DNA of 64,000 bases, taken from NCBI RefSeq assembly GCF_000763885.1, contig NZ_JRKO01000001.1:27501-91500 (forward strand). The letters run 5' to 3'. The position numbers and the translations under genes were made by a program. This DNA is from Paracoccus versutus (GTDB lineage Bacteria > Pseudomonadota > Alphaproteobacteria > Rhodobacterales > Rhodobacteraceae). Shown piece by piece: positions 1 through 64,000 of this stretch (positions are counted from its first letter, which is position 1; each line of letters begins with the position of its first letter). Below the pieces are notes generated by a model. The model made no database searches and was not told the origin of the DNA. It saw only the letters and a program-made list of their open reading frames with translations.

Positions 1-1086
<1,086 letters not shown>

Positions 1087-1224
1087 GATCCGGAAGAAGA
1101 CAGACCAGCTTGTCAAGGACAAGCAGCCCGCCTTCTTCCAAAAGCATCCTTGGACAATGTCTTCCCGATCCTGAAGCGGCGAAAGCCAAGAAGGAAACGG
1201 AAACGCCGATCTCGCTTCTTTTCC

Positions 1225-1342
1225 GGTCTGGTGGCTTTAGCACGAGCAAAACACCCGATCCCATCCCGAACTCGGCCGTTAAGTGCCGTCGCGCCAATGG
1301 TACTGCGTCAAAAGACGTGGGAGAGTAGGTCACCGCCAGACC
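1225..1342 (+). rRNA. 5S ribosomal RNA
   Basis: A 5S rRNA of about 118 nt begins GGTCTGGTGGC and ends GCCAGACC, so its terminal helix pairs. The internal CCCGATCCCATCCCGAACTC block is the conserved 5S helix II/III region. It follows the 23S gene after a spacer of about 140 nt, as expected in a ribosomal operon. Ends are good to a few bases. Confidence 0.95.
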
Positions 1343-1402
1343 TGAAAAGAAGCGAAAATCTCTCGGAACGAAAAAGCACCGCAAACCACGCGATGCAAAT
1401 GG

Positions 1403-3088
<1,686 letters not shown>

Positions 3089-3107
3089 ACCATGGCTCCC
3101 ATCCGTA

Positions 3108-3398
3108 TCAGGAGGAGCGCTTCCTCCTTTGCCGTGACATCTTCACTTCCTCTGCATAGCACTCCTGCGCCGCCTGCCTCGCCAGGATGCCGACCAGACG
3201 CAGAAGGCGAGGGTCGGGATTGCCACGCGGCGTAAACGTCAGCTCCGGCGCGTCCAGCAGCAAGGATTCGATCAGCGCTTCGCGCTCTCCTCCTGTCATC
3301 TTTGCCGGGTTTCCTGGGGCTCGCAAGGTCATAACTTGCAGCATTCGCCCCGAGGGAAGCATAAGCAACGGAAATTGAAGGCGAATATTCGGCGGCAA
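3108..3398 (-). CDS. small hypothetical protein upstream of the recombinase
   Basis: An ORF of up to 96 aa ends 19 bases before the recombinase start and lies on the same strand, so the two probably form an operon. The C-terminal half is basic (MSRQRRKRSS tail) and the middle has plausible coding character (LIESLLLDAPELTF, LLRLVGILARQAAQECYAEE). The position suits a recombination directionality factor or accessory factor, but that is inference from place and size only. The start is uncertain: internal Met codons at about residues 19 and 23 are alternatives, and none has a strong Shine-Dalgarno site. Confidence 0.5.
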   Translation of the reverse strand: MPPNIRLQFPLLMLPSGRMLQVMTLRAPGNPAKMTGGEREALIESLLLDAPELTFTPRGNPDPRLLRLVGILARQAAQECYAEEVKMSRQRRKRSS

Positions 3399-3553
3399 TT
3401 GGCGCGGGTGAGCGTGCTATCGCGTAGCTCAGCGTGTCCTGGCGAGCCATGGCGTAGCAAAATAACCTATCGGAATCCCTCGCTGGCCCGGTCATCATTG
3501 GCCTCGTCGCCTCTCCTCATGAGGTCATTGACTGTAGGCGCAACCTTATCGTA

Positions 3554-3582
3554 TTGTAATTCGCGATACAAGGCGCTATATG
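3554..3582 (+). promoter_or_regulatory. promoter and operator of the DUF1778/GNAT toxin-antitoxin pair
   Basis: TTGTA and TACAA half-sites flank an 8-base centre (3554-3571). TTGTAA at 3554 can serve as a -35, followed 17 bases later by TATATG at 3577 as a -10. The dyad therefore overlaps the promoter, as expected for autorepression by an RHH antitoxin-toxin complex. AAGGAG sits just before the ATG at 3602. Confidence 0.55.
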
Positions 3583-3601
3583 CCGACCAAGGAGATTCGC
3601 C

Positions 3602-3901
3602 ATGGCCACGACCGCCGAACGCAAGGAATACCCGATCTCGATGCGCTTGCCCGAGGCGGATGTCGCAATGATCGATCGCGCCGCCAGCTTGCGCGGCCGC
3701 TCGCGCACCGATTTCGTGCGCGACGCCGCTGTGCGCGCGGCCGAGGAGGTCGTCATGGAGCAGGGCCTGATCCGGATGAGCCCGGAGGGCTTCGCCGAGT
3801 TCATGGATGTGCTGGCGCGTCCGGCCGCTCCCGTTCCGGAGATGGTAGACGTTCTGAAGCGGCCCGCGCCATGGGAGCCCGGCTACGTGGCGAAGCGGTA
3901 A
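3602..3901 (+). CDS. tacA: DUF1778 antitoxin, TacA-like
   Basis: A 99-aa protein with an N-terminal ribbon-helix-helix (about residues 8-55: YPISMRLPEADVAMIDRAAS then GRSRTDFVRDAAVRAAEEV). This is the signature of DUF1778 antitoxins that pair with GNAT toxins. The C-terminal tail would wrap around and neutralise the toxin. The next gene, 4 bases on, encodes such an acetyltransferase. An operator-like dyad sits just upstream, so autoregulation is likely. It probably stabilises the ICE. Confidence 0.85.
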   Translation: MATTAERKEYPISMRLPEADVAMIDRAASLRGRSRTDFVRDAAVRAAEEVVMEQGLIRMSPEGFAEFMDVLARPAAPVPEMVDVLKRPAPWEPGYVAKR

Positions 3902-3905
3902 GCTC

Positions 3906-4415
3906 TTGCACCTTTCGGGTCCTGAACCGCTCTCTGCCGAACACGATGTGTCCGAGTTCACCTGTGGCAAGCCCACGCTTGACCACTGGCTGAAATCACG
4001 CGCCCTCTCCAATCAGCAGAAGGGCTTCACCGCCGTCCTCGTCGTGCATGAGGCTGGGCGCGTGGTCGGCTTCTACGGCCTCGCGCCTACCGGTGTGGTG
4101 CCTTCGGTTCTGCCGCGTTCGATCAGGACGGGGCAGCCGCCCAACCCGGTCCCCTGTATGCTGCTCGGCCAACTCGCAACCGACACCGGATGGGCAGGGC
4201 TGGGCATCGGGACCGGTCTTGTGAAGCATGCTCTCCAGCGCTGCGTTCAGGCCGCATCGCTGATCGGCGGGCGGGCCTTGCTGGTCAACGCCGTCGACGG
4301 GGAGGCGGCCAAGTTCTGGAGGCGGCGTGGCTTCGAGCCTTCCAGGGATGATCCCCTGGTTCTGCTCCGCTCGATCAGCGACATCGCTGCCTCGCTCGGC
4401 GAGGGCGGTGGGTGA
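3906..4415 (+). CDS. tacT: GNAT-family toxin, TacT-like
   Basis: A 169-aa GNAT acetyltransferase. The family hallmark is a DUF1778 antitoxin encoded directly upstream. Members block translation by acetylating the amino group of aminoacyl-tRNA. Visible features are an N-terminal FTCGKPTLDHWLKSRA segment, the acetyl-CoA loop LATDTGWAGLGIGTGLVKHAL (around 98-118) and a C-terminal FWRRRGFEPS turn. No ATG is available: the frame starts at TTG 3906, 4 bases after the antitoxin stop, implying translational coupling and low expression. Together with tacA this would be an addiction module. Confidence 0.82.
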   Translation: MHLSGPEPLSAEHDVSEFTCGKPTLDHWLKSRALSNQQKGFTAVLVVHEAGRVVGFYGLAPTGVVPSVLPRSIRTGQPPNPVPCMLLGQLATDTGWAGLGIGTGLVKHALQRCVQAASLIGGRALLVNAVDGEAAKFWRRRGFEPSRDDPLVLLRSISDIAASLGEGGG

Positions 4416-4483
4416 AAGCTTGGCTGGCCTCCAACCGTAGCGATCCGCCCCTTCAGTCAGATTGAAGTAGATCAGATCCGCCC

Positions 4484-4960
4484 ATGCAAATTCGTCCTCC
4501 CCCATTGCCCACATTCCACTGGCAGATGTTCGTGCTTTCCTTCGCGCTATTCTGGGCGGTCGGCGGCATGCCCGAACCTGCCAAGGCTCAGCCTCGGCCG
4601 CAGATTGCGAAGTGCGTTCCCGGCCAGGCCCGTACCGCCGACGAATATTGCCTCGTTGATGGCGACACGATCTGGATCGACGGGGAAAAGCTGCGCATGG
4701 AAGGCTACGACACCCCGGAACCGCAAACCCACATCTGTGGTGGCGACGCCGAAATCGCGCTGGCACACCGAGCCAGTGATCGGGTGATCGAGCTGCTGAA
4801 CTCGCACGACTGGACCGTCGAATATGGAGAGCCGGACAACACCGGCACGCGGACGCTCGTGACGATCAGAATCGGTGGTCGCGACATCGGTGACATCCTG
4901 ATTGCCGAAAGGCTGGCCAGACCCTGGCCCGATGGCGAAGAATGGTGGTGCAACCCGTAG
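4484..4960 (+). CDS. secreted thermonuclease-like (SNase) protein
   Basis: A 158-aa protein with a hydrophobic N-terminal segment (about 12-36, ending in an AKA/AQA-type site), so it is probably exported. The mature part shows the staphylococcal-nuclease fold order: VDGDTIWIDGEKLRMEGYDTPE near 58-78, then a GGRDIGDILIAERLARPW stretch near the end. The DGDT and D-PE acidic residues fit the family. The canonical arginine pair is not obvious, so nuclease activity is uncertain. A second, shorter paralogue-like gene sits at 35429. This protein is Cys-containing (CVPG, EYC, ICGG, WWC). Confidence 0.75.
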   Translation: MQIRPPPLPTFHWQMFVLSFALFWAVGGMPEPAKAQPRPQIAKCVPGQARTADEYCLVDGDTIWIDGEKLRMEGYDTPEPQTHICGGDAEIALAHRASDRVIELLNSHDWTVEYGEPDNTGTRTLVTIRIGGRDIGDILIAERLARPWPDGEEWWCNP

Positions 4961-5188
4961 ACGTTAGTTCCACGCCGTCGACCGCCTGGCGAGATCAAAC
5001 TAACTCACTGTGCGCCCCTTCTCTGTCGTTTCGACGATGATCCGCTGATCCTGGAAGCAGCTTTTCAGCGCCCAGTGTGACCAAGGCTTTGCCGTGCGAG
5101 GTAGGCGCGACTTGATGGAGTAGCTGTTCATCGCACTTGCATTCCCGCCGCTCGGATTCGACAACTGGTGTACTCGGGGGAAAATGCC

Positions 5189-7234
5189 ATGCAGCTTGAG
5201 CGTGCTCGCATCAGAAATTTCCGTTCACTTCGCGATGTCGAAGTCGTTTTTGGCGCACACACCGCATTGATCGGCGGCAATGGCGCAGGAAAGTCTTCAA
5301 TCTTGAAGGCTATCGAGAAGTTCTACTCGACTACGAAAAACTGCGACGCTGACGATTTCTTTGGACGCGATCAAGGGCAGCCGATCGAGATTGAACTAAC
5401 CTTTCACCAGCTTAGCGAGCAAGAAGCCGCAGCGTTCGAGGATCGGGTGCGGGATGGTAGGTTGGTCGTCACCCGCATTTTTGACGGAGGTCCATCAAGT
5501 GGACGCTATCATGGTGTCGTTCCACAGATTCCCGACTTCGTCGCTGTTCGGGCTCATTCCGCAGCCACACCCAAGCGCGCTGCTTATAATGCCCTGCGCG
5601 AGAATAACCCACTCTACGCCGACCTTCCCACTGCTGGCAGTGCGGCAGCGGTCGACCAGGCGATGCTAACCTGGGAGGCTGAGCATCCCGATCAGTTGGT
5701 GCTGCTGCCCGACGATGGTCAGTTTTTCGGATTCCAGAACAACAGCCGAGGCAAGCTCCAGCAGCACACGAGCTTCGTGTTCATTCCGGCGGTTCGCGAC
5801 GCATCAGCGGACGCGGCGGACGGCAAGACGAGCGTCATCGGCAAACTACTCGAACTGCTAGTGCGCAGTCAGATCCTTCAGCGGCCGGACGTTCAAGCGT
5901 TCAAGGCGCAGTTGACCGAGGCCTACCAGGCCTTGGTATCCGCCGAAAATATGCCTGAACTCTGTGCGCTCGCTGGGACCCTCACCGCCGACCTGCGGGG
6001 TTTGTATCAAGATGCTGAAGTTTCGTTGGCCTGGCGCGAGGTCGGCGAGATGCCAGTCCCGTTGCCAATGGCGGATGTGTTTCTCAAGGACGAAGGCTTC
6101 GGTGGACCGGTGGACAGGCAAGGTCACGGCCTCCAGCGTGCCTTCATCTTTACACTTCTCCAGCATCTTGCGCGAACTGCCGTGCCGGAGGGCGACGAGG
6201 CACCCCCTGATAGTGACGTTGACGGCAGTGATGACGCGCCCGCTGCGGCTGCGGCTGCGGTCATGGCGCAGGCACCGACGCTTATCCTCGCAATTGAAGA
6301 ACCCGAACTGTATCAGCATCCGACCAAACAGCGGCACTTCGCGGAAGTGCTGCGGGGCTTGAGTAGCGGTACGCTCCCTGGCGCGCAGGGCCACACACAG
6401 GTTATCTTCGGTTCGCACTCGCCAATGTTCATTTCGATGGGGAAGGCCGACGAGATCAGGCTTACCCGGCGCTCGCATTGTGACGACAGTGAATTCAAGC
6501 AATGCAGCCTGCAAGCGCTGGATCTCGGCACCGTTGCGCAGAAGCTCGAACGCGGCTGGAATAAGCCCGCTGGCACTTTCAGTGCACAGACTTTGATGCC
6601 GCGGTTGCACATTCTCGGTGCTGAATTGGCCGAAGGCTTTTTCGCCACCGGTGTGATTCTGGTTGAGGGCCGAAGCGATAAAGCGGCGCTCACCGCGACG
6701 GCGCGGATGCTCGGCGTGAATTTCGAGGCGGCCGGCATCGCCATCCTGTCAACCGAAGGCAAAGCCAATCTCGATCGTCCCTATGTGATTTTTCGCGAGC
6801 TGGGTATTCCAACCTTCATGCTATGGGATTGCGACCAGCAGTTACCCGAGGCTAAACGAACGCCGGCAACCGATCTTGCTTTGAGCAAGCTCGCTAAGCC
6901 GAACGATCAGATCGACGCCGCGCCCACTAGCGACCTCATCAGCGATTGTTACGCGCATTTCGAAAAGACATTGGAGCACAAGCTCAAGGAGGATCTCACG
7001 CCTGAAGTACACACGGCGTGCCTTGCTGCTGCCTGCGAACCCTTTGGTGTGCATCCGAGCAACGATGCGCAGAAGATACCGGAAATCGTCTATCAGACAC
7101 TTCTCCGTGCTAAAGAACAGGGCCACGAGAGCGAGATGCTGAAGAGCCTCGTCCGTGCCATGTGGCGTTTCTTCCGCGATGAGGAAATCCCGGACCCGAC
7201 GGAGGCGCAAGCTCCGGTAGCAGTGGGTGCGTGA
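5189..7234 (+). CDS. OLD-family ATPase with Toprim nuclease domain
   Basis: A 681-aa ABC-type ATPase fused to a C-terminal Toprim domain, the architecture of OLD (overcoming lysogenization defect) nucleases. Walker A is IGGNGAGKSS (about 28-37). Walker B is LILAIEEPELYQHP around 369. Toprim begins VILVEGRSDK around 490 and has the acidic LWDCDQ near 546. OLD proteins are nucleases used in phage defence, for example with UvrD-like partners in Gabija. Here the partners are instead a Mre11-like phosphoesterase and a Rad50-like ATPase just downstream. I chose ATG 5189 because GGGGGA lies 7 bases before it. A GTG at 5168 would add 7 residues. Confidence 0.85.
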   Translation: MQLERARIRNFRSLRDVEVVFGAHTALIGGNGAGKSSILKAIEKFYSTTKNCDADDFFGRDQGQPIEIELTFHQLSEQEAAAFEDRVRDGRLVVTRIFDGGPSSGRYHGVVPQIPDFVAVRAHSAATPKRAAYNALRENNPLYADLPTAGSAAAVDQAMLTWEAEHPDQLVLLPDDGQFFGFQNNSRGKLQQHTSFVFIPAVRDASADAADGKTSVIGKLLELLVRSQILQRPDVQAFKAQLTEAYQALVSAENMPELCALAGTLTADLRGLYQDAEVSLAWREVGEMPVPLPMADVFLKDEGFGGPVDRQGHGLQRAFIFTLLQHLARTAVPEGDEAPPDSDVDGSDDAPAAAAAAVMAQAPTLILAIEEPELYQHPTKQRHFAEVLRGLSSGTLPGAQGHTQVIFGSHSPMFISMGKADEIRLTRRSHCDDSEFKQCSLQALDLGTVAQKLERGWNKPAGTFSAQTLMPRLHILGAELAEGFFATGVILVEGRSDKAALTATARMLGVNFEAAGIAILSTEGKANLDRPYVIFRELGIPTFMLWDCDQQLPEAKRTPATDLALSKLAKPNDQIDAAPTSDLISDCYAHFEKTLEHKLKEDLTPEVHTACLAAACEPFGVHPSNDAQKIPEIVYQTLLRAKEQGHESEMLKSLVRAMWRFFRDEEIPDPTEAQAPVAVGA

Positions 7235-7267
7235 TCCATGTGTGGCACTGTAACGAGGAACTGATTC

Positions 7268-8395
7268 GTGGCGACGCTCAAGATCATCCATACGGCTGAC
7301 TGGCAGCTCGGAAAGCCGTTCGGGCGCTTTCCGCAGGAGGTGCGTAGTGCGTTGGCTGAGGCTCGCCTCGATGCCATCGATCGCCTCGGTGCTGCGGCAA
7401 TATCCAGCGGTGCCACGCACATCGTCGTCGCCGGTGATGTGTTCGACAACGTCGAACCCGGCGACCGCATCGTCACGCAGATGCTGTCACGTATGCAGCG
7501 GGCGTCGGTCACCTGGTGGCTGATGCCGGGCAACCACGATCATGCGCGAGCCGGTGGACTCTGGAGCAGGCTGCGCGGGCGTGCGCCTGCCTCAGTCCGG
7601 ATCGTGGACACTCCCGAGCCTATTGAGATGGAGCAGGGTGCTTGGCTTCTGCCGGCGCCCCTGGAGCACCGGAAGACGGTGTCCGATCCTTCCGCGGCGA
7701 TGGTCGATATGACGACGCCGCCGGGGGCACTCCGCATCGGTCTCGCACATGGCTCCATCACAGAGTTTGGCGCCACCGGAGAGAGCTCCAATCTGATCCC
7801 GCCGGATCGCGCCAAGTCCGCGGGCCTTGACTACCTCGCGCTCGGGGACTGGCATGGCTTTTTGACGGTTGGCGACCGGACCGCTTACAGCGGGACCCCT
7901 GAAATTGACCGGTTCGGGCGCGATGAGCCGGGCGGCTGCATCGGCGTGAGCCTGCGATCCAACGAAACGCCCGAGCTGCAGCGGATCGAGACCGGTCGAT
8001 ATCGCTGGATGTCGCGCCGCTGGAGTATGGAGAACATGGAAGACTTGGACCGTGAACTCGCCGCGCTCCGCAGCGAGGCGCGTTTGTCGGACGTGCTCCT
8101 TTCGCTCCATCTCGTCGGTGTGGTGAGTCTCGCCGACCGCGTCACGATGACGTCGGCCGTCCAGGACTGTCTGGCGCACGAACTGCGGCATTTGGAACTC
8201 GACGCGGATGGCCTGACCGCGCGTCCGACGGCAGAGGACGTCGCCCAAATCGATGTCCAAGGTGCGCTCGCCGGGGCGACTGCTACCCTACAGGCCAGGG
8301 CTACCGGATCGGGTTCCGATGCCCAGATCGCCGCCGCGGCGCTGGAGCGTCTCTATGTCGAGGCGATGCGATTCGATGCGGAGGTTGCGCGATGA
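7268..8395 (+). CDS. Mre11/SbcD-like metallophosphoesterase
   Basis: A 375-aa calcineurin-like phosphoesterase of the DNA-repair exonuclease type. Metal-binding motifs appear in order: HTADWQLG (8-15), GDVFD (56-60), GNHDH (88-92), LAHG and GDWHG. The first motif reads D-W-Q where SbcD/Mre11 usually has D-x-H, so one metal ligand differs from the classical set. The stop overlaps the start of the next gene (ATGA), so it is translationally coupled to an SMC-like ATPase, as in sbcD-sbcC or yhaO-yhaN. It should form a nuclease-ATPase complex with that protein. The start is GTG 7268. Confidence 0.85.
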   Translation: MATLKIIHTADWQLGKPFGRFPQEVRSALAEARLDAIDRLGAAAISSGATHIVVAGDVFDNVEPGDRIVTQMLSRMQRASVTWWLMPGNHDHARAGGLWSRLRGRAPASVRIVDTPEPIEMEQGAWLLPAPLEHRKTVSDPSAAMVDMTTPPGALRIGLAHGSITEFGATGESSNLIPPDRAKSAGLDYLALGDWHGFLTVGDRTAYSGTPEIDRFGRDEPGGCIGVSLRSNETPELQRIETGRYRWMSRRWSMENMEDLDRELAALRSEARLSDVLLSLHLVGVVSLADRVTMTSAVQDCLAHELRHLELDADGLTARPTAEDVAQIDVQGALAGATATLQARATGSGSDAQIAAAALERLYVEAMRFDAEVAR

Positions 8396-11019
8396 TCCTC
8401 AAATCCCTGGAGGTCGAGAACTTCCGCAAGTTCCGCGAACCGCTACGCATCGACGGCTTCACCGACGGTTTGAACATCGTAGTCGAGCCGAACGAGACGG
8501 GCAAATCTACCCTATTGGAGGCCCTGCGTGCGGCCTTCTTCATCCGCTACTCCGCCAAGACCGAACTCGTCCGTTCCTATGTCCCGACTGGTGATGACGT
8601 GGCGCCCCGTGTCACTGTCGGCTTCGGCCTCAACGGGCAGACTTGGAGGCTCGAGAAGCAGTTCATGAAGTCTCCCTCCGTGCGACTTACCGGCGCGAGC
8701 GGGCGACGAGAGAGCGATGCGGCCGAAGAAGCGCTGCAGGAGCTGCTCGGATTCGAGCGGGGCAACAACCGGGGCAGCGATCCCGAAACGCGCGGGCCCC
8801 TTGGCATGCTCTGGGTCGAGCAGGCGACGGCACTCTCCGTGGAGAGTCCAAACCGCATCGTGCGCGATACCGTTCGGGGAGTGCTCGAGGCGGAAGTCGG
8901 CGCGGTGACGGGTGGTCGACGCTTTGACGCGATCCGGGCCAGCATCGAAGCGGCATATTCAGCGCTGCGCACATCGGCGACGGGCAAGTCGCGCGGCGAC
9001 TTAGCGGTGGCAGAGGCTCGCGTGTCCACGGCGACGGCTGCCCGCCAGGCGGCCGAGACCAACTTCCATGAATACGAGAACACTCTCACCGAGTTGGACG
9101 CGGCGAGGTCACGGCTTAGGATTATCGAGCGTGATCTCGTCGACCCAGAGGCGGCGGAGCAGCGAAAAAAGCTCGAGGCGGACCAGAAGGTCGCGGAGAC
9201 CGCCTCTCTGCGGTCGACTGCGGCGGAGGCGCAATTCGGACGCGCCGACGAGGTCGCGAAGACGGCTTCGTCGAGGATCGAGCGATTGGACGCAGCCGAG
9301 GCTCGCGTCGGATCCGCCGGCACATACCTCGAAGAGAAGGCTCGTCTGCGGGACGAAGCCAAGGCTGAGGCTGCTCGTGCCGGTGAGGAGGAAAAATCAC
9401 TCCGCGCCGCGCTCGACGAGGCTCGCGCGGAAAGGGAGAAACACGAGGAGGCACTGTCCTCCGCACGCGCGCGATTGCGCGGGTTCGCTAATGCCGCGGG
9501 CGCTCGTCGCGCGATCGATGCGCGAAAAGCTCTAGCCGAGCTAGAGGAGCGTGAGCGTGCGCTGGTTGATGACTCCGCCGGGGCCGTCGATAGTGACGAC
9601 CTTGAGGAGATTACCGAACTCGAGCTTGCCGCCATCCAGGCACGCGCCCGGTTCGAAGCAGGCGCTGTGAAGGTAGAAGTCGAACTCGGGGCGGGCGCAT
9701 CTTTGAGGATTGACGGGTTGACGACCGACGTCACCAGCGTTGACGTCCTCAAGACCACCAAGTTCGAGTTGGGTGATGCGGGCAGCCTAGTCGTGCGCCC
9801 GCCGCAGGGTTCGGGTCAGTCCATTGAGGCCGATCTTGCAGCGGCGACGGAAGAACTCGCTTCCGCCTTGCGGTCGCTCGGCATCAAGTCGCATGCGGAG
9901 GGCGTGGCCCGGAACGAACGGGCCTCCGCTGCCAAGCGCGAGTTGAAGGCGCTCCGGACACAGATCGCCTCGGCATGTCCTGGAGATCCGACAATCGGGT
10001 TGGCGCCCGGGGCAGATGCCCTGCGCGCCTTCGTGGCCGAGCTGGGCGACATCGCCGACGTTGTCGCCCCAACCGACAATGTCGACACGCTGGAGAAGGC
10101 GGTGGTCGACGCCAAGCTCGCCGAGGCTGCCGCATCCGGAAAGCGCGAAGACGGGAGGACGGCTCTGTCGAAGGCGGAGAGTACGCTCGCAACGGCCGAA
10201 GCCGATTATTCCGCAGCCATCCGCGAATCCGAGGCTGCGGCTGAAGATCTCCGGAACCTCCTAGAGATCGGGGATCGGGAAACGCTCGAAGCGGCGCGCG
10301 GTGAGGCTCAGCGGGAGCGTGCCGCGAAGTTCGAAGCTCTCGAGAAGGCGCGCGAAAGCGCCACGTCTTTCGACGCCGACGCTATCCGACGCCGCATTGT
10401 GAACCTCGATCGTGCCGCCAGCCGGGCCGGCGAGGAACGACTTGAACTGACCGCCCGGATCGCGTCGCTCGAATCCACGATCGTTAGGGAAGGGACAAAC
10501 GGGCCTGCCGGTCGCCTTGCCGAAACGCGGGAGGAAGAGGAGGCCGCGATCGCCGCTTGCGATCGTTTGCGGCATGAGGCCGACATGCTTGAGGTGCTCC
10601 GCGAGGCGCTGTCGGATGCCGCGAATGAAGCGTCGAGGACATTCCTCGCACCCGTCACGGCTCGGGCTAGTCGATACATCCAGCAGCTTCTTCCCGGATG
10701 TGATCTGTCATTCAACGAGGAGCTCGGGCTGACCGGCCTCACGAGGGCGGGGATCGATGAATCCTGTGGTGATCTCAGTCGAGGCACGCAGGAGCAGTTG
10801 GCGATATTGACTCGGCTCGCGTTTGCGGACCTCCTGCTCGAGGATGGAGCGCCGATCTCTCTGATCCTCGACGACCCTCTCGTCTATTCCGATGATGCCC
10901 GCTTGGAGACGATGACCGACATCCTGCAGGACGCTTCGAAGCGGATGCAGGTGATACTTCTCACGTGCCGGTCGAAGGCTTTTCGTCACGTCGAAGCCAA
11001 TAGGATCACGCTGAGATGA
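8392..11019 (+). CDS. Rad50/SbcC-like (YhaN-type) ATPase
   Basis: An 875-aa SMC-like ATPase. The N-terminus LKSLEVENFRKFREP leads into Walker A PNETGKST (33-40). The middle (about 200-700) is a long Ala/Glu/Arg-rich coiled coil. The C-terminus has the signature LSRGTQEQLAILTRLAFADL near 795 and Walker B LILDDP near 827. The whole fits AAA-type partners of SbcD-like phosphoesterases. No clear CxxC zinc hook is visible in the coiled-coil apex. In its place is a small globular-looking section at about 410-480. The gene overlaps the upstream phosphoesterase by 4 bases. With the OLD-like gene it makes a three-gene nuclease block. Confidence 0.85.
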   Translation: MILKSLEVENFRKFREPLRIDGFTDGLNIVVEPNETGKSTLLEALRAAFFIRYSAKTELVRSYVPTGDDVAPRVTVGFGLNGQTWRLEKQFMKSPSVRLTGASGRRESDAAEEALQELLGFERGNNRGSDPETRGPLGMLWVEQATALSVESPNRIVRDTVRGVLEAEVGAVTGGRRFDAIRASIEAAYSALRTSATGKSRGDLAVAEARVSTATAARQAAETNFHEYENTLTELDAARSRLRIIERDLVDPEAAEQRKKLEADQKVAETASLRSTAAEAQFGRADEVAKTASSRIERLDAAEARVGSAGTYLEEKARLRDEAKAEAARAGEEEKSLRAALDEARAEREKHEEALSSARARLRGFANAAGARRAIDARKALAELEERERALVDDSAGAVDSDDLEEITELELAAIQARARFEAGAVKVEVELGAGASLRIDGLTTDVTSVDVLKTTKFELGDAGSLVVRPPQGSGQSIEADLAAATEELASALRSLGIKSHAEGVARNERASAAKRELKALRTQIASACPGDPTIGLAPGADALRAFVAELGDIADVVAPTDNVDTLEKAVVDAKLAEAAASGKREDGRTALSKAESTLATAEADYSAAIRESEAAAEDLRNLLEIGDRETLEAARGEAQRERAAKFEALEKARESATSFDADAIRRRIVNLDRAASRAGEERLELTARIASLESTIVREGTNGPAGRLAETREEEEAAIAACDRLRHEADMLEVLREALSDAANEASRTFLAPVTARASRYIQQLLPGCDLSFNEELGLTGLTRAGIDESCGDLSRGTQEQLAILTRLAFADLLLEDGAPISLILDDPLVYSDDARLETMTDILQDASKRMQVILLTCRSKAFRHVEANRITLR

Positions 11020-11300
11020 GCAAACGGATGGATGCGGCGAACCGCTACAGGCTCGCCTTCACTGAAGCGGAGGAGGCGCTGGTCGCACGGATCGATTTGC
11101 GTTGATCGCATGCCAACCATGCCGAGGCCCGTGCTGCCTACCTCGCGAACCAAGCCGATCTTGGATATGTTGAGATCGCTGAGAGAGCGGGACGCCGTGC
11201 CTGCTCAACGGATCAGCTATTGGACCCAGATTATCAGCCTGGACGCTTGAAGGGCTCATATGAGCAGCCGTTCGAGCGCAATGATTGCCGGAGCGAGGAA
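11016..11300 (+). pseudogene. fourth ORF of the nuclease block, interrupted by TGA
   Basis: An ATG at 11016 overlaps the stop of the ATPase gene (ATGA), as the other genes in the block do. It encodes 29 codons (MSKRMDAANRYRLAFTEAEE...) and stops at TGA 11103. The same frame then stays open for about 90 more codons with ordinary codon use (for example HAEARAAYLANQADLGYVEI and DPDYQPGRLKG). One nonsense change therefore seems to have cut a gene of roughly 95-120 codons. I do not recognise the product. It could instead be a real 29-aa peptide followed by chance open frame. Confidence 0.45.
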
Positions 11301-11302
11301 AT

Positions 11303-11665
11303 CTATACTGGCCTTCCCGCGAGGCGCTCGTCGAGAACCGGCTCGTCCCAGGTGCGCGTCACCCCGAGCCACTTGTCGATCACCGCCTGAAACTGGGGCT
11401 CTGCGAAACAGGTCTGGAACGTGTAGAGGCGATTGACCACTTGCCGCATCAGGTCGCGCATCTCCTCATCGTCGAACCGCGACACGCTTCCCCAGGGGAT
11501 GTGGTTGCCGTCGGCGTCGATGACGAAGACATCGGAATAGTCACCGGTCTTCGTGACCGGGACCGGCCCCGCATGCAGGTCCTCCAGCATGCTGTTGCGG
11601 ACGCAGATCATCGCCATCGCCTTGGCGAGCGTCGCCGCTAACTGTTCTTCTTCCTTCCGGCCCAT
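11303..11665 (-). CDS. conserved hypothetical protein
   Basis: A 120-aa acidic protein that I do not recognise. It begins MGRKEEEQLAATLAKAMAMICVR and has a middle GDYSDVFVIDADGNHIPW, suggesting an alpha/beta fold. I chose the start at 11665 because GGAGG lies 6 bases before it on the minus strand. An upstream ATG at 11683 has no such site. It follows the SRAP gene by 20 bases on the same strand and is probably co-transcribed with it. Confidence 0.6.
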   Translation of the reverse strand: MGRKEEEQLAATLAKAMAMICVRNSMLEDLHAGPVPVTKTGDYSDVFVIDADGNHIPWGSVSRFDDEEMRDLMRQVVNRLYTFQTCFAEPQFQAVIDKWLGVTRTWDEPVLDERLAGRPV

Positions 11666-11685
11666 TTTCGTCCTCCGGATCATTG

Positions 11686-12375
11686 TCAGAGGCCCGGCAA
11701 CATGCCATCGGCGGCTGCGCTCGCTGGCGTCTCCGCGATCACCAGCCGCTCGTCGGGCAGCGGCCGTTGCAGGTCCTTCGCTTCCTTCCAGTCGGCGGTT
11801 AGCCAGGTCTCGACTTCGTCACGGCCCGTCAGGATGACGGGCATGGCCTTCGGATGGATCGGTTTCACCACGCCATTGGCCTCGGTCGTCAGGAAGGCGA
11901 ACAGCTGATGATCGCCCGGACGCGGGGTCCGGTTCGATCCGCGGGTTCCGCGCCATGGCGTCCAGATTCCCGCGAAGAAGAACAGGGGCTGGGTCTCATC
12001 GAGGGCGAACCAGTGCAGCGGTTTGCGCTTCGTGACCGGATCGGGCTTTTGCCCATATTCGGAAAAGGCGGTGGCCGGGACCACGCTGCGATGCTCAACT
12101 CCGAGCCATTTGCGCCAATGGGGGCTGGCCGTGTTGCGGATATTGGTGACGCCGGTGTCCGGTGCATCGCGGGACTTCAGATATTCGATGGGCGTCGGCA
12201 TGCCCCAGGTCAGCGAAGCCAGTTCCCGTCCGCCATCGGTGTTGCGCACCACCGGAGCCGGCCGGTCGGGATAGACGTCGATCGAAGGTTCGAGATTGCC
12301 GATGCTGTCATGGGTGGCGGCCACGAAATCCCTGATCGCCTGCTGATTGGTCGTAATGCGATACAGGTTGCACAT
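11686..12375 (-). CDS. yedK: SRAP (YedK/HMCES) abasic-site protein
   Basis: A 229-aa SOS response-associated peptidase-fold protein. HMCES/YedK proteins cover abasic sites in single-stranded DNA by a thiazolidine link through Cys2. Visible residues: Cys2 right after Met, Asn78 (NIRNTASPHWRKW), Glu106 (FSEY) and His174 (KPIHPKAMPVIL), the expected active-site set. Length is normal. It is divergent from imuA-imuB-dnaE2, and a LexA box lies between them, so SOS control of both directions is plausible. AAGGAGAG lies about 10 bases upstream of the start. Confidence 0.93.
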   Translation of the reverse strand: MCNLYRITTNQQAIRDFVAATHDSIGNLEPSIDVYPDRPAPVVRNTDGGRELASLTWGMPTPIEYLKSRDAPDTGVTNIRNTASPHWRKWLGVEHRSVVPATAFSEYGQKPDPVTKRKPLHWFALDETQPLFFFAGIWTPWRGTRGSNRTPRPGDHQLFAFLTTEANGVVKPIHPKAMPVILTGRDEVETWLTADWKEAKDLQRPLPDERLVIAETPASAAADGMLPGL

Positions 12376-12475
12376 CGCCCCACTACTCTCCTTGCGAATA
12401 CTTTACGCCACCATAGGGCATCGCGCGCCGTCGATCACTTCCGGGATGGCCGAGATTGACTCTCGACCCACAAGA

Positions 12476-12490
12476 GAACAAATAAAGAAC
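12476..12490. promoter_or_regulatory. LexA (SOS) box
   Basis: GAACAAATAAAGAAC is an exact GAAC-N7-GAAC direct repeat, the alphaproteobacterial LexA operator (GTTC-N7-GTTC on the other strand). It lies 49 bases before the imuA ATG and 100 bases before the divergent SRAP start. It is AT-rich against a GC-rich background, so chance is unlikely. It should repress imuA-imuB-dnaE2 until DNA damage. Confidence 0.85.
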
Positions 12491-12538
12491 ATAGCAACAG
12501 AATCGACCAGTGCAAAGCCCCGGAGACGCCATCCTCAT

Positions 12539-13300
12539 ATGCCCAGCCGTGCCGACAGCCCAGCCATTGCCGAACTTCGGGCGCGCATCGCGCGGCTCGA
12601 AGGCGATGGCGTGCGTCCGCACGAGGTGCTGCCCTTCGGGATCGCGCCGCTGGATCGCAAGCTGCCCGGTGGCGGACTGGCGCTCGGATGCCTCCATGAA
12701 GTCGCCGGAGGCGGCAACGGGGCGGTGGATGGCGCGGCTGCCGCCTGTTTCACCGCCGGGATCGCCGCCCGCACCGCCGGCCAGGTGCTCTGGTGCGTGG
12801 CGCTCCAGGATCTCTTCGCACCGGGGCTGGAGCAGGCCGGATTGCCGCCCGGCCGGGTGATCTTCGTCGAAGCCGGGGACGACAAGGCGACTCTCGCCTG
12901 TATGGAGGAAGGGCTGCGGCATGGCGGGCTGGGGGCGGTCGTCGGTGACGTCGCGCGCCTGCCGATGCCCGCCTCGCGGCGGCTGCATCTGGCCGCGAAA
13001 GGTTCGGCGACGATCTGCATCGCGTTGCGCCGCTGGCGGCGGCAGGCGGAGGCGAGCGATTTCGGGCAGCCGACGGCGGCGATGACCCGCTGGCGGATCT
13101 CGGCGCTGCCGTCCGCGCCCCTTCCGGTTCCCGGTGTTGGACGGCCGCGCTGGCTCGTTGAGTTGATCCGGGCGCGGGCGGGCGAATGTCTCGATATCGA
13201 ACTGGAGGCGTGCGATGGCTCGGGTCATCTCTGTCTTCCTGCCGAACTGGCCGACAGACCGGTTGCGGCGGAAGGCGGGCGACGCAGCGCCGCCCGGTGA
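12539..13300 (+). CDS. imuA: ImuA, SOS mutasome protein
   Basis: A 253-aa RecA-like protein without obvious Walker catalysis, the ImuA family of alpha-, beta- and gammaproteobacteria. Typical landmarks are an N-terminal helix (AELRARIARLEGDG), LPFGIAPLDRKLPGGGLALGCLHEV, and a later [10 protein letters not shown] segment. I chose ATG 12539 because everything upstream would cross the LexA box and lacks family sequence. It overlaps imuB by 86 bases in another frame. ImuA, ImuB and DnaE2 together do error-prone translesion synthesis after DNA damage. Confidence 0.9.
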   Translation: MPSRADSPAIAELRARIARLEGDGVRPHEVLPFGIAPLDRKLPGGGLALGCLHEVAGGGNGAVDGAAAACFTAGIAARTAGQVLWCVALQDLFAPGLEQAGLPPGRVIFVEAGDDKATLACMEEGLRHGGLGAVVGDVARLPMPASRRLHLAAKGSATICIALRRWRRQAEASDFGQPTAAMTRWRISALPSAPLPVPGVGRPRWLVELIRARAGECLDIELEACDGSGHLCLPAELADRPVAAEGGRRSAAR

Positions 13301-14738
13301 GGCGCCGCTGGTCATCGCCGGAAAGGAGAAGAACCGCCGGGTGGTGACGGCGGCCGATCCGGCCGCGCAGGCGCTCGGCCTGCGCGCCGGAATGCCTGTC
13401 ACCAAGGCCCAGGCGATGGTGCCCGGCCTCCACATCGAGCCCGCCGACCCGCGGGCCGACCTGGACAGCCTCGAACGCCTCGCGCTCTGGGTGCTGCAAC
13501 GCTTCTCACCTATCGTCGCCGCCGACGCGCCGGACGGGATCGTCATCGACGCGACCGGCGCCGACCATCTGCATGGCGGTGAGGCGGCCATGCTGGAGGT
13601 GCTGACCGGTCGGCTTGTCATGTCCGGCGTCACCGCCCGTGCCGCCATTGCCGATAGCTGGGGCGCGGCCCATGCGCTGGCGCGCTACGCGGCCGATCCG
13701 CTGTTTGTCGCCCCTCCCGGCGAAACCGTCCCGGTCCTCGCGCCGCTGCCGCTGCAAGCACTGCGCCTGCCGCCCGCGATCGCGGTGGGGTTGAATGACC
13801 TGGGCTTTGTCCGCATCGGCGACCTGATCGGGCAGCCCCGTGCGCCCCTGACCCGGCGCTTCGGCCCGGAGCTCTGCCGGCGTCTCGATCAGGCCCTGGG
13901 TGCGGTCGCCGAACCCATCGAGCCGATCCGACTGGAGGAGCTGGTCTCCGTCCGCCGCGTCTTCGCCGAACCCATAGGCGCCGCCGAGACCATCGCGCGC
14001 TATATTCGCAAGCTGGTCATGGCGCTCTGCGAGGCGCTCGAAGGGCGGGGTCTTGGCGCGCGCCGTCTCGACCTGCTCTGCTACCGCGTCGACAACCGGG
14101 TCGAGACGGTGCGCATCGGTCTGGCCATGCCGGTGCGGAATCCCGCGCGCCTGACCCGGCTTCTCTGCGACAAGATCGAGACGATCGCGCCAGGCTTCGG
14201 CGTCGAGATCATGTCGCTGACCGCCACCCTGGCCGAACCGCTGGCCCTGAAACAGGCGGCCAGCAGCCTGATCGAAGAGGGGGCGCCGGATCTCTCCGGC
14301 CTGATCGACACGCTGGCGAACCGGGTCGGCGCGCGGGCGGTCTATCGCTTCGCCCCGGTGGCGAGCGATGTGCCCGAACGCTCGGTCCGCCGCCTGCCGG
14401 CGCTTGCCGAGGATACGGGCGCAGGCTGGCCGGACCATTGGCCGCGCCCCTCGCGGCTGCTCTCCCAGCCGGAGCCGATCGAGACCATGGCGCTGCTGCC
14501 GGACCATCCTCCGAACTGGTTCTCCTGGAAGGGCGTGCGCCGCCGTGTTCGCCGGGCCGACGGCCCCGAGCGCATCTTCGGGGAATGGTGGAAACGCGAT
14601 GCCGAGCTCATCGCTGTGCGGGACTATTTCCGGGTCGAGGACGATGCCGGCGAACGCTTCTGGATCTTCCGCTCCGGCGATGGCGAGGATGCGGCCACCG
14701 GCTCGCATCGCTGGTTCCTGCACGGGATATTCGGATGA
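13215..14738 (+). CDS. imuB: ImuB, Y-family polymerase-like protein
   Basis: A 507-aa DinB/UmuC-fold protein. It begins [18 protein letters not shown]. Family landmarks are [23 protein letters not shown] near 50-72, [17 protein letters not shown] near 106, and a C-terminal [18 protein letters not shown] segment. ImuB proteins lack polymerase active-site acidic residues and act as the hub linking ImuA, DnaE2 and the beta clamp. ATGA overlap joins it to dnaE2, so the three genes form one SOS operon under the LexA box at 12476. Confidence 0.92.
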
Positions 14739-17700
14739 GCGCGCCCGCTTACGCCGAATTGCAGGTGACGTCGCATTTCTCCTTCCTGCGCGGCGCGTCC
14801 TCGGCCGAGGAGCTGTTCGCCGCGGCGGCCGCGATGGGGATCGAGGCGCTCGCCGTGACCGATCGCAACACGCTGGCCGGCATCGTGCGCGCCCATGAGG
14901 CGGCGAAGGAGGCGGGGGTGCGGCTGATCGTCGGCTGCCGCCTCGATCTTGCCTGCGGCATGTCGGTGCTGGTCTATCCGACCGACCGGGCGGCCTATTC
15001 ACGGCTTTGCCGATTGCTGTCGCTGGGCAAGGGGAGGGCGGGCAAGGCGCGCTGTCATCTCGAATGGGACGATCTGGTCGCCTATGGCGAGGGGTTGATC
15101 GTGGTCCTGGCGCCGGACCTCGCCGACGAGACCTGCGGTCTGCGGCTGCGGCGCCTGCGCGATGCCTTTGGCGATCGCGCCTATCTCGGCCTGACGCTGC
15201 GCCGGCGGCCCAATGACCAGATGCGCCTCTGGGAGCTGTCGACGCTCGCTGCGGGCCTAGGTGTGCCCACCGTCGTGACCAATGACGTGCTCTTCCATGA
15301 GCCCGGACGCCGCATCCTGCAGGATGTCGTCACCGCGATCCGGCACAATCTCACCGTCGATGCGCTCGGCACCCGGCGCGATCGCCATGCCGACCGCTAT
15401 CTGAAGCCGCCTGCCGAAATGCACCGGCTCTTCGCGCGCTGGCCCGAGGCTTTGGCCCGGACGCGTGAGATCGCGGATCGCTGCCGCTTCTCGCTCGACG
15501 AGCTGCGCTATCAATATCCCGAAGAGCGCGACGATCCGGCGCTGACCCCGCAGGAGACCCTGGAGCGGCTGACCTGGGAGGGCGCGGCGAGCCGCTATCC
15601 CGAGGGTGTCCCCGACGAGGTGACAGCGGCGCTGAAGCATGAGCTGGCCCTGATCGGCAAGCTCGACTACGCGCCCTACTTCCTGACGGTGAACAGCATT
15701 GTCCGCTTCGCCCGGTCGCGCGGCATCCTCTGCCAGGGGCGCGGATCGGCCGCGAACTCGGCCGTCTGCTATGTGCTCGGTATCACCGCGATCGATCCCG
15801 GCCGCAACGATCTCCTCTTCGAGCGTTTCGTCTCCGAGGAGCGCCGGGAGCCGCCGGACATCGACGTGGATTTCGAGCATGAGCGGCGCGAGGAGGTGAT
15901 CCAGTGGGTCTATGAGCATTACGGCCGCGAGCGCGCCGCGCTAACCGCCACCGTCATCCGCTACCGCTCCAAGGGCGCGCTGCGGGACGTCGGCAAGGCC
16001 CTGGGGCTTCCCGAAGACCTGATCCAGACGCTGTCCGGCCAGCTCTGGGGCTGGTCCGAGGCCGGTGTGACCGAGCAGCAGCTCCGCGATCTCAATCTCA
16101 ACCCGCAAGATCGCCGATTGCGCCTGACGCTCGAACTGGCCGCCCAGCTTCGCGGCGCGCCGCGGCATCTGTCGCAGCATCCGGGCGGTTTCGTGCTGAC
16201 CCACGACCGGCTCGACGATCTCGTCCCCATCGAGCCCGCGGCGATGGAGGGGCGCCAGATCATCGAATGGGACAAGGACGATATCGACGCGCTGCGCTTC
16301 ATGAAGGTCGATGTCCTGGCGCTCGGCATGCTGAGCTGCATGCGCCGGGGGCTGGACCTGCTGGCCGAGCACAAGGATATCCGCCTCGATCTGGCGTCGA
16401 TCCCGGCCGAGGATCCGCGCACCTATGCGATGATCCGCAAGGCCGACACACTCGGCACCTTCCAGATCGAGAGCCGGGCGCAGATGTCCATGCTGCCGCG
16501 CCTGAAGCCCCGGACCTATTACGACCTGGTGGTGCAGGTCGCGATCGTGCGGCCGGGGCCGATCCAGGGCGATATGGTTCATCCCTATCTGCGCCGGCGC
16601 GAGGGTCTGGAAGAGGTCGACTATCCCCGGCCCGAGCTGGAGAAGGTGCTGGGCAAGACGCTCGGCGTGCCGCTGTTCCAGGAACAGGCGATGCGCGTTG
16701 CCATCGAATGCGCGGGCTTCACCGCTGGCGAGGCCGATCTCCTGCGCAAGAGCATGGCGACCTTCAAGCATACCGGCGGGGTCTCGAAGTTCCGCGACCG
16801 GCTGATCTCGGGGATGATCGAGCGTGGCTACGAGCAGGACTTCGCGGAGCGGACCTTCCAGCAGCTCGAAGGCTTCGGCTCCTATGGTTTTCCGGAAAGC
16901 CATGCGGCGAGCTTTGCGCTGATCGCCTATGCCTCGGCCTGGCTCAAATGCTGGCACCCGGATGTCTTCTGCGCTGCGCTCCTCAACGCCCAGCCCATGG
17001 GCTTTTATGCGCCGGCCCAGATTGTGCGCGACGCGCGCGAGCATGAAGTGGAGGTCCGCCCGGTCTGCATCAATGCCTCCCGCTGGGACTGCACGCTGGA
17101 GCCGACCGGAGACGAAAGCCGATTCGCCGTCCGCCTCGGGCTGCGGATGGTCAAGGGTCTCGCCAATGCCCATGCCGCCGCCATCGTCGCGGCCCAGGGC
17201 GATGAGATGTTCACCTCGGTCGACGATCTCTGGCGGCGGGCGGGTGTACCCGTGGCGGCGCTCGATCAGATCGCGGCGGCCGACGGATTCCGCCCGGCGT
17301 TCGGTCTGGCCCGGCGCGAGGCGCAATGGGCCATCAAGGGGCTGCGCGACGAGGAACTGCCGCTCTTCGCCGCCGCCTCGGAGCGCGAGGGACGGACCGT
17401 TCCGGAACTCGACGAGCCGGCGATCGCGCTCAGAGCGATGCCTGCTGGCCGCGAGGTGGTCGAGGATTATGGGCATATCGGCCTGTCGCTGCGTCGCCAT
17501 CCGGTCTCCTTCCTGCGCGAGGACCTGGCGAGGCGCCGGATCGTCACCTGCGCCGAGGCGATGGCGGCCCGTGATCAGCGCTGGCTGGAGGCTGCCGGGA
17601 TCGTGCTGGTGCGCCAACGCCCCGGTTCGGCCAATGGCGTCATGTTCATCACGCTCGAGGACGAGACCGGCATCGCCAATCTCGTCGTCTGGCAGAAGAT

Positions 17701-17914
17701 TTTCGAGCGCTATCGCCGGGTCATTCTCTCATCGAGCATGATCGCCGTGCGGGGCCGCGTTCAGCGCGAGGGCGAGGTCGTGCATCTCGTCGCCCATCGG
17801 ATCGTCGATCTGTCGCGGGATCTGGCGACTGTCGTGCAGCGCGAGGTGGCGACGGACGGGCAGCAGGGGCCGGGGGCCGGCGGTATCAGGGTGAAGGCGC
17901 GGGATTTTCGGTAA
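14735..17914 (+). CDS. dnaE2: DnaE2, error-prone DNA polymerase III alpha
   Basis: A 1059-aa C-family polymerase. The N-terminal PHP domain starts [22 protein letters not shown]. The catalytic palm contains [21 protein letters not shown] and [21 protein letters not shown], with the paired catalytic aspartates. The DnaE2-typical [20 protein letters not shown] region and C-terminal OB fold ([10 protein letters not shown]) follow. It does translesion synthesis with ImuA and ImuB. The start is set by the ATGA overlap with imuB. Length and domain order are normal, so the mutasome looks intact. Carriage on an ICE means SOS mutagenesis can be transferred. Confidence 0.95.
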
Positions 17915-17978
17915 AGCCGGTGGCTTTGACAGAAGGCGGTATCGGTTCGAACCAACGAATCGGCCTGCCTCTCGGGGG

Positions 17979-18953
17979 TCACAAATCTTCTGGCCGGATC
18001 GACCATTCTGCGATTTCTCTATCGATCAATCGCCATTGCTCTAAAAGGTCGGCAAGGTCGGCGCTGTCTACGACCGCATGATCGAGGCCCTCGAATTGGT
18101 CACCGAGATATGTGGCGAGGCCCGCACCGCCTTCGTTGGCGAACCACACTCCGACCAGATCCGCGATTTCCTTCAACTGCCTGAGAGTCTTTTCGGCATC
18201 GCGAATGTCGAAATCACCAAGCTCCCTGTCCTGCCGACTTTGCTTGTTCCCGGCATGAGCAACATGCGAGTTAACGTGCTCGGCAATTCGATCAAGGCTG
18301 GCGAGCCGAGTTTCGATCTTCTCCAATACCGTGGCTGAGATCAGATCGCTCGGGTTACGCCCTGATGGAGACACGCCGCTCAAAACATCGAAATGCCGAT
18401 GCGCGGCCTGACTTTTCATGAGCTCTGGATCACCCCACACCGGACGCCCATTCGCGGCGACGAGGTGGTCATGTTGTTCTTGATGCAGGCGATCGAGATC
18501 GTATTGCGCGTCAAGCACTTTCTCGACGTAGATTCTCCTGGTCAACCAGTTTTGGCTCGCTTTCACGTCGTTGACGACAGATCGGATCGAGTAAACTCCC
18601 TTGGGGCCATTGATCGGGGCCTTATCGAGAAGTCGGCGAGTGCCGAGAAGCAGGCTTGACCAGTATCCCTCGGAAACGAGATTGAACATCATCTGGTTAA
18701 GCGGGGGTCTCGAGCCTCTCTTCTCATTTGCAAGACGGACGATCCGAACCGTCGTGCGAAAGGCGGCGTAGTTCCAGAGCAGATCCTGAATGGTTCTGTG
18801 GATGCCCGTTGTCTCGTCGCGAAAAGCATCCCGCCACGTGGCGATGTGCTGGTCATGCTGCGTCATTAGTTTTCCAAGCCTGAGCGCCAAACTCACCTCA
18901 TCATACCGGCAGACGCCAACACCGGCGACGGCTATTCGCTTCTGATTCTTCAT
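17979..18953 (-). CDS. hypothetical protein, possibly HEPN/AbiU2-like
   Basis: A 324-aa mostly helical protein that I cannot name firmly. Segments such as TIQDLLWNYAAFRTTVRIVRLA, SEGYWSSLLLGTRRLLDKAP and a later HVNSHVAHAGNKQSR recall HEPN-fold AbiU2 proteins, in which an arginine/histidine motif cuts RNA during abortive infection. The expected R-x4-6-H motif is not clean here, so nuclease activity is unproven. It stands alone on the minus strand between dnaE2 and ardC and has somewhat lower GC than its neighbours. It may be a cargo defence gene. Confidence 0.5.
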   Translation of the reverse strand: MKNQKRIAVAGVGVCRYDEVSLALRLGKLMTQHDQHIATWRDAFRDETTGIHRTIQDLLWNYAAFRTTVRIVRLANEKRGSRPPLNQMMFNLVSEGYWSSLLLGTRRLLDKAPINGPKGVYSIRSVVNDVKASQNWLTRRIYVEKVLDAQYDLDRLHQEQHDHLVAANGRPVWGDPELMKSQAAHRHFDVLSGVSPSGRNPSDLISATVLEKIETRLASLDRIAEHVNSHVAHAGNKQSRQDRELGDFDIRDAEKTLRQLKEIADLVGVWFANEGGAGLATYLGDQFEGLDHAVVDSADLADLLEQWRLIDREIAEWSIRPEDL

Positions 18954-19117
18954 TCGCGCGGGCTCTTTTTATTGTTCCCGCGAATAAACGCGCATCTTGC
19001 CGTGGGCCTGACGGGGGAAGGCCTTCCCCCTGGCCGGCACTATCGTTGCCGGCGCACCCCCTTCAGCGGGGAGACCCCGCAACGCCCCCTGAGAGGGAGA
19101 GTGCGGACGGGTTTTCC

Positions 19118-19174
19118 GTGACGGGTTGAGTGCTGGAGGAGTGGCCTCCGGCGCCCGTCGCGGAGATCATCCCG
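19118..19174 (+). ncRNA. structured leader type A1 (radC-motif-like) of ardC
   Basis: GTGACGGG (19118-19125) pairs with CCCGTCGC (19154-19161). Inside it CTGGAGG (19133-19139) pairs with CCTCCGG (19145-19151) around loop AGTGG. The outer stem ends against the GCGGAG ribosome site 9 bases before the ATG. A further small hairpin (ACGG/CCGT) precedes it. Equivalent leaders occur at 20590 and 35873 with compensatory changes. The published alphaproteobacterial radC RNA motif precedes antirestriction, integrase and DNA-binding genes, so this may be a member. Confidence 0.65.
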
Positions 19175-20131
19175 ATGGCCAGACAGGACCGCGCTCGCCC
19201 AGGCGGCGCCCGCAGCAATCTCTATGACGACATCACCGACAAGATCATCGCCGAGCTGGAGGAAGGACGGCTTCCCTGGGTCCAGCCTTGGGGGACTGCG
19301 GCGAAAGCGCCGCTTGCCATGCCGCGAAACGCCGCGACCTCGCGGCAGTATTCCGGGATCAATGTGCTGATCCTCTGGGGTGCCGTGGTCCAGAACGGCT
19401 ATCCGACCCAGCATTGGCTCACCTATCGCCAGGCGGCAGCCCTCGGCGGCAATGTCCGTAAGGGCGAGCACGGCACGACGGTCGTCTATGCCGACCGCTT
19501 CACCCCGGAAGACGAGAAGCGCCGAGCCCGCGAGACCGGTGAAGAACCGGGACGCGTCCCGTTCCTGAAGCGTTTCACCGTGTTCAACGCGGCGCAATGC
19601 GAAGGCTTGCCCGAGGACATCGCTGTCGAGGCACCACCACCACCGCCAGGCATGATCGAGCCGAGGGTCGAGGCGCTGATCTGTGCCACTGGTATCGATT
19701 TCCGCATCGGCGGGGATCGCGCCTTCTATGTTCCGGCGCTCGACTATGTCCAGGTGCCGCCACCGGCCGCCTATTTCGAACCGATCAACTGGCACAGGAC
19801 GGCGCTCCACGAGATGGGTCACGCCACAGGCCATGCCTCGCGCCTGGGGCGGGATTTTTCGGGCAGTTTCGGCACGAAGAAATACGCCTTCGAGGAGCTG
19901 GTGGCTGAGATGAACGCGGCCTTCTGCTGCGCCTCGCTCGGCATCGTGCCGACCGTGCGCCATGCCGACTACATCGGCTCCTGGCTGGAGGTGCTGCGCG
20001 AGGATAACCGCGCCATTGTCCGCGCGGCCTCACAGGCCAGTAAGGCGGCCGACTGGCTGCTGGCGCATCTGCCGGCCGAAGATGCCGGGGAACCGGATCC
20101 GGCTGCAATCGACGGGAGGGTCGCGGCATGA
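19175..20131 (+). CDS. ardC: ArdC-family antirestriction protein
   Basis: A 318-aa ArdC-like protein: an N-terminal ssDNA-binding ArdC domain (about 15-130, NLYDDITDKIIAELEEGRLPWVQPW and YSGINVLILW) and a C-terminal zincin-like peptidase domain with HEMGH at 212-216 and a downstream Glu-rich helix (AFEELVAEMNAAF). ArdC proteins protect incoming conjugative DNA from restriction. The start at 19175 follows a structured leader with GCGGAG. A longer frame from 19130 would run through that leader. Its stop overlaps the next gene (ATGA). Confidence 0.92.
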   Translation: MARQDRARPGGARSNLYDDITDKIIAELEEGRLPWVQPWGTAAKAPLAMPRNAATSRQYSGINVLILWGAVVQNGYPTQHWLTYRQAAALGGNVRKGEHGTTVVYADRFTPEDEKRRARETGEEPGRVPFLKRFTVFNAAQCEGLPEDIAVEAPPPPPGMIEPRVEALICATGIDFRIGGDRAFYVPALDYVQVPPPAAYFEPINWHRTALHEMGHATGHASRLGRDFSGSFGTKKYAFEELVAEMNAAFCCASLGIVPTVRHADYIGSWLEVLREDNRAIVRAASQASKAADWLLAHLPAEDAGEPDPAAIDGRVAA

Positions 20132-20523
20132 TCCTCCTGACCGGAACACAGCGTGACCGGCTTCTGGCCAATGGATGCCAGCGCGGCGGGGATCACATCC
20201 CCGTCGTGAAATTCTTCAACCCCTTCGGCGCGGGCGTCTGGCTCGCCACCGAGCTGGATCAGGGCGGCGACATCATGTTCGGCCTGGCCGATATCGGCTA
20301 CCCCGAACTCGGCTCGTGGAGCCTGGAAGAGCTGCGTGGGGTCCGGTTGCCCTTCGGCATGGGGATCGAGCGGGATCTGCTCTTCACCGGGGATTTCCCG
20401 ATCTCGGTCTGGGCGGAGGCTGCGTGGGAAACCGGCAGCATCCAGGCGGCGGAACGAGCCCTCTACCGCGCCGGTGCGGCATTCACCCGCACATCCACAG
20501 ATACGGAAAGCCGGGAATCCTGA
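20128..20523 (+). CDS. DUF2958 family protein
   Basis: A 131-aa protein with the DUF2958 pattern: ILLTGTQRDRLLANG at the start, then HIPVVKFFNPFGAGVWLATELD and the FGLADIGYPELGSWSLEEL block. Such proteins are almost always found next to ArdC and ParB-like genes on alphaproteobacterial ICEs. Molecular function is unknown. It overlaps ardC by ATGA, so the two are translationally coupled, which hints at a role in DNA transfer or protection. Confidence 0.85.
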   Translation: MILLTGTQRDRLLANGCQRGGDHIPVVKFFNPFGAGVWLATELDQGGDIMFGLADIGYPELGSWSLEELRGVRLPFGMGIERDLLFTGDFPISVWAEAAWETGSIQAAERALYRAGAAFTRTSTDTESRES

Positions 20524-20589
20524 TTTCCGGTTGCCGGCTTTGTGGCCTGGCGTCGCACTCTTCAGAGGAAGAGGGCGGCGCTTCGCTTC

Positions 20590-20646
20590 GTGACGGGTTG
20601 GAGGTCGAGAGAGTGGCTCCCGGCCGCCCGTCGCGGAGAAATCACC
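20590..20646 (+). ncRNA. structured leader type A2 of the parB-like gene
   Basis: GTGACGGG (20590-20597) pairs with CCCGTCGC (20627-20634). The inner stem is GGTCG (20603-20607) with CGGCC (20621-20625), then GAG/CTC closing loop AGTGG. The inner stem differs in sequence from that of leader A1 but keeps pairing and loop. GCGGAG follows directly before the ATG at 20647. The spacing and final motif match leaders A1 and A3. Confidence 0.65.
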
Positions 20647-22797
20647 ATGGCCAAAGCTGCCAGGAAGAAGCCCGTCGCCCCGATGATCGTCTTTTCACGG
20701 GCGCGCGACATTCCGTTCAACCGGATCAGGCTGTCGGACAGCAATGTTCGCGAGGCTGACGTCGAGGCGGGTCTGGACGAACTTACCCATGACATCGACC
20801 GGCGCGAGGATCTCGTGCAGGGCCTCAACGTTCGCGCCATCCTCGACGCGGACGGCGTTGAGACCGGCGATTTCGAGACCCCGGCCGGCGGCCGCCGCTA
20901 CAGGTCCATCGCGCGCCTCGTCGAAGCCGGTCGCTTCCCGGCCGATGGCCTCGTCCCCTGCATCGTCAAGAAGGCCGATGCCAAGACCTCGGCAGTCGAC
21001 GACTCGCTGGCCGAGAACCTGCTGCGCCTCGCCCTGCATCCGCTCGACCAGTTCAAGGCGTTCAAGCGGATGTTCGACATGGGCATGTCGAAGGAGGAGA
21101 TCGCCGACGCCTGGCGGACCACGCCGCGCTACATCATGCAGCGCCTTCGTCTCGCGACGGTCGCGCCGGCGCTGCACGACGCCTATGCGCGGAATGAGAT
21201 GACGCTGGCGATGCTGGAAGCCTTCACCGTCAATCCCGACCACGAGCGCCAGCAGCAGGTCTGGGAGCGGATCAGCACGTCGTGGCAGAAAGAGCCCTGG
21301 CACATCCGCAGCCTGCTGACCGAGACCACGGTTCCGGCTGCCGACAAGCGCGCCCGCTTCATCGGCATCGACGCCTATGAGGCGGCGGGCGGCCCGGTGC
21401 TGCGCGATCTCTTCTCCGACGAGAACGGCGGTTGGTTGCAGGACGTCACGCTGCTCGACCGCCTGGTTGACGATAAGCTGCGCACTGTCGCCGACGAGAT
21501 CGCCGGACAGGGCTGGAAGTGGATCGACGCGGCAGTCGAACTTCCCTACGGCTACGCCAACGGCCTGCGCAGGCTGGTCGGTGTGACCCAGGAGCTGACC
21601 GACGAGGAGCGCACCGCCCGCGAGGCGCTGCGCGACGAGTATGACGAACTCGAAGCGCAGTATGCAGAAGCCGACGACCTGCCCGATGAGATCGACCAGC
21701 GGCTCGGGGAGATCGAAGCCGAGTTGGAAGGCTTCGAGAACCGGCCCGTCACCTTCGCGCCGGAAGACATCGCCCGTGCCGGTGTTTTCGTCAGCATCGA
21801 CCGCGATGGCGAGTTGATCGTCAGTCCCGGTTATGTCCGCCCCGAGGACGAACAACCCGAGAGCGTCGATGGTGAGGATGCGGGCGAAGGTGCCGACCCG
21901 TCCGATCCCGATGCGGTGCAGCGCGCGGTTATCACCGTCGGCGGCGAGCCGGTCCCGGACGGCGATGAAGAGGAGGACGATGCCGTCAAGCCGCTGCCCG
22001 AGCGGCTGGTGACCGACCTGACCGCCTGGCGGACGCTGGCGTTGCGCAATGCGCTTGCCGAGAATCCGCGCGTCGCCATGACGGCGCTGCTGCACAAGCT
22101 GGTTCTCGATACTTTCGAGCGCACCGCCACCTCGGGAACCAGCCTCTATGCCGCCGTGCGTCACATCTATCTTCCCACGGATGCGACCGGGCTCGCTGAC
22201 AGCGCCGCCGCGAAGATGATCGACGAGCGCGCGGACGCCTGGCGGGGCGACATCCCCGCTGGCGATGACGACCGGCTCTGGGACTGGATCGACGGTCTCG
22301 ACGATGCCAGCCGCCTGGCGCTGCTCGCCCATTGCGTCAGTTTCGGGGTCAACGCGCTTTACGAGCGGCCCAACCCCTATTCGGGGAATGGCATCTCGCA
22401 GCACGGTCTCGACCGCCGCATGGCCGAGGCCGAACGGCTGGCACAGGCCACCGGCCTCGATCTCGTCGAAGCGGGCTGGAGGCCCACGGTCGAGAACTAC
22501 CTGGGTCGCGTGACCAAGACCCGCATCATCGAGGCGGTGCGCGAGGGCGCCGGCGATCGCGCGGCCGATCTCATCGCGCATCTCAAGAAGGGCGATATGG
22601 CGAAGGAGGCCGAACGGCTCCTGGCCGATACCGGCTGGCTGCCGGAGCCGCTGCGCCCCGCCATCGAGGCGCAGGCCGTGGATGGCGCGACCGATCAGGA
22701 CGAGGACAGCGTGGCGCTGCCCGACTTCCTCGCCGGTGGCCATGAGGACACGGCCGAGGCCGCCGACGATCCAGAGGCCCTCGTCGCCGCCGAGTGA
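20647..22797 (+). CDS. large ParB/sulfiredoxin-like DNA-binding protein
   Basis: A 716-aa protein. Residues about 15-190 form a ParB N-terminal (ParB/Srx) domain with IPFNRIRLSDSNVR, then GGRRYRSIARLVEAG, SLAENLLRLALHPLDQFKAF and an HTH (MSKEEIADAWRTTPRYIMQRLRLA). The long C-terminal part has an acidic linker near 400-450 and a helical region with no family I recognise. ParB-like proteins of this size are standard in this ICE group. It may act in partition, replication or transcription, or be a CTP-dependent clamp. The ATG at 20647 follows a structured leader. Confidence 0.85.
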   Translation: MAKAARKKPVAPMIVFSRARDIPFNRIRLSDSNVREADVEAGLDELTHDIDRREDLVQGLNVRAILDADGVETGDFETPAGGRRYRSIARLVEAGRFPADGLVPCIVKKADAKTSAVDDSLAENLLRLALHPLDQFKAFKRMFDMGMSKEEIADAWRTTPRYIMQRLRLATVAPALHDAYARNEMTLAMLEAFTVNPDHERQQQVWERISTSWQKEPWHIRSLLTETTVPAADKRARFIGIDAYEAAGGPVLRDLFSDENGGWLQDVTLLDRLVDDKLRTVADEIAGQGWKWIDAAVELPYGYANGLRRLVGVTQELTDEERTAREALRDEYDELEAQYAEADDLPDEIDQRLGEIEAELEGFENRPVTFAPEDIARAGVFVSIDRDGELIVSPGYVRPEDEQPESVDGEDAGEGADPSDPDAVQRAVITVGGEPVPDGDEEEDDAVKPLPERLVTDLTAWRTLALRNALAENPRVAMTALLHKLVLDTFERTATSGTSLYAAVRHIYLPTDATGLADSAAAKMIDERADAWRGDIPAGDDDRLWDWIDGLDDASRLALLAHCVSFGVNALYERPNPYSGNGISQHGLDRRMAEAERLAQATGLDLVEAGWRPTVENYLGRVTKTRIIEAVREGAGDRAADLIAHLKKGDMAKEAERLLADTGWLPEPLRPAIEAQAVDGATDQDEDSVALPDFLAGGHEDTAEAADDPEALVAAE

Positions 22798-22808
22798 CGC
22801 GCAGCAGC

Positions 22809-22828
22809 GGGGCGGCCTCCGCCGCCCC
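22809..22828 (+). terminator. hairpin after the parB-like gene
   Basis: GGGGCGGC pairs with GCCGCCCC around a CTCC tetraloop, 12 bases after the stop. It has a strong GC stem but no U-run, so termination would be weak or Rho-aided. It could also shield the 3' end. Confidence 0.45.
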
Positions 22829-22851
22829 GCATTCCATCCCTTCCATCTGAA

Positions 22852-22895
22852 GGCCCGGCATCTCGCCGGGCCGCTTTCGTTTCAGGAGCAAGATC
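22852..22895 (+). ncRNA. structured leader type B1
   Basis: GGCCCGGC (22852-22859) pairs with GCCGGGCC (22865-22872) around loop ATCTC, followed by a pyrimidine-rich stretch and GTTTCAGGAG before the ATG at 22896. The same hairpin plus CGTTTCAGGAG occurs at 23395 and 36511. The stem followed by a U/C-rich run resembles a terminator placed just before a ribosome site, so attenuation is possible. Confidence 0.55.
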
Positions 22896-23372
22896 ATGTC
22901 CGCTTCCCTCATTTTCGACATTGCGCCTCTCGGCTCGCTCGTGGCCTATAGCGACGGCCAGCCGAAACCGCCCGCACGTTTCACCAAGAAGCTCGCCGCG
23001 TGGAAATCCCGCAACGGGGCCGGTCGCCTCGTGCGCAAGGAACCGGGCCGCGAGCGCCCGACCTACACGACGCCGCCGTCCTTCACCCTGCATGAGGGTG
23101 ATTTCGGCGAAGGCGGCATCATCCTCATCACCATCATGCGCAGCTACGGCATCGACAGCGATCTGAGCTTCCGGGTTGTCGAACGCCCGAAGATCGGTCA
23201 GGTCCGTGTTGTGCAGGATGTCGGAGAGAACGTCGAATTGCTGCACCTCGCGGAGACCCACGAGGCGGCCGAACTCTGGCTAGCCAGGAACGGCTACAGC
23301 CGCGCGCGCCTCGAGGAGATCACCGCCGACGAGGCAGGCGCCGATGCCGTCGAGGGTCGAGCTGCCGCGTGA
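22896..23372 (+). CDS. conserved ICE hypothetical protein
   Basis: A 158-aa soluble protein that I do not recognise by function. The N-terminus IFDIAPLGSLVAYSDGQPKPPARFTKKLAAWKS and middle FTLHEGDFGEGGIILITIMRSYGIDSDLSF look like a compact alpha/beta protein. The gene lies in a run of small ICE genes after the parB-like gene and follows a type B leader. CAGGAG supports the start. No catalytic motif is visible. Confidence 0.65.
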   Translation: MSASLIFDIAPLGSLVAYSDGQPKPPARFTKKLAAWKSRNGAGRLVRKEPGRERPTYTTPPSFTLHEGDFGEGGIILITIMRSYGIDSDLSFRVVERPKIGQVRVVQDVGENVELLHLAETHEAAELWLARNGYSRARLEEITADEAGADAVEGRAAA

Positions 23373-23394
23373 CCATCGCCGATCCCGTTCATCC

Positions 23395-23443
23395 GGCCCG
23401 CTTGTCCCGTGACGGCGGGCCTTCTTCGTTTCAGGAGAACACA
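23395..23443 (+). ncRNA. structured leader type B2
   Basis: GGCCCGC (23395-23401) pairs with GCGGGCC (23415-23421) around a 13-base loop, then TTCTTCGTTTCAGGAG and the ATG at 23444. The stem keeps pairing while differing from B1 and B3 in one pair. The leader lies in the short gap after the preceding gene's stop (23372). Confidence 0.55.
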
Positions 23444-23710
23444 ATGGCCATTCCCGATCCCGTTCGAACGAACTTCGACACTCTGCTTCGTGCTGCCGAT
23501 GACGGCAATCTCGCCCTTATGGAATGCCTCGACGCCGCGACCCGTGAGACACGCTATGTCCTGTGCGCGGTCGGCCGCGACGGGGGTGATTACGTCTTCA
23601 CGCCGTTCGGCCATCTCGCAAGCGGCAACCCCTATGACGCCTATCTGCCGCCGGATCCCGACGATCCTGCCGGCTTTGTCGAGAAGGCCGAAGATGGGGG
23701 CGCATCATGA
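23444..23710 (+). CDS. DUF6117-like small protein
   Basis: An 88-aa protein (AIPDPVRTNFDTLLRAADDGNLALMECLDAATRETRYVLCAVGR...) of a type seen repeatedly beside ParB and ArdC genes on alphaproteobacterial ICEs. I recall it as DUF6117 but cannot confirm that. Function is unknown. ATG 23444 is supported by CAGGAG and the type B leader. The longer frame from 23369 would run through the leader. The stop overlaps the next start. Confidence 0.65.
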   Translation: MAIPDPVRTNFDTLLRAADDGNLALMECLDAATRETRYVLCAVGRDGGDYVFTPFGHLASGNPYDAYLPPDPDDPAGFVEKAEDGGAS

Positions 23711-24003
23711 TGACGGTCGATGAAATCTTCGCCGATGACCGCCGCAATCCGCCATCGGAGCGCTCGCTTCCCTGGGAGGAAACCCGCAACGGCGTCACCG
23801 TCATCGTGGAACCGAAACCGCATTGGGCCGAGGACATGCGCGCCTTCCGGCTCGATGCCCGCGAATACTGCCGCTATGCCGACTGGACGGCCCATGGCGC
23901 CCGGACGCGCTTTTTCGGTCATATCGACACCTCCGGCGACGATGTGATGATGAAGGCCCGCGCCATGATCGCCCGCGAAATCGCCGATGGGTTCTGGGAC
24001 TGA
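23707..24003 (+). CDS. small conserved hypothetical protein
   Basis: A 98-aa protein translationally coupled to the gene before it (ATGATGA overlap). The sequence is rich in charged and aromatic residues (EDMRAFRLDAREYCRYADWTAHGARTRFFGHIDTSGDD). It has no transmembrane segment or recognisable catalytic motif. It is likely part of the ICE maintenance block, though its job is unknown. Confidence 0.6.
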   Translation: MMTVDEIFADDRRNPPSERSLPWEETRNGVTVIVEPKPHWAEDMRAFRLDAREYCRYADWTAHGARTRFFGHIDTSGDDVMMKARAMIAREIADGFWD

Positions 24004-24427
24004 CCGGCCCTGAAAGCCGAACCTTGCACACGGGGCTATCGGGTATCGCTGCACAAGCAGCGATGGATCGAGTTCGAGCTTCACCATTGCGCCAACTCCT
24101 TGGTGTTGTGGGGGCAACGGGTTCCGTCCCCGGCCTGAAACACACCCTGAATATCCGCCGGCAACGAGGCTGGCGCAGCAAAGCATCTGCGACGGGTTTC
24201 CGGCACCGGCTCGACGCAAAGCACCATCCCCCGCTTCCATTCGCTAACCTTGGTCCGACCGTCTCTTTGCATTCAACCCCGGTGGGGTCGGCTTACGCGC
24301 GCGTGCCGCCCTCGGGGATTCGGAAAGAATCCGAACGCCCGAGGGTGATTGCAGATCCGGTCAGACACTTCGGGCGCCTGTCGCGCGGGGGATGGTCCCC
24401 CGCCTCCAAAGACAGGAGCCGGAACCC
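24004..24427 (+). other. noncoding region with several hairpins
   Basis: No convincing gene. There is a perfect 8-bp hairpin ATCGCTGC/GCAGCGAT with ACAA loop at 24045-24064. A longer two-part hairpin at 24309-24345 has CCCTCGGG/CCCGAGGG outside and TTCGGA/TCCGAA inside. A GCGGGGG/CCCCCGC stem lies at about 24385-24403. CAGGAGCC precedes the ATG at 24428. The region may hold a small RNA or the control region of the split gene downstream. Confidence 0.4.
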
Positions 24428-24524
24428 ATGTCCTACGCAGATGCCACCGCTTTCGCCGCCAGCCTCGCCACCACGCTGATGGTCGTGATCGTCGTGTTCC
24501 AGGCCGGGGACGGCACCCACGGCG
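24428..24524 (+). pseudogene. 5' half of a 54-codon ICE gene split by the mer element
   Basis: An ATG at 24428 with a CAGGAG-type site starts a small membrane-like ORF (SYADATAFAASLATTLMVVIVV, one hydrophobic helix). The frame enters the nested element at 24525 and stops at 24565. Joining 24428-24524 to 34232-34299 gives one uninterrupted 54-aa protein ending EEMVKLELDPFG. The element insertion therefore destroyed an intact ICE gene. Function is unknown. Confidence 0.75.
24519..24524 (+). repeat. left flanking direct repeat of the mer element
   Basis: ACGGCG here matches ACGGCG at 34226-34231. The repeat is either a target duplication or the crossover core shared by tyrosine-recombinase att sites. 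Removing one copy plus everything between restores the host frame. Confidence 0.6.
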
Positions 24525-24547
24525 TTTATCTGAACAGTCAAGCTGTC

Positions 24548-24988
24548 TCACTGGCATTTCGCTGAGCTCGCCGGCTCCCGGAACAGCGTCTCGATCAGCG
24601 GACATTCCCGCCGATTGCCTTCTGTGCATTGGGCCACCACGTCCTTCAGCACTCGCTCCATGCGTTTCAGGTCGGCGATCTTTTCACGCACGTCGTCGAG
24701 ATGCGCGGCGGCAACGGCGCTTGCCTCGGCGCAGGGCTGGTCGCGCTCGTCGACGAGGCGCAGCAGTTCACGGACTTCATCGAGGGAGAAGCCGAGCTCG
24801 CGCGCCCGCAAGACGAAGCGAAGCCGTCGCTCGTGGGTGCTGTCGTAGCTGCGATAGCCGCTCGCCGTGCGCGGCGGCTCCGGCAGGAGGCCGACCTTCT
24901 CGTAATAGCGGACCGTCTCCAGATTGCACCCTGTGCGCTGTGCGAGTTCGGCGCGCTTGAGGCCTTTCACGCCAGCGTGATCGCGCAT
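24548..24988 (-). CDS. merR: MerR mercury-responsive regulator
   Basis: A 146-aa MerR-family activator. An N-terminal winged HTH (LAQRTGCNLETVRYYEKVGLLPEPPRT) is followed by a dimerisation helix and a C-terminal metal loop. Three cysteines sit where Hg(II) is bound: Cys86 (QPCAEA), Cys121 and Cys129 (QCTEGNRRECPL). The loop between the last two is one residue shorter than in Tn501 MerR. It is divergent from merT and should repress, then activate, the promoter at 25002. Confidence 0.93.
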   Translation of the reverse strand: MRDHAGVKGLKRAELAQRTGCNLETVRYYEKVGLLPEPPRTASGYRSYDSTHERRLRFVLRARELGFSLDEVRELLRLVDERDQPCAEASAVAAAHLDDVREKIADLKRMERVLKDVVAQCTEGNRRECPLIETLFREPASSAKCQ

Positions 24989-25001
24989 CCAAAAATACCC
25001 C

Positions 25002-25033
25002 TTGACCCTGTAGTTGCTACAGACCGCACATTA
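25002..25033 (+). promoter_or_regulatory. mer operator and merTPF-BA promoter
   Basis: TTGACC at 25002-25007 is the -35. The MerR dyad CTGTAG-TTG-CTACAG (25008-25022) fills the spacer. A weak -10 (about 25027-25033) follows after a spacer of about 19 bases. The over-long spacer with the dyad inside it is the classic MerR-activated arrangement, in which DNA untwisting by Hg-MerR aligns the elements. Confidence 0.8.
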
Positions 25034-25073
25034 GCGCCTGGATAGGTTTTCGACAAGAAGAGCGAGGTCGAAC

Positions 25074-25499
25074 ATGAATGCATCCCGACACGGACCAGCA
25101 GACGTTGCACCGACTGCGGCAAACCTGACGACGCCAGAGCGAAGCGAGGCCGGGCGACAGCGCCTGGTCGCCGTCGGCGGCATACTCGGCGCCATCGCCG
25201 CCTCGTCCTGTTGCATCATTCCGCTCGTCCTGTTCAGCCTCGGCATCGGCGGCGCCTGGATCGGCAATCTGACGGCGCTTGCGCCCTACAAGCCACTGTT
25301 TGTCGCCGCAACGGCGGGCATGCTCGGCTACGGCTTCTACCTTGTCTACTGGAAGCCGCGACAGGCCTGTGCCGATGGGGCTGCCTGCACGCGCGCCGTC
25401 CCCAGCCGCCTCGTTCAGATCGCGCTCTGGTTCGCGACCGTACTCGTCGCCGCTGCTTTCGCCTTCGACTACGTCGCGCCGCTGCTGCTTTCCGCCTGA
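25074..25499 (+). CDS. merT: MerT mercuric ion transporter
   Basis: A 141-aa inner-membrane protein with three predicted helices. The vicinal pair Cys46-Cys47 (ASSCCIIPLVLFSLGIGGAWIG) lies in helix 1 and accepts Hg(II) from MerP. A cytoplasmic pair Cys99/Cys105 follows helix 2 (RQACADGAAC). The N-terminus is longer than usual by about 20 residues. It is the first gene of the operon, followed by merP after 20 bases. Confidence 0.92.
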   Translation: MNASRHGPADVAPTAANLTTPERSEAGRQRLVAVGGILGAIAASSCCIIPLVLFSLGIGGAWIGNLTALAPYKPLFVAATAGMLGYGFYLVYWKPRQACADGAACTRAVPSRLVQIALWFATVLVAAAFAFDYVAPLLLSA

Positions 25500-25519
25500 C
25501 ACCAAGAGGAGACTACCCC

Positions 25520-25813
25520 ATGAGGAAGAGTTTGAGCGCTTTCACTTTGATCGCGTCGGTGATGACTGCGCCTGCCGCCTTCGCCGCCGAACGCACTGTG
25601 ACGTTTGCCGTCGACAACATGACCTGCGCCTCGTGCCCCTACATCGTGAAGACCACGATGGCGGCAATCCCCGGTGTCGCGAAGGTGACCGTCTCCTTCG
25701 AGGCGAAGTCCGCGACCGTGACCTTCGACGACGCTAAGACGAGCACCGATGCCATCGCAGCCGCCAGCATGAATGCTGGTTATCCGGCCCACCCGACGCA
25801 GCAAGGCAGCTAG
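25520..25813 (+). CDS. merP: MerP periplasmic mercury-binding protein
   Basis: A 97-aa protein with a signal peptide (about 1-23, ending APAAFAA) and an HMA fold. The metal site is MTCASC (Cys36, Cys39). It scavenges Hg(II) in the periplasm and passes it to MerT. The start ATG 25520 follows AGAGGAGA. It abuts the next gene directly. Confidence 0.93.
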   Translation: MRKSLSAFTLIASVMTAPAAFAAERTVTFAVDNMTCASCPYIVKTTMAAIPGVAKVTVSFEAKSATVTFDDAKTSTDAIAAASMNAGYPAHPTQQGS

Positions 25814-26062
25814 ATGACTGATCGCGCCGTAATCCGCGCAGGTGCCGTTGGCGCCGTCCTCGCCGCGATCTGCTGCGCGGCGCCGCTCCTCGCCGTCGGC
25901 CTGTCTCTGGCGGGTCTTGGCACGTGGCTGACAGGTGTGGGTGCAGTGGTGCTTCCCCTGATCGTCGCGGGCTTCGGCTTCGGCGCGTGGGGGCCCCATC
26001 ATCGCCGGGCAAGAGCCACGGCCTATGAGACGAAGATTCGCAAGGAAGGCGTGAAGCCATGA
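25814..26062 (+). CDS. merF: MerF-like mercury transporter
   Basis: An 82-aa membrane protein with two helices (about 9-30 and 36-58). The first carries a vicinal Cys20-Cys21 pair (AAICCAAPLL), as in MerF. The second cysteine pair of classical MerF near the C-terminus is missing. The tail is instead basic (HHRRARATAYETKIRKEG), so handover to the reductase may differ. The start directly follows the merP stop, and the end overlaps the fusion gene by ATGA. Confidence 0.85.
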   Translation: MTDRAVIRAGAVGAVLAAICCAAPLLAVGLSLAGLGTWLTGVGAVVLPLIVAGFGFGAWGPHHRRARATAYETKIRKEGVKP

Positions 26063-28296
26063 ACGATTGCTGTGCAACCTCCTCCCGGGACAACCCGGCC
26101 GTTTCTCAGCCCGCGACACTGGCGAGCTTTGCCGTTCGACCGGGCGTAACGTTTCCGGATTGGTCGGCGGTCACGTCGCCTGTGGTCAAGAACGCTCTGC
26201 AGGCGATGGTCGGGTCCGACCACGTGCTCAATCGCTGGAGCGGTTACGATCCCGCCACCGACAGGGTGCGTGTTGCGTTGCTCCGACTCTACGCCGACCA
26301 CGGGGGTGCCCCGACCATAAGCGCGCTTGCGGAGCGTACAAAACTCAGTGAGATGGTCATCCGGCCACTGCTCGACGAGCTCCGCCGGCGCGACCTCGTC
26401 GTTCTCGATGGCGAGCTGATCGTCGGCGCCTATCCGTTCAGCGATCATAACACCGGCCATCGGGTCACTCTGGACGGACGCACGCTGAATGCAATGTGCG
26501 CGGTCGACGCGCTGGGCATCGGTGCCATGACCGATCGCGACACCGCGATCGCCTCGCCCTGCGGCCATTGCGGCGCACTGATCCGGATCACCACGCAGGA
26601 CCGAGGGCGGGCACTCGCCGACGTCGAGCCACAGTCGGCCGTCATGTGGCAGAGCGTCCGTTATGAAGGCGGCTGCGCCGCGAGCTCGCTCTGCGCGACG
26701 ACCGCTTTTTTCTGCTCGGACGAGCATCTTTCCGCCTGGCGCGACGAACGTTCCACCGACGAGCCAGGTTTCCGGCTGTCGATCGAGGAAGGACTGGAAG
26801 CCGGCCGTGCTCTGTTCGGGCCGAGCCTCGCTGGTCTCGATGTGGCGTCGAAGAGCCTGGTGGTCGCCAACCGACCCTTGCGCACAAACGGTCGCAATGG
26901 AGGCGCTTACGATCTCGTCGTCATCGGCGCCGGCTCGGCCGGCTTCTCGGCCTCGATCACGGCCGCCGATCAGGGCGCACAGGTGGCGCTCATCGGCAGT
27001 GGCACCATCGGCGGCACCTGCGTCAATGTCGGCTGCGTGCCGTCGAAGACCCTGATCCGCGCGGCCGAGACGCTTCATAACGCTCGCGTGGCGGCACGTT
27101 TTGCCGGCATTACTGCTGAAGCCGAACTGACAGACTGGCGCGGAACCGTTCGTCAGAAGGACACGCTCGTGTCTGGGCTGCGCCAGGCCAAATACGCGGA
27201 CCTGCTCCCCGCGTACAATGGTATCGCCTATCGCGACGGGCCGGCTCGCCTCCTCGACGGCGGTGTCGAAGTTGACGGCGCGCGTATTGCCGCTGGCAAG
27301 ATCATTATCGCAACCGGCGCGCGGCCGGCAGTTCCTGCTATTCCTGGCCTCGAGACCGTACCGTATCTCACCAGTACGACGGCGCTCGACCTCGAGGAAC
27401 TGCCGCGATCGCTGCTGGTGATCGGCGGCGGTTATATCGGCGCGGAGCTCGCCCAGATGTTCGCCCGTGCCGGCGTCAAGGTGACCCTCGTCTGCCGGTC
27501 CCGACTGCTCCCCGAGGCCGAGCCCGAGATCGGCGCGGCGCTCACGGGGTATTTCGAGGATGAAGGCATCACCGTTATCTCCGGCATCGCTTACCGCGCG
27601 ATCCGCAAAACCGAGGGCCGAGCGTCACTGACCGTCACGCGTGACGGTCACGATGTCCAGATCGACGCCGATCAGGTGCTGATCACCACGGGCCGCACGC
27701 CCAACATCGAAGGCCTTGGGCTGGCCGAGCACGGGATCACCGTCTCGGCGAAGGGCGGCATCGTGGTCGACGACCGCATGCGCACGACCAAGGCTGGCGT
27801 CTATGCCGCCGGCGACGTCACCGGCCGCGACCAGTTCGTCTACATGGCCGCCTATGGCGCCAAGCTCGCCGCCAAGAACGCCCTCAATGGCGACAGCCTG
27901 CGCTACGATAACAGCGCCATGCCCGCTATCGTCTTCACCGATCCGCAGGTCGCAAGCGTAGGTCTCACCGAGGCGGCGGCGCGTGCGGCCGGGCATGAGA
28001 TCCGCGTTTCGACGATCGGTCTCGATCAGGTGCCGCGCGCACTCGCCGCCCGCGACACTCGTGGGCTTATCAAGCTCGTGGCCGATGCTGCTGGCGGTCG
28101 TTTGCTCGGCGCCCACATCCTCGCGCCGGAAGGTGCCGACAGCATTCAGACCGCGGCTCTCGCGATCCGCCAGGGTCTCACCGTCGATGACCTCGCGGAC
28201 ACGATCTTTCCTTACCTCACCACGGTCGAGGGGCTGAAGCTCGCAGCACTTTCGTTCGGCAAGGACATCGCCAAACTCTCCTGCTGCGCCGGGTGA
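26059..28296 (+). CDS. MerB-MerA fusion: organomercurial lyase plus mercuric reductase
   Basis: A 745-aa two-enzyme fusion. Residues about 30-260 are an organomercurial lyase: helical N-domain (TISALAERTKLSEMVIRPLLDEL), YPFS...NTGHRVTLDG, then MCAVDALGIGAM with catalytic Cys147 and Asp150, and the third-cysteine region CAASSLC...FFCS (206-219). Residues about 284-745 are a mercuric reductase: FAD motif DLVVIGAGSAGFSASI, redox pair GTCVNVGC (321/326), NAD motif VIGGGYIGAELAQ and C-terminal Cys-Cys (KLSCCAG). The usual N-terminal HMA domain is replaced by MerB. It would cleave R-Hg and pass Hg(II) straight to reduction to Hg(0). Confidence 0.9.
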   Translation: MNDCCATSSRDNPAVSQPATLASFAVRPGVTFPDWSAVTSPVVKNALQAMVGSDHVLNRWSGYDPATDRVRVALLRLYADHGGAPTISALAERTKLSEMVIRPLLDELRRRDLVVLDGELIVGAYPFSDHNTGHRVTLDGRTLNAMCAVDALGIGAMTDRDTAIASPCGHCGALIRITTQDRGRALADVEPQSAVMWQSVRYEGGCAASSLCATTAFFCSDEHLSAWRDERSTDEPGFRLSIEEGLEAGRALFGPSLAGLDVASKSLVVANRPLRTNGRNGGAYDLVVIGAGSAGFSASITAADQGAQVALIGSGTIGGTCVNVGCVPSKTLIRAAETLHNARVAARFAGITAEAELTDWRGTVRQKDTLVSGLRQAKYADLLPAYNGIAYRDGPARLLDGGVEVDGARIAAGKIIIATGARPAVPAIPGLETVPYLTSTTALDLEELPRSLLVIGGGYIGAELAQMFARAGVKVTLVCRSRLLPEAEPEIGAALTGYFEDEGITVISGIAYRAIRKTEGRASLTVTRDGHDVQIDADQVLITTGRTPNIEGLGLAEHGITVSAKGGIVVDDRMRTTKAGVYAAGDVTGRDQFVYMAAYGAKLAAKNALNGDSLRYDNSAMPAIVFTDPQVASVGLTEAAARAAGHEIRVSTIGLDQVPRALAARDTRGLIKLVADAAGGRLLGAHILAPEGADSIQTAALAIRQGLTVDDLADTIFPYLTTVEGLKLAALSFGKDIAKLSCCAG

Positions 28297-28308
28297 GCAC
28301 AATCGGCG

Positions 28309-28683
28309 TCAAGGGCGTTTCCTGCCGATGATCGGTATGACGTCGGCGGTGCGGTTATCGCGCCGCCGTTCCATAAGCTGGCACAGCGCGCGGACTTGAC
28401 GATGCTGGGCGAGCACGGTTTCGACGGCGCGCCGCTCCTGTTCGGCCCGGGCCGTCCCCGCCGGCCGATCCGTCGCGTTGCGCCGGGCTCTCGACTCGGC
28501 AACTGCATGGCGGAAGGCTTCCAGCACCTCGGAAGCGCGGTTCGCGGTCGCGCGACTGACACCTGCCTCGATGGCCAGATTCACAACCGTCAGCCTGCCA
28601 TCAGCCACGCGGGGGCACCCATAAAGGAGGCGCGCCATCGCCTCACGAAGCGCCTGTTCCGTGGCTGCACTGACCGGCTTCAT
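28309..28683 (-). CDS. TnpC-like (DUF6262-type) transposition accessory protein
   Basis: A 124-aa protein, the same size as Tn554 TnpC (about 125 aa). It has an N-terminal HTH-like part (LTVVNLAIEAGVSRATANRASEVLEAF) and a C-terminal coiled coil. It overlaps the last recombinase gene by ATGA, so it is the fourth cistron of the recombinase operon. TnpC of Tn554 modulates frequency and orientation of transposition. A similar accessory role is inferred. The start is set by the overlap. Confidence 0.7.
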   Translation of the reverse strand: MKPVSAATEQALREAMARLLYGCPRVADGRLTVVNLAIEAGVSRATANRASEVLEAFRHAVAESRARRNATDRPAGTARAEQERRAVETVLAQHRQVRALCQLMERRRDNRTADVIPIIGRKRP

Positions 28684-30824
28684 GATGTGCGTTCCTTCAA
28701 CGGCGCGATGAGCCTGCGTTTTCTGTCGTTGTCCAGGCGCAGCGCTTCGCGTTGCAGCGGGGAGAGACGCTTGTCGGCGAGAAGATCCTCCGCCTGTGCA
28801 ATGGAGGCTTCCCATGGCGGGAGATGTCGCTCGACGAGGCAGGCGTTGGGACATCGGTCGGGCGCGCATCGCGACAGGACCGGCACCGAGGCTGAAGGTT
28901 TCTCAGACTCCCGCAGGCAGAGCGCCGTCAATGGGTCGAAGAAGCAGTCGTTCAGATATCCGACATGCAGCGTGCGCGCCAGATGCGCCAGCATCGCCTT
29001 CAGGCGCTTGCGATCGGCCAGTTGCCCCGGAAGCGGGCCGAGTTCGCGGCCGACCCGCTCCAGTTCCACGCCGACGCGCTTACCGGCGGGTCCGCCTGGA
29101 CCGTGACCGCGTCGATGGTTTTCGAAGTAGTCGATGATGTCGTCGAGTTGTCCGAGCGCCAGTTCCTGTTCGACCTCCTGCCTGAAGCCGGATGCGGACG
29201 AGCCGGCATAGCCGTTGAACATGGCCACGGAGGCGTGCTTGTACTGGATTTTGCCGGCGACAACCCCGAAGGGCCGGTTCGCGATGTACCAGGCCAGCGT
29301 TCGCCTGAACTGACGGGTGTTGAAGCGCCAGACGTCTTCTCCCACTCGGGGGATCACAGGACTATCGTCCGCGCCATATCGCTCATCGAGATGTTCTCGG
29401 AATTGGTTGATCTTCTTGGCGATGAGTATCGGCGTCTCGGCATTGTTCGTCTCGCGGTCGTCAAGGGCAAGCCATAGCCGCTCTGTCCCCGCATTCCGGC
29501 GGAATCGTTCCGAAAGACGCTCGGCAACCCGGATCGCCTGGACGGCGGCCTCGATGGTGATCCATTCGACCTGTTCGCCGCGAGCGCCGCGATCCTTCCA
29601 GGTCACGCCCTCGATCGCCAGCCTTTCTGTTCGCCCGTCCCGGTCGAGATTCCGTTTCAGGCAGCCGGATCGCAGCGACTGCACCTCACCGTCGCGCATG
29701 CCCGTCAGATAGCAACACACGATATAGGCGGCCGTCTGCAGGTGCCGTTCTTCCCGCGCCAGGCTGATGGCATCGAAGCGCTCCCGCCACGGTCGCCCCG
29801 TGTCGGGATCCGGGGAGATCGGCGTGTCCATCCCGCCCACCTCGAACCCAAGCTCGTCGACAGCATCATGAACCATCGACAACAGGGCCGGATCTTTGTG
29901 GACGGTGGTGAGATGCAGCCCGCATTGCATCGTCAGGAGCTTCAGATTGATGACCTCGCCATCAAACCTGCCGCCCCGCGACAATCTGCCGGTCAGCCCC
30001 CCGATCGAAAGAGGTCTTTCCCAGACAGGAATGCCTCTTCCTTCCTCGCGACGCTTGTCGATCCAGGAGGCCAGCATTACCGCGGGCCGCGTGTGGCGGG
30101 CGCGCGAGCGTGCTGCGAACCGGCTGTTCAGTGCATCGGCTTCAGCCCGGGCAGTGAAGATGTCGTCGCAGAGGTGCTCGACATATTTCAAGGCCCATCG
30201 CAGCATTGCGCCGATGACCGGCTCCGGGATGCGCGCGGTCCGGTTTTCCGAACAGCGCGTTCCCTGGCCGGTTGCCCGATAGACCGGTCGGCCGCGCCAC
30301 GGGGTGAAGGTGATGCCACCGCACGTCAGATAGGGCGCCAGGCGATGAAGCTGGACGATGGGCCTGAGGCACACACCCACGCGCCCCGGCGTGATCGGCC
30401 GCGCCCGGTGATGGGTCGCGTATGCATCGATCAAATCCTGATCGACGTTTGCCAGATCGAGCTTGCCGATCCGCGAGCGCACGAAGTCCAGGAACCGGCG
30501 CAGCGTCGCAAGCGCAGTATGGCCGGAGACTGGCCGCAACCGCGGCTCACCGTCGGCGCGCCGTTCATTCATCCAGGCATAGATGTATTCCTTCGCAAGC
30601 AACCGCTCTGCCGCGCAGGGGATCACGCCGAAGTCGACCGTTCGAAAGGCCTTTCTGGCCATGTTGAACATCGCCGGCGCCATATCCCAGACATCATCGC
30701 CGAACCGCGAGAGCGCCGCTCGGTCGGTACCATCCCTGAGAGGCATCGAAGCCAAAACGATGTCGTCATCGACCCTGAGGCGTGAGACGGCACGCTCATC
30801 GTTCAAAGGAGAGGTAGTGGTCAT
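28680..30824 (-). CDS. tyrosine recombinase, third of the trio
   Basis: A 714-aa phage-integrase-family recombinase, long for the family. The catalytic core lies in the second half: YLTGMRDGEVQSLRSGCL (Arg I), a TRQFRRTLAWY stretch in place of the usual HxxR box, and HASVAMFNGYAG, likely with the nucleophile tyrosine. A long C-terminal extension contains Cys/His clusters (CAPDRCPNACLVERH), perhaps a zinc-binding tail. It is coupled by ATGA overlaps on both sides. It acts with the other two on the element ends. Confidence 0.78.
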   Translation of the reverse strand: MTTTSPLNDERAVSRLRVDDDIVLASMPLRDGTDRAALSRFGDDVWDMAPAMFNMARKAFRTVDFGVIPCAAERLLAKEYIYAWMNERRADGEPRLRPVSGHTALATLRRFLDFVRSRIGKLDLANVDQDLIDAYATHHRARPITPGRVGVCLRPIVQLHRLAPYLTCGGITFTPWRGRPVYRATGQGTRCSENRTARIPEPVIGAMLRWALKYVEHLCDDIFTARAEADALNSRFAARSRARHTRPAVMLASWIDKRREEGRGIPVWERPLSIGGLTGRLSRGGRFDGEVINLKLLTMQCGLHLTTVHKDPALLSMVHDAVDELGFEVGGMDTPISPDPDTGRPWRERFDAISLAREERHLQTAAYIVCCYLTGMRDGEVQSLRSGCLKRNLDRDGRTERLAIEGVTWKDRGARGEQVEWITIEAAVQAIRVAERLSERFRRNAGTERLWLALDDRETNNAETPILIAKKINQFREHLDERYGADDSPVIPRVGEDVWRFNTRQFRRTLAWYIANRPFGVVAGKIQYKHASVAMFNGYAGSSASGFRQEVEQELALGQLDDIIDYFENHRRGHGPGGPAGKRVGVELERVGRELGPLPGQLADRKRLKAMLAHLARTLHVGYLNDCFFDPLTALCLRESEKPSASVPVLSRCAPDRCPNACLVERHLPPWEASIAQAEDLLADKRLSPLQREALRLDNDRKRRLIAPLKERTS

Positions 30825-32632
30825 GAGCCGTAAGCCTCCGGCGGAAGATAGAGCAACCGCGCCGAGGATTCTGCCGCCTCAACCCGTGCGCCTCCGACGA
30901 CGGAGGACGGGAACATCGGCAGAATTTGCTCCGTGATCCTGCGGTATGGCCGATCGAATTTCTCGTTCCAGTCGCCAGAAGGCAACGCCTCCCGCAACTC
31001 GTCCATGAACGCCTGGAACGCGATCAGCGCCGGTAGTTTCCGTGCGGTAATGACCGCGTTGGAGCATTCCAGGCACCCCCAGAACTGCGTCGGACAGGCT
31101 TCGCCTTCCCGACCGAAAGGGCTGACGCGGAAGTTGCTGCACGCCGCCAGCCAAAGATCCTGCTCTCCGTCCAGGAGCGGGCCGATCTTTTCCGACGGCA
31201 CCGGCAGCCCGGTCGCGTCGGCTGAGGTTCGCAGCCGGGCTTCATCCGCGGGCACAACGATCCAAGGTCGCAGAGCCGGCGCCATCGCGTCGGTCAGTGC
31301 CTCGACTATCGTCTGCTCATGCAGATGCCGAAGGGCGGGGATGTCGGCATAATGGTTGGCCGCCACCGCTACCGTGTGGCCGACGGCAAAGTTCTCCAAC
31401 TGCCCTCCGGTCCGCTTATACCAGTCAGCCTTCTGGGTCTTGCGCAGCCTGGAGAGATTGAGCGCCAGCGATTTTCCGGCGTCATCGACGATTCCGTACT
31501 TCTCGACAAACGCGGCCACGCAGGTCCCCAGCTTTTTCGGCGACGACAGGCGCCCCGGCTTCCAGGTGATCCAGAGCTTGCTCGATCCAGTGTGCTGCCG
31601 AGCCTTTTCCGTCAGCTTGATCGCCAGCCGCAGGACGGCTCCGGGCGTCTCCCGTCCGCCATCGCGGACACGCAAGCGCTTCCACTGGGCATGATGCGCG
31701 CGCCGCTTTCGATACTCGATCTCGACATAACCCCGGTTGGGATTGCGCAAGCAGTCAGCCTCAAGCCCACGCAGCGCTTCGATCTCCATGCCGGTCGTCA
31801 AGGACAGCCAGACGAGGAAGCCGACGACATCGTACCGGGTCAGATGGAAGCCGGCATGCAGTTCCTCGACCGGAGGCGGCTCGAGCCCGCATCTATGAGC
31901 GTGGTAGCGCAGATTGTCGAACAGCGCGCCTTCCCCGGCGACTACTCCCGCCGTCACAATCTGTTCGACCACTAGGTCATAGCGACGGCGCAATTCTGGA
32001 TCACGGCCTACATCCAGAAGTGGGGGAGGCAGAGCCTCGCCCGTCGCTATCCGGTCGCGAGCCTCGATGATCTGGCGCATCGCTGCCTGCAGCAACGTCG
32101 AGGCAATCCTCCCACTGTAGGCATCGCGCGGCTTTGAGACGCCGTGCTCGCCGTGACCGATGTATTTCAGGCGCAACAGTGTTTCGGGCGGAAGCCTTTC
32201 AGGATTGAGCTCGGCGGCGACGCGCAGCACCCCGATCAGAGCACCGAGCACATTGCGCTGATTGGGTCGCTCGCCGCCGTTCTGCTCCAGCCAGTCCTCA
32301 TAGGCATTGATTACCGCCGGAGTTAAGTCGTCGAGACGACGAGGTTTTACCGACGCCCCTTCCAGGAACAGCCAGAACCGCCGCAGACGGCGGATAAAGG
32401 TGCCTGCGGTTTTCCAGAGTGGTGCCGGCCCCATCCGGTGGAGATACTCCTGCAGGAATGGCGCAACCTCATGGGTCAGCGCCGTCAGCGGCCAGGAAGA
32501 CAGATTGACGTCGATCCTCCTGGCATCTTCCGTCCGAAGGACGAAGACGAGCGGATTTTGCGGATTTTCCTCTTGAGTGTCGAACAATTCGATTCCAACT
32601 GGGAAGGTGGCACGACGACCGCGTTTCATCAC
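30821..32632 (-). CDS. tyrosine recombinase, second of the trio, with altered active site
   Basis: A 603-aa member of the tyrosine recombinase superfamily, close in length to Tn554 TnpB (630 aa). The motif that normally carries the first catalytic arginine reads LTTGMEIEALRGLEADCL, with Glu283 in place of Arg. The HxxR box reads SRLR (394-397). GHT (418-420) and Tyr428 (ANHYAD) remain. It may be structural or regulatory, with chemistry from its neighbours. A Cys-rich C-terminal part (CSNFRVSPFGREGEACPTQFWGC, read in pieces) may bind zinc. ATGA overlaps join it to both neighbours. Confidence 0.72.
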   Translation of the reverse strand: MMKRGRRATFPVGIELFDTQEENPQNPLVFVLRTEDARRIDVNLSSWPLTALTHEVAPFLQEYLHRMGPAPLWKTAGTFIRRLRRFWLFLEGASVKPRRLDDLTPAVINAYEDWLEQNGGERPNQRNVLGALIGVLRVAAELNPERLPPETLLRLKYIGHGEHGVSKPRDAYSGRIASTLLQAAMRQIIEARDRIATGEALPPPLLDVGRDPELRRRYDLVVEQIVTAGVVAGEGALFDNLRYHAHRCGLEPPPVEELHAGFHLTRYDVVGFLVWLSLTTGMEIEALRGLEADCLRNPNRGYVEIEYRKRRAHHAQWKRLRVRDGGRETPGAVLRLAIKLTEKARQHTGSSKLWITWKPGRLSSPKKLGTCVAAFVEKYGIVDDAGKSLALNLSRLRKTQKADWYKRTGGQLENFAVGHTVAVAANHYADIPALRHLHEQTIVEALTDAMAPALRPWIVVPADEARLRTSADATGLPVPSEKIGPLLDGEQDLWLAACSNFRVSPFGREGEACPTQFWGCLECSNAVITARKLPALIAFQAFMDELREALPSGDWNEKFDRPYRRITEQILPMFPSSVVGGARVEAAESSARLLYLPPEAYGS

Positions 32633-34068
32633 AGGGGTCCACCAGCATTAACGCGCAGTTCCCAGGCCTCGACCGCAGCGTCGATCATTTCCTGGCTTTC
32701 TTCCATGCAATCCAGGTAGATGTGAGTGCTTTCGATGCGGCTATGGCCCAGCAAACGCTGCAACTTCAGAAGAGGATCGCCAATCAAGCGGCGGTACGCC
32801 GCGCCGATATGGGATCGGCGTTCGTCGAGTACCCATCCGATCTGTTCACGCACGAGCAGCGACAGCATATGAACCGCAAAGGTGTGGCGCATCATGTGCG
32901 GAGTGACGTCGAGGTCGATCCCGAACCGCCTGCACCGTACGCTTGCCCTCCGGAAGACCACCTCCCAAGCGGCCGGGGGCATGGGCCGCGCCCCTTCCGC
33001 CAGCCAAAGACACAATGGTTCGGATGTTTCCGCCCATACCAAGCGGCTGCGTTCGCGCGGCGCCAGCACGTCGACACTGGCTCGAACTGTGTCCTTTTCC
33101 AGAAGGAGCCTTCCCCGATCGTGGCTGACGACACGGATCGGATGTTCGATTGACCTATTGCGCGGTTGCGAAAGGCGCATGAGGACATTGGTCCGTTCCA
33201 ACGCCGCGTATTCATGCAGACGCTTCAGCACGCGCTCGGGCAAGCGGATCTCGCGCCCCTTGCTACCCTTGGCAATGGCCGGCGCCAGTCGGAAAGATCG
33301 GCTCCTCAATGCACCGACCGGCTCCGTCCTCGGGAACTCGATCCAGAGCAGACTTGCCGCTTCCTGGAGCCGCAGGCCCGTCGTGACGAGCAATTCGGCG
33401 AACAACGCATTGCGCTCGCTGTTGCGGCCCTGCCAGGTGGGATCCTCGCTCCCGTCTGGAAGACGACCACGCAAGCCGATCTCGCGAAACAGGAGATACC
33501 GATCCAGGGAAAGGAACCGGATATCGCGTGTCCGTGCGCCGCGCTCGGTGGCAACATTGGCAGCGACCGCTATGGCCCCGCCGCCGTTCGTCCGTCGCCA
33601 TGATTGCCGATAGGTGAAAGGCGATTTGGCGATCATTCCCTCTTCAAGAGCCCATCGGTAAAGCTTGTCGAGCGCTGCTACCGACCGGTTCCAGCTCGCG
33701 GCCGAGATGCGCGCCGGAGGAAGCGCCAGACGTCGCGCCGCATGGAAGGCTGCGACATCGTGCCGATCAGCCGCCCAGAGGGCTCTGTTGTCTCGGCGCT
33801 CGGCAAGAAAGCGCATCCAGATCAGGATATCCCAACCATAGGCGCGCAAGCTGTTGGGCGAACGAACCCCCAACGTGGGGCAAGCTCGAAAGAACCGGTT
33901 CAGGTCGTGATCGTAGCTGTCGTCATCGCCAAGAATGAACGGCATGCCGTCCACGAGGTTCAGCTTCTCGGCGGCTGCGACTTCATCCACCGACAGCCTG
34001 TGGACGACGCCATCAACCGTAACAGACTGCCGCAGCGTCGAAAGATCCGTGAAGAAGAGCTGGGGCAT
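32629..34068 (-). CDS. tyrosine recombinase, first of the trio
   Basis: A 479-aa integrase with a complete active site: Arg233 (TTGLRLQEAASL), HMMRHTF with His391 and Arg394, His442 (LLGHSRIESTH) and nucleophile Tyr451. The N-terminal half has the SAM-like core-binding domain (SLRAYGWDILIWMRFLAERR). It is the first cistron of the recombinase operon, with GAGGAG before the ATG. It is the most likely strand-exchange enzyme of the nested mercury element. Confidence 0.85.
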   Translation of the reverse strand: MPQLFFTDLSTLRQSVTVDGVVHRLSVDEVAAAEKLNLVDGMPFILGDDDSYDHDLNRFFRACPTLGVRSPNSLRAYGWDILIWMRFLAERRDNRALWAADRHDVAAFHAARRLALPPARISAASWNRSVAALDKLYRWALEEGMIAKSPFTYRQSWRRTNGGGAIAVAANVATERGARTRDIRFLSLDRYLLFREIGLRGRLPDGSEDPTWQGRNSERNALFAELLVTTGLRLQEAASLLWIEFPRTEPVGALRSRSFRLAPAIAKGSKGREIRLPERVLKRLHEYAALERTNVLMRLSQPRNRSIEHPIRVVSHDRGRLLLEKDTVRASVDVLAPRERSRLVWAETSEPLCLWLAEGARPMPPAAWEVVFRRASVRCRRFGIDLDVTPHMMRHTFAVHMLSLLVREQIGWVLDERRSHIGAAYRRLIGDPLLKLQRLLGHSRIESTHIYLDCMEESQEMIDAAVEAWELRVNAGGPL

Positions 34069-34084
34069 CCTGTTCTCCTCGGCC

Positions 34085-34134
34085 GCGATTTTCCCGCCGG
34101 GACGGGCTCGAGCCCGTCCCGGCGGGAAAATCGC
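34085..34134. repeat. perfect 50-bp palindrome near the right end of the mer element
   Basis: Two 25-base arms with no spacer, centred between 34109 and 34110 on CTCGAG. Arms run GCGATTTTCCCGCC... inward and match at every position. It lies 16 bases upstream of the first recombinase ATG on that gene's strand and 92 bases inside the element end. The A/T tracts are at the base of the stem and part of it, so it is not a normal terminator. It may be a recombinase-binding or cruciform site. Confidence 0.85.
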
Positions 34135-34225
34135 ATCGCCTCACCTCAAGCGAAGGGGAATGTCGTCAACGTTGATCGTGTGCTGCGAACGTCACAGCGG
34201 TAAGACAGAACACAGAGTCAGGATA

Positions 34226-34231
34226 ACGGCG
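34226..34231 (+). repeat. right flanking direct repeat of the mer element
   Basis: ACGGCG, the partner of 24519-24524. It is followed at once by the remaining 3' part of the split host gene. Confidence 0.6.
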
Positions 34232-34299
34232 CCATGCCCGCCGACGAGTTCGACGGCGACGAAGAGATGGTGAAGCTCGAACTCGATCCCTTCGGCTGA
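34232..34299 (+). pseudogene. 3' half of the split ICE gene
   Basis: The frame reads ATG-Pro-Ala-Asp-Glu-Phe and ends DEEMVKLELDPFG then TGA. It has no start signal of its own, and it completes the frame interrupted at 24524. Residual translation from the internal ATG at 34234 is possible but lacks a ribosome site. Confidence 0.7.
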
Positions 34300-34323
34300 G
34301 GCGCGAAAGCGCCTCCGCCCGAC

Positions 34324-34353
34324 GGCCCGGCCCGCGTCAGGCGCAGCCGGGCC
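34324..34353 (+). terminator. hairpin after the split gene
   Basis: GGCCCGGC (34324-34331) pairs with GCCGGGCC (34346-34353), the same stem as the type B leaders, followed by TTGTG. A second perfect hairpin GCCGAGGC/GCCTCGGC lies at 34391-34409. The U-run is short, so termination strength is uncertain. Confidence 0.4.
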
Positions 34354-34460
34354 TTGTGCCATGCGCAGGCTGCGCATCGCCAGCGGCGGTGCCGAGGCCT
34401 CGCCTCGGCTCTGGAAAGGGAGAGTTGGGCCGGGATCGGGGCGAGCCTGGCGGAAGGAGA

Positions 34461-34509
34461 GGAGAGCGCCGCCGGGCCATATCATCCCGCTCTCCTGGAG
34501 GATCATCCA
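34461..34509 (+). ncRNA. structured leader type C1
   Basis: GGAGAGC (34461-34467) pairs with GCTCTCC (34489-34495). The loop holds a GCCGCCGGGC segment, then CTGGAGGATC leads to the ATG at 34510. The same layout (AGAG stem, G-C-C-G-G-C segment, CTCT arm, GGAG) precedes klcA and the strawberry-notch gene, with compensatory changes. Confidence 0.5.
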
Positions 34510-34998
34510 ATGACCGATACCGACAAACCAGCCACGCCGGAATTCGACATGGCCGCCAGCGTCGCGCGCTTCTTCGCCGAGCGCGATGAGCGCAACCGTC
34601 GCGCTGAAGCGGTCCGTCCCGACAACAAGACGGCGCTGTTCGATGCGCTGGCCGCCGCAGGCATCACTCTCGTGACCGTCACCTTCGACGGTTCTGGCGA
34701 CAGCGGCCAGATCGAGGACATCACCGCGCAATCGGACGACCGGACCGTGGACCTGCCGCAGGGCGAGATCACCATTGCCACGGTGGCATGGGGAACCGAC
34801 AAGGTGACCGCAATCTCAATGGGCGTTGAGGCGGCCATCGAACAGCTCGCCTATGACTTCCTCTCGGAAACCCATGGCGGCTGGGAGAACAATGATGGCG
34901 CCTATGGCGAGTTCAGCTTCGATGTGGCGGCGCGCACCATCACGCTCGACTACAACGAGCGCTACACCGCCACCGAATTCTACAGTCACGAGTTCTGA
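34510..34998 (+). CDS. DUF6878-like conserved ICE protein
   Basis: A 162-aa acidic protein. Segments ALFDALAAAGITLVTVTFDGSGDSGQIEDI and AIEQLAYDFLSETHGGWENNDGAYGEFSFDVAARTITLDYNERY (in pieces) recur in ICE and plasmid proteins that I recall as DUF6878. Function is unknown. I set the start at ATG 34510 after TGGAGGATCATCCA. The longer frame from 34354 would run through hairpins and lacks a ribosome site. The next gene follows 10 bases on. Confidence 0.7.
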   Translation: MTDTDKPATPEFDMAASVARFFAERDERNRRAEAVRPDNKTALFDALAAAGITLVTVTFDGSGDSGQIEDITAQSDDRTVDLPQGEITIATVAWGTDKVTAISMGVEAAIEQLAYDFLSETHGGWENNDGAYGEFSFDVAARTITLDYNERYTATEFYSHEF

Positions 34999-35008
34999 GG
35001 GGGTGGAA

Positions 35009-35389
35009 ATGGCACATCCCTATCATCATGCGCTCTCGTCGGTGAAGAAATGGGGCGGCACGGTCGAGGATTACTTGCCCATCCATAGCTGGTTCGATGC
35101 CAGCAAGGAGATCCTGGCCGATTTTCGTCATCGCGCGCTTCGCCACCATGCCGAGGGCATCTTCATGGCCGAGACCATTTTCGGGGCGACGATCACCCTG
35201 TCCACCGGCAGGGTGATCCCGGCCCGATGGGTCGGGGAGCAGCATGTCCGCGAGGATCTGGGCCGTATCCCGTCCTTCGCCGATTGGGCGCGGGCAATCC
35301 ACCCGGCGCCTTGGATGGGGCGGACGCAGCGGATCGAGGCGGAGGTCGATCCGCATTGCGTCAATGGCCGACTTCAGGAAGAAGTCTGA
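35009..35389 (+). CDS. DUF6915-like conserved ICE protein
   Basis: A 126-aa protein beginning AHPYHHALSSVKKWGG, with ADFRHRALRHHAEGIFMAETIFG and EQHVREDLGRIPSFADWARAI. The His-rich N-terminus and conserved HHAEG and H-V-x-E-D segments suggest metal binding, but no fold is assigned. GAGGGGGTGGAA before ATG 35009 supports the start. It is probably co-transcribed with the gene upstream. The family number is from memory. Confidence 0.65.
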   Translation: MAHPYHHALSSVKKWGGTVEDYLPIHSWFDASKEILADFRHRALRHHAEGIFMAETIFGATITLSTGRVIPARWVGEQHVREDLGRIPSFADWARAIHPAPWMGRTQRIEAEVDPHCVNGRLQEEV

Positions 35390-35428
35390 GCAGTCGCGTC
35401 AGCCTCCCCCTTATGAAAGCCTCTTGCC

Positions 35429-35797
35429 ATGCTCAGCCATATCGTCATCTCCGTCCTGCTCTGCACGGCTTCCTGCGAACCGGCGGAAATCCGCGTCTGG
35501 GACGGTGACTCGATCCGGCTGGGTATGGGACAGCAGTCCGAAGCTGTTCGGATATTCAACATCGACGCTCCCGAAATGGAGGGCCGCTGCATCCATGAAA
35601 CCGACCTTGCCCGGCAAGCGAAGATCAGGCTGGCGGAAATCCTGCAAGGTCGGCGGGTCGAAATCCTGCGTCAGGGGACCGACCGCTATGGCCGGACCCT
35701 GGCGGCGATACGCGTCGAAGGCCGCGATGTCGGCGATATTCTCGTCGATGAAGGGCTGGCGAGAACCTGGGCCGGGCGGCGTGAGCCCTGGTGCTGA
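35429..35797 (+). CDS. short thermonuclease-family protein
   Basis: A 122-aa SNase-like protein with a weak N-terminal hydrophobic segment (LSHIVISVLLCTASC, possibly a lipoprotein-type signal). The fold motifs are clear: VWDGDSIRLG, VRIFNIDAPEMEGRC, and TDRYGRTLAAIRVEGRDVGDILVDEGLARTW. Asp/Glu and two Arg residues fit the active site better than in the 4484 paralogue. Small SNases are common on alphaproteobacterial ICEs. It may trim DNA outside the cytoplasm. Confidence 0.78.
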   Translation: MLSHIVISVLLCTASCEPAEIRVWDGDSIRLGMGQQSEAVRIFNIDAPEMEGRCIHETDLARQAKIRLAEILQGRRVEILRQGTDRYGRTLAAIRVEGRDVGDILVDEGLARTWAGRREPWC

Positions 35798-35872
35798 TCG
35801 CCGGATCGTCCCGCCGAGGTGCGGGACGATCCACCGTCGGGACGGGAGAGTAAGAGTGCGGGCCGGTTGGCC

Positions 35873-35928
35873 GTGACGGATTGTGAGGCGGGAGAGGGGC
35901 TTCCGCCGTCCGTCGCGGAGCATTCCCC
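35873..35928 (+). ncRNA. structured leader type A3
   Basis: GTGACGGA (35873-35880) pairs with TCCGTCGC (35909-35916). The last pair is A-U where A1 and A2 have G-C, a compensatory change. The inner stem GGCGGGAG/CTTCCGCC (35887-35894 and 35900-35907) closes loop AGGGG. GCGGAG follows before ATG 35929. An upstream GGCC/GGCC mini-hairpin replaces the ACGG/CCGT one of A1. Confidence 0.65.
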
Positions 35929-36486
35929 ATGAGCCTTTCCCACCACACCACTTTCGCCTCGATCGGCGAAATTGTCGCGCGACAGATCCTGCCCCGGCTG
36001 CGTCATGCCCAGAAGCTGCCGCTGCGCATCTCCTGCATCGGTATCGCCAGCGATGACGAAAGCGATGACGTCGGCGGCTTCGAGCGCACGCTCGTCATCG
36101 GCCAGTGCCAATCCCCCGAAGAGGCGTTGATCATCGCCAGCCAGCGCGTTGCGCGCGGTGATTTCCGCGTTGGACAGGGCGATGCGCTGCGCTTTCGCCC
36201 CCGCGTCATGGTCATTCAGGACAACGAACTGGGCCTTGTCCTTGCCGGTGAGGTCCGGGCCGGGATCGTGCTCTGGCAGCATCCGGTCGCCTCCGACGCC
36301 GAGGCTCGCCGCACCGTCACGGAGGCCAGCCGTCTGCGGGGCATGGCCTTCACGGCATCCGGGCGCGGCGATGCGGTATCGGCTCGTGATCTCCGCCACC
36401 GCGCCAGCCTGCTCGAGGCGCGGCTGGTCGATCCCTTCTGGCGCGAGACGACTGCCGATCTGCTGCGGCTGCCACAAGCTGCCTGA
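35929..36486 (+). CDS. conserved ICE hypothetical protein
   Basis: A 185-aa protein that I do not recognise. It has an Asp/Glu-rich N-terminal third (IASDDESDDVGGFERTLVIG) and a beta-rich middle (FRPRVMVIQDNELGLVLAGEVRAGIVLW). The type A leader and GCGGAG support the start. Sharing this leader with ardC and the parB-like gene suggests common timing of expression. Confidence 0.6.
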   Translation: MSLSHHTTFASIGEIVARQILPRLRHAQKLPLRISCIGIASDDESDDVGGFERTLVIGQCQSPEEALIIASQRVARGDFRVGQGDALRFRPRVMVIQDNELGLVLAGEVRAGIVLWQHPVASDAEARRTVTEASRLRGMAFTASGRGDAVSARDLRHRASLLEARLVDPFWRETTADLLRLPQAA

Positions 36487-36510
36487 CCTGTCGCCCCTTT
36501 CCATCCACTA

Positions 36511-36552
36511 GGCCCGGCCCCGCGCCGGGCCTTCTCGTTTCAGGAGCCTGAC
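36511..36552 (+). ncRNA. structured leader type B3
   Basis: GGCCCGGC (36511-36518) pairs with GCCGGGCC (36524-36531) around CCCGC, then TTCTCGTTTCAGGAG and ATG 36553. It matches B1 and B2 in layout. It could also act as the terminator of the gene before it. Confidence 0.55.
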
Positions 36553-36969
36553 ATGGCCGACTACTTCACCCATTTCTCCTGCCTGCTCGACGTGGGCAGC
36601 CCCGAGAACGCCGCCCGCGCGCTTGATCTCTACAACGCGCTGGCGCGCGAAAACGCCGCCGAAGATCCGCCCTCGGACGGCTTCATGCTTTCGATCCAGC
36701 CCGAACATGGCGGCACCCAGCTCTGGATGCGCGATGACGGCACCGGCGATCCCGAGCATGTCATCCAGTTCGTCAAACGCTGTGCCGCCGCGTTCGGCCT
36801 GACCGGGCTATGGGGGATGCAATACGCCAATACCTGCTCACGTCCGAGAATCGACGGGTTCGGGGGCGGCGCGCATGTCCTCGACCTCGCCACCGGCGAG
36901 ACGGTGGACTGGATCTACACCGACGGTTGGCTTTCCACCGTTCTGGACGGGGGCGACCCCAATGCCTGA
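36553..36969 (+). CDS. conserved ICE hypothetical protein
   Basis: A 138-aa protein (ADYFTHFSCLLDVGSPENAARALDLYNALAREN..., later HGGTQLWMRDDGTGDPEHVIQFVKRCAAAF and GFGGGAHVLDLATGETVDWI). It looks like a compact alpha/beta protein of phage or plasmid type, and I cannot name it. CAGGAG precedes ATG 36553. It overlaps the next gene by 8 bases. Confidence 0.65.
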   Translation: MADYFTHFSCLLDVGSPENAARALDLYNALARENAAEDPPSDGFMLSIQPEHGGTQLWMRDDGTGDPEHVIQFVKRCAAAFGLTGLWGMQYANTCSRPRIDGFGGGAHVLDLATGETVDWIYTDGWLSTVLDGGDPNA

Positions 36970-37606
36970 CGTCATCGAAACCACGGTCTATCGGCTCGAC
37001 GAGCTTTCCGAAGCCGCGAAAGACAATGCCCGCGCCTGGTATCGCGAGGGCGGCTTCGACTACGATTGGTACGATGCCGTCTATGAGGATTTCCGGCGGA
37101 TCGCGGACATCCTCGGCATCCGCATCAAGAGCCGCACCGTCCGCCTCATGGGCGGCGGCGTGCGACAAGAGCCTTGCATCTGGTTTACGGGTTTCTGGTC
37201 GCAGGGCGATGGCGCCGCGTTCGAAGGCCACTATTCCTATCGCAAAGGCACGGCGGCGGAAATCCGTACCTATGCGCCGAAGGATGTGGAGCTGCACCGC
37301 ATCGCGGATGCCCTGCACCAGGCGCAACGCCGCAACTTCTACCAGTTGACCGCCGAGGCGACCCATCGGGGGCGATACTATCACGAATACTGCATGGCGA
37401 TCTCGGTCACCCGCGACAGCCCGACCTGGCAGGACATGACCGCCGATGCCGAGGAGACCGTCATGGAGGCATTGCGCGATCTCGCCCGTTGGCTTTATCG
37501 CCAGCTTGAGCGCGAATACGACTACCTGACTTCGGATGAGGCGGTCGATGAGGCCATCGTTGCCAACGAATACAGCTTCACAGTTGATGGAAAGCGCTTC
37601 GGCTGA
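36962..37606 (+). CDS. conserved hypothetical protein of phage/ICE type
   Basis: A 214-aa protein with an N-terminal TTVYRLDELSEAAKDNARAWYREGGFDYDWYDAVYEDF segment (in pieces), then GFWSQGDGAAFEGHYSY and a C-terminal helix-rich part (MEALRDLARWLYRQLEREYDYLTSDEAVDEAI). I recall similar proteins in phages and plasmids as antitoxin-like or DUF proteins without known activity. The ATG at 36962 lies inside the end of the previous gene, so translation is coupled. Confidence 0.65.
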   Translation: MPDVIETTVYRLDELSEAAKDNARAWYREGGFDYDWYDAVYEDFRRIADILGIRIKSRTVRLMGGGVRQEPCIWFTGFWSQGDGAAFEGHYSYRKGTAAEIRTYAPKDVELHRIADALHQAQRRNFYQLTAEATHRGRYYHEYCMAISVTRDSPTWQDMTADAEETVMEALRDLARWLYRQLEREYDYLTSDEAVDEAIVANEYSFTVDGKRFG

Positions 37607-37623
37607 AACCCTTCTGCGCTGCC

Positions 37624-38007
37624 TCACAGAACCGACAGCAGGTCCGTCCGTGAGAAGTCGTCGCCGACGAAGAGCAACGGGCAGCCGCGTTCGCTGGCGA
37701 CCTCATAGGCGAAGCAATCCCCGTAGTTGAGTCCGGCGGGATGAACGCCCTTGCCCCAGCGGGCATAGGCTTCGGCGATCCTGCGTGCCGAGGCTTCAGT
37801 GACGGAGACCACCTCGAACCCAAGGCCCTCGACCAGGGCGGCGATCTCTTCACCGACATTGCGCCGCCCGGCGACGATCAGCGCCTCGGCCACTGTTCCG
37901 GCCGAGATCAGCAGGCCGTCTGCCGCCTCGATCGCCACCATGCAGGTCTCGGCCTGCGGCTCGTCCAGCACGATGGCCATCAGCGCCGAGGTATCGACGG
38001 CGATCAT
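37624..38007 (-). CDS. vapC: VapC PIN-domain toxin
   Basis: A 127-aa PIN RNase. Four acidic residues are in place: Asp5 (IAVDTSALMAI), Glu41 (TVAEALIV), Asp97 (NYGDCFAYEVA) and Asp116/117 (LLFVGDDFSRTDL). VapC toxins cut tRNA or rRNA and are held in check by their antitoxin. The gene overlaps the antitoxin gene by 4 bases and follows it, the usual order. It lies convergent to the gene at 36962. Confidence 0.92.
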   Translation of the reverse strand: MIAVDTSALMAIVLDEPQAETCMVAIEAADGLLISAGTVAEALIVAGRRNVGEEIAALVEGLGFEVVSVTEASARRIAEAYARWGKGVHPAGLNYGDCFAYEVASERGCPLLFVGDDFSRTDLLSVL

Positions 38008-38261
38008 GCCGGCATCCCGTCATCCCCGTAGAGGAAATCCTGGCTGCGCGCGGCAGCCGCGCCGGGCAATGCCTTGCCCCGCGCCGTGGCCCGGACCCGC
38101 TCCATCAGCGCGCGCCGGCCTTTCGGGGTCGCCACCACGGCAACCGGCACGAGGCGGGCGACCTCGTGGCCCCGCCGCGTCAGGATCACCTCGTCGCCGG
38201 CTTCGGCCCGCTTCACCAGTTCGGTGAGCTGCCCCTTCGCCTCGGTGACAGAAACCCTCAT
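38004..38261 (-). CDS. vapB: Phd/YefM-type antitoxin (VapB)
   Basis: An 85-aa antitoxin. The N-terminal Phd/YefM fold shows VSVTEAKGQLTELVKRAEAGDEVILTRRGHEVARLVP. The C-terminal tail ends in acidic residues (FLYGDDGMPA) that would fill the toxin site. It is the first gene of the pair. Direct repeats upstream (38301-38320) are a likely operator, so it probably autoregulates. Confidence 0.9.
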   Translation of the reverse strand: MRVSVTEAKGQLTELVKRAEAGDEVILTRRGHEVARLVPVAVVATPKGRRALMERVRATARGKALPGAAAARSQDFLYGDDGMPA

Positions 38262-38300
38262 CGCATATCACTCCAGATGTTCTCCGCTATTCTGCACAAG

Positions 38301-38320
38301 ATGGTCCAGATAATGGTCCA
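38301..38320. promoter_or_regulatory. direct repeats upstream of vapBC
   Basis: ATGGTCCA occurs twice, separated by GATA (38301-38308 and 38313-38320), about 40 bases upstream of the vapB start on its strand. Paired 8-mers one helical turn apart suit binding by a Phd-type antitoxin dimer of dimers. Confidence 0.5.
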
Positions 38321-38376
38321 CTTCAAGCCCCCAGAGCGAAAGGAGGGCCGGGAACAGGTGCCCCCGGACGGGTTGA

Positions 38377-38422
38377 GAGAGGGTCGTCCGGCAGGTGCCC
38401 CTTTCCCTCTCGGAGACCGATC
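38377..38422 (+). ncRNA. structured leader type C3 of klcA
   Basis: GAGAGGG (38377-38383) pairs with CCCTCTC (38405-38411), then GGAGACCGATC and ATG 38423. The arm differs from C1 and C2 (GAGAGC/GCTCTC) by a compensatory change. A competing stem CCGGACG/CGTCCGG overlaps the same region, so two alternative folds are possible. Confidence 0.5.
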
Positions 38423-38845
38423 ATGGCTTTGCCCGAACTTGCTTCCCAATCCGCAATCCGCGTCCCCGACGAGCGCCGCATGGACTTCCTGCCGCGCCTT
38501 TTTGGCCGGCGCCTGCTCATCATCGGCGAGCATACCGTCTTTCGCTTCATGGAGATACTCAGCCCCGGCGATTACGGCGGCGGGCTCTGGGATTTCTACG
38601 AACGCGCCGGCCAGCCGCTCTATCTCGCGCCGACCTCAAAGCCCCGTTGCCGCCTGTTCTGCGAAGGCAACGGCTTCGAGGGCGAGGTCTCAAGCGATGC
38701 CGCCGGGATCATCGCCACGCTCTTCGCCTTCTCGCATCTTTCCTTCCGCTACGATGACGACGAACTCGCCGAGGGCTATGGTCGCCTCTACGAGCATGCC
38801 GCCGATCACGCGGAGGCGGCGGCGATTTTCCAGGCCATCGACTGA
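38423..38845 (+). CDS. klcA: KlcA/ArdB-family antirestriction protein
   Basis: A 140-aa protein with the family pattern VPDERRMDFLPRLFGRRLLIIGEHTVFRFMEILSP (in pieces), GGGLWDFYERAGQPLYLAP, GNGFEGEVSSDAAGIIATLFAFSHLSF and a C-terminal HPE/HAEA-type helix. KlcA/ArdB blocks type I restriction without mimicking DNA. It protects the ICE on entry, complementing ArdC. The start follows CTCGGAG. A strong terminator lies 7 bases after the stop. Confidence 0.92.
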   Translation: MALPELASQSAIRVPDERRMDFLPRLFGRRLLIIGEHTVFRFMEILSPGDYGGGLWDFYERAGQPLYLAPTSKPRCRLFCEGNGFEGEVSSDAAGIIATLFAFSHLSFRYDDDELAEGYGRLYEHAADHAEAAAIFQAID

Positions 38846-38851
38846 AACCCA

Positions 38852-38884
38852 CAAGCGCCCAGCCTGACGGTCGGGCGCTTGTTT
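38852..38884 (+). terminator. Rho-independent terminator after klcA
   Basis: CAAGCGCCC (38852-38860) pairs with GGGCGCTTG (38873-38881), followed by a short TTT run. The stem starts 7 bases after the klcA stop. Confidence 0.75.
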
Positions 38885-38954
38885 CATGCCTGCTTTCGCC
38901 ACGGCTTCAGAGCGAGAGATGGGCCGGAAGGGGTTTGAGCCGGTGCGGTCGAGA

Positions 38955-39003
38955 GAGAGCGCTGCCCGGCTTGATCCTGACTTGCTCTCCCGAGGAATCC
39001 CCG
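38955..39003 (+). ncRNA. structured leader type C2 of the strawberry-notch gene
   Basis: GAGAGC (38955-38960) pairs with GCTCTC (38984-38989). The loop starts GCTGCCCGGC, close to the GCCGCCGGGC of C1. CCGAGGAATC then leads to ATG 39004. Confidence 0.5.
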
Positions 39004-42000
39004 ATGAACATGATTTCCGCATCCGCGGCGGCATCCGCCACCGCGCCGCTTCCGTTCGACCATGACGCTGAGACCGCGGCCTGCGTTTTCACCGCTGCCG
39101 GTCTGCTGCTGCCGCATCTGGAACGCGGTCAGCGTGTCGACGCCGCCACGCTGCGCGGCGCCATGGAGGCCGCCTTCGGCACGTCCGATGCCGCCGGCGC
39201 TTGGGACTGGAAGACCGCCTATGATGCCTGCGAGGCGGCGACCGTCCTCTTCCTGCGCAAATACGGCAATGCACTTTTCCGCAAAGCCGGGTCTCCGTCG
39301 GCAATCCTGCCGCAGCTTACGAAAATTGCCGGGCTCCTGCCGACCCACACCCGGCGTTCCGAGGAAGCGCAGACCTTCCAGCAGTTCTCCACCCCGATCC
39401 CTCTCGGCTTCGCTGCGGTGACGGCGGCGGCGATCACGCACGCCGACCGCGTGCTGGAGCCCTCGGCCGGCACCGGGCTCCTCGCCATCCTGGCCGAGAT
39501 CGCCGGCGGTGCGCTGCTCGTCAACGAACTGGCCGAGGTCCGCGCCGGCCTGCTTTCCTCCCTCTTTCCGGCCCTGTCCATCACCCGCTTCGACGCCGCC
39601 CAGATCGACGATCATCTCGATCCCGGCCTGATCCCGACAGTGGTGCTGATGAACCCGCCGTTCTCGGTCATGGCCCATGTCGAGGGCCGCGTGGCTGATG
39701 CCGCCTTCCGCCATGTCGCCTCGACGCTGGCGCGCCTTGCGCCCGGCGGGCGGCTCGTCACCATCACCGGCGCGAGCTTCGCCCCCGACAATCCGGCCTG
39801 GACGGCTAACTGGAAACGGCTGCAGGAGCGCGGCCGCGTGGTCTTCTCGGCCGTCATCGATGGATCGGTCTATGCCAAGCACGGCACCACCATCGACACG
39901 CGGCTGACCGTCATCGACAAGCTGCCCGCCGAAGACCCGGCGGTGTTCCCGGCAGCGCCCGGTGTGGCGTCGGATGTTGCCACCCTGATGGGCTGGCTGG
40001 CGGAGCAACTTCCGGCCAGGCTTCCCGTCGATCCCGGCCTGGCCGTGCCGGTGGCACGACCGACCGCGCCGCGCACCGTGCGCGGCTATGTCAACCGCGC
40101 CGCGCGATCCGCGCCCGACGCGCCCCTTGCGGAACCGGAGGCCGTGCCGGTCGCCTACGAGATCGTGGATTGGGAACCGGCCGAGGGCGGCCGCCTCTCC
40201 GACGCGATCTACGAGGAATACGGTCTTCAGACCATCCGCATCGCCGGGGCGCAGGCGCATCCGACCCAGCTCGTGCAGTCGGCCTCGATGGCGAGCATCG
40301 CGCCGCCGAAGCCGAGCTATCGTCCGGTGCTGCCCAAAGACATTCTCGGCAGGCTGTCCGAGGCGCAGTTGGAGACGGTGATCTATGCCGGCGAGGCCCA
40401 TATGGGATTCCTCGCCGGGGCTTGGACGGTGGACGACACGCTCGACAATCTTGCTGCCACGCCGGAGGACGCCAAGGGCGCCGTCCGCTTCCGCCAAGGG
40501 TTCATGGTCGGCGATGGCACCGGCGTCGGCAAGGGCCGGGAATCCGCAGCGATCATCCTCGACAACTGGATGCAGGGGCGGCGCAAGGCGGTCTGGATCT
40601 CGAAGTCCGACAAGCTGCTGGAGGATGCGCAGCGCGACTGGTCGGCGCTTGGCATGGAGCGGCTGCTGGTCACGCCGCTGTCGCGATTCCCGCAAGGCGC
40701 AAAGATCACCCTGAACGAAGGCATCCTATTTCTAACCTATGCCACGCTGCGCTCCGACGACCGCGGAGAAAGGATTTCCAGGGTCAGGCAGATCGTCGAA
40801 TGGTTGGGTTCCGACTTCGATGGAGTGGTGATTTTCGACGAGGCGCACGCAATGGCCAATGCCGCAGGAGGCAAGGGAGAACGCGGCGATGTCGCCGCCA
40901 GCCAGCAGGGCCGTGCCGGGCTGCGCCTCCAGCACGCCCTGCCGCAGGCCCGCGTGGTCTATGTCTCGGCCACCGGCGCCACCACCGTCCACAATCTCGC
41001 CTATGCGCAGCGGCTCGGTCTCTGGGGCGGCGAGGATTTCCCATTCTCGACCAGGGCGGAGTTCGTCGAGGCGATCGAGGCCGGCGGCGTCGCGGCGATG
41101 GAGGTGCTGGCGCGCGACCTGCGGGCGCTTGGCCTCTACACCGCCCGCTCGCTGTCCTTCAAAGGCGTGGAATACGAGTTGCTCGACCACGAACTGACCC
41201 CTGAACAGGTCCGCATCTACGACAGCTATGCCGATGCCTTCGCCATCATCCATAACAATCTCGATGCGGCGATGCAGGCCGCCAACATCACCGGCGGCGA
41301 GGGCGGGTCCGGCACGCTGAACCGGCAGGCCAAGTCCGCCGCCCGCTCGGCCTTTGAGAGCGCCAAGCAGAGGTTCTTCGGGCACCTGTTGACGTCGATG
41401 AAAACCCCGACGCTGATCCGGTCCATCACGGCCGATCTGGAAGCGGGACATTCTTCCGTCATCCAGATCGTCTCGACCGGCGAGGCGCTGATGGAACGGC
41501 GGCTGGCAGAGATCCCCACCGAGGAATGGGGCGATCTGAAAATGGACCTGTCGCCGCGCGAGTATGTCCTAGACTACCTCGCTCATTCCTTCCCGGTGCA
41601 GCTTTATGAGCCGTTCACGGATTCGGAGGGCAACCTGTCGTCGCGCCCGGTCTATCGTGATGGCCAGCCGGTCGAGAGCCGCGAGGCCGCGGCCCGGCGC
41701 GACGAGATGATCGCCAACCTCGCCAGCTTGCCGCCGGTTCCCGGCGCGCTCGACCAGATCATCCAGCATTTCGGCACCGACACGGTGGCGGAGGTCACGG
41801 GCCGCTCGCGTCGTATCGTCCGCAAGCGCGGCGGCGGCGTTACCATCGACCGGCTCGTCGTGGAAAGTCGCGCCGGTTCGGCCAACCTGGCCGAGACGCA
41901 AGCCTTCATGGACGATCAGAAGCGGGTGCTGGTGTTCTCCGATGCCGGCGGCACCGGGCGCAGCTATCACGCCGAACTGTCAGCGAAGAACACCCGGCTG

Positions 42001-43359
42001 CGCGTCCATTACCTGCTCGAAGCCGGCTGGAAGGCGGACGCCGCCATCCAGGGCCTTGGCCGGACGCATCGCACCAATCAGGCGCAGCCGCCGCTGTTCC
42101 GGCCGATCTCGACCAATGTGAAAGCCGAGAAGCGCTTCCTCAGCACGATTGCCCGCCGCCTCGACACTTTGGGCGCGATCACGCGCGGCCAGCGCCAGAC
42201 CGGCGGCCAGGGCCTGTTCCGGCCCGAGGACAATCTGGAAAGTCCCTACGCCCGCGACGCGCTGCGCCAGCTCTATCTCCTGCTGGTGCGCGGCAAGGTC
42301 GAGGGATGTTCGCTCGAACGCTTCGAATCCGCCACCGGGTTGAAACTGATGGACGCGAACGGCATCAAGGACGAGCTGCCCGCCATCACGACTTTCTTGA
42401 ACCGGCTGCTGGCGCTGACCGTCGAGCTTCAGGGCGTTCTCTTCAGCGCTTTCGAGCAGCTTCTGACCGCGCGGATCGAGGGCGCCATCGCGTCCGGCAT
42501 CTATGACGCTGGGCTGGAGACGCTGCGCGCCGAGAGCTTCACCGTCACCGACCGTCAGGTGATCTACACCCATCCCCGCACCGGGGCCGAGACCAGCCTG
42601 CTGACGATCACCGAACGCAAGCGCAACCGGCCCGTCATGCTCGATGCCGCCCTAGCGGAACTCGACGATCCGCGCGCGAAGCTCCTGATCAACGGGCGCT
42701 CAGGCCGCGCGGCGGTGCAAATCCCCACCACCAGCGTCATGCTGGACGATGGCGAGATCGAGCGCCGCGTCAGGCTGATCCGGCCGATGGAAGCACACAA
42801 TATCCCCATCAGGATGATGGGCGAGACCCATTGGGTCGAGGCCGACCGGGACGCATTCGCTGCGGCCTGGAATGCGGAACTTGCGGAGGTGCCGGAGTTC
42901 GCAGACAGCACCCTGCATATGGTGACGGGCTTGCTGCTGCCGATCTGGAAACGGCTGCCGAACGAGTCCACCCGCGTCTATCGCCTCCAGTCTGACGCGG
43001 GCGAGCGCATCATCGGCCGCAAGGTCTCCCCGGCCTGGGCCGCGAACGCGACCACGACCGGCATCGCGAAGGTCACGCCGAAGGATGCTTTCGCGGCGCT
43101 GATGGAAGGCCGGACGATCCTCGATCTCTCCGAGGGCCTCCAGCTTCGCCGGGTCCGCGTCATGGGGGTGAACCGCATCGAGCTTTCCGGCTTCACCGAC
43201 ACCATGCGCCAGCGTCTCACGGCATACGGCCTCTTCCACGAGATCATCTCCTGGAAGCTGCGCATGTTCGTGCCAGTCGATGCCAGCGGACCCGCCGTGC
43301 TGGCCAAGCTCTTCGACCGCTGGCCGGTCGAGCGCATCGGTGAACGGGAGGCAGCCTGA
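39004..43359 (+). CDS. strawberry-notch-like helicase with methyltransferase-fold N-domain
   Basis: A 1451-aa protein. The N-terminal region (about 130-320) has a Rossmann methyltransferase fold: VLEPSAGTGLLAILAEIAGG and LMNPPFSVMAHVEGR (an NPPF motif). The middle is an SF2 helicase of the strawberry-notch type: Walker A GDGTGVGKGRESAAI near 505 and DEAH box VVIFDEAHAMANAAGGKG near 610. The SNO C-terminal domain has LVFSDAGGTGRSYHAEL, then IQGLGRTHRTNQAQPP. Such giant proteins are hallmarks of these ICEs. The role is unclear: transfer-strand processing or chromatin-like remodelling are guesses. It overlaps the next gene by one base. Confidence 0.88.
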   Translation: MNMISASAAASATAPLPFDHDAETAACVFTAAGLLLPHLERGQRVDAATLRGAMEAAFGTSDAAGAWDWKTAYDACEAATVLFLRKYGNALFRKAGSPSAILPQLTKIAGLLPTHTRRSEEAQTFQQFSTPIPLGFAAVTAAAITHADRVLEPSAGTGLLAILAEIAGGALLVNELAEVRAGLLSSLFPALSITRFDAAQIDDHLDPGLIPTVVLMNPPFSVMAHVEGRVADAAFRHVASTLARLAPGGRLVTITGASFAPDNPAWTANWKRLQERGRVVFSAVIDGSVYAKHGTTIDTRLTVIDKLPAEDPAVFPAAPGVASDVATLMGWLAEQLPARLPVDPGLAVPVARPTAPRTVRGYVNRAARSAPDAPLAEPEAVPVAYEIVDWEPAEGGRLSDAIYEEYGLQTIRIAGAQAHPTQLVQSASMASIAPPKPSYRPVLPKDILGRLSEAQLETVIYAGEAHMGFLAGAWTVDDTLDNLAATPEDAKGAVRFRQGFMVGDGTGVGKGRESAAIILDNWMQGRRKAVWISKSDKLLEDAQRDWSALGMERLLVTPLSRFPQGAKITLNEGILFLTYATLRSDDRGERISRVRQIVEWLGSDFDGVVIFDEAHAMANAAGGKGERGDVAASQQGRAGLRLQHALPQARVVYVSATGATTVHNLAYAQRLGLWGGEDFPFSTRAEFVEAIEAGGVAAMEVLARDLRALGLYTARSLSFKGVEYELLDHELTPEQVRIYDSYADAFAIIHNNLDAAMQAANITGGEGGSGTLNRQAKSAARSAFESAKQRFFGHLLTSMKTPTLIRSITADLEAGHSSVIQIVSTGEALMERRLAEIPTEEWGDLKMDLSPREYVLDYLAHSFPVQLYEPFTDSEGNLSSRPVYRDGQPVESREAAARRDEMIANLASLPPVPGALDQIIQHFGTDTVAEVTGRSRRIVRKRGGGVTIDRLVVESRAGSANLAETQAFMDDQKRVLVFSDAGGTGRSYHAELSAKNTRLRVHYLLEAGWKADAAIQGLGRTHRTNQAQPPLFRPISTNVKAEKRFLSTIARRLDTLGAITRGQRQTGGQGLFRPEDNLESPYARDALRQLYLLLVRGKVEGCSLERFESATGLKLMDANGIKDELPAITTFLNRLLALTVELQGVLFSAFEQLLTARIEGAIASGIYDAGLETLRAESFTVTDRQVIYTHPRTGAETSLLTITERKRNRPVMLDAALAELDDPRAKLLINGRSGRAAVQIPTTSVMLDDGEIERRVRLIRPMEAHNIPIRMMGETHWVEADRDAFAAAWNAELAEVPEFADSTLHMVTGLLLPIWKRLPNESTRVYRLQSDAGERIIGRKVSPAWAANATTTGIAKVTPKDAFAALMEGRTILDLSEGLQLRRVRVMGVNRIELSGFTDTMRQRLTAYGLFHEIISWKLRMFVPVDASGPAVLAKLFDRWPVERIGEREAA

Positions 43360-44402
43360 TGCCGCGTCACGACGCCTTCGAACTGGCGACCCGTCTCGGC
43401 CGAGAGGCCGAGGCGGTCTGCCGCCACTATCTCTCGTCCGGCCACCGCGCCGGGCGATATTGGCTGGTCGGCGATGTGCAGAACACTCCTGGCCGCTCGA
43501 TGTTCGTGCGCCTGACCGGCCCGGGTTCCGGCAAGGGCGCGGCGGGGAAATGGACCGACATGGCCACCGGGGAGCATGGCGATCTGCTCGACGTCATCCG
43601 CGAGGCGCTTGGCCTTGTCGACTTCAAGGACGTGGCCGAGGAAGCGCGCCGTTTCCTTGCCCTCCCGCATCCTGAACCGGAGAAGACGAGGACGCCGACC
43701 GGCAGCACATCCAGCAGCGTGCCCGGTTCGCCTGAAGCGTCGCGCCGCCTCTTCGCCATGGCGCAGCCGATCCACGGCACCCTTGCGGCGATCTACCTCA
43801 ACGGGCGGGCGATCACCTCCCTCTCGGACACCACCGCGCTGCGCTACCATCCGAGGTGCTACTATAGACCCGACGAGTCTTCACCCACCGAGATCCGGCC
43901 GGCACTCGTTGCCGCCGTCACCGATCTTGCGGGCCAGCAGACCGGCGCGCATCGCACCTGGCTCGCCCCGGACGGTTCCGGCAAGGCGGCTGTCGAAACA
44001 CCGCGGCGGGCGATGGGCGTCCTTCTCGGGCACGCTGTCCGCTTCGGAACCGCCGCTGAGGTTCTCGCCGCCGGCGAGGGCATCGAGACCGTGCTGTCGC
44101 CCCGTCAGGTTCTGCCCCGCATGCCGATGCTGGCGGCGCTTTCGGCCGCTCACCTCGCTGCCATCCTGTTCCCGCCGTCGCTGCGCCGGCTCTATGTCGT
44201 CAGGGATCGCGACCCGGCCGGGGACGGTGCAAGAGACGGCCTGGCCGCCAGAGCAGAGAGCCTCGGGATCGAGGCGATGTCGCTCACGCCGCTCAACGGC
44301 GATTTCAACGATGATCTGCGACGCCACGGCGCCGATGCCCTCCGGGCGCGTCTGAAGGATCAGCTTCATCCTGAAGACGTCCGCCGGTTCATGGAGAGGT
44401 GA
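43359..44402 (+). CDS. Toprim/primase-like protein (DUF7146-type)
   Basis: A 347-aa protein. The N-terminal part (about 1-110) contains a DnaG-like zinc-less segment with RYWLVGDVQNTPGRSMFVRL and GKWTDMATGEHGDLLDVI. The C-terminal Toprim domain has the Glu motif AAGEGIETVLSPRQVL near 240 and the DxD motif YVVRDRDPAGDGARDG near 285. It fits the plasmid and phage primase-helicase group, and I recall DUF7146 for this N-terminal type. It could prime replication of transferred ssDNA. It is coupled to the helicase gene before it (TGATG). Confidence 0.8.
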   Translation: MPRHDAFELATRLGREAEAVCRHYLSSGHRAGRYWLVGDVQNTPGRSMFVRLTGPGSGKGAAGKWTDMATGEHGDLLDVIREALGLVDFKDVAEEARRFLALPHPEPEKTRTPTGSTSSSVPGSPEASRRLFAMAQPIHGTLAAIYLNGRAITSLSDTTALRYHPRCYYRPDESSPTEIRPALVAAVTDLAGQQTGAHRTWLAPDGSGKAAVETPRRAMGVLLGHAVRFGTAAEVLAAGEGIETVLSPRQVLPRMPMLAALSAAHLAAILFPPSLRRLYVVRDRDPAGDGARDGLAARAESLGIEAMSLTPLNGDFNDDLRRHGADALRARLKDQLHPEDVRRFMER

Positions 44403-44740
44403 GGTCGTGATCGGTCCCGGAGGCGCGGCCCAGCGTCATCCTCTGCCGGTTTCAGTCTTTCGCCATCGGCAGGTGCATCCATCGTCGGAGAGTCCCGCGC
44501 CCACGGCCTTCGGAGAGGGCGATCGGCGCACAAACGGGCCGGGCAGGCAATGGCCGGGTTTGGACTATTTTCCGCCGGCGGGGACGAACCCCGCCTTTGC
44601 ATCGCGAAAGTCAAAATAGCCCACCCCCGGCCATCAAGGCCCTCGCGGAGCGGGCGAGGGCTGCCAACCCGTCCCGCCCGTGCGCTTCGACGCCTGCGAA
44701 GGCCGCGATGGGCGCGGTCTCCAGACGAAGGACGCTCCCG
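44403..44740 (+). other. noncoding region with hairpin
   Basis: I see no gene. GCCCTCGC pairs with GCGAGGGC around GGAGCGG-type loop bases near 44640-44660. The rest is GC-rich with no clear promoter. It may hold the terminator of the preceding operon and the leader of the next gene. Confidence 0.4.
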
Positions 44741-45676
44741 ATGACGAACGAAACCTATTCCGCAGGCGACGAGCCGGTCCACACCTCCTCCCAGACCGAT
44801 CACACCCTCACCGAACTCCAGCTCTACGGCTGGCGCCCGTTCCAGGACGAACCCGATCCGAGGCCGCTGCCCGAGGGCAACACCGTCGCCGCCGCCGTCA
44901 CCGACATCTTCGACGCCCTCGTCGCGACGCTCGGCGACACCCGCTTAGAGCCCGACCTCGAAGAGCTGCTCTGGGGGACCGTCAATCTCTTCCACCGCGC
45001 CACCGGCCGGGTGGAGCGCGATCTCGACGACAACGAGCAGGCGCAGCGCCGGCTTCAGCGGGAACAGGACGGCAGCGAGGTCAAGTCGGTCGAACTCGAA
45101 CGCCTCACGGCCGAGGGGCAGACCCTGATCGAACGGCGCGCCAGCATGGAACTCTTCCGCGACCTCGCGGCCGAGGCTTTCGAGCACCACACCGGCAGTG
45201 CCTGGCGGCCGCGCAGCGGCTCGATGGTCAACCATCGCAACCTGACCGCCGCGATGATCGACAGCCGCGACTTCCTTGCCGCGAAGCGCCGGGCCGAGAC
45301 CGAGGTGATGCTGCCCGCCGGCCCGAAGGTTGCCGTGACTGGCGGCGCGGACTTCAACGATCACCGCCTGATCTGGGCGAAGCTCGATCAGGTCCATGCC
45401 AAGCACCCCGAGATGGTGCTGCTGCACGGCGGGTCGCCGAAGGGAGCCGAACTGATCGCTTCCCGTTGGGCAGATCACCGCAAGGTGCCCCAGGTCGCCT
45501 TCCGGCCCGACTGGACCAAGCACGCCAAGGCGGCGCCGTTCAAGCGAAACGATGCCATGCTGGACGTGCTGCCGGTCGGCGTCCTCGTCTTCCCCGGCAC
45601 CGGGATTCAGGAGAATCTCGCCGACAAGGCCCGCAAGCTCGGCATCCCGGTCATGAAGTTCGACGGCGGCGCGTAA
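44741..45676 (+). CDS. DUF2493 (YspA-type SLOG) domain protein
   Basis: A 311-aa protein. The C-terminal third (about 195-305) is a SLOG/DUF2493 Rossmann domain: KVAVTGGADFNDHRLIWAKLD, then LLHGGSPKGAELIASRWADHR and VGVLVFPGTGIQENLADKARKLGIPV. The N-terminal part is helical with a Glu/Arg-rich segment (QAQRRLQREQDGSEV). SLOG domains bind nucleotides or nucleotide-derived signals and often sit in defence or stress systems. It is common on this ICE type, but its ligand is unknown. Confidence 0.85.
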   Translation: MTNETYSAGDEPVHTSSQTDHTLTELQLYGWRPFQDEPDPRPLPEGNTVAAAVTDIFDALVATLGDTRLEPDLEELLWGTVNLFHRATGRVERDLDDNEQAQRRLQREQDGSEVKSVELERLTAEGQTLIERRASMELFRDLAAEAFEHHTGSAWRPRSGSMVNHRNLTAAMIDSRDFLAAKRRAETEVMLPAGPKVAVTGGADFNDHRLIWAKLDQVHAKHPEMVLLHGGSPKGAELIASRWADHRKVPQVAFRPDWTKHAKAAPFKRNDAMLDVLPVGVLVFPGTGIQENLADKARKLGIPVMKFDGGA

Positions 45677-45710
45677 GCGCCGCCGCCTGGCGGCTTTCGG
45701 CCGCCGATAC

Positions 45711-45739
45711 TTGACAAGATGCAAGGCCGCGCCTTTGAT
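45711..45739 (+). promoter_or_regulatory. sigma70-like promoter
   Basis: TTGACA (45711-45716) and TTTGAT (45734-45739) are separated by 17 bases. They lie about 100 bases before the membrane-protein gene at 45837 and just after hairpins that could end the preceding gene (GCCGCC/GGCGGC at about 45679-45692). Confidence 0.5.
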
Positions 45740-45836
45740 GGAACATCCTTGCAGAACCGGCGAAGCAGCATAGTCGCAGGCGGAGCGCATCTCCCGGCAG
45801 CCTGTCGTGATCCCCAACCGTTCTCTGGAGGTTTCC

Positions 45837-46253
45837 ATGACGCTGATCCTGCTCGCCATCTCGCTCACCATCGCGGCCTGCGTGATCGCCTGGAATCTCG
45901 CGATCTATGCCTTGCCCGTCATGGCAGCCATCACGGCCGCGCAATATGCCTGGGGCGCGGGCGCCGGGGTCGTGATGTCCGGCCTCATGGCCATCGGCGC
46001 CGCCGTGCTCTCGATCGCGCTTGTGATCGTGACTCTTGGCTTCGCGAAGAACCCGGCCCTGCGGCTCATTGCGCTCGCTCTCTTCGCCGTGCCCGCCGTC
46101 ATCGCCGGCTATGCCCTTGTCTATGGCATCACCAAGAACGCCATCGACTCGGGGCTGGTTCTCAACCTGTTCGGCGGCATGGGCGGTCTCGTCCTCGGCA
46201 TCTCGGCCATCGTCAATCTGAACGCCCTCGGCGAGTCGGTGTTCTCGCGCTGA
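45837..46253 (+). CDS. small multi-pass membrane protein
   Basis: A 138-aa hydrophobic protein with about four transmembrane helices (ILLAISLTIAACVIAWNLAIY, GVVMSGLMAIGAAVLSIALVIV, LIALALFAVPAVIAGYAL, LNLFGGMGGLVLGISAIV). It has no charged active-site motif. TGGAGGTTTCC before ATG 45837 fixes the start. Its place between SLOG and SSB genes suggests an ICE accessory role, such as entry exclusion, but there is no direct evidence. Confidence 0.65.
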   Translation: MTLILLAISLTIAACVIAWNLAIYALPVMAAITAAQYAWGAGAGVVMSGLMAIGAAVLSIALVIVTLGFAKNPALRLIALALFAVPAVIAGYALVYGITKNAIDSGLVLNLFGGMGGLVLGISAIVNLNALGESVFSR

Positions 46254-46956
46254 AACGGCAGACGCGATCAGCCACTTCTGAGGAAGGCCGGCAGCTTGCG
46301 CCGCCGAGCCCCGGTCGTTTCGCCCAAGACGGAAAAGCAGTTCGTCGCAGCATGTCACCATCGCACCCGGTCTGCTTCTCGCGGCGCTTGAAATGGTCTG
46401 CGGTGCGAACCGTGGTCCCGTGCGGTCGATGCCCCGCTGCATCGGTCCACGTCGTTTCGTGGGGCCTTCGCGAACACCTTCCTTGTCCCTTCACGATGCT
46501 GAGGGACCGAGCCTTTGGCCGATGAAGCAGGGCGGCGCCATACCGGACCTGAGAACCCGATAGCCTGTCCGATCACATCGCGGATGACATGGCCTTCCGG
46601 CGGCGGACACGACGGTGACCGGCAAAGACGGTTGAAGGAGTGCCATGCCGGTGGTCTCGGTTCGCATGGGGGCCTGCCTGGTCGCTGTCGCCAGCAAGGA
46701 CGATGGTTCTGCTGTGCGTCCCCGATCTGCTTTCGAAAGCACCATCCCTCCGCCTGACTGATCCCCTAAGTCCGTTCGGCTTCCACCAGCAACCCCCGCG
46801 GCTCCCAGCCGTGTTGCCGCGCAAACGCGGCTGCCCGCCCCACCTGGGGCCTTGGGGGCAAGCTGCAGCAAGGGCGGCAGTTGCAGGAGTCTTCCGACGG
46901 CCTTGGCCGGGTCTCGTCGGAGGGACGGTCCCTCCGAGGAGCAACGGAGACCTACA
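46254..46956 (+). promoter_or_regulatory. 700-base noncoding, hairpin-rich region before ssb
   Basis: No supported gene. Hairpins include CGATGC/GCATCG around 46440, GTCCCT/AGGGAC around 46482-46505, CCGCG/CGCGG around 46817, and TCCGACG/CGTCGGA at about 46893-46921. A near-perfect palindrome TCGGAGGGAC-G-GTCCCTCCGA lies at 46917-46937, 19 bases before the ssb ATG. A long structured tract before ssb recalls leading-region single-stranded promoters (Frpo/ssi) of conjugative plasmids. Confidence 0.5.
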
Positions 46957-47358
46957 ATGCAGAACATCGTCATCCTCGCCGGCAACATCGGCCAGGCCCC
47001 CGAAACCCGCACCACCCAGGGCGGCACCGGCATCACCCACTTCACCCTGGCCACCTCGCGCCCCCGCTATTCGGAAGGCCGCGTCCTGCGCGACGAGAAC
47101 GGCTATCGGGTCCAGGACACCGAATGGCACCGCATCACCTGCTTCAACGGCCTCGGCAAGACGGTCCAGCAGCATTGCGACAAGGGCATGAAGGTTCTGG
47201 TTCGCGGCCGCATCCACTACACGAAATGGACCGATGCCGCCGGGGTCGATCGCTACGGCTGCGAGATCATCGCCGAGACGGTCGATTTCCTGAGCCGGGC
47301 GAAGCAGACCCAGAACGACGACGGCAAGTTCATCGACGACGATGACATTCCGTTCTGA
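46957..47358 (+). CDS. ssb: single-stranded DNA-binding protein
   Basis: A 133-aa SSB with an OB fold (QNIVILAGNIGQAPETRTTQGGTGITHFTLATS in pieces, DTEWHRITCFNGLGKTVQQHCDKGMKVLVRGRI in pieces) and the acidic C-terminal tip DDDIPF that recruits replication proteins. The linker is very short. It is an ICE-borne copy, expected to coat incoming single strands. The start follows ACGGAG. Confidence 0.93.
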   Translation: MQNIVILAGNIGQAPETRTTQGGTGITHFTLATSRPRYSEGRVLRDENGYRVQDTEWHRITCFNGLGKTVQQHCDKGMKVLVRGRIHYTKWTDAAGVDRYGCEIIAETVDFLSRAKQTQNDDGKFIDDDDIPF

Positions 47359-47531
47359 TCGGGAACCCGAGGCCCGGCGGCGCAAGCCGCCGGGTTTCCC
47401 TCCTGCTTCACCGGATCGCGCCCGCCGCTTCTGGCAAGGTCCGGCGACCGAATCAGACGGGCATGGACGGGAGCGTCGTCTCTCTATCCTTGATAATTGC
47501 ACCTGAATTTCGGCTGGTGCTCACAGCGAGA

Positions 47532-47548
47532 ACGACTATTATAGTCGT
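47532..47548. promoter_or_regulatory. palindromic operator of the HTH regulator
   Basis: ACGACTA-TTA-TAGTCGT is a perfect 7-bp inverted repeat containing a TATTAT -10-like box. It lies about 45 bases before the regulator start, so the downstream regulator probably controls itself here. Confidence 0.55.
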
Positions 47549-47590
47549 AGTTCTGGAGTGCGTGCGTATCCCGGTGGGAGGTGATCATGT

Positions 47591-47842
47591 ATGATCACCG
47601 CTCGCCAATCTCGGGCTGCGCGCGCGTTACTGGGATGGACACAGGAGACGCTCGCCGACAAGGCCCAGGTCGCATTGACCGCACTCAAACGCCTCGAATC
47701 CCAAAGCGGGCTCGAGGTGTTCGAGTCCACCCGCGACCAGGTGCGCCGCGCTCTCGAAGCGGCCGGGATCGTTTTCTTGTCGACGGATAAGGGCGAGGGC
47801 GTGTTGCTGCAACACGATACGGTCAACACCGACAAACGGTGA
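47591..47842 (+). CDS. XRE-like helix-turn-helix regulator
   Basis: An 83-aa protein with an HTH of the Cro/C1 type: SRAARALLGWTQETLADKAQVALTALKRLES, then a C-terminal RRALEAAGIVFLS turn typical of short XRE regulators on ICEs. GGGAGGT ends 8 bases before ATG 47591. A palindromic operator lies upstream. It probably controls transfer or maintenance genes. Confidence 0.82.
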   Translation: MITARQSRAARALLGWTQETLADKAQVALTALKRLESQSGLEVFESTRDQVRRALEAAGIVFLSTDKGEGVLLQHDTVNTDKR

Positions 47843-47881
47843 AACAGCGGCCAGCGTGATGTCAGGTTCTCGTCAAAAGGA

Positions 47882-48214
47882 ATGGCTATCTTCCGCCGAA
47901 GATGGTTAACAAATACGTTACCCGAACGTGAGCGAATGATGGGCCGCGCGACACAGACATATCTCGACACACCACCGTCCAGCCAGACGCTGACGTCTTA
48001 TGATCGCGAGCATATGAAACTCTACATGCGCCTTCTCGATGCCGAGCGTGATGGCGCCGATTGGCGCGAAGCTGTGCAGGTTCTCTTTGGCCTCGATCCA
48101 GAGTGCGATCCCGACCGCTGCCGCTCCATCCATGATACTCATCTCGCTCGCGCGCATTGGATGACCGAACACGGCTACCGCGAACTGGTCCGCGAAAGCC
48201 AGCGCAATTCCTGA
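47882..48214 (+). CDS. DUF2285-type small ICE protein
   Basis: Up to 110 aa. The core SYDREHMKLYMRLLDAERDGADWREAVQVLFGLDPECDPDRC (in pieces) and the HLARAHWMTEHGYRELV end match DUF2285-type proteins found beside replication genes on alphaproteobacterial ICEs. Family members usually start near MGRATQTYLDTPP, so the Met pair at 47939-47942 may be the true start. The first 19 residues would then be upstream sequence. Function is unknown, possibly DNA binding. Confidence 0.72.
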   Translation: MAIFRRRWLTNTLPERERMMGRATQTYLDTPPSSQTLTSYDREHMKLYMRLLDAERDGADWREAVQVLFGLDPECDPDRCRSIHDTHLARAHWMTEHGYRELVRESQRNS

Positions 48215-48326
48215 CGCGTGATGCGTGCCGCGCATCACCTGTTGACCATCGCCTGACTTCCTCAATTCAACGCGTGCGGGAATCCTGACCCTTCTCAATT
48301 CGTTTGAGTAGACCCGGGAGGCCGCG

Positions 48327-49098
48327 ATGACCCCTGACGCATCGACTTGGCGTTCGTCGGCGCAATACGACCATCTGGATGAACTGACGGCATCCGATCT
48401 GGCCTGGGAATGGCTGCGCCGCAATGACGATTATGACGCAGATTTTGAAGCCTCAATTGCCGACCATGGAGACCCCCAACCGCTGACCGAACGGATCCGG
48501 CAGCGCTGGGGGTTGCGATTTCCCTGTCGATCCGCTGGTCCCGCCACCCGATGCGCCGGTCTTCTGGCTCCCAGCGGAGGACACAAGTGTGGTGGTGCTG
48601 ACCGAAGCCCCTTCGGAACTTGACGACAGCACTGACGGCGCTCCGCCGAACTGGCGCCTCGACTTCTCGGTCGAGAACGCTGGCGCGGAGTTCCATGTCC
48701 CGCTTGGCAATGGGCGGAAGCTCCAGATCTTCGACGGCGCCATTATGGGGGACGCGATCGCGGTCGCCGTCGTCCCTCTCAGCCTCGCCGGTTTCGACCG
48801 GATCGAGGCCATTCAACGCTTCCTTTCGGCCCTGCATGGTCGCGCGATCCCGCCGGATACGCGCCTGACACGCCAGCAACGCGCGCGCCTCCGACGGATG
48901 CTGCGGGCCTTCGATGGCCATCGGGCCGGCGCGACGCAGCAGGAGATCGCGCGGGTTCTTCTGAACACCGGCCGGCTTGAGCGGGACGAATGGCAGGCGT
49001 CCTCGGCCCGTCATGCCATCAAGGCACTCCTGCGCGACGCCCGTTCCATGGTCGCCGGCGGTTATCGGAAACTCCTGCGTCATCGCCGCCCACGATAA
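48327..49098 (+). pseudogene. DUF6499/DUF2285 regulator-type gene with a frameshift
   Basis: The first frame (48327 on) gives TPDASTWRSSAQYDHLDELTASDLAWEWLRRNDDYDADF (in pieces) and QRWGLRFP, a typical N-terminal domain. It then derails. The +1 frame continues sensibly as VDPLVPPPDAPVFWLPAEDTSVVVLTEAP and runs to 49098, ending with a DUF2285-like helical domain (IEAIQRFLSALHGRAIPPDTRLTRQQRARLRRML). One extra T in the TTT at 48519-48521 explains it. This is a mutation, a sequencing error or, less likely, programmed frameshifting. Internal GTG starts near 48589 could still yield the C-terminal part. Confidence 0.75.
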
Positions 49099-49237
49099 CG
49101 CGATCCTTTGCCCTGATGGTGGGCGATTTCGATACCCCCCAACTTCGCCCTGCAACTCGCCGCTCTTCCTGCGCCACCGTGGTCATTGCCCGCCGCTGAT
49201 CCGCAGCGGCCGCTTGCAACCCCACGGAGGCCCGATC

Positions 49238-49519
49238 ATGCCACATGAACCCGTCGTCCTGCCGCCGCGTTTTCTACGGACCAAGGAGGCCGCGACCTTT
49301 CTCAGCCTCTCGGCCCGGACCCTCGAAAAGCACCGCACCTACGGAACCGGGCCAGCCTATCGCAAGCTTGGCGGCCGTGTGGTCTATGCCATCGACGATC
49401 TTGAGGCCTGGACCGAGCGCGGCGCGGTGACCTCCACCTCCGATCCGCGCGGCTCCGTGCTGCCCGCCAAGCGTCATGCGTTTCCGTCCGGCCCGCAGGC
49501 CGGTCGTTACGCCCGCTGA
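49238..49519 (+). CDS. AlpA/excisionase-like helix-turn-helix protein
   Basis: A 93-aa protein with a MerR-like winged HTH of the excisionase/AlpA group: FLRTKEAATFLSLSARTLEKHRTYGTGPAYRKLGGRVVYAIDDLEAW. It is the standard gene just before repA in this ICE group. It may act as a recombination directionality factor or transcription factor. ACGGAGG lies about 7 bases before ATG 49238. The C-terminal tail is basic. Confidence 0.82.
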   Translation: MPHEPVVLPPRFLRTKEAATFLSLSARTLEKHRTYGTGPAYRKLGGRVVYAIDDLEAWTERGAVTSTSDPRGSVLPAKRHAFPSGPQAGRYAR

Positions 49520-49537
49520 TCGCAGCCGGTTCCCTTC

Positions 49538-50713
49538 ATGACGGTGCGACGCCGATCCCTTTCTGAGCGCGGGCAGCTCGACCTGTTCCGGGCGCTCCCC
49601 GGCGATTTCGCGCCACGAGACGCGCAGGATCTCATGGCCTATCCCTTCTTCTCCCTCGCCAAGTCGAAGCGCATCGCGCCCATCGACTTCGCCGCCGGCA
49701 ATGTCTCCATCCGGGTCGAGGCTGTTCCCGATCACGGCATGGCCACGATCTGGGACGCCGATATTCTGATCTGGGCGGCGAGCCAGATCGTCGAAGCCCG
49801 CGACAGCGGCCTTCGCACCTCCCGGCTGATGGCCGCCACGCCCTACGAGATTCTCACCTATGTCGGGCGCGGCACCGGCTTGCGCGACTATCAGCGCCTG
49901 AAGGCGGCGCTCGACCGGCTGCAATCGACCACGATTTCCACCTCGATCCGCCAGCCGGTCGAAGGGCGCCGGCATCGCTTCTCCTGGATCAACGAATGGC
50001 AGGAACGCACCGACCATAGCGGCAGACCCGATGGCATCGAGATGATCGTGCCGGACTGGTTCTACCAGGCCGTCCTCGACGATGCGCTCGTGCTGACCAT
50101 CGACCGGACCTATTTCGATCTCACCGGCGGCCTCGACCGCTGGCTCTACCGCCTGGTGCGCAAGCACGGCGGCCGCCAGCGCGATGGCTGGCGGTTCGAT
50201 TTCCGTCACCTTCACCAGAAATCCGGCAGCCTGTCGCCGTTCAAGCGCTTCGCCTTCGAGTTGCGCGACATCATCCGGCGCCAGCCGCTGCCGGGCTATT
50301 CGCTGTTTCTCGAGGCCGAGGTCGGCGGGCGAATGCTGCTGGCCTTCGAGCCGCTCGCGCCCTGTGGAAAACCTGTGGATGGCCTCGTGCTATCGGGAAC
50401 CCGGACTATCGTGCTATCGGGAACCGGAGGCTCGTGCTATCAGGAACCGAAACCGGGCTTAACACCCGGAACCCATTCAGGAAATCGCGCCCTTAACTTA
50501 GAGTCTAACAAAGAGTCTAACTTTGAAGAGCGCGCGCGCGATGTGGAAAACCTCATCCGCGACACCGCCAGAAGCCTTGGTAGAGCCGCTAAGAAGAGGG
50601 CATCCGACGCCCCGGCATCGCCTCGACCGGCATCTGATCGAGGCGCAACCGAGGCTCCTGAATCTGCAGAAAGACCCCGCCTGCCTCTCGATCTGCCGGG
50701 GGGGTGCAAATGA
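49538..50713 (+). CDS. repA: replication initiator protein RepA
   Basis: A 391-aa plasmid-type initiator. Winged-helix landmarks: QLDLFRALPGDFAPRDAQDLMAYPFFSLAKSKR, IWDADILIWAASQIVEA, ATPYEILTYVGRGTGLRDYQRLKAALDRLQSTTI (in pieces) and YFDLTGGLDRWLYRLVRKHGG. The C-terminal third is low complexity and includes the iteron-like DNA repeats at 50385-50448. RepA on an ICE allows replication after excision. It overlaps parA by ATGA, so initiation and partition are coupled. Confidence 0.9.
   Translation: MTVRRRSLSERGQLDLFRALPGDFAPRDAQDLMAYPFFSLAKSKRIAPIDFAAGNVSIRVEAVPDHGMATIWDADILIWAASQIVEARDSGLRTSRLMAATPYEILTYVGRGTGLRDYQRLKAALDRLQSTTISTSIRQPVEGRRHRFSWINEWQERTDHSGRPDGIEMIVPDWFYQAVLDDALVLTIDRTYFDLTGGLDRWLYRLVRKHGGRQRDGWRFDFRHLHQKSGSLSPFKRFAFELRDIIRRQPLPGYSLFLEAEVGGRMLLAFEPLAPCGKPVDGLVLSGTRTIVLSGTGGSCYQEPKPGLTPGTHSGNRALNLESNKESNFEERARDVENLIRDTARSLGRAAKKRASDAPASPRPASDRGATEAPESAERPRLPLDLPGGCK
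50385..50448 (+). repeat. three iteron-like repeats inside repA (candidate oriV)
   Basis: TCGTGCTATCRGGAACC occurs at 50385-50401, 50409-50425 and 50432-50448, spaced 24 and 23 bases (about two helical turns). TGTGGAAAACCTGTGGAT at 50363-50380, just upstream, resembles DnaA boxes. An AT-richer stretch with two AGAGTCTAAC repeats follows at 50500-50521. Together this looks like a RepA-bound origin. Confidence 0.7.
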
Positions 50714-51363
50714 TCATCGCGCTCCTCAACCAGAAGGGCGGTGTCGGCAAGACGACGCTGGCGCTGCATCTTGCCGGTGAACTGGCTCAGGGTGGCAAGC
50801 GCGTCACCCTGATCGACGCCGATCCGCAAGGCTCCGCCCTCGACTGGTCGCAACAACGCGCGCGTGAGGGCCTGCCACGCGCCTTCGGCACCGTTGGCCT
50901 GGCCCGCGACACGCTGCATCGCGAAGCGCCCGAACTCGCCCGCGATGTCGATCGCATCGTCATCGACGGGCCACCGCGCGTCGCCGGCCTCATGCGCTCC
51001 GCGCTGCTCGCCGCCGATCTCGTGCTGATCCCGGTGCAGCCATCGCCGTTCGACGGCTGGGCTTCGGCGGAGATGCTCGCCCTCCTGGCGGAGGCGCGCA
51101 TCTACCGGCCCCAGCTCGTTGCCCGCTTCGTGCTCAACCGCTGCGGTGCCCGCACCGTCATCGCCCGCGAGACCGCCGAGACGCTGGCGGACCACGATCC
51201 TCCCGTGCTCACCAGCGCCATCGGCCAGCGCGTCGTCTTCGCCGACGCCGCGCAGACCGGGCGGCTCGTCCGCGAGATCGGGCGCCGATCACCCGCCGCG
51301 CGCGAGATTGCCGCCCTGGCCGCCGAGATCGGCCTGCTGGGGATCGGGAGGGTATCGGCATGA
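50710..51363 (+). CDS. parA: ParA partition ATPase
   Basis: A 217-aa P-loop ATPase of the ParA/MinD class. The deviant Walker A is LLNQKGGVGKTTLALHLAGEL (about 5-25), with DADPQGSALDW and VIDGPPRVAGLM after it. It lacks an N-terminal HTH, so it is the short ParA type. I chose ATG 50710 for the ATGA overlap with repA and the G-rich site before it. The partner is probably the small RHH-like protein at 52100. Confidence 0.92.
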   Translation: MIIALLNQKGGVGKTTLALHLAGELAQGGKRVTLIDADPQGSALDWSQQRAREGLPRAFGTVGLARDTLHREAPELARDVDRIVIDGPPRVAGLMRSALLAADLVLIPVQPSPFDGWASAEMLALLAEARIYRPQLVARFVLNRCGARTVIARETAETLADHDPPVLTSAIGQRVVFADAAQTGRLVREIGRRSPAAREIAALAAEIGLLGIGRVSA

Positions 51364-52103
51364 CGATCCTTACCGGCGACTGCCGCGAAGAAATGCCCTG
51401 GCACGCACCCTACGACATGATCATCGCCGATCCGCCCTATGGCGACACTTCGCTCGCCTGGGATCGGCGCGTCGAGGGCTGGGTCGTGCTGGCGCGCGCC
51501 GCCCTCAGGCCGACCGGCTCGCTCTGGGTCTTCGGCTCGCTGCGCAGCTTCATGGCGACCGCCGACCGCTTCACTGACGCCGGCTTGCGGATCGCGCAGG
51601 AGATCGTCTGGGAAAAGCAGAACGGCACCGGCTTTCATGCCGACCGCTTCAAGCGGGTGCATGAACTGGCCGTCCAGTTCTATCCCGCCGAGACCGCTTG
51701 GCGTGACATCTACAACGACGTCCAGACCACGCCCGACGCGACGGCCCGCACGGTGCGGCGCAAGCAGCGCCCGCCCCATACCGGCCAGATCGACGCCGGC
51801 CATTATGTCAGCCATGACGGCGGGCCGCGCCTCATGCGCTCGGTCATCTACCTGCGCAACTGCCACGGCCGCGCCATCCATCCGACCGAAAAGCCGTCGG
51901 CGCTCCTGGAGATCCTGATCCGCACGAGCTGCCCCGAAGGCGGCCTGGTCGGCGACTGGTTCGCCGGTTCCGGCGCGGCCGGGGAAGCCTGCCGGCTTTC
52001 CGGCCGGCGCTATCTCGGCTGCGAGATCGACCCCGACATGGCCGAGTGCGCGCGGGCGCGCATCGCCACCGTGCTGCCATTCCATGACGGAATTTCGTCA
52101 TGA
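51360..52103 (+). CDS. N6-adenine/N4-cytosine DNA methyltransferase
   Basis: A 247-aa beta-class amino-methyltransferase. Catalytic motif IV is ADPPYGDTSLAWD (about 24-36) and the SAM motif I is GDWFAGSGAAGEACRLSGRRYLGCEIDP near 199-226. There is no restriction endonuclease beside it, so it is an orphan enzyme. It may protect the ICE DNA or modify replication control. It overlaps parA and the next gene by ATGA. Confidence 0.9.
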   Translation: MTILTGDCREEMPWHAPYDMIIADPPYGDTSLAWDRRVEGWVVLARAALRPTGSLWVFGSLRSFMATADRFTDAGLRIAQEIVWEKQNGTGFHADRFKRVHELAVQFYPAETAWRDIYNDVQTTPDATARTVRRKQRPPHTGQIDAGHYVSHDGGPRLMRSVIYLRNCHGRAIHPTEKPSALLEILIRTSCPEGGLVGDWFAGSGAAGEACRLSGRRYLGCEIDPDMAECARARIATVLPFHDGISS

Positions 52104-52354
52104 CGGCGCGCACCGAGAAGCGCTGCTTCGCTACGCGCCCGGCCGATCCCGATAGCTGGATCAAGGCCGGCGACGCGCCGCCAAAGCGCACGGATACCGC
52201 CGACGCCTATTCGGCGCGGCTGACCGTGGACATCACGCCGGCGCTGCGCGGCCGCATCAAGATCGCGGCCTTCCAGCGCGGCATCACCGTCGCCGACATG
52301 CTGCGCGACCTGCTGGCGCGCGAGTTTCCCGACATAGGGGGAGACCGCCCATGA
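52100..52354 (+). CDS. small ribbon-helix-helix-like protein, possible ParA partner
   Basis: An 84-aa protein. The second half (YSARLTVDITPALRGRIKIAAFQRGITVADMLRDLLAREFPD in pieces) has a strand followed by two helices, as in RHH centromere-binding proteins. It sits in the repA-parA operon, so it may be the CBP (ParB-like) partner. It overlaps both neighbours by ATGA. Confidence 0.7.
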   Translation: MTARTEKRCFATRPADPDSWIKAGDAPPKRTDTADAYSARLTVDITPALRGRIKIAAFQRGITVADMLRDLLAREFPDIGGDRP

Positions 52355-52836
52355 TCGGCATCGACGCCCATGACGGCGATCTGACCCGCGCGGAACTGAC
52401 CTGGGTGGAAGGCAAGACCGAATACTGGATCAGATTCGGCCATGCGACTGGTGAGCAGATCCTCGATCGCAACCGGCGTGTTGTATTCTTCCATCCCGGC
52501 ACGGTGTTTGCGTTCGTCCGCTGGGCGGCGAACGACCACGGCACGATCATTTCGCGCCTCGACATCCTGCGCGCGGTTGCGCCGGGCCAGTCCTATCAGA
52601 CGCTGCCCTTCGTCCGTCCAGGCGGCGAAATCCTGCTGAAGATCGAAGGCTGGCCGAAGGTCGAGGCTGTCCTTCGCCATGTCGACGGGATCGAGGCCAT
52701 AGGTGTCGATCCGGCCCAAGTCGATCCCGATCATTGGCGGCACGTCTCCCACTGGATAAACGCAGGCGAAGCGCCGCGTCCCTACACCGCGGAGCGTCAT
52801 CAGGCATGGCTCTGGCGGCGGGAGATCGCCCCATGA
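52351..52836 (+). CDS. DUF2840 family protein
   Basis: A 161-aa protein with the pattern of DUF2840 (LTWVEGKTEYWIRFGHATGEQILDRNRRVVFFHPGTVFAFVRWAANDHGT in pieces, then RLDILRAVAPGQSYQTLPFVRPGGE). The family sits between parA and traF in alphaproteobacterial transfer regions. Function is unknown, possibly transfer or replication control. It overlaps both neighbours by ATGA. Confidence 0.85.
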   Translation: MIGIDAHDGDLTRAELTWVEGKTEYWIRFGHATGEQILDRNRRVVFFHPGTVFAFVRWAANDHGTIISRLDILRAVAPGQSYQTLPFVRPGGEILLKIEGWPKVEAVLRHVDGIEAIGVDPAQVDPDHWRHVSHWINAGEAPRPYTAERHQAWLWRREIAP

Positions 52837-53378
52837 CGCGCTTTCGCTATGTCATGGTGACGACGGTTGCCACGCTCGGGATCGCCTTTGCCGGATTCGT
52901 TCCGACTGCGCCAAGGCTGGTCTGGAACGCATCGGCCAGCGTGCCGATCGGGTTCTATACTGTCGCACCCGACGACCGGATCGCGGTGCCCGATCTGGTC
53001 GCCGTCATCCCACCCGAACCCTTCGCCTCGTTTATGGTCGAGCGCGGCTACGTCGCACGCGACGTGCCGCTTCTGAAGCACGTTCTCGGCCTGCCCGGAC
53101 AGCGCCTGTGCCGCGATGGCCGCGCCATTATCGTCGACGGCGTTCCGCTCGGCGAGGCGCGCGACCACGACAGCTTCGGCCGAGACCTGCCGGTCTGGCA
53201 GGGCTGTCGCGTCATCGCCGAGGGCGAAGTGTTCCTGATGAACCCGGACGTCGGCGACAGCCTCGACGGCCGCTATTTCGGCCCGTTCCCCGCCTCGGCG
53301 GTGATCGGCCACGCGATCCCGCTTTTCACCGACGAAGACGGCGAGGGCCGCTTTGTCTGGCGCGCGCCGATGCGGTGA
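52833..53378 (+). CDS. traF: TraF-type S26 signal peptidase
   Basis: A 181-aa membrane-anchored serine peptidase. A single N-terminal helix (about 8-28) precedes the active site: Ser36 in ASVPIGFY and Lys82 in LLKHVLGLPGQ, then GDSLDGRYFGP. In RP4-type systems TraF cleaves and cyclises the TrbC pilin. Its presence implies that a trb pilus is encoded elsewhere on the element. It is the last gene of an ATGA-coupled series that runs on from repA. Confidence 0.92.
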   Translation: MTRFRYVMVTTVATLGIAFAGFVPTAPRLVWNASASVPIGFYTVAPDDRIAVPDLVAVIPPEPFASFMVERGYVARDVPLLKHVLGLPGQRLCRDGRAIIVDGVPLGEARDHDSFGRDLPVWQGCRVIAEGEVFLMNPDVGDSLDGRYFGPFPASAVIGHAIPLFTDEDGEGRFVWRAPMR

Positions 53379-53446
53379 CAGCGCGTCCAGAGCGGGGCCG
53401 TTGAGCCGTCCCGCGTCTTCTCCACCGCATAGGAAAGGAGCCTTCC

Positions 53447-53782
53447 ATGGCACAGATCGGCCAGTTTACCCGCACCCCGTCCGGCTATTCCGGGCGACTC
53501 CGCACGCTCTCGCTGGACGTCGAGCTGACCTTTACGCCGTCGGAAAATGCGGACGCCGACAAGGCGCCTGCCTATCGCATCCATCTCGGCGATGAGTATG
53601 GGCCGGAAGTCGGCGCAGGCTGGAAACATTCCGGCGAGCGCGCGGGACCGTTCGTCTCCGTGCTTCTCGACGATCCAGTTTTCCAGCAGCCGATCCGCGC
53701 CCGCCTGTTCCAGTCGGACGAAGACGGCCGCGACTGGGGCTTGCACTGGACCCGCCAAAAGAAGCGCGACGAGCAGGAGTGA
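53447..53782 (+). CDS. DUF736 family protein
   Basis: A 111-aa protein with the full DUF736 pattern: AQIGQFTRTPSGYSGRLRTLSLDVELTFTP, APAYRIHLGDEYGPEVGAGWK and a C-terminal RARLFQSDEDGRDWGLHWTR. The family is a marker of alphaproteobacterial transfer regions. Its role is unknown. AAAGGAG precedes the ATG. It almost overlaps the transglycosylase gene. Confidence 0.92.
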   Translation: MAQIGQFTRTPSGYSGRLRTLSLDVELTFTPSENADADKAPAYRIHLGDEYGPEVGAGWKHSGERAGPFVSVLLDDPVFQQPIRARLFQSDEDGRDWGLHWTRQKKRDEQE

Positions 53783-53784
53783 TC

Positions 53785-54549
53785 ATGGTCACGTCCTGCA
53801 TCCGTCCCGCCTCGGGGAGATGTGGCGCCCGCCGCCGCATCCTCCTCCTTCTTCTTTCCGGCCTGTTCGTCACAGCCATTGCCCCGCTGCCCGGCCTGGC
53901 GCAGATCGCCGTGATGGGTCGTGCCGTCGCCGTGCATCCGCACGGCGCCCATATCGAAGAGGCTTCGCAGCGGTTCGGCATCCCGGCGGCATGGATCATC
54001 GCCGTGATGCAGGTCGAAAGCGCGGGCAATATGCACGCCATATCGTCTGCCGGCGCGATGGGGCTGATGCAGGTCATGCCCTCGACTTGGGCGGAGCTGC
54101 GCATCCGCCATGCTCTCGGCCGCGACCCCTTCGAGCCGCGCGACAACATCCTCGCGGGCACCGCCTACCTACGCGAGATGTGGGATCGCTACGGCAATGT
54201 TGCCGCGATGCTCGCGGCCTACAATGCCGGTCCCGGTCGCTACGATGAATACCGCGCGACGGCTCGTCCGCTGCCTGCCGAGACGCGCGCCTATGTCGCT
54301 GCTTTGACGCCGATCCTGCTCGGCGAGCGGCCTTCCGGCAGCGGCTCGACGGTCGCTCCGCCGCCCGACTGGCGCGAGGCGGCGCTCTTCGTCGCGCGTG
54401 AAATCGGCGCTTCCGCTGCCGATCCCGCGTCCCCCGACCGCACGCCGGACGATGCCCCTTCGCTCGTCCCGGCGGCACCGGACGCACTCACCGCCTTGCA
54501 GTCGGAGGGGCTGTTCGTCGCCCGCGATGCCGGTGGGGACCGGCCATGA
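53785..54549 (+). CDS. lytic transglycosylase (VirB1/TrbN-type)
   Basis: A 254-aa exported SLT-family enzyme. A signal segment spans about 17-40 (ILLLLLSGLFVTAIAPLPGLAQ). The SLT domain shows the catalytic Glu in AVMQVESAGN (about residue 78), then SSAGAMGLMQVMPSTW and AMLAAYNAGPGRYDEY. It opens peptidoglycan for the mating channel. ATG 53785 has AGGAG 5 bases upstream. A GTG at 53779, overlapping the DUF736 stop, is an alternative start. Confidence 0.9.
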   Translation: MVTSCIRPASGRCGARRRILLLLLSGLFVTAIAPLPGLAQIAVMGRAVAVHPHGAHIEEASQRFGIPAAWIIAVMQVESAGNMHAISSAGAMGLMQVMPSTWAELRIRHALGRDPFEPRDNILAGTAYLREMWDRYGNVAAMLAAYNAGPGRYDEYRATARPLPAETRAYVAALTPILLGERPSGSGSTVAPPPDWREAALFVAREIGASAADPASPDRTPDDAPSLVPAAPDALTALQSEGLFVARDAGGDRP

Positions 54550-54792
54550 GCAGCGGCACCGCAATTCGCATCCCATCGGGCGCTGGCGTGTCATGGAGGG
54601 CGCAGAGGGTGGCGGCAGGCACCACGACCGAAAGATGGCGAGATAAAAGGCCGCACGGTGCGGCTGTGGCGGGCGGTTGTTTTTGTTCAGGTTTCCGGCG
54701 CGTCCCGCACCGTGCGGCGCTGGCGCGCACCGTGCGCTGCGCGCTCCTCTTCCTGATTTTCCTTGATGATTTGCACCGTGCGGGGGCGCCCC
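54550..54792. other. candidate oriT with four palindromic repeats
   Basis: The gap between the transglycosylase and relaxase holds near-palindromes centred on GCAC-N-GTGC: CCGCACGGTGCGG at 54651-54663, CCGCACCGTGCGG at 54705-54717, GCGCACCGTGCGC at 54725-54737 and TGCACCGTGCGG at 54772-54783. A T-rich stretch (TTGTTTTTGTTC) lies between the first two. Repeats just before a MOBP-type relaxase suit an origin of transfer. I could not fix a nick site. Confidence 0.6.
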
Positions 54793-56532
54793 ATGTCCGA
54801 TGACAACGAGTTCCGCATCCGTCCGGGCCGTATCCGCTCGACCCGCGCGCAACAGGCGAGGCCCTTTGTCGCCCAGGCGCTCGCCGCCGCCCAGAAAGCC
54901 GGCGGACGCGTCTCGCGCTCCGGCAAGATCACCTCGGGCAACCGCTCACGCTTCGGGCGCGGTCAGCGCGCCAGCATCCAGGCCAACCGGCTTCTCACCG
55001 GACGCTCGCGCATCGCCGTCATCAAGACCCGCGTGGTTCGCCAAACGGCACGCTCGGCTCCGCTCGGCGCACACCTTAATTATCTGCGCCGCGATGGCGT
55101 GACCCGCGACGGGGAAAAGGCGCGGATGTTCGGCCCGGAAAGGGACGACATGGATGTCGGCGCTTTCGCGGAAAAGTGCCAGGACGACAGGCATCATTTC
55201 CGCTTCATCGTCTCGCCCGAAGACGCGGTGGACATGGCCAATCTGAAGGATCACGCCCGCGAGCTGATGGGGCAGATGGAGAAGGATCTCGGCACGCGCC
55301 TCGATTGGGTCGCCGTCGATCACTGGAACACCGACAATCCCCATATCCATATCATCCTGCGCGGCCGCACCGACGATGGCCAGGACCTGGTGATTTCCCG
55401 CGACTACCTCAAGGAGGGCATGCGCGCCCGTGCGCAGGATCTGGTCACGCAGGAACTCGGGCCCCGCACCGATCTGGAGATCCACCGCAATCTGGAGCGG
55501 CAGGTCGAGGCGGAACGCTGGACGCAGCTCGACCGGCAGCTTGTGCGCGACGCCGGCAAGTCCGGCATCATCGACCTTGCCCCGCTTCCCGACCGCCAGC
55601 CGGACGAGTTTCATACTCTGAAGGTGGGGCGGCTGCGAACCCTTGAAATCCGCGGGCTTGCCGAAGAGATCGGCCTCTCGCAATGGTTCATCAAGCCCGA
55701 AGCCGAAGCGGTCCTGCGTGAACTGGGCGAGCGCGGCGACATCATCAAGCGCATGCACCGTGCCCTGACCGAACGCGGCATCGAACGCGGCTCGGCCAGC
55801 TATGTCCTCGCCGGCGAAAGCCTTGACGTTCCCGTCATCGGCCGCCTGGTCGAGCGCGGCCTCGACGACGAGTTGAAGGGCACCGCTTATGCCGTGGTCG
55901 ACGGCACCGACGGGCGGACCCATCACATCAAGCTGCCGCATCTCGACGCCGCCGGCGACAGTCCGCCCGGTTCCATCGTCGAGTTGCGATCCTGGGAGGA
56001 CCCGCAGGGGCAGCGCCGCGTCGCGCTCGCCGTCCGCGCCGATCTCGATCTTGGTGCGCAAGTCGGCGCCTCGGGCGCGACCTGGCTCGACCGGCAGGCC
56101 ATCGCCCGCGATCCGATCGCGCTGTCGGACAGCGGTTTCGGCGCTGAGGTCCGTCAGGCTCTGGACGAACGCGCTGAACATCTGATCGGCGAGGGCTTTG
56201 CCGAGCGGCAGGGCGGTCGCGTCGTCTTCGCGCGCCGGCTGCTCAGCACCTTGCGCCAACGCGAACTCGACAACCTCGGCGAGAAGCTCGCAACCGAGAC
56301 CGGCATGTCCTTCGAGCGCGCAGCCAGCGGCGAATATGTCGCCGGCTCCTATCGCCAGCGTTTCGCGCTCGCCTCCGGCCGCTTCGCCATGATCGACGAC
56401 GGCCTCGGCTTCCAGCTCGTGCCCTGGTCGCCCTCTCTCGAAAAACAGATCGGCCGTCACGTCTCCGGCGTAGCCCGCGATGATGGCGGCGTAGATTGGG
56501 ACTTCGGGCGCAAGCGCTCCCTCGGCCTTTAG
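54793..56532 (+). CDS. VirD2/TraI-type relaxase (MOBP, DUF3363)
   Basis: A 579-aa conjugative relaxase. The N-terminus is basic. The relaxase domain (about 75-220) has HLNYLRRDGVTRDGE, HHFRFIVSPEDA and the metal motif NPHIHIILRG (His184, His186). The C-terminal DUF3363 region follows (QWFIKPEAEAVLRELGERGDIIKRMHRAL in pieces). It would nick oriT, stay bound to the 5' end and pilot the strand. I chose ATG 54793 because the longer frame from 54763 would run through the repeats. Confidence 0.92.
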   Translation: MSDDNEFRIRPGRIRSTRAQQARPFVAQALAAAQKAGGRVSRSGKITSGNRSRFGRGQRASIQANRLLTGRSRIAVIKTRVVRQTARSAPLGAHLNYLRRDGVTRDGEKARMFGPERDDMDVGAFAEKCQDDRHHFRFIVSPEDAVDMANLKDHARELMGQMEKDLGTRLDWVAVDHWNTDNPHIHIILRGRTDDGQDLVISRDYLKEGMRARAQDLVTQELGPRTDLEIHRNLERQVEAERWTQLDRQLVRDAGKSGIIDLAPLPDRQPDEFHTLKVGRLRTLEIRGLAEEIGLSQWFIKPEAEAVLRELGERGDIIKRMHRALTERGIERGSASYVLAGESLDVPVIGRLVERGLDDELKGTAYAVVDGTDGRTHHIKLPHLDAAGDSPPGSIVELRSWEDPQGQRRVALAVRADLDLGAQVGASGATWLDRQAIARDPIALSDSGFGAEVRQALDERAEHLIGEGFAERQGGRVVFARRLLSTLRQRELDNLGEKLATETGMSFERAASGEYVAGSYRQRFALASGRFAMIDDGLGFQLVPWSPSLEKQIGRHVSGVARDDGGVDWDFGRKRSLGL

Positions 56533-56556
56533 CCTCAACCAGAAAGGACCATCGCA

Positions 56557-58542
56557 ATGTCCGCGACCAAGATCCTCTGGGGACAGATCACCATCGTCTT
56601 CCTCATCATCCTCGCCACCACCTGGGGCGCGACCCAGTATGTCGCCTCGAGCCTCGGTTATCAGGCGCAACTCGGGCCGCCCTGGTTCGTGATGTTCGGC
56701 GTGCCGATCTATTATCCGCCCGCGATCTTCTGGTGGTGGTATTTCTACGAAGCCTATGCGCCGCCGATCTTCGCCAAGGGCGGGATCATCGCGGCATCGG
56801 GCGGCTTCATCGCCATTGCCGTCGCCATCGGCATGTCGGTCTGGCGGGCGCGCGAGGCGAAAAACGTCGCCACCTATGGCTCGGCGCGATGGGCCGGGAA
56901 AGGAGAGATCAAGGCGGCGGGCCTGCTCGATCCCGATGGTGTTGTTCTCGGCCGTTACGAGAAGGACTATCTACGCCATGACGGGCCGGAGCATGTCCTG
57001 TGCTTTGCCCCGACACGTTCGGGCAAAGGCGTCGGCCTCGTCGTCCCGTCGCTGCTGACCTGGCCGGGGTCGGCCATCGTCCACGACATCAAGGGTGAGA
57101 ACTGGCAGCTCACCTCCGGCTTCCGCTCGCAGCACGGCCGCGTGCTGCTCTTCGACCCGACCAACCCGAAATCCTCGGCCTACAATCCGCTGCTGGAAGT
57201 GCGCCGCGGCGAGTGGGAGGTGCGCGACGTCCAGAACATCGCCGACATCCTCGTCGATCCGGAAGGCAGTCTCGACAAGCGCAACCATTGGGAAAAGACC
57301 AGCCATTCGCTGCTGGTGGGCGCCATCCTGCATGTGCTTTACGCCGAACCCGACAAGACCCTGGCAGGTGTGGCCAAATTCCTGTCCGATCCGAAGCGCC
57401 CGGTGGATTCCACGTTGCGCGCCATGATGAAGACCGCGCATCTGGGCGAAGCGGGGCCGCACCCGGTCGTTGCCAGCGCCGCGCGCGAGCTGCGCAACAA
57501 GTCCGAGAACGAGCGCAGCGGCGTGTTGTCGACGGCGATGTCGTTTCTCGGCCTGTATCGCGATCCGGTCGTGGCCGAAGTCACACGCCGCTCCGACTGG
57601 CGCATCAGCGATATTGTGGGAGGCGATCAGCCGGTCACGCTTTACCTCGTCGTGCCGCCCTCCGACATCAACCGCACCAAGCCGCTGATGCGATTGCTGC
57701 TCAATCAGATCGGCCGTCGCCTGACCGAAGACCTGCAGGCGAACGCCGGGCGGCATCGGCTCCTTCTGATGCTGGACGAGTTTCCGGCGCTGGGCAGGCT
57801 CGATTTCTTCGAGACCGCGCTGGCTTTCATGGCCGGCTACGGTCTGAAATCATTCCTGATCGCGCAGTCGCTGAACCAGATCGAGAAAGCCTACGGGCCG
57901 AACAACTCGATCCTCGACAACTGCCATGTCCGCGTCAGCTTCGCCACCAACGACGAGCGCACGGCGAAACGGGTGTCGGATGCGCTCGGCACCGCCACCG
58001 AGATGAAGGCGATGAAGAACTATGCCGGCCATCGCCTGTCGCCCTGGCTCGGGCACCTTATGGTCTCGCGCTCGGAAACCGCGCGCCAGTTGCTGACGCC
58101 GGGCGAGATCATGCAGCTTCCCCCACATGAGGAGATCGTCATGGTGGCGGGCATCCCCCCGATCCGGGCGACGAAGGCGCGCTATTACGAGGACGCCCGG
58201 TTTCGCGAGCGCGTTCTGTCACCGCCTGAATTGAAAGGTCCCGAAGAAACGCGGCCCGACGACTGGACCAAGCTTCCGATCCCGGCGCGACCGGAAGGCG
58301 CCACGGATCACGGCGACCAGAGAACCAATGACGAAGATCCGACCGAATCCGAACGCCGATTGCAGCCTGAACTCAGCCGCGTAAAGCCCGTGGAGAAGAA
58401 AAAGCCCCTCGAGAACGAATTCGAGATCGCGCCGCCCGATGAAGTTGAGGAAGAGGCCATGCAAAATCGGCGCATGATCCGCCAGGTGCAGGGCATTGCC
58501 CGGCAGGTTGCCATGGACCCGAACGACGGCATGGAGCTGTAG
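56557..58542 (+). CDS. traG: TraG/VirD4 type IV coupling ATPase
   Basis: A 661-aa coupling protein. Two or three N-terminal transmembrane helices (about 8-28, 45-65, 73-95) precede the ATPase: Walker A APTRSGKGVGLVVPS (151-165) and Walker B LLLMLDEFPALGRLDF near 405. The C-terminus has conserved MQLPPHEEIVMVAG and a charged tail. It links the relaxosome to the secretion channel. It lies 24 bases after the relaxase gene and just before a copG-like gene. Confidence 0.95.
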   Translation: MSATKILWGQITIVFLIILATTWGATQYVASSLGYQAQLGPPWFVMFGVPIYYPPAIFWWWYFYEAYAPPIFAKGGIIAASGGFIAIAVAIGMSVWRAREAKNVATYGSARWAGKGEIKAAGLLDPDGVVLGRYEKDYLRHDGPEHVLCFAPTRSGKGVGLVVPSLLTWPGSAIVHDIKGENWQLTSGFRSQHGRVLLFDPTNPKSSAYNPLLEVRRGEWEVRDVQNIADILVDPEGSLDKRNHWEKTSHSLLVGAILHVLYAEPDKTLAGVAKFLSDPKRPVDSTLRAMMKTAHLGEAGPHPVVASAARELRNKSENERSGVLSTAMSFLGLYRDPVVAEVTRRSDWRISDIVGGDQPVTLYLVVPPSDINRTKPLMRLLLNQIGRRLTEDLQANAGRHRLLLMLDEFPALGRLDFFETALAFMAGYGLKSFLIAQSLNQIEKAYGPNNSILDNCHVRVSFATNDERTAKRVSDALGTATEMKAMKNYAGHRLSPWLGHLMVSRSETARQLLTPGEIMQLPPHEEIVMVAGIPPIRATKARYYEDARFRERVLSPPELKGPEETRPDDWTKLPIPARPEGATDHGDQRTNDEDPTESERRLQPELSRVKPVEKKKPLENEFEIAPPDEVEEEAMQNRRMIRQVQGIARQVAMDPNDGMEL

Positions 58543-58546
58543 CGCC

Positions 58547-58996
58547 ATGGCCAATCTCCGGAAGAAGAAAAAACTCACCGTCTATCTGGACCCCGATGTC
58601 GAAAAAGCCCTGACCGAGTTTGCCGCGCGGCGGGACCGGTCGCAGTCGATGATCGGCGAGGCGGCCATCGCCTCATTCCTGTCTCCCGACGATGCCGAAC
58701 GCCGAGAGGCGATAATCGCCAAGCGCCTCGATCGACTCGATCGCCGCATGGACCGGCTTGAACGAGACGTCGGCATCGCCGTCGAAAGCCTGGCGGTCTT
58801 CATCCGCTTCTGGGTCAACACCACACCGGCCTTGCCTGAGCCGGCGGCAAAGGCCGCGAAGGCCAAATCAGCGGAGCGATACGAGGCGTTCATCACCGCG
58901 CTCGGTCGCCGCCTCGCACAGGGACCGAAGCTGCGGCAGGAGGTGTCGGAGGATGTGACGGATCAGAGAGTTGAATTTGGCCGCCTTAGTCGTTGA
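58547..58996 (+). CDS. CopG/RHH-domain transfer-region regulator
   Basis: A 149-aa protein with an N-terminal ribbon-helix-helix (KKLTVYLDPDVEKALTEFAARRDRSQSMIGEAAIASFLS in pieces), a charged coiled coil (RLDRLDRRMDRLERDVGIAVE) and a hydrophobic segment (LAVFIRFWVNTTPALP). It is usually followed by trbB in this ICE family, but here trbB is absent. It starts 4 bases after traG and likely regulates the transfer operon. Confidence 0.85.
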   Translation: MANLRKKKKLTVYLDPDVEKALTEFAARRDRSQSMIGEAAIASFLSPDDAERREAIIAKRLDRLDRRMDRLERDVGIAVESLAVFIRFWVNTTPALPEPAAKAAKAKSAERYEAFITALGRRLAQGPKLRQEVSEDVTDQRVEFGRLSR

Positions 58997-59136
58997 CACG
59001 AGTTCCCGCTCCCGGTTGGCTGAGCAGTAACAAGGATCCGCCGGAAGCGGCCTTCGCGACTGTCGCGGTCTTTGGGATTTTCGCGAATTATCCTAAGGTG
59101 ATGGCTGTATATTCACTCGACTTTGGAGGAACAGCC

Positions 59137-59421
59137 TTGAGACTTGCCATTGCCAGCCTGTTCGCCATCGGTCTCGCCGTCCCTGCCTTCGCCCAGACGG
59201 AACCGCCCGCAGATTTTGACGAAGCCGCATGGCAGGCCGAATGGGACGCGGGCGACACGGATGGCGACGGCAAGCTGAGCCGGGAAGAGGCGAAAGCCGG
59301 GAATCCGAACATGACCGATGAAGTCTTCGACCAGATCGACACCGATGGCGACGGTTTCATCAGCCCCGCGGAAGACAAGGCCGCGCTCTTCGAAGCACGC
59401 GGCAAAACCACAAATGAATAG
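59137..59421 (+). CDS. exported EF-hand protein
   Basis: A 94-aa protein with a signal peptide (about 1-19, ending AVPAFA) and two EF-hand loops, DTDGDGKLSREE and DTDGDGFISPAE, so it should bind Ca2+ in the periplasm. I chose TTG 59137 because GGAGGA lies 6 bases upstream and the signal peptide begins there. An ATG at 59101 would add 12 residues. It overlaps the next gene by 8 bases. Its role beside the arsenic genes is unknown. Confidence 0.75.
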   Translation: MRLAIASLFAIGLAVPAFAQTEPPADFDEAAWQAEWDAGDTDGDGKLSREEAKAGNPNMTDEVFDQIDTDGDGFISPAEDKAALFEARGKTTNE

Positions 59422-59989
59422 GGTATGGGCGGGGGCTTTTGGCGCAACGGTGTTTGTCGCGGCAGCATCCGTGGCAGGCGCGGAGGCGCCCACGTCCGCC
59501 AGACCGGCCGGGTTGCCTGAGAACTATGTTCCTGAAATCCCCTCGCATGAGATGGAGCCGGACACCGGCCCGCTTTCGGCCGCCCTACAGGAGCGTTTCC
59601 GCGACCGTATCGCCGGTATCTTCATCGAGCGCGAGCCCGATTTCCATGTCGTCGTCAGGCTAACGGGAGACCGGGATGCGGGCACGCTTCAGTACCAATT
59701 GGGCGAAGATCGGGTGCGTGTCGAAGTCCTGACAGGCGCATCCCATACCGTCGATCAACTGGTCGCCGCGTTGGATGACCGCCAGATGATTACGCGCGTT
59801 CTTCCCGATGGCTACGGCGGATATGTCGATGAGCGCACCGGATATGTGGTTCTTACGGTTCTCCCCGGAACAGAGCTTGCCGGTGGCAGCGAAGCATCCC
59901 TTTCGGCTGCTTTGGGCGTGCCGATCCGCATCATCGAAGGGGAACCCGCTACAATCGGTCCAGCACCACAGCAGCGGGAAGAGCGGTAA
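59414..59989 (+). CDS. exported hypothetical protein
   Basis: A 191-aa protein with a signal peptide (about 1-23, ending SVAGAEA). The mature part has alternating strands and helices (DFHVVVRLTGDRDAGTLQYQL, VRVEVLTGASHTVDQLVAALDD) and recalls small periplasmic ferredoxin-like folds or pro-domains, with no clear family. It is coupled to the EF-hand gene. The two may form a calcium-dependent exported pair, which is inference. Confidence 0.55.
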   Translation: MNRVWAGAFGATVFVAAASVAGAEAPTSARPAGLPENYVPEIPSHEMEPDTGPLSAALQERFRDRIAGIFIEREPDFHVVVRLTGDRDAGTLQYQLGEDRVRVEVLTGASHTVDQLVAALDDRQMITRVLPDGYGGYVDERTGYVVLTVLPGTELAGGSEASLSAALGVPIRIIEGEPATIGPAPQQREER

Positions 59990-60141
59990 TCCATTGCGGC
60001 CCGGATTCCGGGCCGCGACGTGTCGCAAAAATCAGTCGCACAATTTTGACTTTCGCACGCGACATTTGCGACAGAAATTCCCCTGAAAATTCAACGTTGG
60101 CCTGACCTGCTACAAAAATCAGGGATCTTCGTGACGGCTTC

Positions 60142-61368
60142 TCAAAACTTATCGTTGCTTCCCGCTTCTCCTTTGATCGGCCCCCATAACAGCGCGACGA
60201 GGGCGAGATTGGCGATGGCGAGAGCTGCCAGCGCCACAAGAGTTTGATCGGTGCCCCCGACCGAAAGCAGGATCGCACCCACGGTTGGGCCGGCAGCTTG
60301 GGCGACGAGACTGGGCCGGGCAAGCCGCCCCATGATCGGCGCATAGCGGGAAGGTCCGAACAGGGCGAGCGGGAGCGCACCCTTGGCGATCGAGAAGATG
60401 CCATTGCCGGCCCCGTAGAGGATGAGCGACAGGCCGATGATGAGAAAACCTGCCGCGAGCATCGTCACCCCTGCCGCGCTCAGGACGGAGGCGGCCGCGA
60501 GTGTCCAGAAGGGATGATGCCTCCCCCCGCTCGCCATTTCGCCAATTCGGCCGGCGACTTGGGCCGGGCCTATCAGCGCGCCGAGGGCTACAGCTTCGCC
60601 CAGCGACAGCCCGCGTTGCTGCAACAGGGTCAGCAGATGCACCGATATGATGGTGACGCCCAATCCGGCCAGCACCACGATCGCCATCATGATCAGATAG
60701 GCCCGGCGCTCATGGTCGCGCAGCTTGATCGCAGGAGCTTGGTCTTTGCCACCGATCGGCCTGGGCTTGCCGTTGCTCGGAAGGACCAGCAGCACGAGCG
60801 GCAGGCAGATCGCGAGATGAATGCCGGCATAGGCCATGCAGGCCCCGCGCCATCCCAGATGCTCCAGAAACAAGGCCGAGAGCGGCCAGCAGACCGTGCT
60901 TGCGAAGCCGCCCCACAAGGTCAGTGTAGTGATGGCGGATCGCGCGGAACGGCCATAATAGCCCCCGAGCGTGGCAAATGCCGCATCATAAAGGCCGGCC
61001 CCCATGCCGATACCGAGCACGATCCATCCGGCGACGAATACCCATAGGGACGGCGCAGCCGCAAGGATGACGAGGCCGGCAGCGAACAGCAGGCAAGCCA
61101 GAGCAAGGATGGGACGCCCGCCGTGCTGGCCAATGGCGTCACCCACGCGCGGGGAAACGACGCCGGCCGCGAGCAGGCCAATGGAGAGAGCGCCGACGAT
61201 CCATGAAAGCGGCCAACCCGTATCGGCCGCGATCGGGGCGGCGAGAACGGCGAGCAGGTAATAGGAGCTGCCCCATGCAAATATCTGTACGATGCCGAGC
61301 GCGGAGATGACGGGCCACCTTCTCGCGTCGGGAGACAGGCCCGTTTGAGCCGGCAGGTTTGTCGTCAC
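60142..61368 (-). CDS. MFS transporter in the arsenic operon
   Basis: A 408-aa major facilitator with 12 hydrophobic segments. Typical motifs include [14 protein letters not shown] in loop 2-3 and [26 protein letters not shown]. The true start is GTG 61368, which overlaps the arsH stop (GTGA). The longer frame only reads antisense of arsH. It is the last gene of the minus-strand ars operon and may export organoarsenicals or another arsenic form (ArsK/ArsJ-like roles are possible but unproven). Substrate is unknown. Confidence 0.8.
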
Positions 61369-62081
61369 CGGACGCGCTTGAGCGCCATACGCTCTTCCAG
61401 CTTTTGGGCGGTTTCCTTGCGCTCGCTGTAGCGGTCGGTGAGGTAAGGAGCGACGTCGCGGGTCAGAAGCGTGAACTTCACCAGTTCCTCCATCACATCG
61501 ACCACCCGGTCGTAATAGGATGAAGGCTTCATTCGACCCGCTTCGTCGAACTCCTGATATGCCTTGGCGACCGAGGACTGGTTGGGGATGGTGATCATCC
61601 GCATCCAGCGGCCGAGGACGCGAAGTTGGTTGACGGCGTTGAAACTCTGCGAGCCGCCAGAGACTTGCATCACGGCCAATGTGCGGCCCTGGGTGGGGCG
61701 AACTGCGCCAACCGCGAGCGGTATCCAGTCGATTTGCGCCTTGAGGACTCCGCTCATGGCACCGTGACGTTCGGGGCTGGTCCAGACCTGCCCTTCGGAC
61801 CATTCCGAAAGTTTCCGAAGCTCCTGCACCTTCGGATGATCAACGGGCGCACCATCAGGCAGCGGCAGGCCGTGCGGATCGAACACACGGGTTTCCGCGC
61901 CGAAGTGGTTGAGGAGCCGTTCGGCTTCGAGCGTGAGCAGCTTGCTATAGGAGCGTTCACGCAACGAGCCGTAGAGCAGGAGAATGCGCGGCGGATGAGC
62001 AGAGGGCGTCGTTCGTAGGCGTTCAGCCGATGGGCTGTCGAGCACCGCGCGGACCACATTAGGAAGGTCGGAAACCGTCAT
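61365..62081 (-). CDS. arsH: ArsH organoarsenical/flavin oxidoreductase
   Basis: A 238-aa NADPH-dependent FMN protein. The FMN-binding loop is [15 protein letters not shown], followed by [21 protein letters not shown] and [24 protein letters not shown]. ArsH oxidises trivalent organoarsenicals and reduces flavin or quinones. ATGA overlap with the acr3 stop sets the start at 62081. It is the fourth gene of the operon. Confidence 0.93.
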
Positions 62082-63166
62082 GGCTTGGCCTCGGCCGGAA
62101 CGGCAACGGGCGTCCCTTTCTCGGGAAACCACTTCGCGCCGAGCCTGAGCGCGACATGAACGAGCAGGATCAGTGCGGGCACTTCCACGAGCGGGCCGAT
62201 GACGGCGGCGAAGGCCACCGGCGATGCGAGACCGAATGCCGCGATGGCGACCGCGATGGCCAACTCGAAATTATTGCCGGCAGCGGTGAAGGCGATGGCC
62301 GTGGTGCGCGGATAATCCGCCTCGATCAGCCGGCCCATCGCGAAGCTGATGAGGAACTGGATGACGAAATAAAGCGCCAGGGGAATGGCTATGCGCAGGA
62401 CATCGAGAGGCAGCGACACCACGTCCGCGCCCTTGAGGCTGAACATGGCGACAATGGTGAACAGCAGCGCGGCTAGCGTTATGGGGCTGATGCGCGGCAG
62501 AAATTCGTGCTCATACCAGCCCGCGCCTTTGCGAGCGATGAGGATGCGGCGCGTCAGGAACCCGGCGAGGAAGGGAATGCCGAGATAGATCAGCACCGCT
62601 TCGGTAATGGTCCAGAAGCTCACGTCTATGACGCTGCCCTCAAGGCCGAAGAGGGGTGGCAAGACGGAAAGGAAAAACCACGCATAGGTGGAGAAGAACA
62701 GAATCTGGAATATCGAGTTGAAGGCAACCAGACCGGCGACATATTGATTGTCGCCGCGCGCGAGTTGGTTCCAGACCAGCACCATAGCGATGCAGCGGGC
62801 GAGTCCGATCAGGATCAGTCCTGTCATGTATTCCGGGTGGTCGCGCAGGAAGATCACGGCCAGCGCGAACATCAGCGTCGGGCCGATGATCCAGTTTTGT
62901 ACCAGCGAAAGGATCAGCACTCGCTTGTCGGAAAAGACCCGGTGCAGTTCTTCGTAGCGCACCTTGGCGAGCGGCGGATACATCATCAGGATCAGGCCGA
63001 TGGCGATCGGTATGTTGGTGGTGCCGACCGACATGGCGTTGAGAGCTTCCGGCAAGCCGGTGAATATCGTGCCCAGCACGACGCCGAGTGCCATCGCGGC
63101 GAAAATCCACACCGTCAGATAGCGGTCGAGGAAACCAAGGCGGGAAGCTGGCTTGAGGGAAGCCAT
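62078..63166 (-). CDS. acr3: ACR3-family arsenite efflux permease
   Basis: A 362-aa membrane protein with ten helices. ACR3 landmarks: [39 protein letters not shown] with the conserved functional cysteine, and [19 protein letters not shown]. It exports arsenite formed by the reductases encoded upstream. It lies 27 bases after arsC. Confidence 0.95.
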
Positions 63167-63193
63167 CAGTATTCTCCAATCGCAGGCTGAAAG

Positions 63194-63619
63194 TCAGGCG
63201 GAAGCAACGCGCCGTCCATGTTCGTCAATGATCCGCTCGCCATCCTCTTTGACGAACTCGCCCCGTTGTGGGGGCAGCAGATCAAGAACGGCTTCGGACG
63301 GTCGGCAGAGCTTGACCCCTTGGGGGGTGACGACGAGGGGGCGATTGATGAGGATCGGGTGCGCCATCATGGCGTCGAGCAATGCGTCATCGCTCAATTC
63401 TGGATCGCCAAGGCCGAGGTCGGCATAGGGCGTTCCTTTCTCCCGCAAGATCGAGCGGGCCGTCAGGCTGGCGCGCTCGATGAGTTGCGCGAGCAGCGCC
63501 CGTGAGGGCGGGGTTTTCAGATATTCGATGATATGCGGCTCGACGCCGGAATTGCGGATCAGGCCGAGCGTATTGCGCGAGGTGCCGCAATCGGGATTGT
63601 GGTAGACAATGACATCCAT
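63194..63619 (-). CDS. arsC: ArsC arsenate reductase, glutaredoxin-linked type
   Basis: A 141-aa ArsC of the R773 class. The active site is YHNPDCGTSRNTLGLI with Cys11, and arginines that hold arsenate lie in LINRPLVVTPQGVKLCRP. It reduces arsenate to arsenite with glutathione and glutaredoxin. I chose ATG 63619 (MDVIVYHNP) because GAGG lies 6 bases upstream. An earlier in-frame start adds four residues. It is one of two different arsenate reductases here. Confidence 0.93.
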   Translation of the reverse strand: MDVIVYHNPDCGTSRNTLGLIRNSGVEPHIIEYLKTPPSRALLAQLIERASLTARSILREKGTPYADLGLGDPELSDDALLDAMMAHPILINRPLVVTPQGVKLCRPSEAVLDLLPPQRGEFVKEDGERIIDEHGRRVASA

Positions 63620-63627
63620 GGATTGCC

Positions 63628-64000
63628 TCACGCCGCGCCAGAGCGGGGCGAGGCTGCCCCTTCGGATTGACCGATTTCGTTGAGCTTCATATTGAGCGAC
63701 GATTTATCGAGGCTGGCGACGGGCAAGGCCACGAAGACCGAAATCCGGGTTTTCATGTAGCGAAACGCCGTGACAAAAGCCGCCATGCGCTGAATCTCGG
63801 TGCCCTCGACGGTGGCGGGGTCTTCGATACCCCAATGCGCGGTCATCGGCTGGCCCGGCCAGACCGGACAGGCTTCGCCGGCCGCGTTGTCGCAGACGGT
63901 GAACACGAAATCCATCACCGGCGCGTCGGGGCCGGAGAATTCTTCCCATCCTTTCGATCGGAAGCCTTCAGCCGGGTAGTCGTAGCTTTCGAGTACCTTC
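63628..64000 (-). CDS. arsC: ArsC arsenate reductase, low-molecular-weight phosphatase type (partial)
   Basis: The C-terminal part of an LMW-PTP-fold arsenate reductase. The frame is open to the window edge, so the N-terminal active site lies beyond 64 kb. Visible residues: LESYDYPAEGFRSKGWEEFSG, then MDFVFTVCDNAAGEACPVWPGQP and HWGIEDPATVEG, all typical. This class recycles through thioredoxin or mycothiol, unlike the glutaredoxin-type ArsC next to it. The stop lies 8 bases before the next start, so the two are co-transcribed. Confidence 0.88.
   Translation of the reverse strand, partial: KVLESYDYPAEGFRSKGWEEFSGPDAPVMDFVFTVCDNAAGEACPVWPGQPMTAHWGIEDPATVEGTEIQRMAAFVTAFRYMKTRISVFVALPVASLDKSSLNMKLNEIGQSEGAASPRSGAA

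Follow-up and report, generated by a model that had tools for sequence, protein, structure and literature searches.

The block described here, in which genes for an OLD-family nuclease (OLD), an Mre11/SbcD-like phosphoesterase (D) and a Rad50/SbcC-like ATPase (C) lie side by side, is on balance probably defence cargo, directed at phages or plasmids, that an integrative element carries, with OLD and the D-C pair as two separable modules under one transcript. This reading draws on gene comparisons within the window, which is the whole stretch of 64,000 nucleotides that was analysed, and across related elements and loci. Features are listed in Table 1 by their positions in the window.

Table 1. 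Features of the window that bear on the OLD-D-C block.
Feature	Position	Strand	Basis
tRNA-Met (CAT), likely insertion site	1403..1479	+	rRNA operon end; Chelativorans identity from 1400
Large serine recombinase (Resolvase + Recombinase + Zn ribbon)	1436..3088	-	Domain search
TacA-type antitoxin + GNAT gene, backbone left of slot	3602..4415	+	Domain search, element comparison
Possible SNase-like nuclease gene	4484..4960	+	By eye, no Pfam match at 0.01
Cargo block (OLD, D, C, broken ORF)	4953..11309		Missing as one piece in pPAN3
OLD-family ATPase-TOPRIM nuclease, Class-1 type, 681 aa	5189..7234	+	ATG start; domain and PADLOC profiles, solved-chain comparison
Mre11/SbcD-like metallophosphoesterase (D), 375 aa	7268..8395	+	GTG start; profile matches
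Rad50/SbcC-like coiled-coil ABC ATPase (C), 875 aa	8392..11019	+	Profile matches
Short broken ORF	11016..11256	+	ATGA overlap with ATPase stop; in-frame TGA after 29 codons
ArdC antirestriction protein, backbone right of slot	19130..20131	+	Element comparison

Organization of the Block

A sequence-only reading of the window had described three tightly packed plus-strand genes followed by a fourth, broken ORF, and a frame check reproduced all four, including the coordinates of the three genes, the 33-base gap between OLD and the phosphoesterase gene, the ATGA overlap between the phosphoesterase and ATPase genes, and the start of the broken ORF within a further ATGA at the ATPase stop. A GAGGA-type ribosome site can be seen by eye in the 33-base gap. 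The tight packing suggests that OLD, D and C would be transcribed as one unit; the sole promoter-like match of the block lies just 5' of OLD, and is no better than the chance expectation.

Beyond its in-frame TGA, the broken ORF stays open for ~50 codons. Neither of its pieces gave a convincing match among the loci compared, and a search of 72,556 plasmid records with the longer one returned nothing but its own copy. With weak matches (E ≥ 0.17) and its own plasmid copy as the only hits, the proposal that this ORF is the remnant of a DUF4297 gene is unsupported.

The Element and Its Cargo Slot

The window opens in an rRNA operon ending in tRNA-fMet, and the element that follows, a candidate ICE, encodes a serine recombinase, adjoining this tRNA, as well as ArdC, a tyrosine recombinase and a protein with a weak ParB-like match. 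In a Chelativorans contig, 323 unlike bases precede the identity that starts at window base 1400; the corresponding Falsochrobactrum contig has its first base at that same point and is uninformative on the insertion site. Both copies share 99.1–99.2% identity with the window across 17.6 kb, and in Paracoccus versutus pTAV4 the identity is 100% over no less than the initial 25 kb of the window, so these OLD-D-C copies represent one recent element, not independent cases. A backbone query of 2,001 bases found a full match in the window's own genome only among 198 genomes of the family, with the next match being 74% over 665 bases.

Of the two toxin-antitoxin and the antirestriction loci that had been noticed nearby, the analysis covered and confirmed a TacA-type antitoxin (3602–3901) paired with a GNAT gene (3906–4415), and the ArdC gene; an ImuA-ImuB-DnaE2 type gene set lies 3' of the block. 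Related elements have the serine recombinase in common, then diverge, and resume similarity at ArdC, with TacAT also present in Haematobacter and Novosphingobium. The Haematobacter slot holds a 3'-5' exonuclease, HerA (2e-298), SIR2 (6e-241) and AbiEii (3e-99), and the Novosphingobium slot has reading frames whose starts coincide with those of the Haematobacter exonuclease, HerA and SIR2. In P. versutus pBEN, the stretch from the recombinase to ArdC encodes a HamB-like helicase (2e-43) with a weak HamA-like match (1e-5), which is Hachiman-like, plus a further gene whose sole match, a weak one, is restriction-enzyme-like (9.7e-5), and gave no TacAT match. The slot proteins searched with PADLOC were those of Haematobacter and pBEN.

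The block is missing as one piece in Paracoccus pantotrophus pPAN3, in which its flanks are 93–94% identical to those in the window and 40 bases lie between them; the 3' part of the SNase-like gene is retained there, and no direct repeat was seen by eye at the junction. The left end of the pPAN3 element is lost, as its match to the window stops beside a transposase-like ORF. This plasmid may represent either an ancestral empty site or a deletion. The proposal that the block is defence cargo gains support from this slot, which holds defence-type genes (SIR2-HerA-AbiE or Hachiman-like) in related elements and is flanked by the same sequence without the block in pPAN3, making a defence role likely.

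The OLD Protein

Profile searches identified an AAA_15 domain (7e-32) and an OLD-like TOPRIM domain (4e-17) in OLD, the best PADLOC model for which was "Old" (1.7e-51), ahead of GajA (2e-31), and the nearest solved chain was 6p74 of T. scotoductus OLD (1.2e-17). The ATPase motifs are intact, with Walker A GGNGAGKSS at residue 29 and Walker B AIEEPE at 368, as are those of TOPRIM, with the glutamate in LVEGRSDK (491) and the DxD in WDCD (546); the roles assigned here to the Walker and TOPRIM motifs are those usual for such motifs. An ABC ATPase joined to a C-terminal TOPRIM domain, with motifs intact, is what characterizes Class 1 OLD proteins, and the protein matches P2 Old and Thermus scotoductus OLD in this and in having no adjacent GajB-type helicase, the gene directly downstream being the phosphoesterase and not a UvrD/Rep-like helicase. 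The block resembles Gabija (GajA-GajB) in having an OLD-type nuclease, but differs in that no UvrD-like helicase (GajB) adjoins it and in that GajA scores below Old in PADLOC.

Class 1 OLD genes are described, in a review, as single and apart from other candidate defence genes (PMC10568477), whereas the OLD gene in this block lies 33 bases from D-C and inside a defence slot. The term "Class-1 type" is therefore kept for the protein only, since the single-gene criterion is a rule of context and not a protein feature. Escherichia coli YbjD is named a Class 1 OLD nuclease in the title of another article (PMC13261556).

The Phosphoesterase and ATPase

The phosphoesterase matched Metallophos (1e-6) and, as best NCBIfam model, SbcD (4e-15), below its cut-off; its score against TIGR00619 was 56.3 bits, under the cut-off of 77.65, and it had zero PADLOC 2023 matches at E 1. 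Its active-site residues are D11-W-Q13, GD57, GN89-H90-D, H161 and GD194-W-H196, of which D11, D57, N89, H90, H161, D194 and H196 do not vary in the 32 aligned D proteins. The canonical Mre11 set has D-x-H and G-H-x-H, from which D proteins depart by having D for H at residue 194 (32/32) and, in part, Q for H at residue 13. Across 50 aligned D proteins residue 13 is glutamine in 22 cases, histidine in 27 and cysteine in one, this last in a protein with an uncertain N-terminus.

The D-W-Q noticed in place of D-x-H by the sequence-only reading was confirmed, in the context H8-T-A-D11-W-Q13. A damaged phosphoesterase is ruled out by D-x-Q being common to 22 of the 50 aligned relatives. The further suggestion, that D-W-Q sets this gene apart as a specialised branch, stands insofar as the motif is not damage; it fails in that D-x-Q marks much of the family and not this gene alone, as it is found in those 22 relatives and runs through almost every branch other than a single D-x-H clade of 23.

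The ATPase matched SMC_N (1.6e-10), just over the cut-off, and Rad50 models at ~4e-10, far under theirs; the SbcC model was absent from its 12 NCBIfam matches at E 1. Its motifs include the signature LSRGTQEQ and a Walker B ending in D827-D828, where D-E is usual, and this pair of residues does not vary in 33 aligned C rows. The 49 C rows range in length from 859 to 918 aa, and none contains CxxC, so the C proteins examined have no zinc hook, and the pair is accordingly called Mre11-Rad50-like and not a canonical member of SbcCD. A low-confidence predicted model of C (mean pLDDT 56.9) has a head, a long coil, a strand-rich stretch at residues 426–469, a second coil and a head, which gives a hint that this stretch, lying between the coil arms, would be the apex. 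The model of D from one sequence was useless (mean pLDDT 39.4).

In having adjacent, overlapping genes for a metallophosphoesterase and a coiled-coil ABC ATPase, the pair resembles SbcCD and Mre11-Rad50, but the block's family differs by its lack of a zinc hook, the D-D of Walker B, D-x-Q in many members and G-D-x-H. A phosphoesterase with an SMC-like ATPase is also found in AAA_27 type pairs, which go by the name YhaO-YhaN. AAA_27 is weak in C, however, matching residues 1–50 (3e-5; 24.2 bits against a cut-off of 22), compared with 3e-65 in the ATPase of a Roseibium pair of this type, with which the best aligned stretch of C is 88 residues at 30%.

Distribution and Phylogeny of the Pair

The D-C pair is a conserved and old two-gene unit. 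Among 149 genomes of the order (the window's own included), C was found in 19 others, and D adjoins C in all 19; one further genome (G147) was excluded from this count, its C match spanning 48 residues only, and in G110 the C gene is split over two contigs. OLD is absent beside D-C in all 19 of these relatives, for which the best match to OLD has an E of 3.0e-4 (G105). The plasmid records yielded 114 matches to C and 136 to D, from which 18 loci, picked for diversity, were examined. Some C genes carry a label for double-strand break repair in their database records.

In a quick tree of 47 D+C rows, with a midpoint root and weak deepest forks, the window groups with eight plasmid pairs (SH-aLRT 100), six of which are from sphingomonads. 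Rows with D-x-H form one clade of 23, made up of 18 genomes from the family to which the window belongs, four plasmids of Hyphomicrobiales and one of Paracoccus, and two more such rows lie elsewhere; D-x-Q is not one clade.

Partners Beside the Pair

A searched partner lies within 500 bases on the same strand in 11 of the 53 D-C loci, the window included, and none does so in the other 42; loci L134, L136, L141, L142 and L148 are among the stretches that end near the pair on one side, and in loci L102, L138 and L143 D and C were placed by tblastn. The partner is OLD in two loci, namely the window and G424. Elsewhere it is DUF4297 followed by HerA (Polymorphobacter, Sphingobium and Burkholderia, with AbiEii on the opposite side of the Sphingobium pair), SIR2 followed by HerA (Methylocystis), AAA_13 (Maritalea and G188) or DUF3320 (Rhizobium phaseoli and Mesorhizobium), and a weak AAA_13-like match adjoins the pair in G212.

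By motif, partners were found at 8 of the 22 loci with D-x-Q, 3 of the 27 with D-x-H and none of the four that are other or undetermined, one of which (L190) reads D-W-Q by eye; the Fisher p for D-x-Q against D-x-H is 0.03 to 0.05, which is no proof given that neither loci nor query families were chosen independently. These counts are descriptive only, because the partner families derive from the very loci that were counted, and the plasmid loci had been selected by hand. At 18 loci from the window's family, the stretches examined, about 7–9 kb to either side, contain no searched partner, and by eye, on crude ORFs in at least 16 loci, many of the neighbours look metabolic, a setting that suits a house-keeping role in DNA-end repair.

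SIR2-HerA is a two-gene system, and like DUF4297-HerA it adjoins D-C elsewhere, with SIR2 and HerA also filling the cargo slot of a related element; neither system is seen in the window's block. DUF4297-HerA is described as a two-component system, and that text does not mention SbcC, Mre11 or Rad50 (PMC11291478). Lamassu (LmuA-LmuB-LmuC), which is described as joining a Rad50-like ATPase to varied effectors (PMC10586767), is comparable in this respect, and the best PADLOC match of C is LmuB, although weak (1.7e-12). It differs in that the block has an Mre11-like nuclease instead, and in that C is 875 aa compared with about 650 aa. Neither LmuA nor LmuC was matched in the block; no Lmu model matched D, and none was among the best 25 of the 140 matches to OLD.

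Meetings of OLD With the Pair

Among 385 genomes of the class, OLD (E 1e-10) was found in six and C in 15, the window's own genome being in both sets. The two occur together in one other genome, G424, which belongs to a distant clade of the pair, and are adjacent there, compared with ~0.2 such genomes expected if they were independent. In G424 the D and C genes overlap by 4 bases and OLD, 31% identical to that of the window, follows 15 bases later, giving the order D-C-OLD; its sister G212, with a C that is 80% identical, has no OLD TOPRIM match. On the D-C tree, OLD and the pair have met independently twice. PF20469 (OLD TOPRIM) is present in nine of 33 genomes with the pair (own included), and beside it in the window's own genome and G424, which is 1 of the 32 other pair genomes.

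An OLD with 84% identity is encoded on Roseibium plasmid unnamed3, 381 bases after a YhaN-type (AAA_27) Mre11-Rad50-like pair that is only a remote relative of D-C. This OLD shares a 4-base overlap with an nSTAND3 gene, and similarity to the window at the DNA level does not extend past OLD. In 12 other OLD loci the examined stretch, which is short for L109, L165 and L189, contains neither a D-C homologue nor one of the YhaN-type pair. Related OLD genes lie near R-M-like genes in Aeromonas and Citrobacter plasmids, and in Sphingomonas NY01 a Gabija-type OLD is 2 kb from a D-C pair. With 12 loci lacking a pair and the Roseibium match ending at OLD, this gene is a cassette of its own.

The sequence-only reading had considered the three genes as one system and proposed to look for co-occurrence of their families. 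As a general rule, one conserved three-gene system is rejected, since 51 of the 53 D-C loci lack an adjacent OLD in the stretch examined, only 1 of the 32 other pair genomes has an OLD TOPRIM beside the pair, and D-C is missing at the 12 other OLD loci. That co-occurrence check turned out largely against the idea, OLD being mostly found without the pair; the two independent meetings and the Roseibium case speak against mere coincidence. The meetings of OLD with Mre11-Rad50-like pairs look to be beyond blind chance, though clustering in defence islands may explain them.

Interpretation

Under the favoured reading, in which the block is defence cargo made of two modules, D-C would be a hookless Mre11-Rad50-like complex that has repeatedly come together with defence genes, with OLD in this case, and in which a dimer of C would clamp DNA ends or hairpins in an ATP-dependent manner and D would cut them. 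The second module, the Class-1-type OLD ATPase-TOPRIM nuclease, might degrade or nick DNA opened by D-C, or kill the infected cell. Both modules would attack the same replicating foreign DNA, triggered by ends or hairpins that arise during phage or plasmid replication. Against this stand the 42 D-C loci with no searched partner within 500 bases and the largely metabolic-looking surroundings of the pair in the window's family, and OLD and D-C may be neighbours only through the clustering of defence genes.

That D-C is instead an accessory DNA-end repair or maintenance complex, akin to an SbcCD paralogue, with OLD as an unrelated neighbour on the same promoter, is a rather unlikely explanation. 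In its favour, 18 of the 19 other genomes of the order with the pair show none of the searched partners nearby and the nineteenth (G110) has contigs cut at the pair, some C genes are annotated with break repair, and the ImuA-ImuB-DnaE2 type set follows the block. It sits less well with the recognised defence families in the same slot of related elements, and with searched defence neighbours being commoner by D-x-Q than by D-x-H, a difference seen in loci that were not randomly selected. A chance neighbourhood, in which defence genes piled up in an island with no functional link between OLD and D-C, is unlikely; OLD and D-C are both sparse and mobile, and the related OLD genes among other defence-type genes in Aeromonas and Citrobacter, like the Gabija-type OLD near D-C in Sphingomonas NY01, are in its favour. 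The one adjacent co-occurrence among the 385 genomes, where ~0.2 were expected, speaks against it, but island clustering could still yield this result.

We consider least likely an obligate three-protein system, in which D-C would sense DNA ends and OLD would be the effector that it switches on, neither working alone. The meeting of OLD with D-C at least twice independently, at gaps of 33 and 15 bases, is in keeping with such a system, as are the position of the 84%-identical Roseibium OLD after a different pair of this kind and the absence of the block as one piece from pPAN3. The 51 D-C loci without an adjacent OLD and the 0 of 12 other OLD loci with D-C leave the claim of one three-gene system weak, however, and the order varies between OLD-D-C and D-C-OLD, the Roseibium OLD overlaps an nSTAND3 gene, and the sister of G424 has no OLD TOPRIM match. 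The two-module defence reading is the one preferred here.

A broader proposal, which we hold to be doubtful, is that D-C, above all with D-x-Q, forms the common centre of a modular family of defence systems that has yet to be described, as a hookless sensor-nuclease for foreign DNA ends or hairpins with interchangeable effectors. Equally doubtful is the list of effectors that it would entail, namely OLD here and AAA_13, DUF4297-HerA, SIR2-HerA or a DUF3320 helicase elsewhere. Lamassu would be its parallel, with one Rad50-like protein and many effectors in both, but D-C keeps an Mre11-like nuclease of its own.

The component families are of known kinds. In line with the earlier statement that no described system joins these three genes, none was found in literature searches of open-access papers, nor was any unit that combines a Class-1-type OLD with an Mre11-Rad50-like pair that is hookless and has D-x-Q. 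If the interpretation is true, a machine for repairing DNA breaks would on more than one occasion have become a portable immune module that pairs with various killer enzymes, and OLD genes of Class-1 type would gain a multi-gene setting. The related elements, whose slot contains the block, lacks it or is filled by known defence families, would then offer a clean test case.

The Families in Viral Contigs

A phage origin of the block was considered and set aside, as searches of viral contigs gave no relative of the OLD query. The C alignment matched one 23 kb contig, whose examined stretch had no match to the OLD queries; D adjoins C in this contig, and an integrase-like ORF can be recognised by eye.

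Genes Neighbouring the D-C Pairs and OLD Genes

At two of the compared loci, L104 and L151, the pairs of Mre11/SbcD-like phosphoesterase (D) and Rad50/SbcC-like ATPase (C) genes, which represent two distant clades, are preceded upstream by genes for a UvrD-type helicase and a DUF7665 protein. This set is another recurrent neighbour of D-C, with the JAB and ThiF genes of the upstream set being recognisable, of these two loci, at L104 only.

Three D-C pairs, those of the window, L107 and L130, have a thermonuclease-like gene at a distance of at most about 3 kb. The frame in the window had no Pfam match at 0.01, and it seems to be part of the element backbone, since its 3' part is kept in the related Paracoccus pantotrophus plasmid pPAN3.

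On the Roseibium plasmid unnamed3 (L028), an OLD gene, 84% identical to that of the window, and an nSTAND3 gene share a 4-base overlap, and the two could possibly form a two-gene system. On a Citrobacter plasmid (L166), DUF4391 and DUF2130 genes flank an OLD relative, packed within an R-M-like cluster, an arrangement that speaks against the view of Class 1 OLD genes as solitary.

Features near D-C pairs and OLD genes, and on the element
Feature	Locus	Position	Strand	Remark
Thermonuclease-like gene	Window	4484-4960		Assigned by eye
Thermonuclease-like gene	L107	6179-6619		Pfam SNase match
Thermonuclease-like gene	L130	13222-13569	minus	Assigned by eye
nSTAND3 protein gene	L028	12028-14346		Weak Mrr-like N-terminus
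OLD relative in R-M-like cluster	L166	4277-8293
UvrD-type helicase and DUF7665 region	L104	1-4575
UvrD-type helicase and DUF7665 region	L151	1518-7958
Three-gene run	Window	28680-34068	minus	First gene a tyrosine recombinase

Other Genes of the Element and Genome

After the block, the element carries matches to ImuA, DNA polymerase Y (ImuB) and error-prone DNA polymerase (window 12347-17914), named from the annotation of matching genes on many alphaproteobacterial plasmids. The three-gene run looks like a separate recombinase insertion within the element. Elsewhere in the window's own genome (G000), a second, weak OLD-TOPRIM match (C15:19144-19347) lies inside a 297-residue frame.
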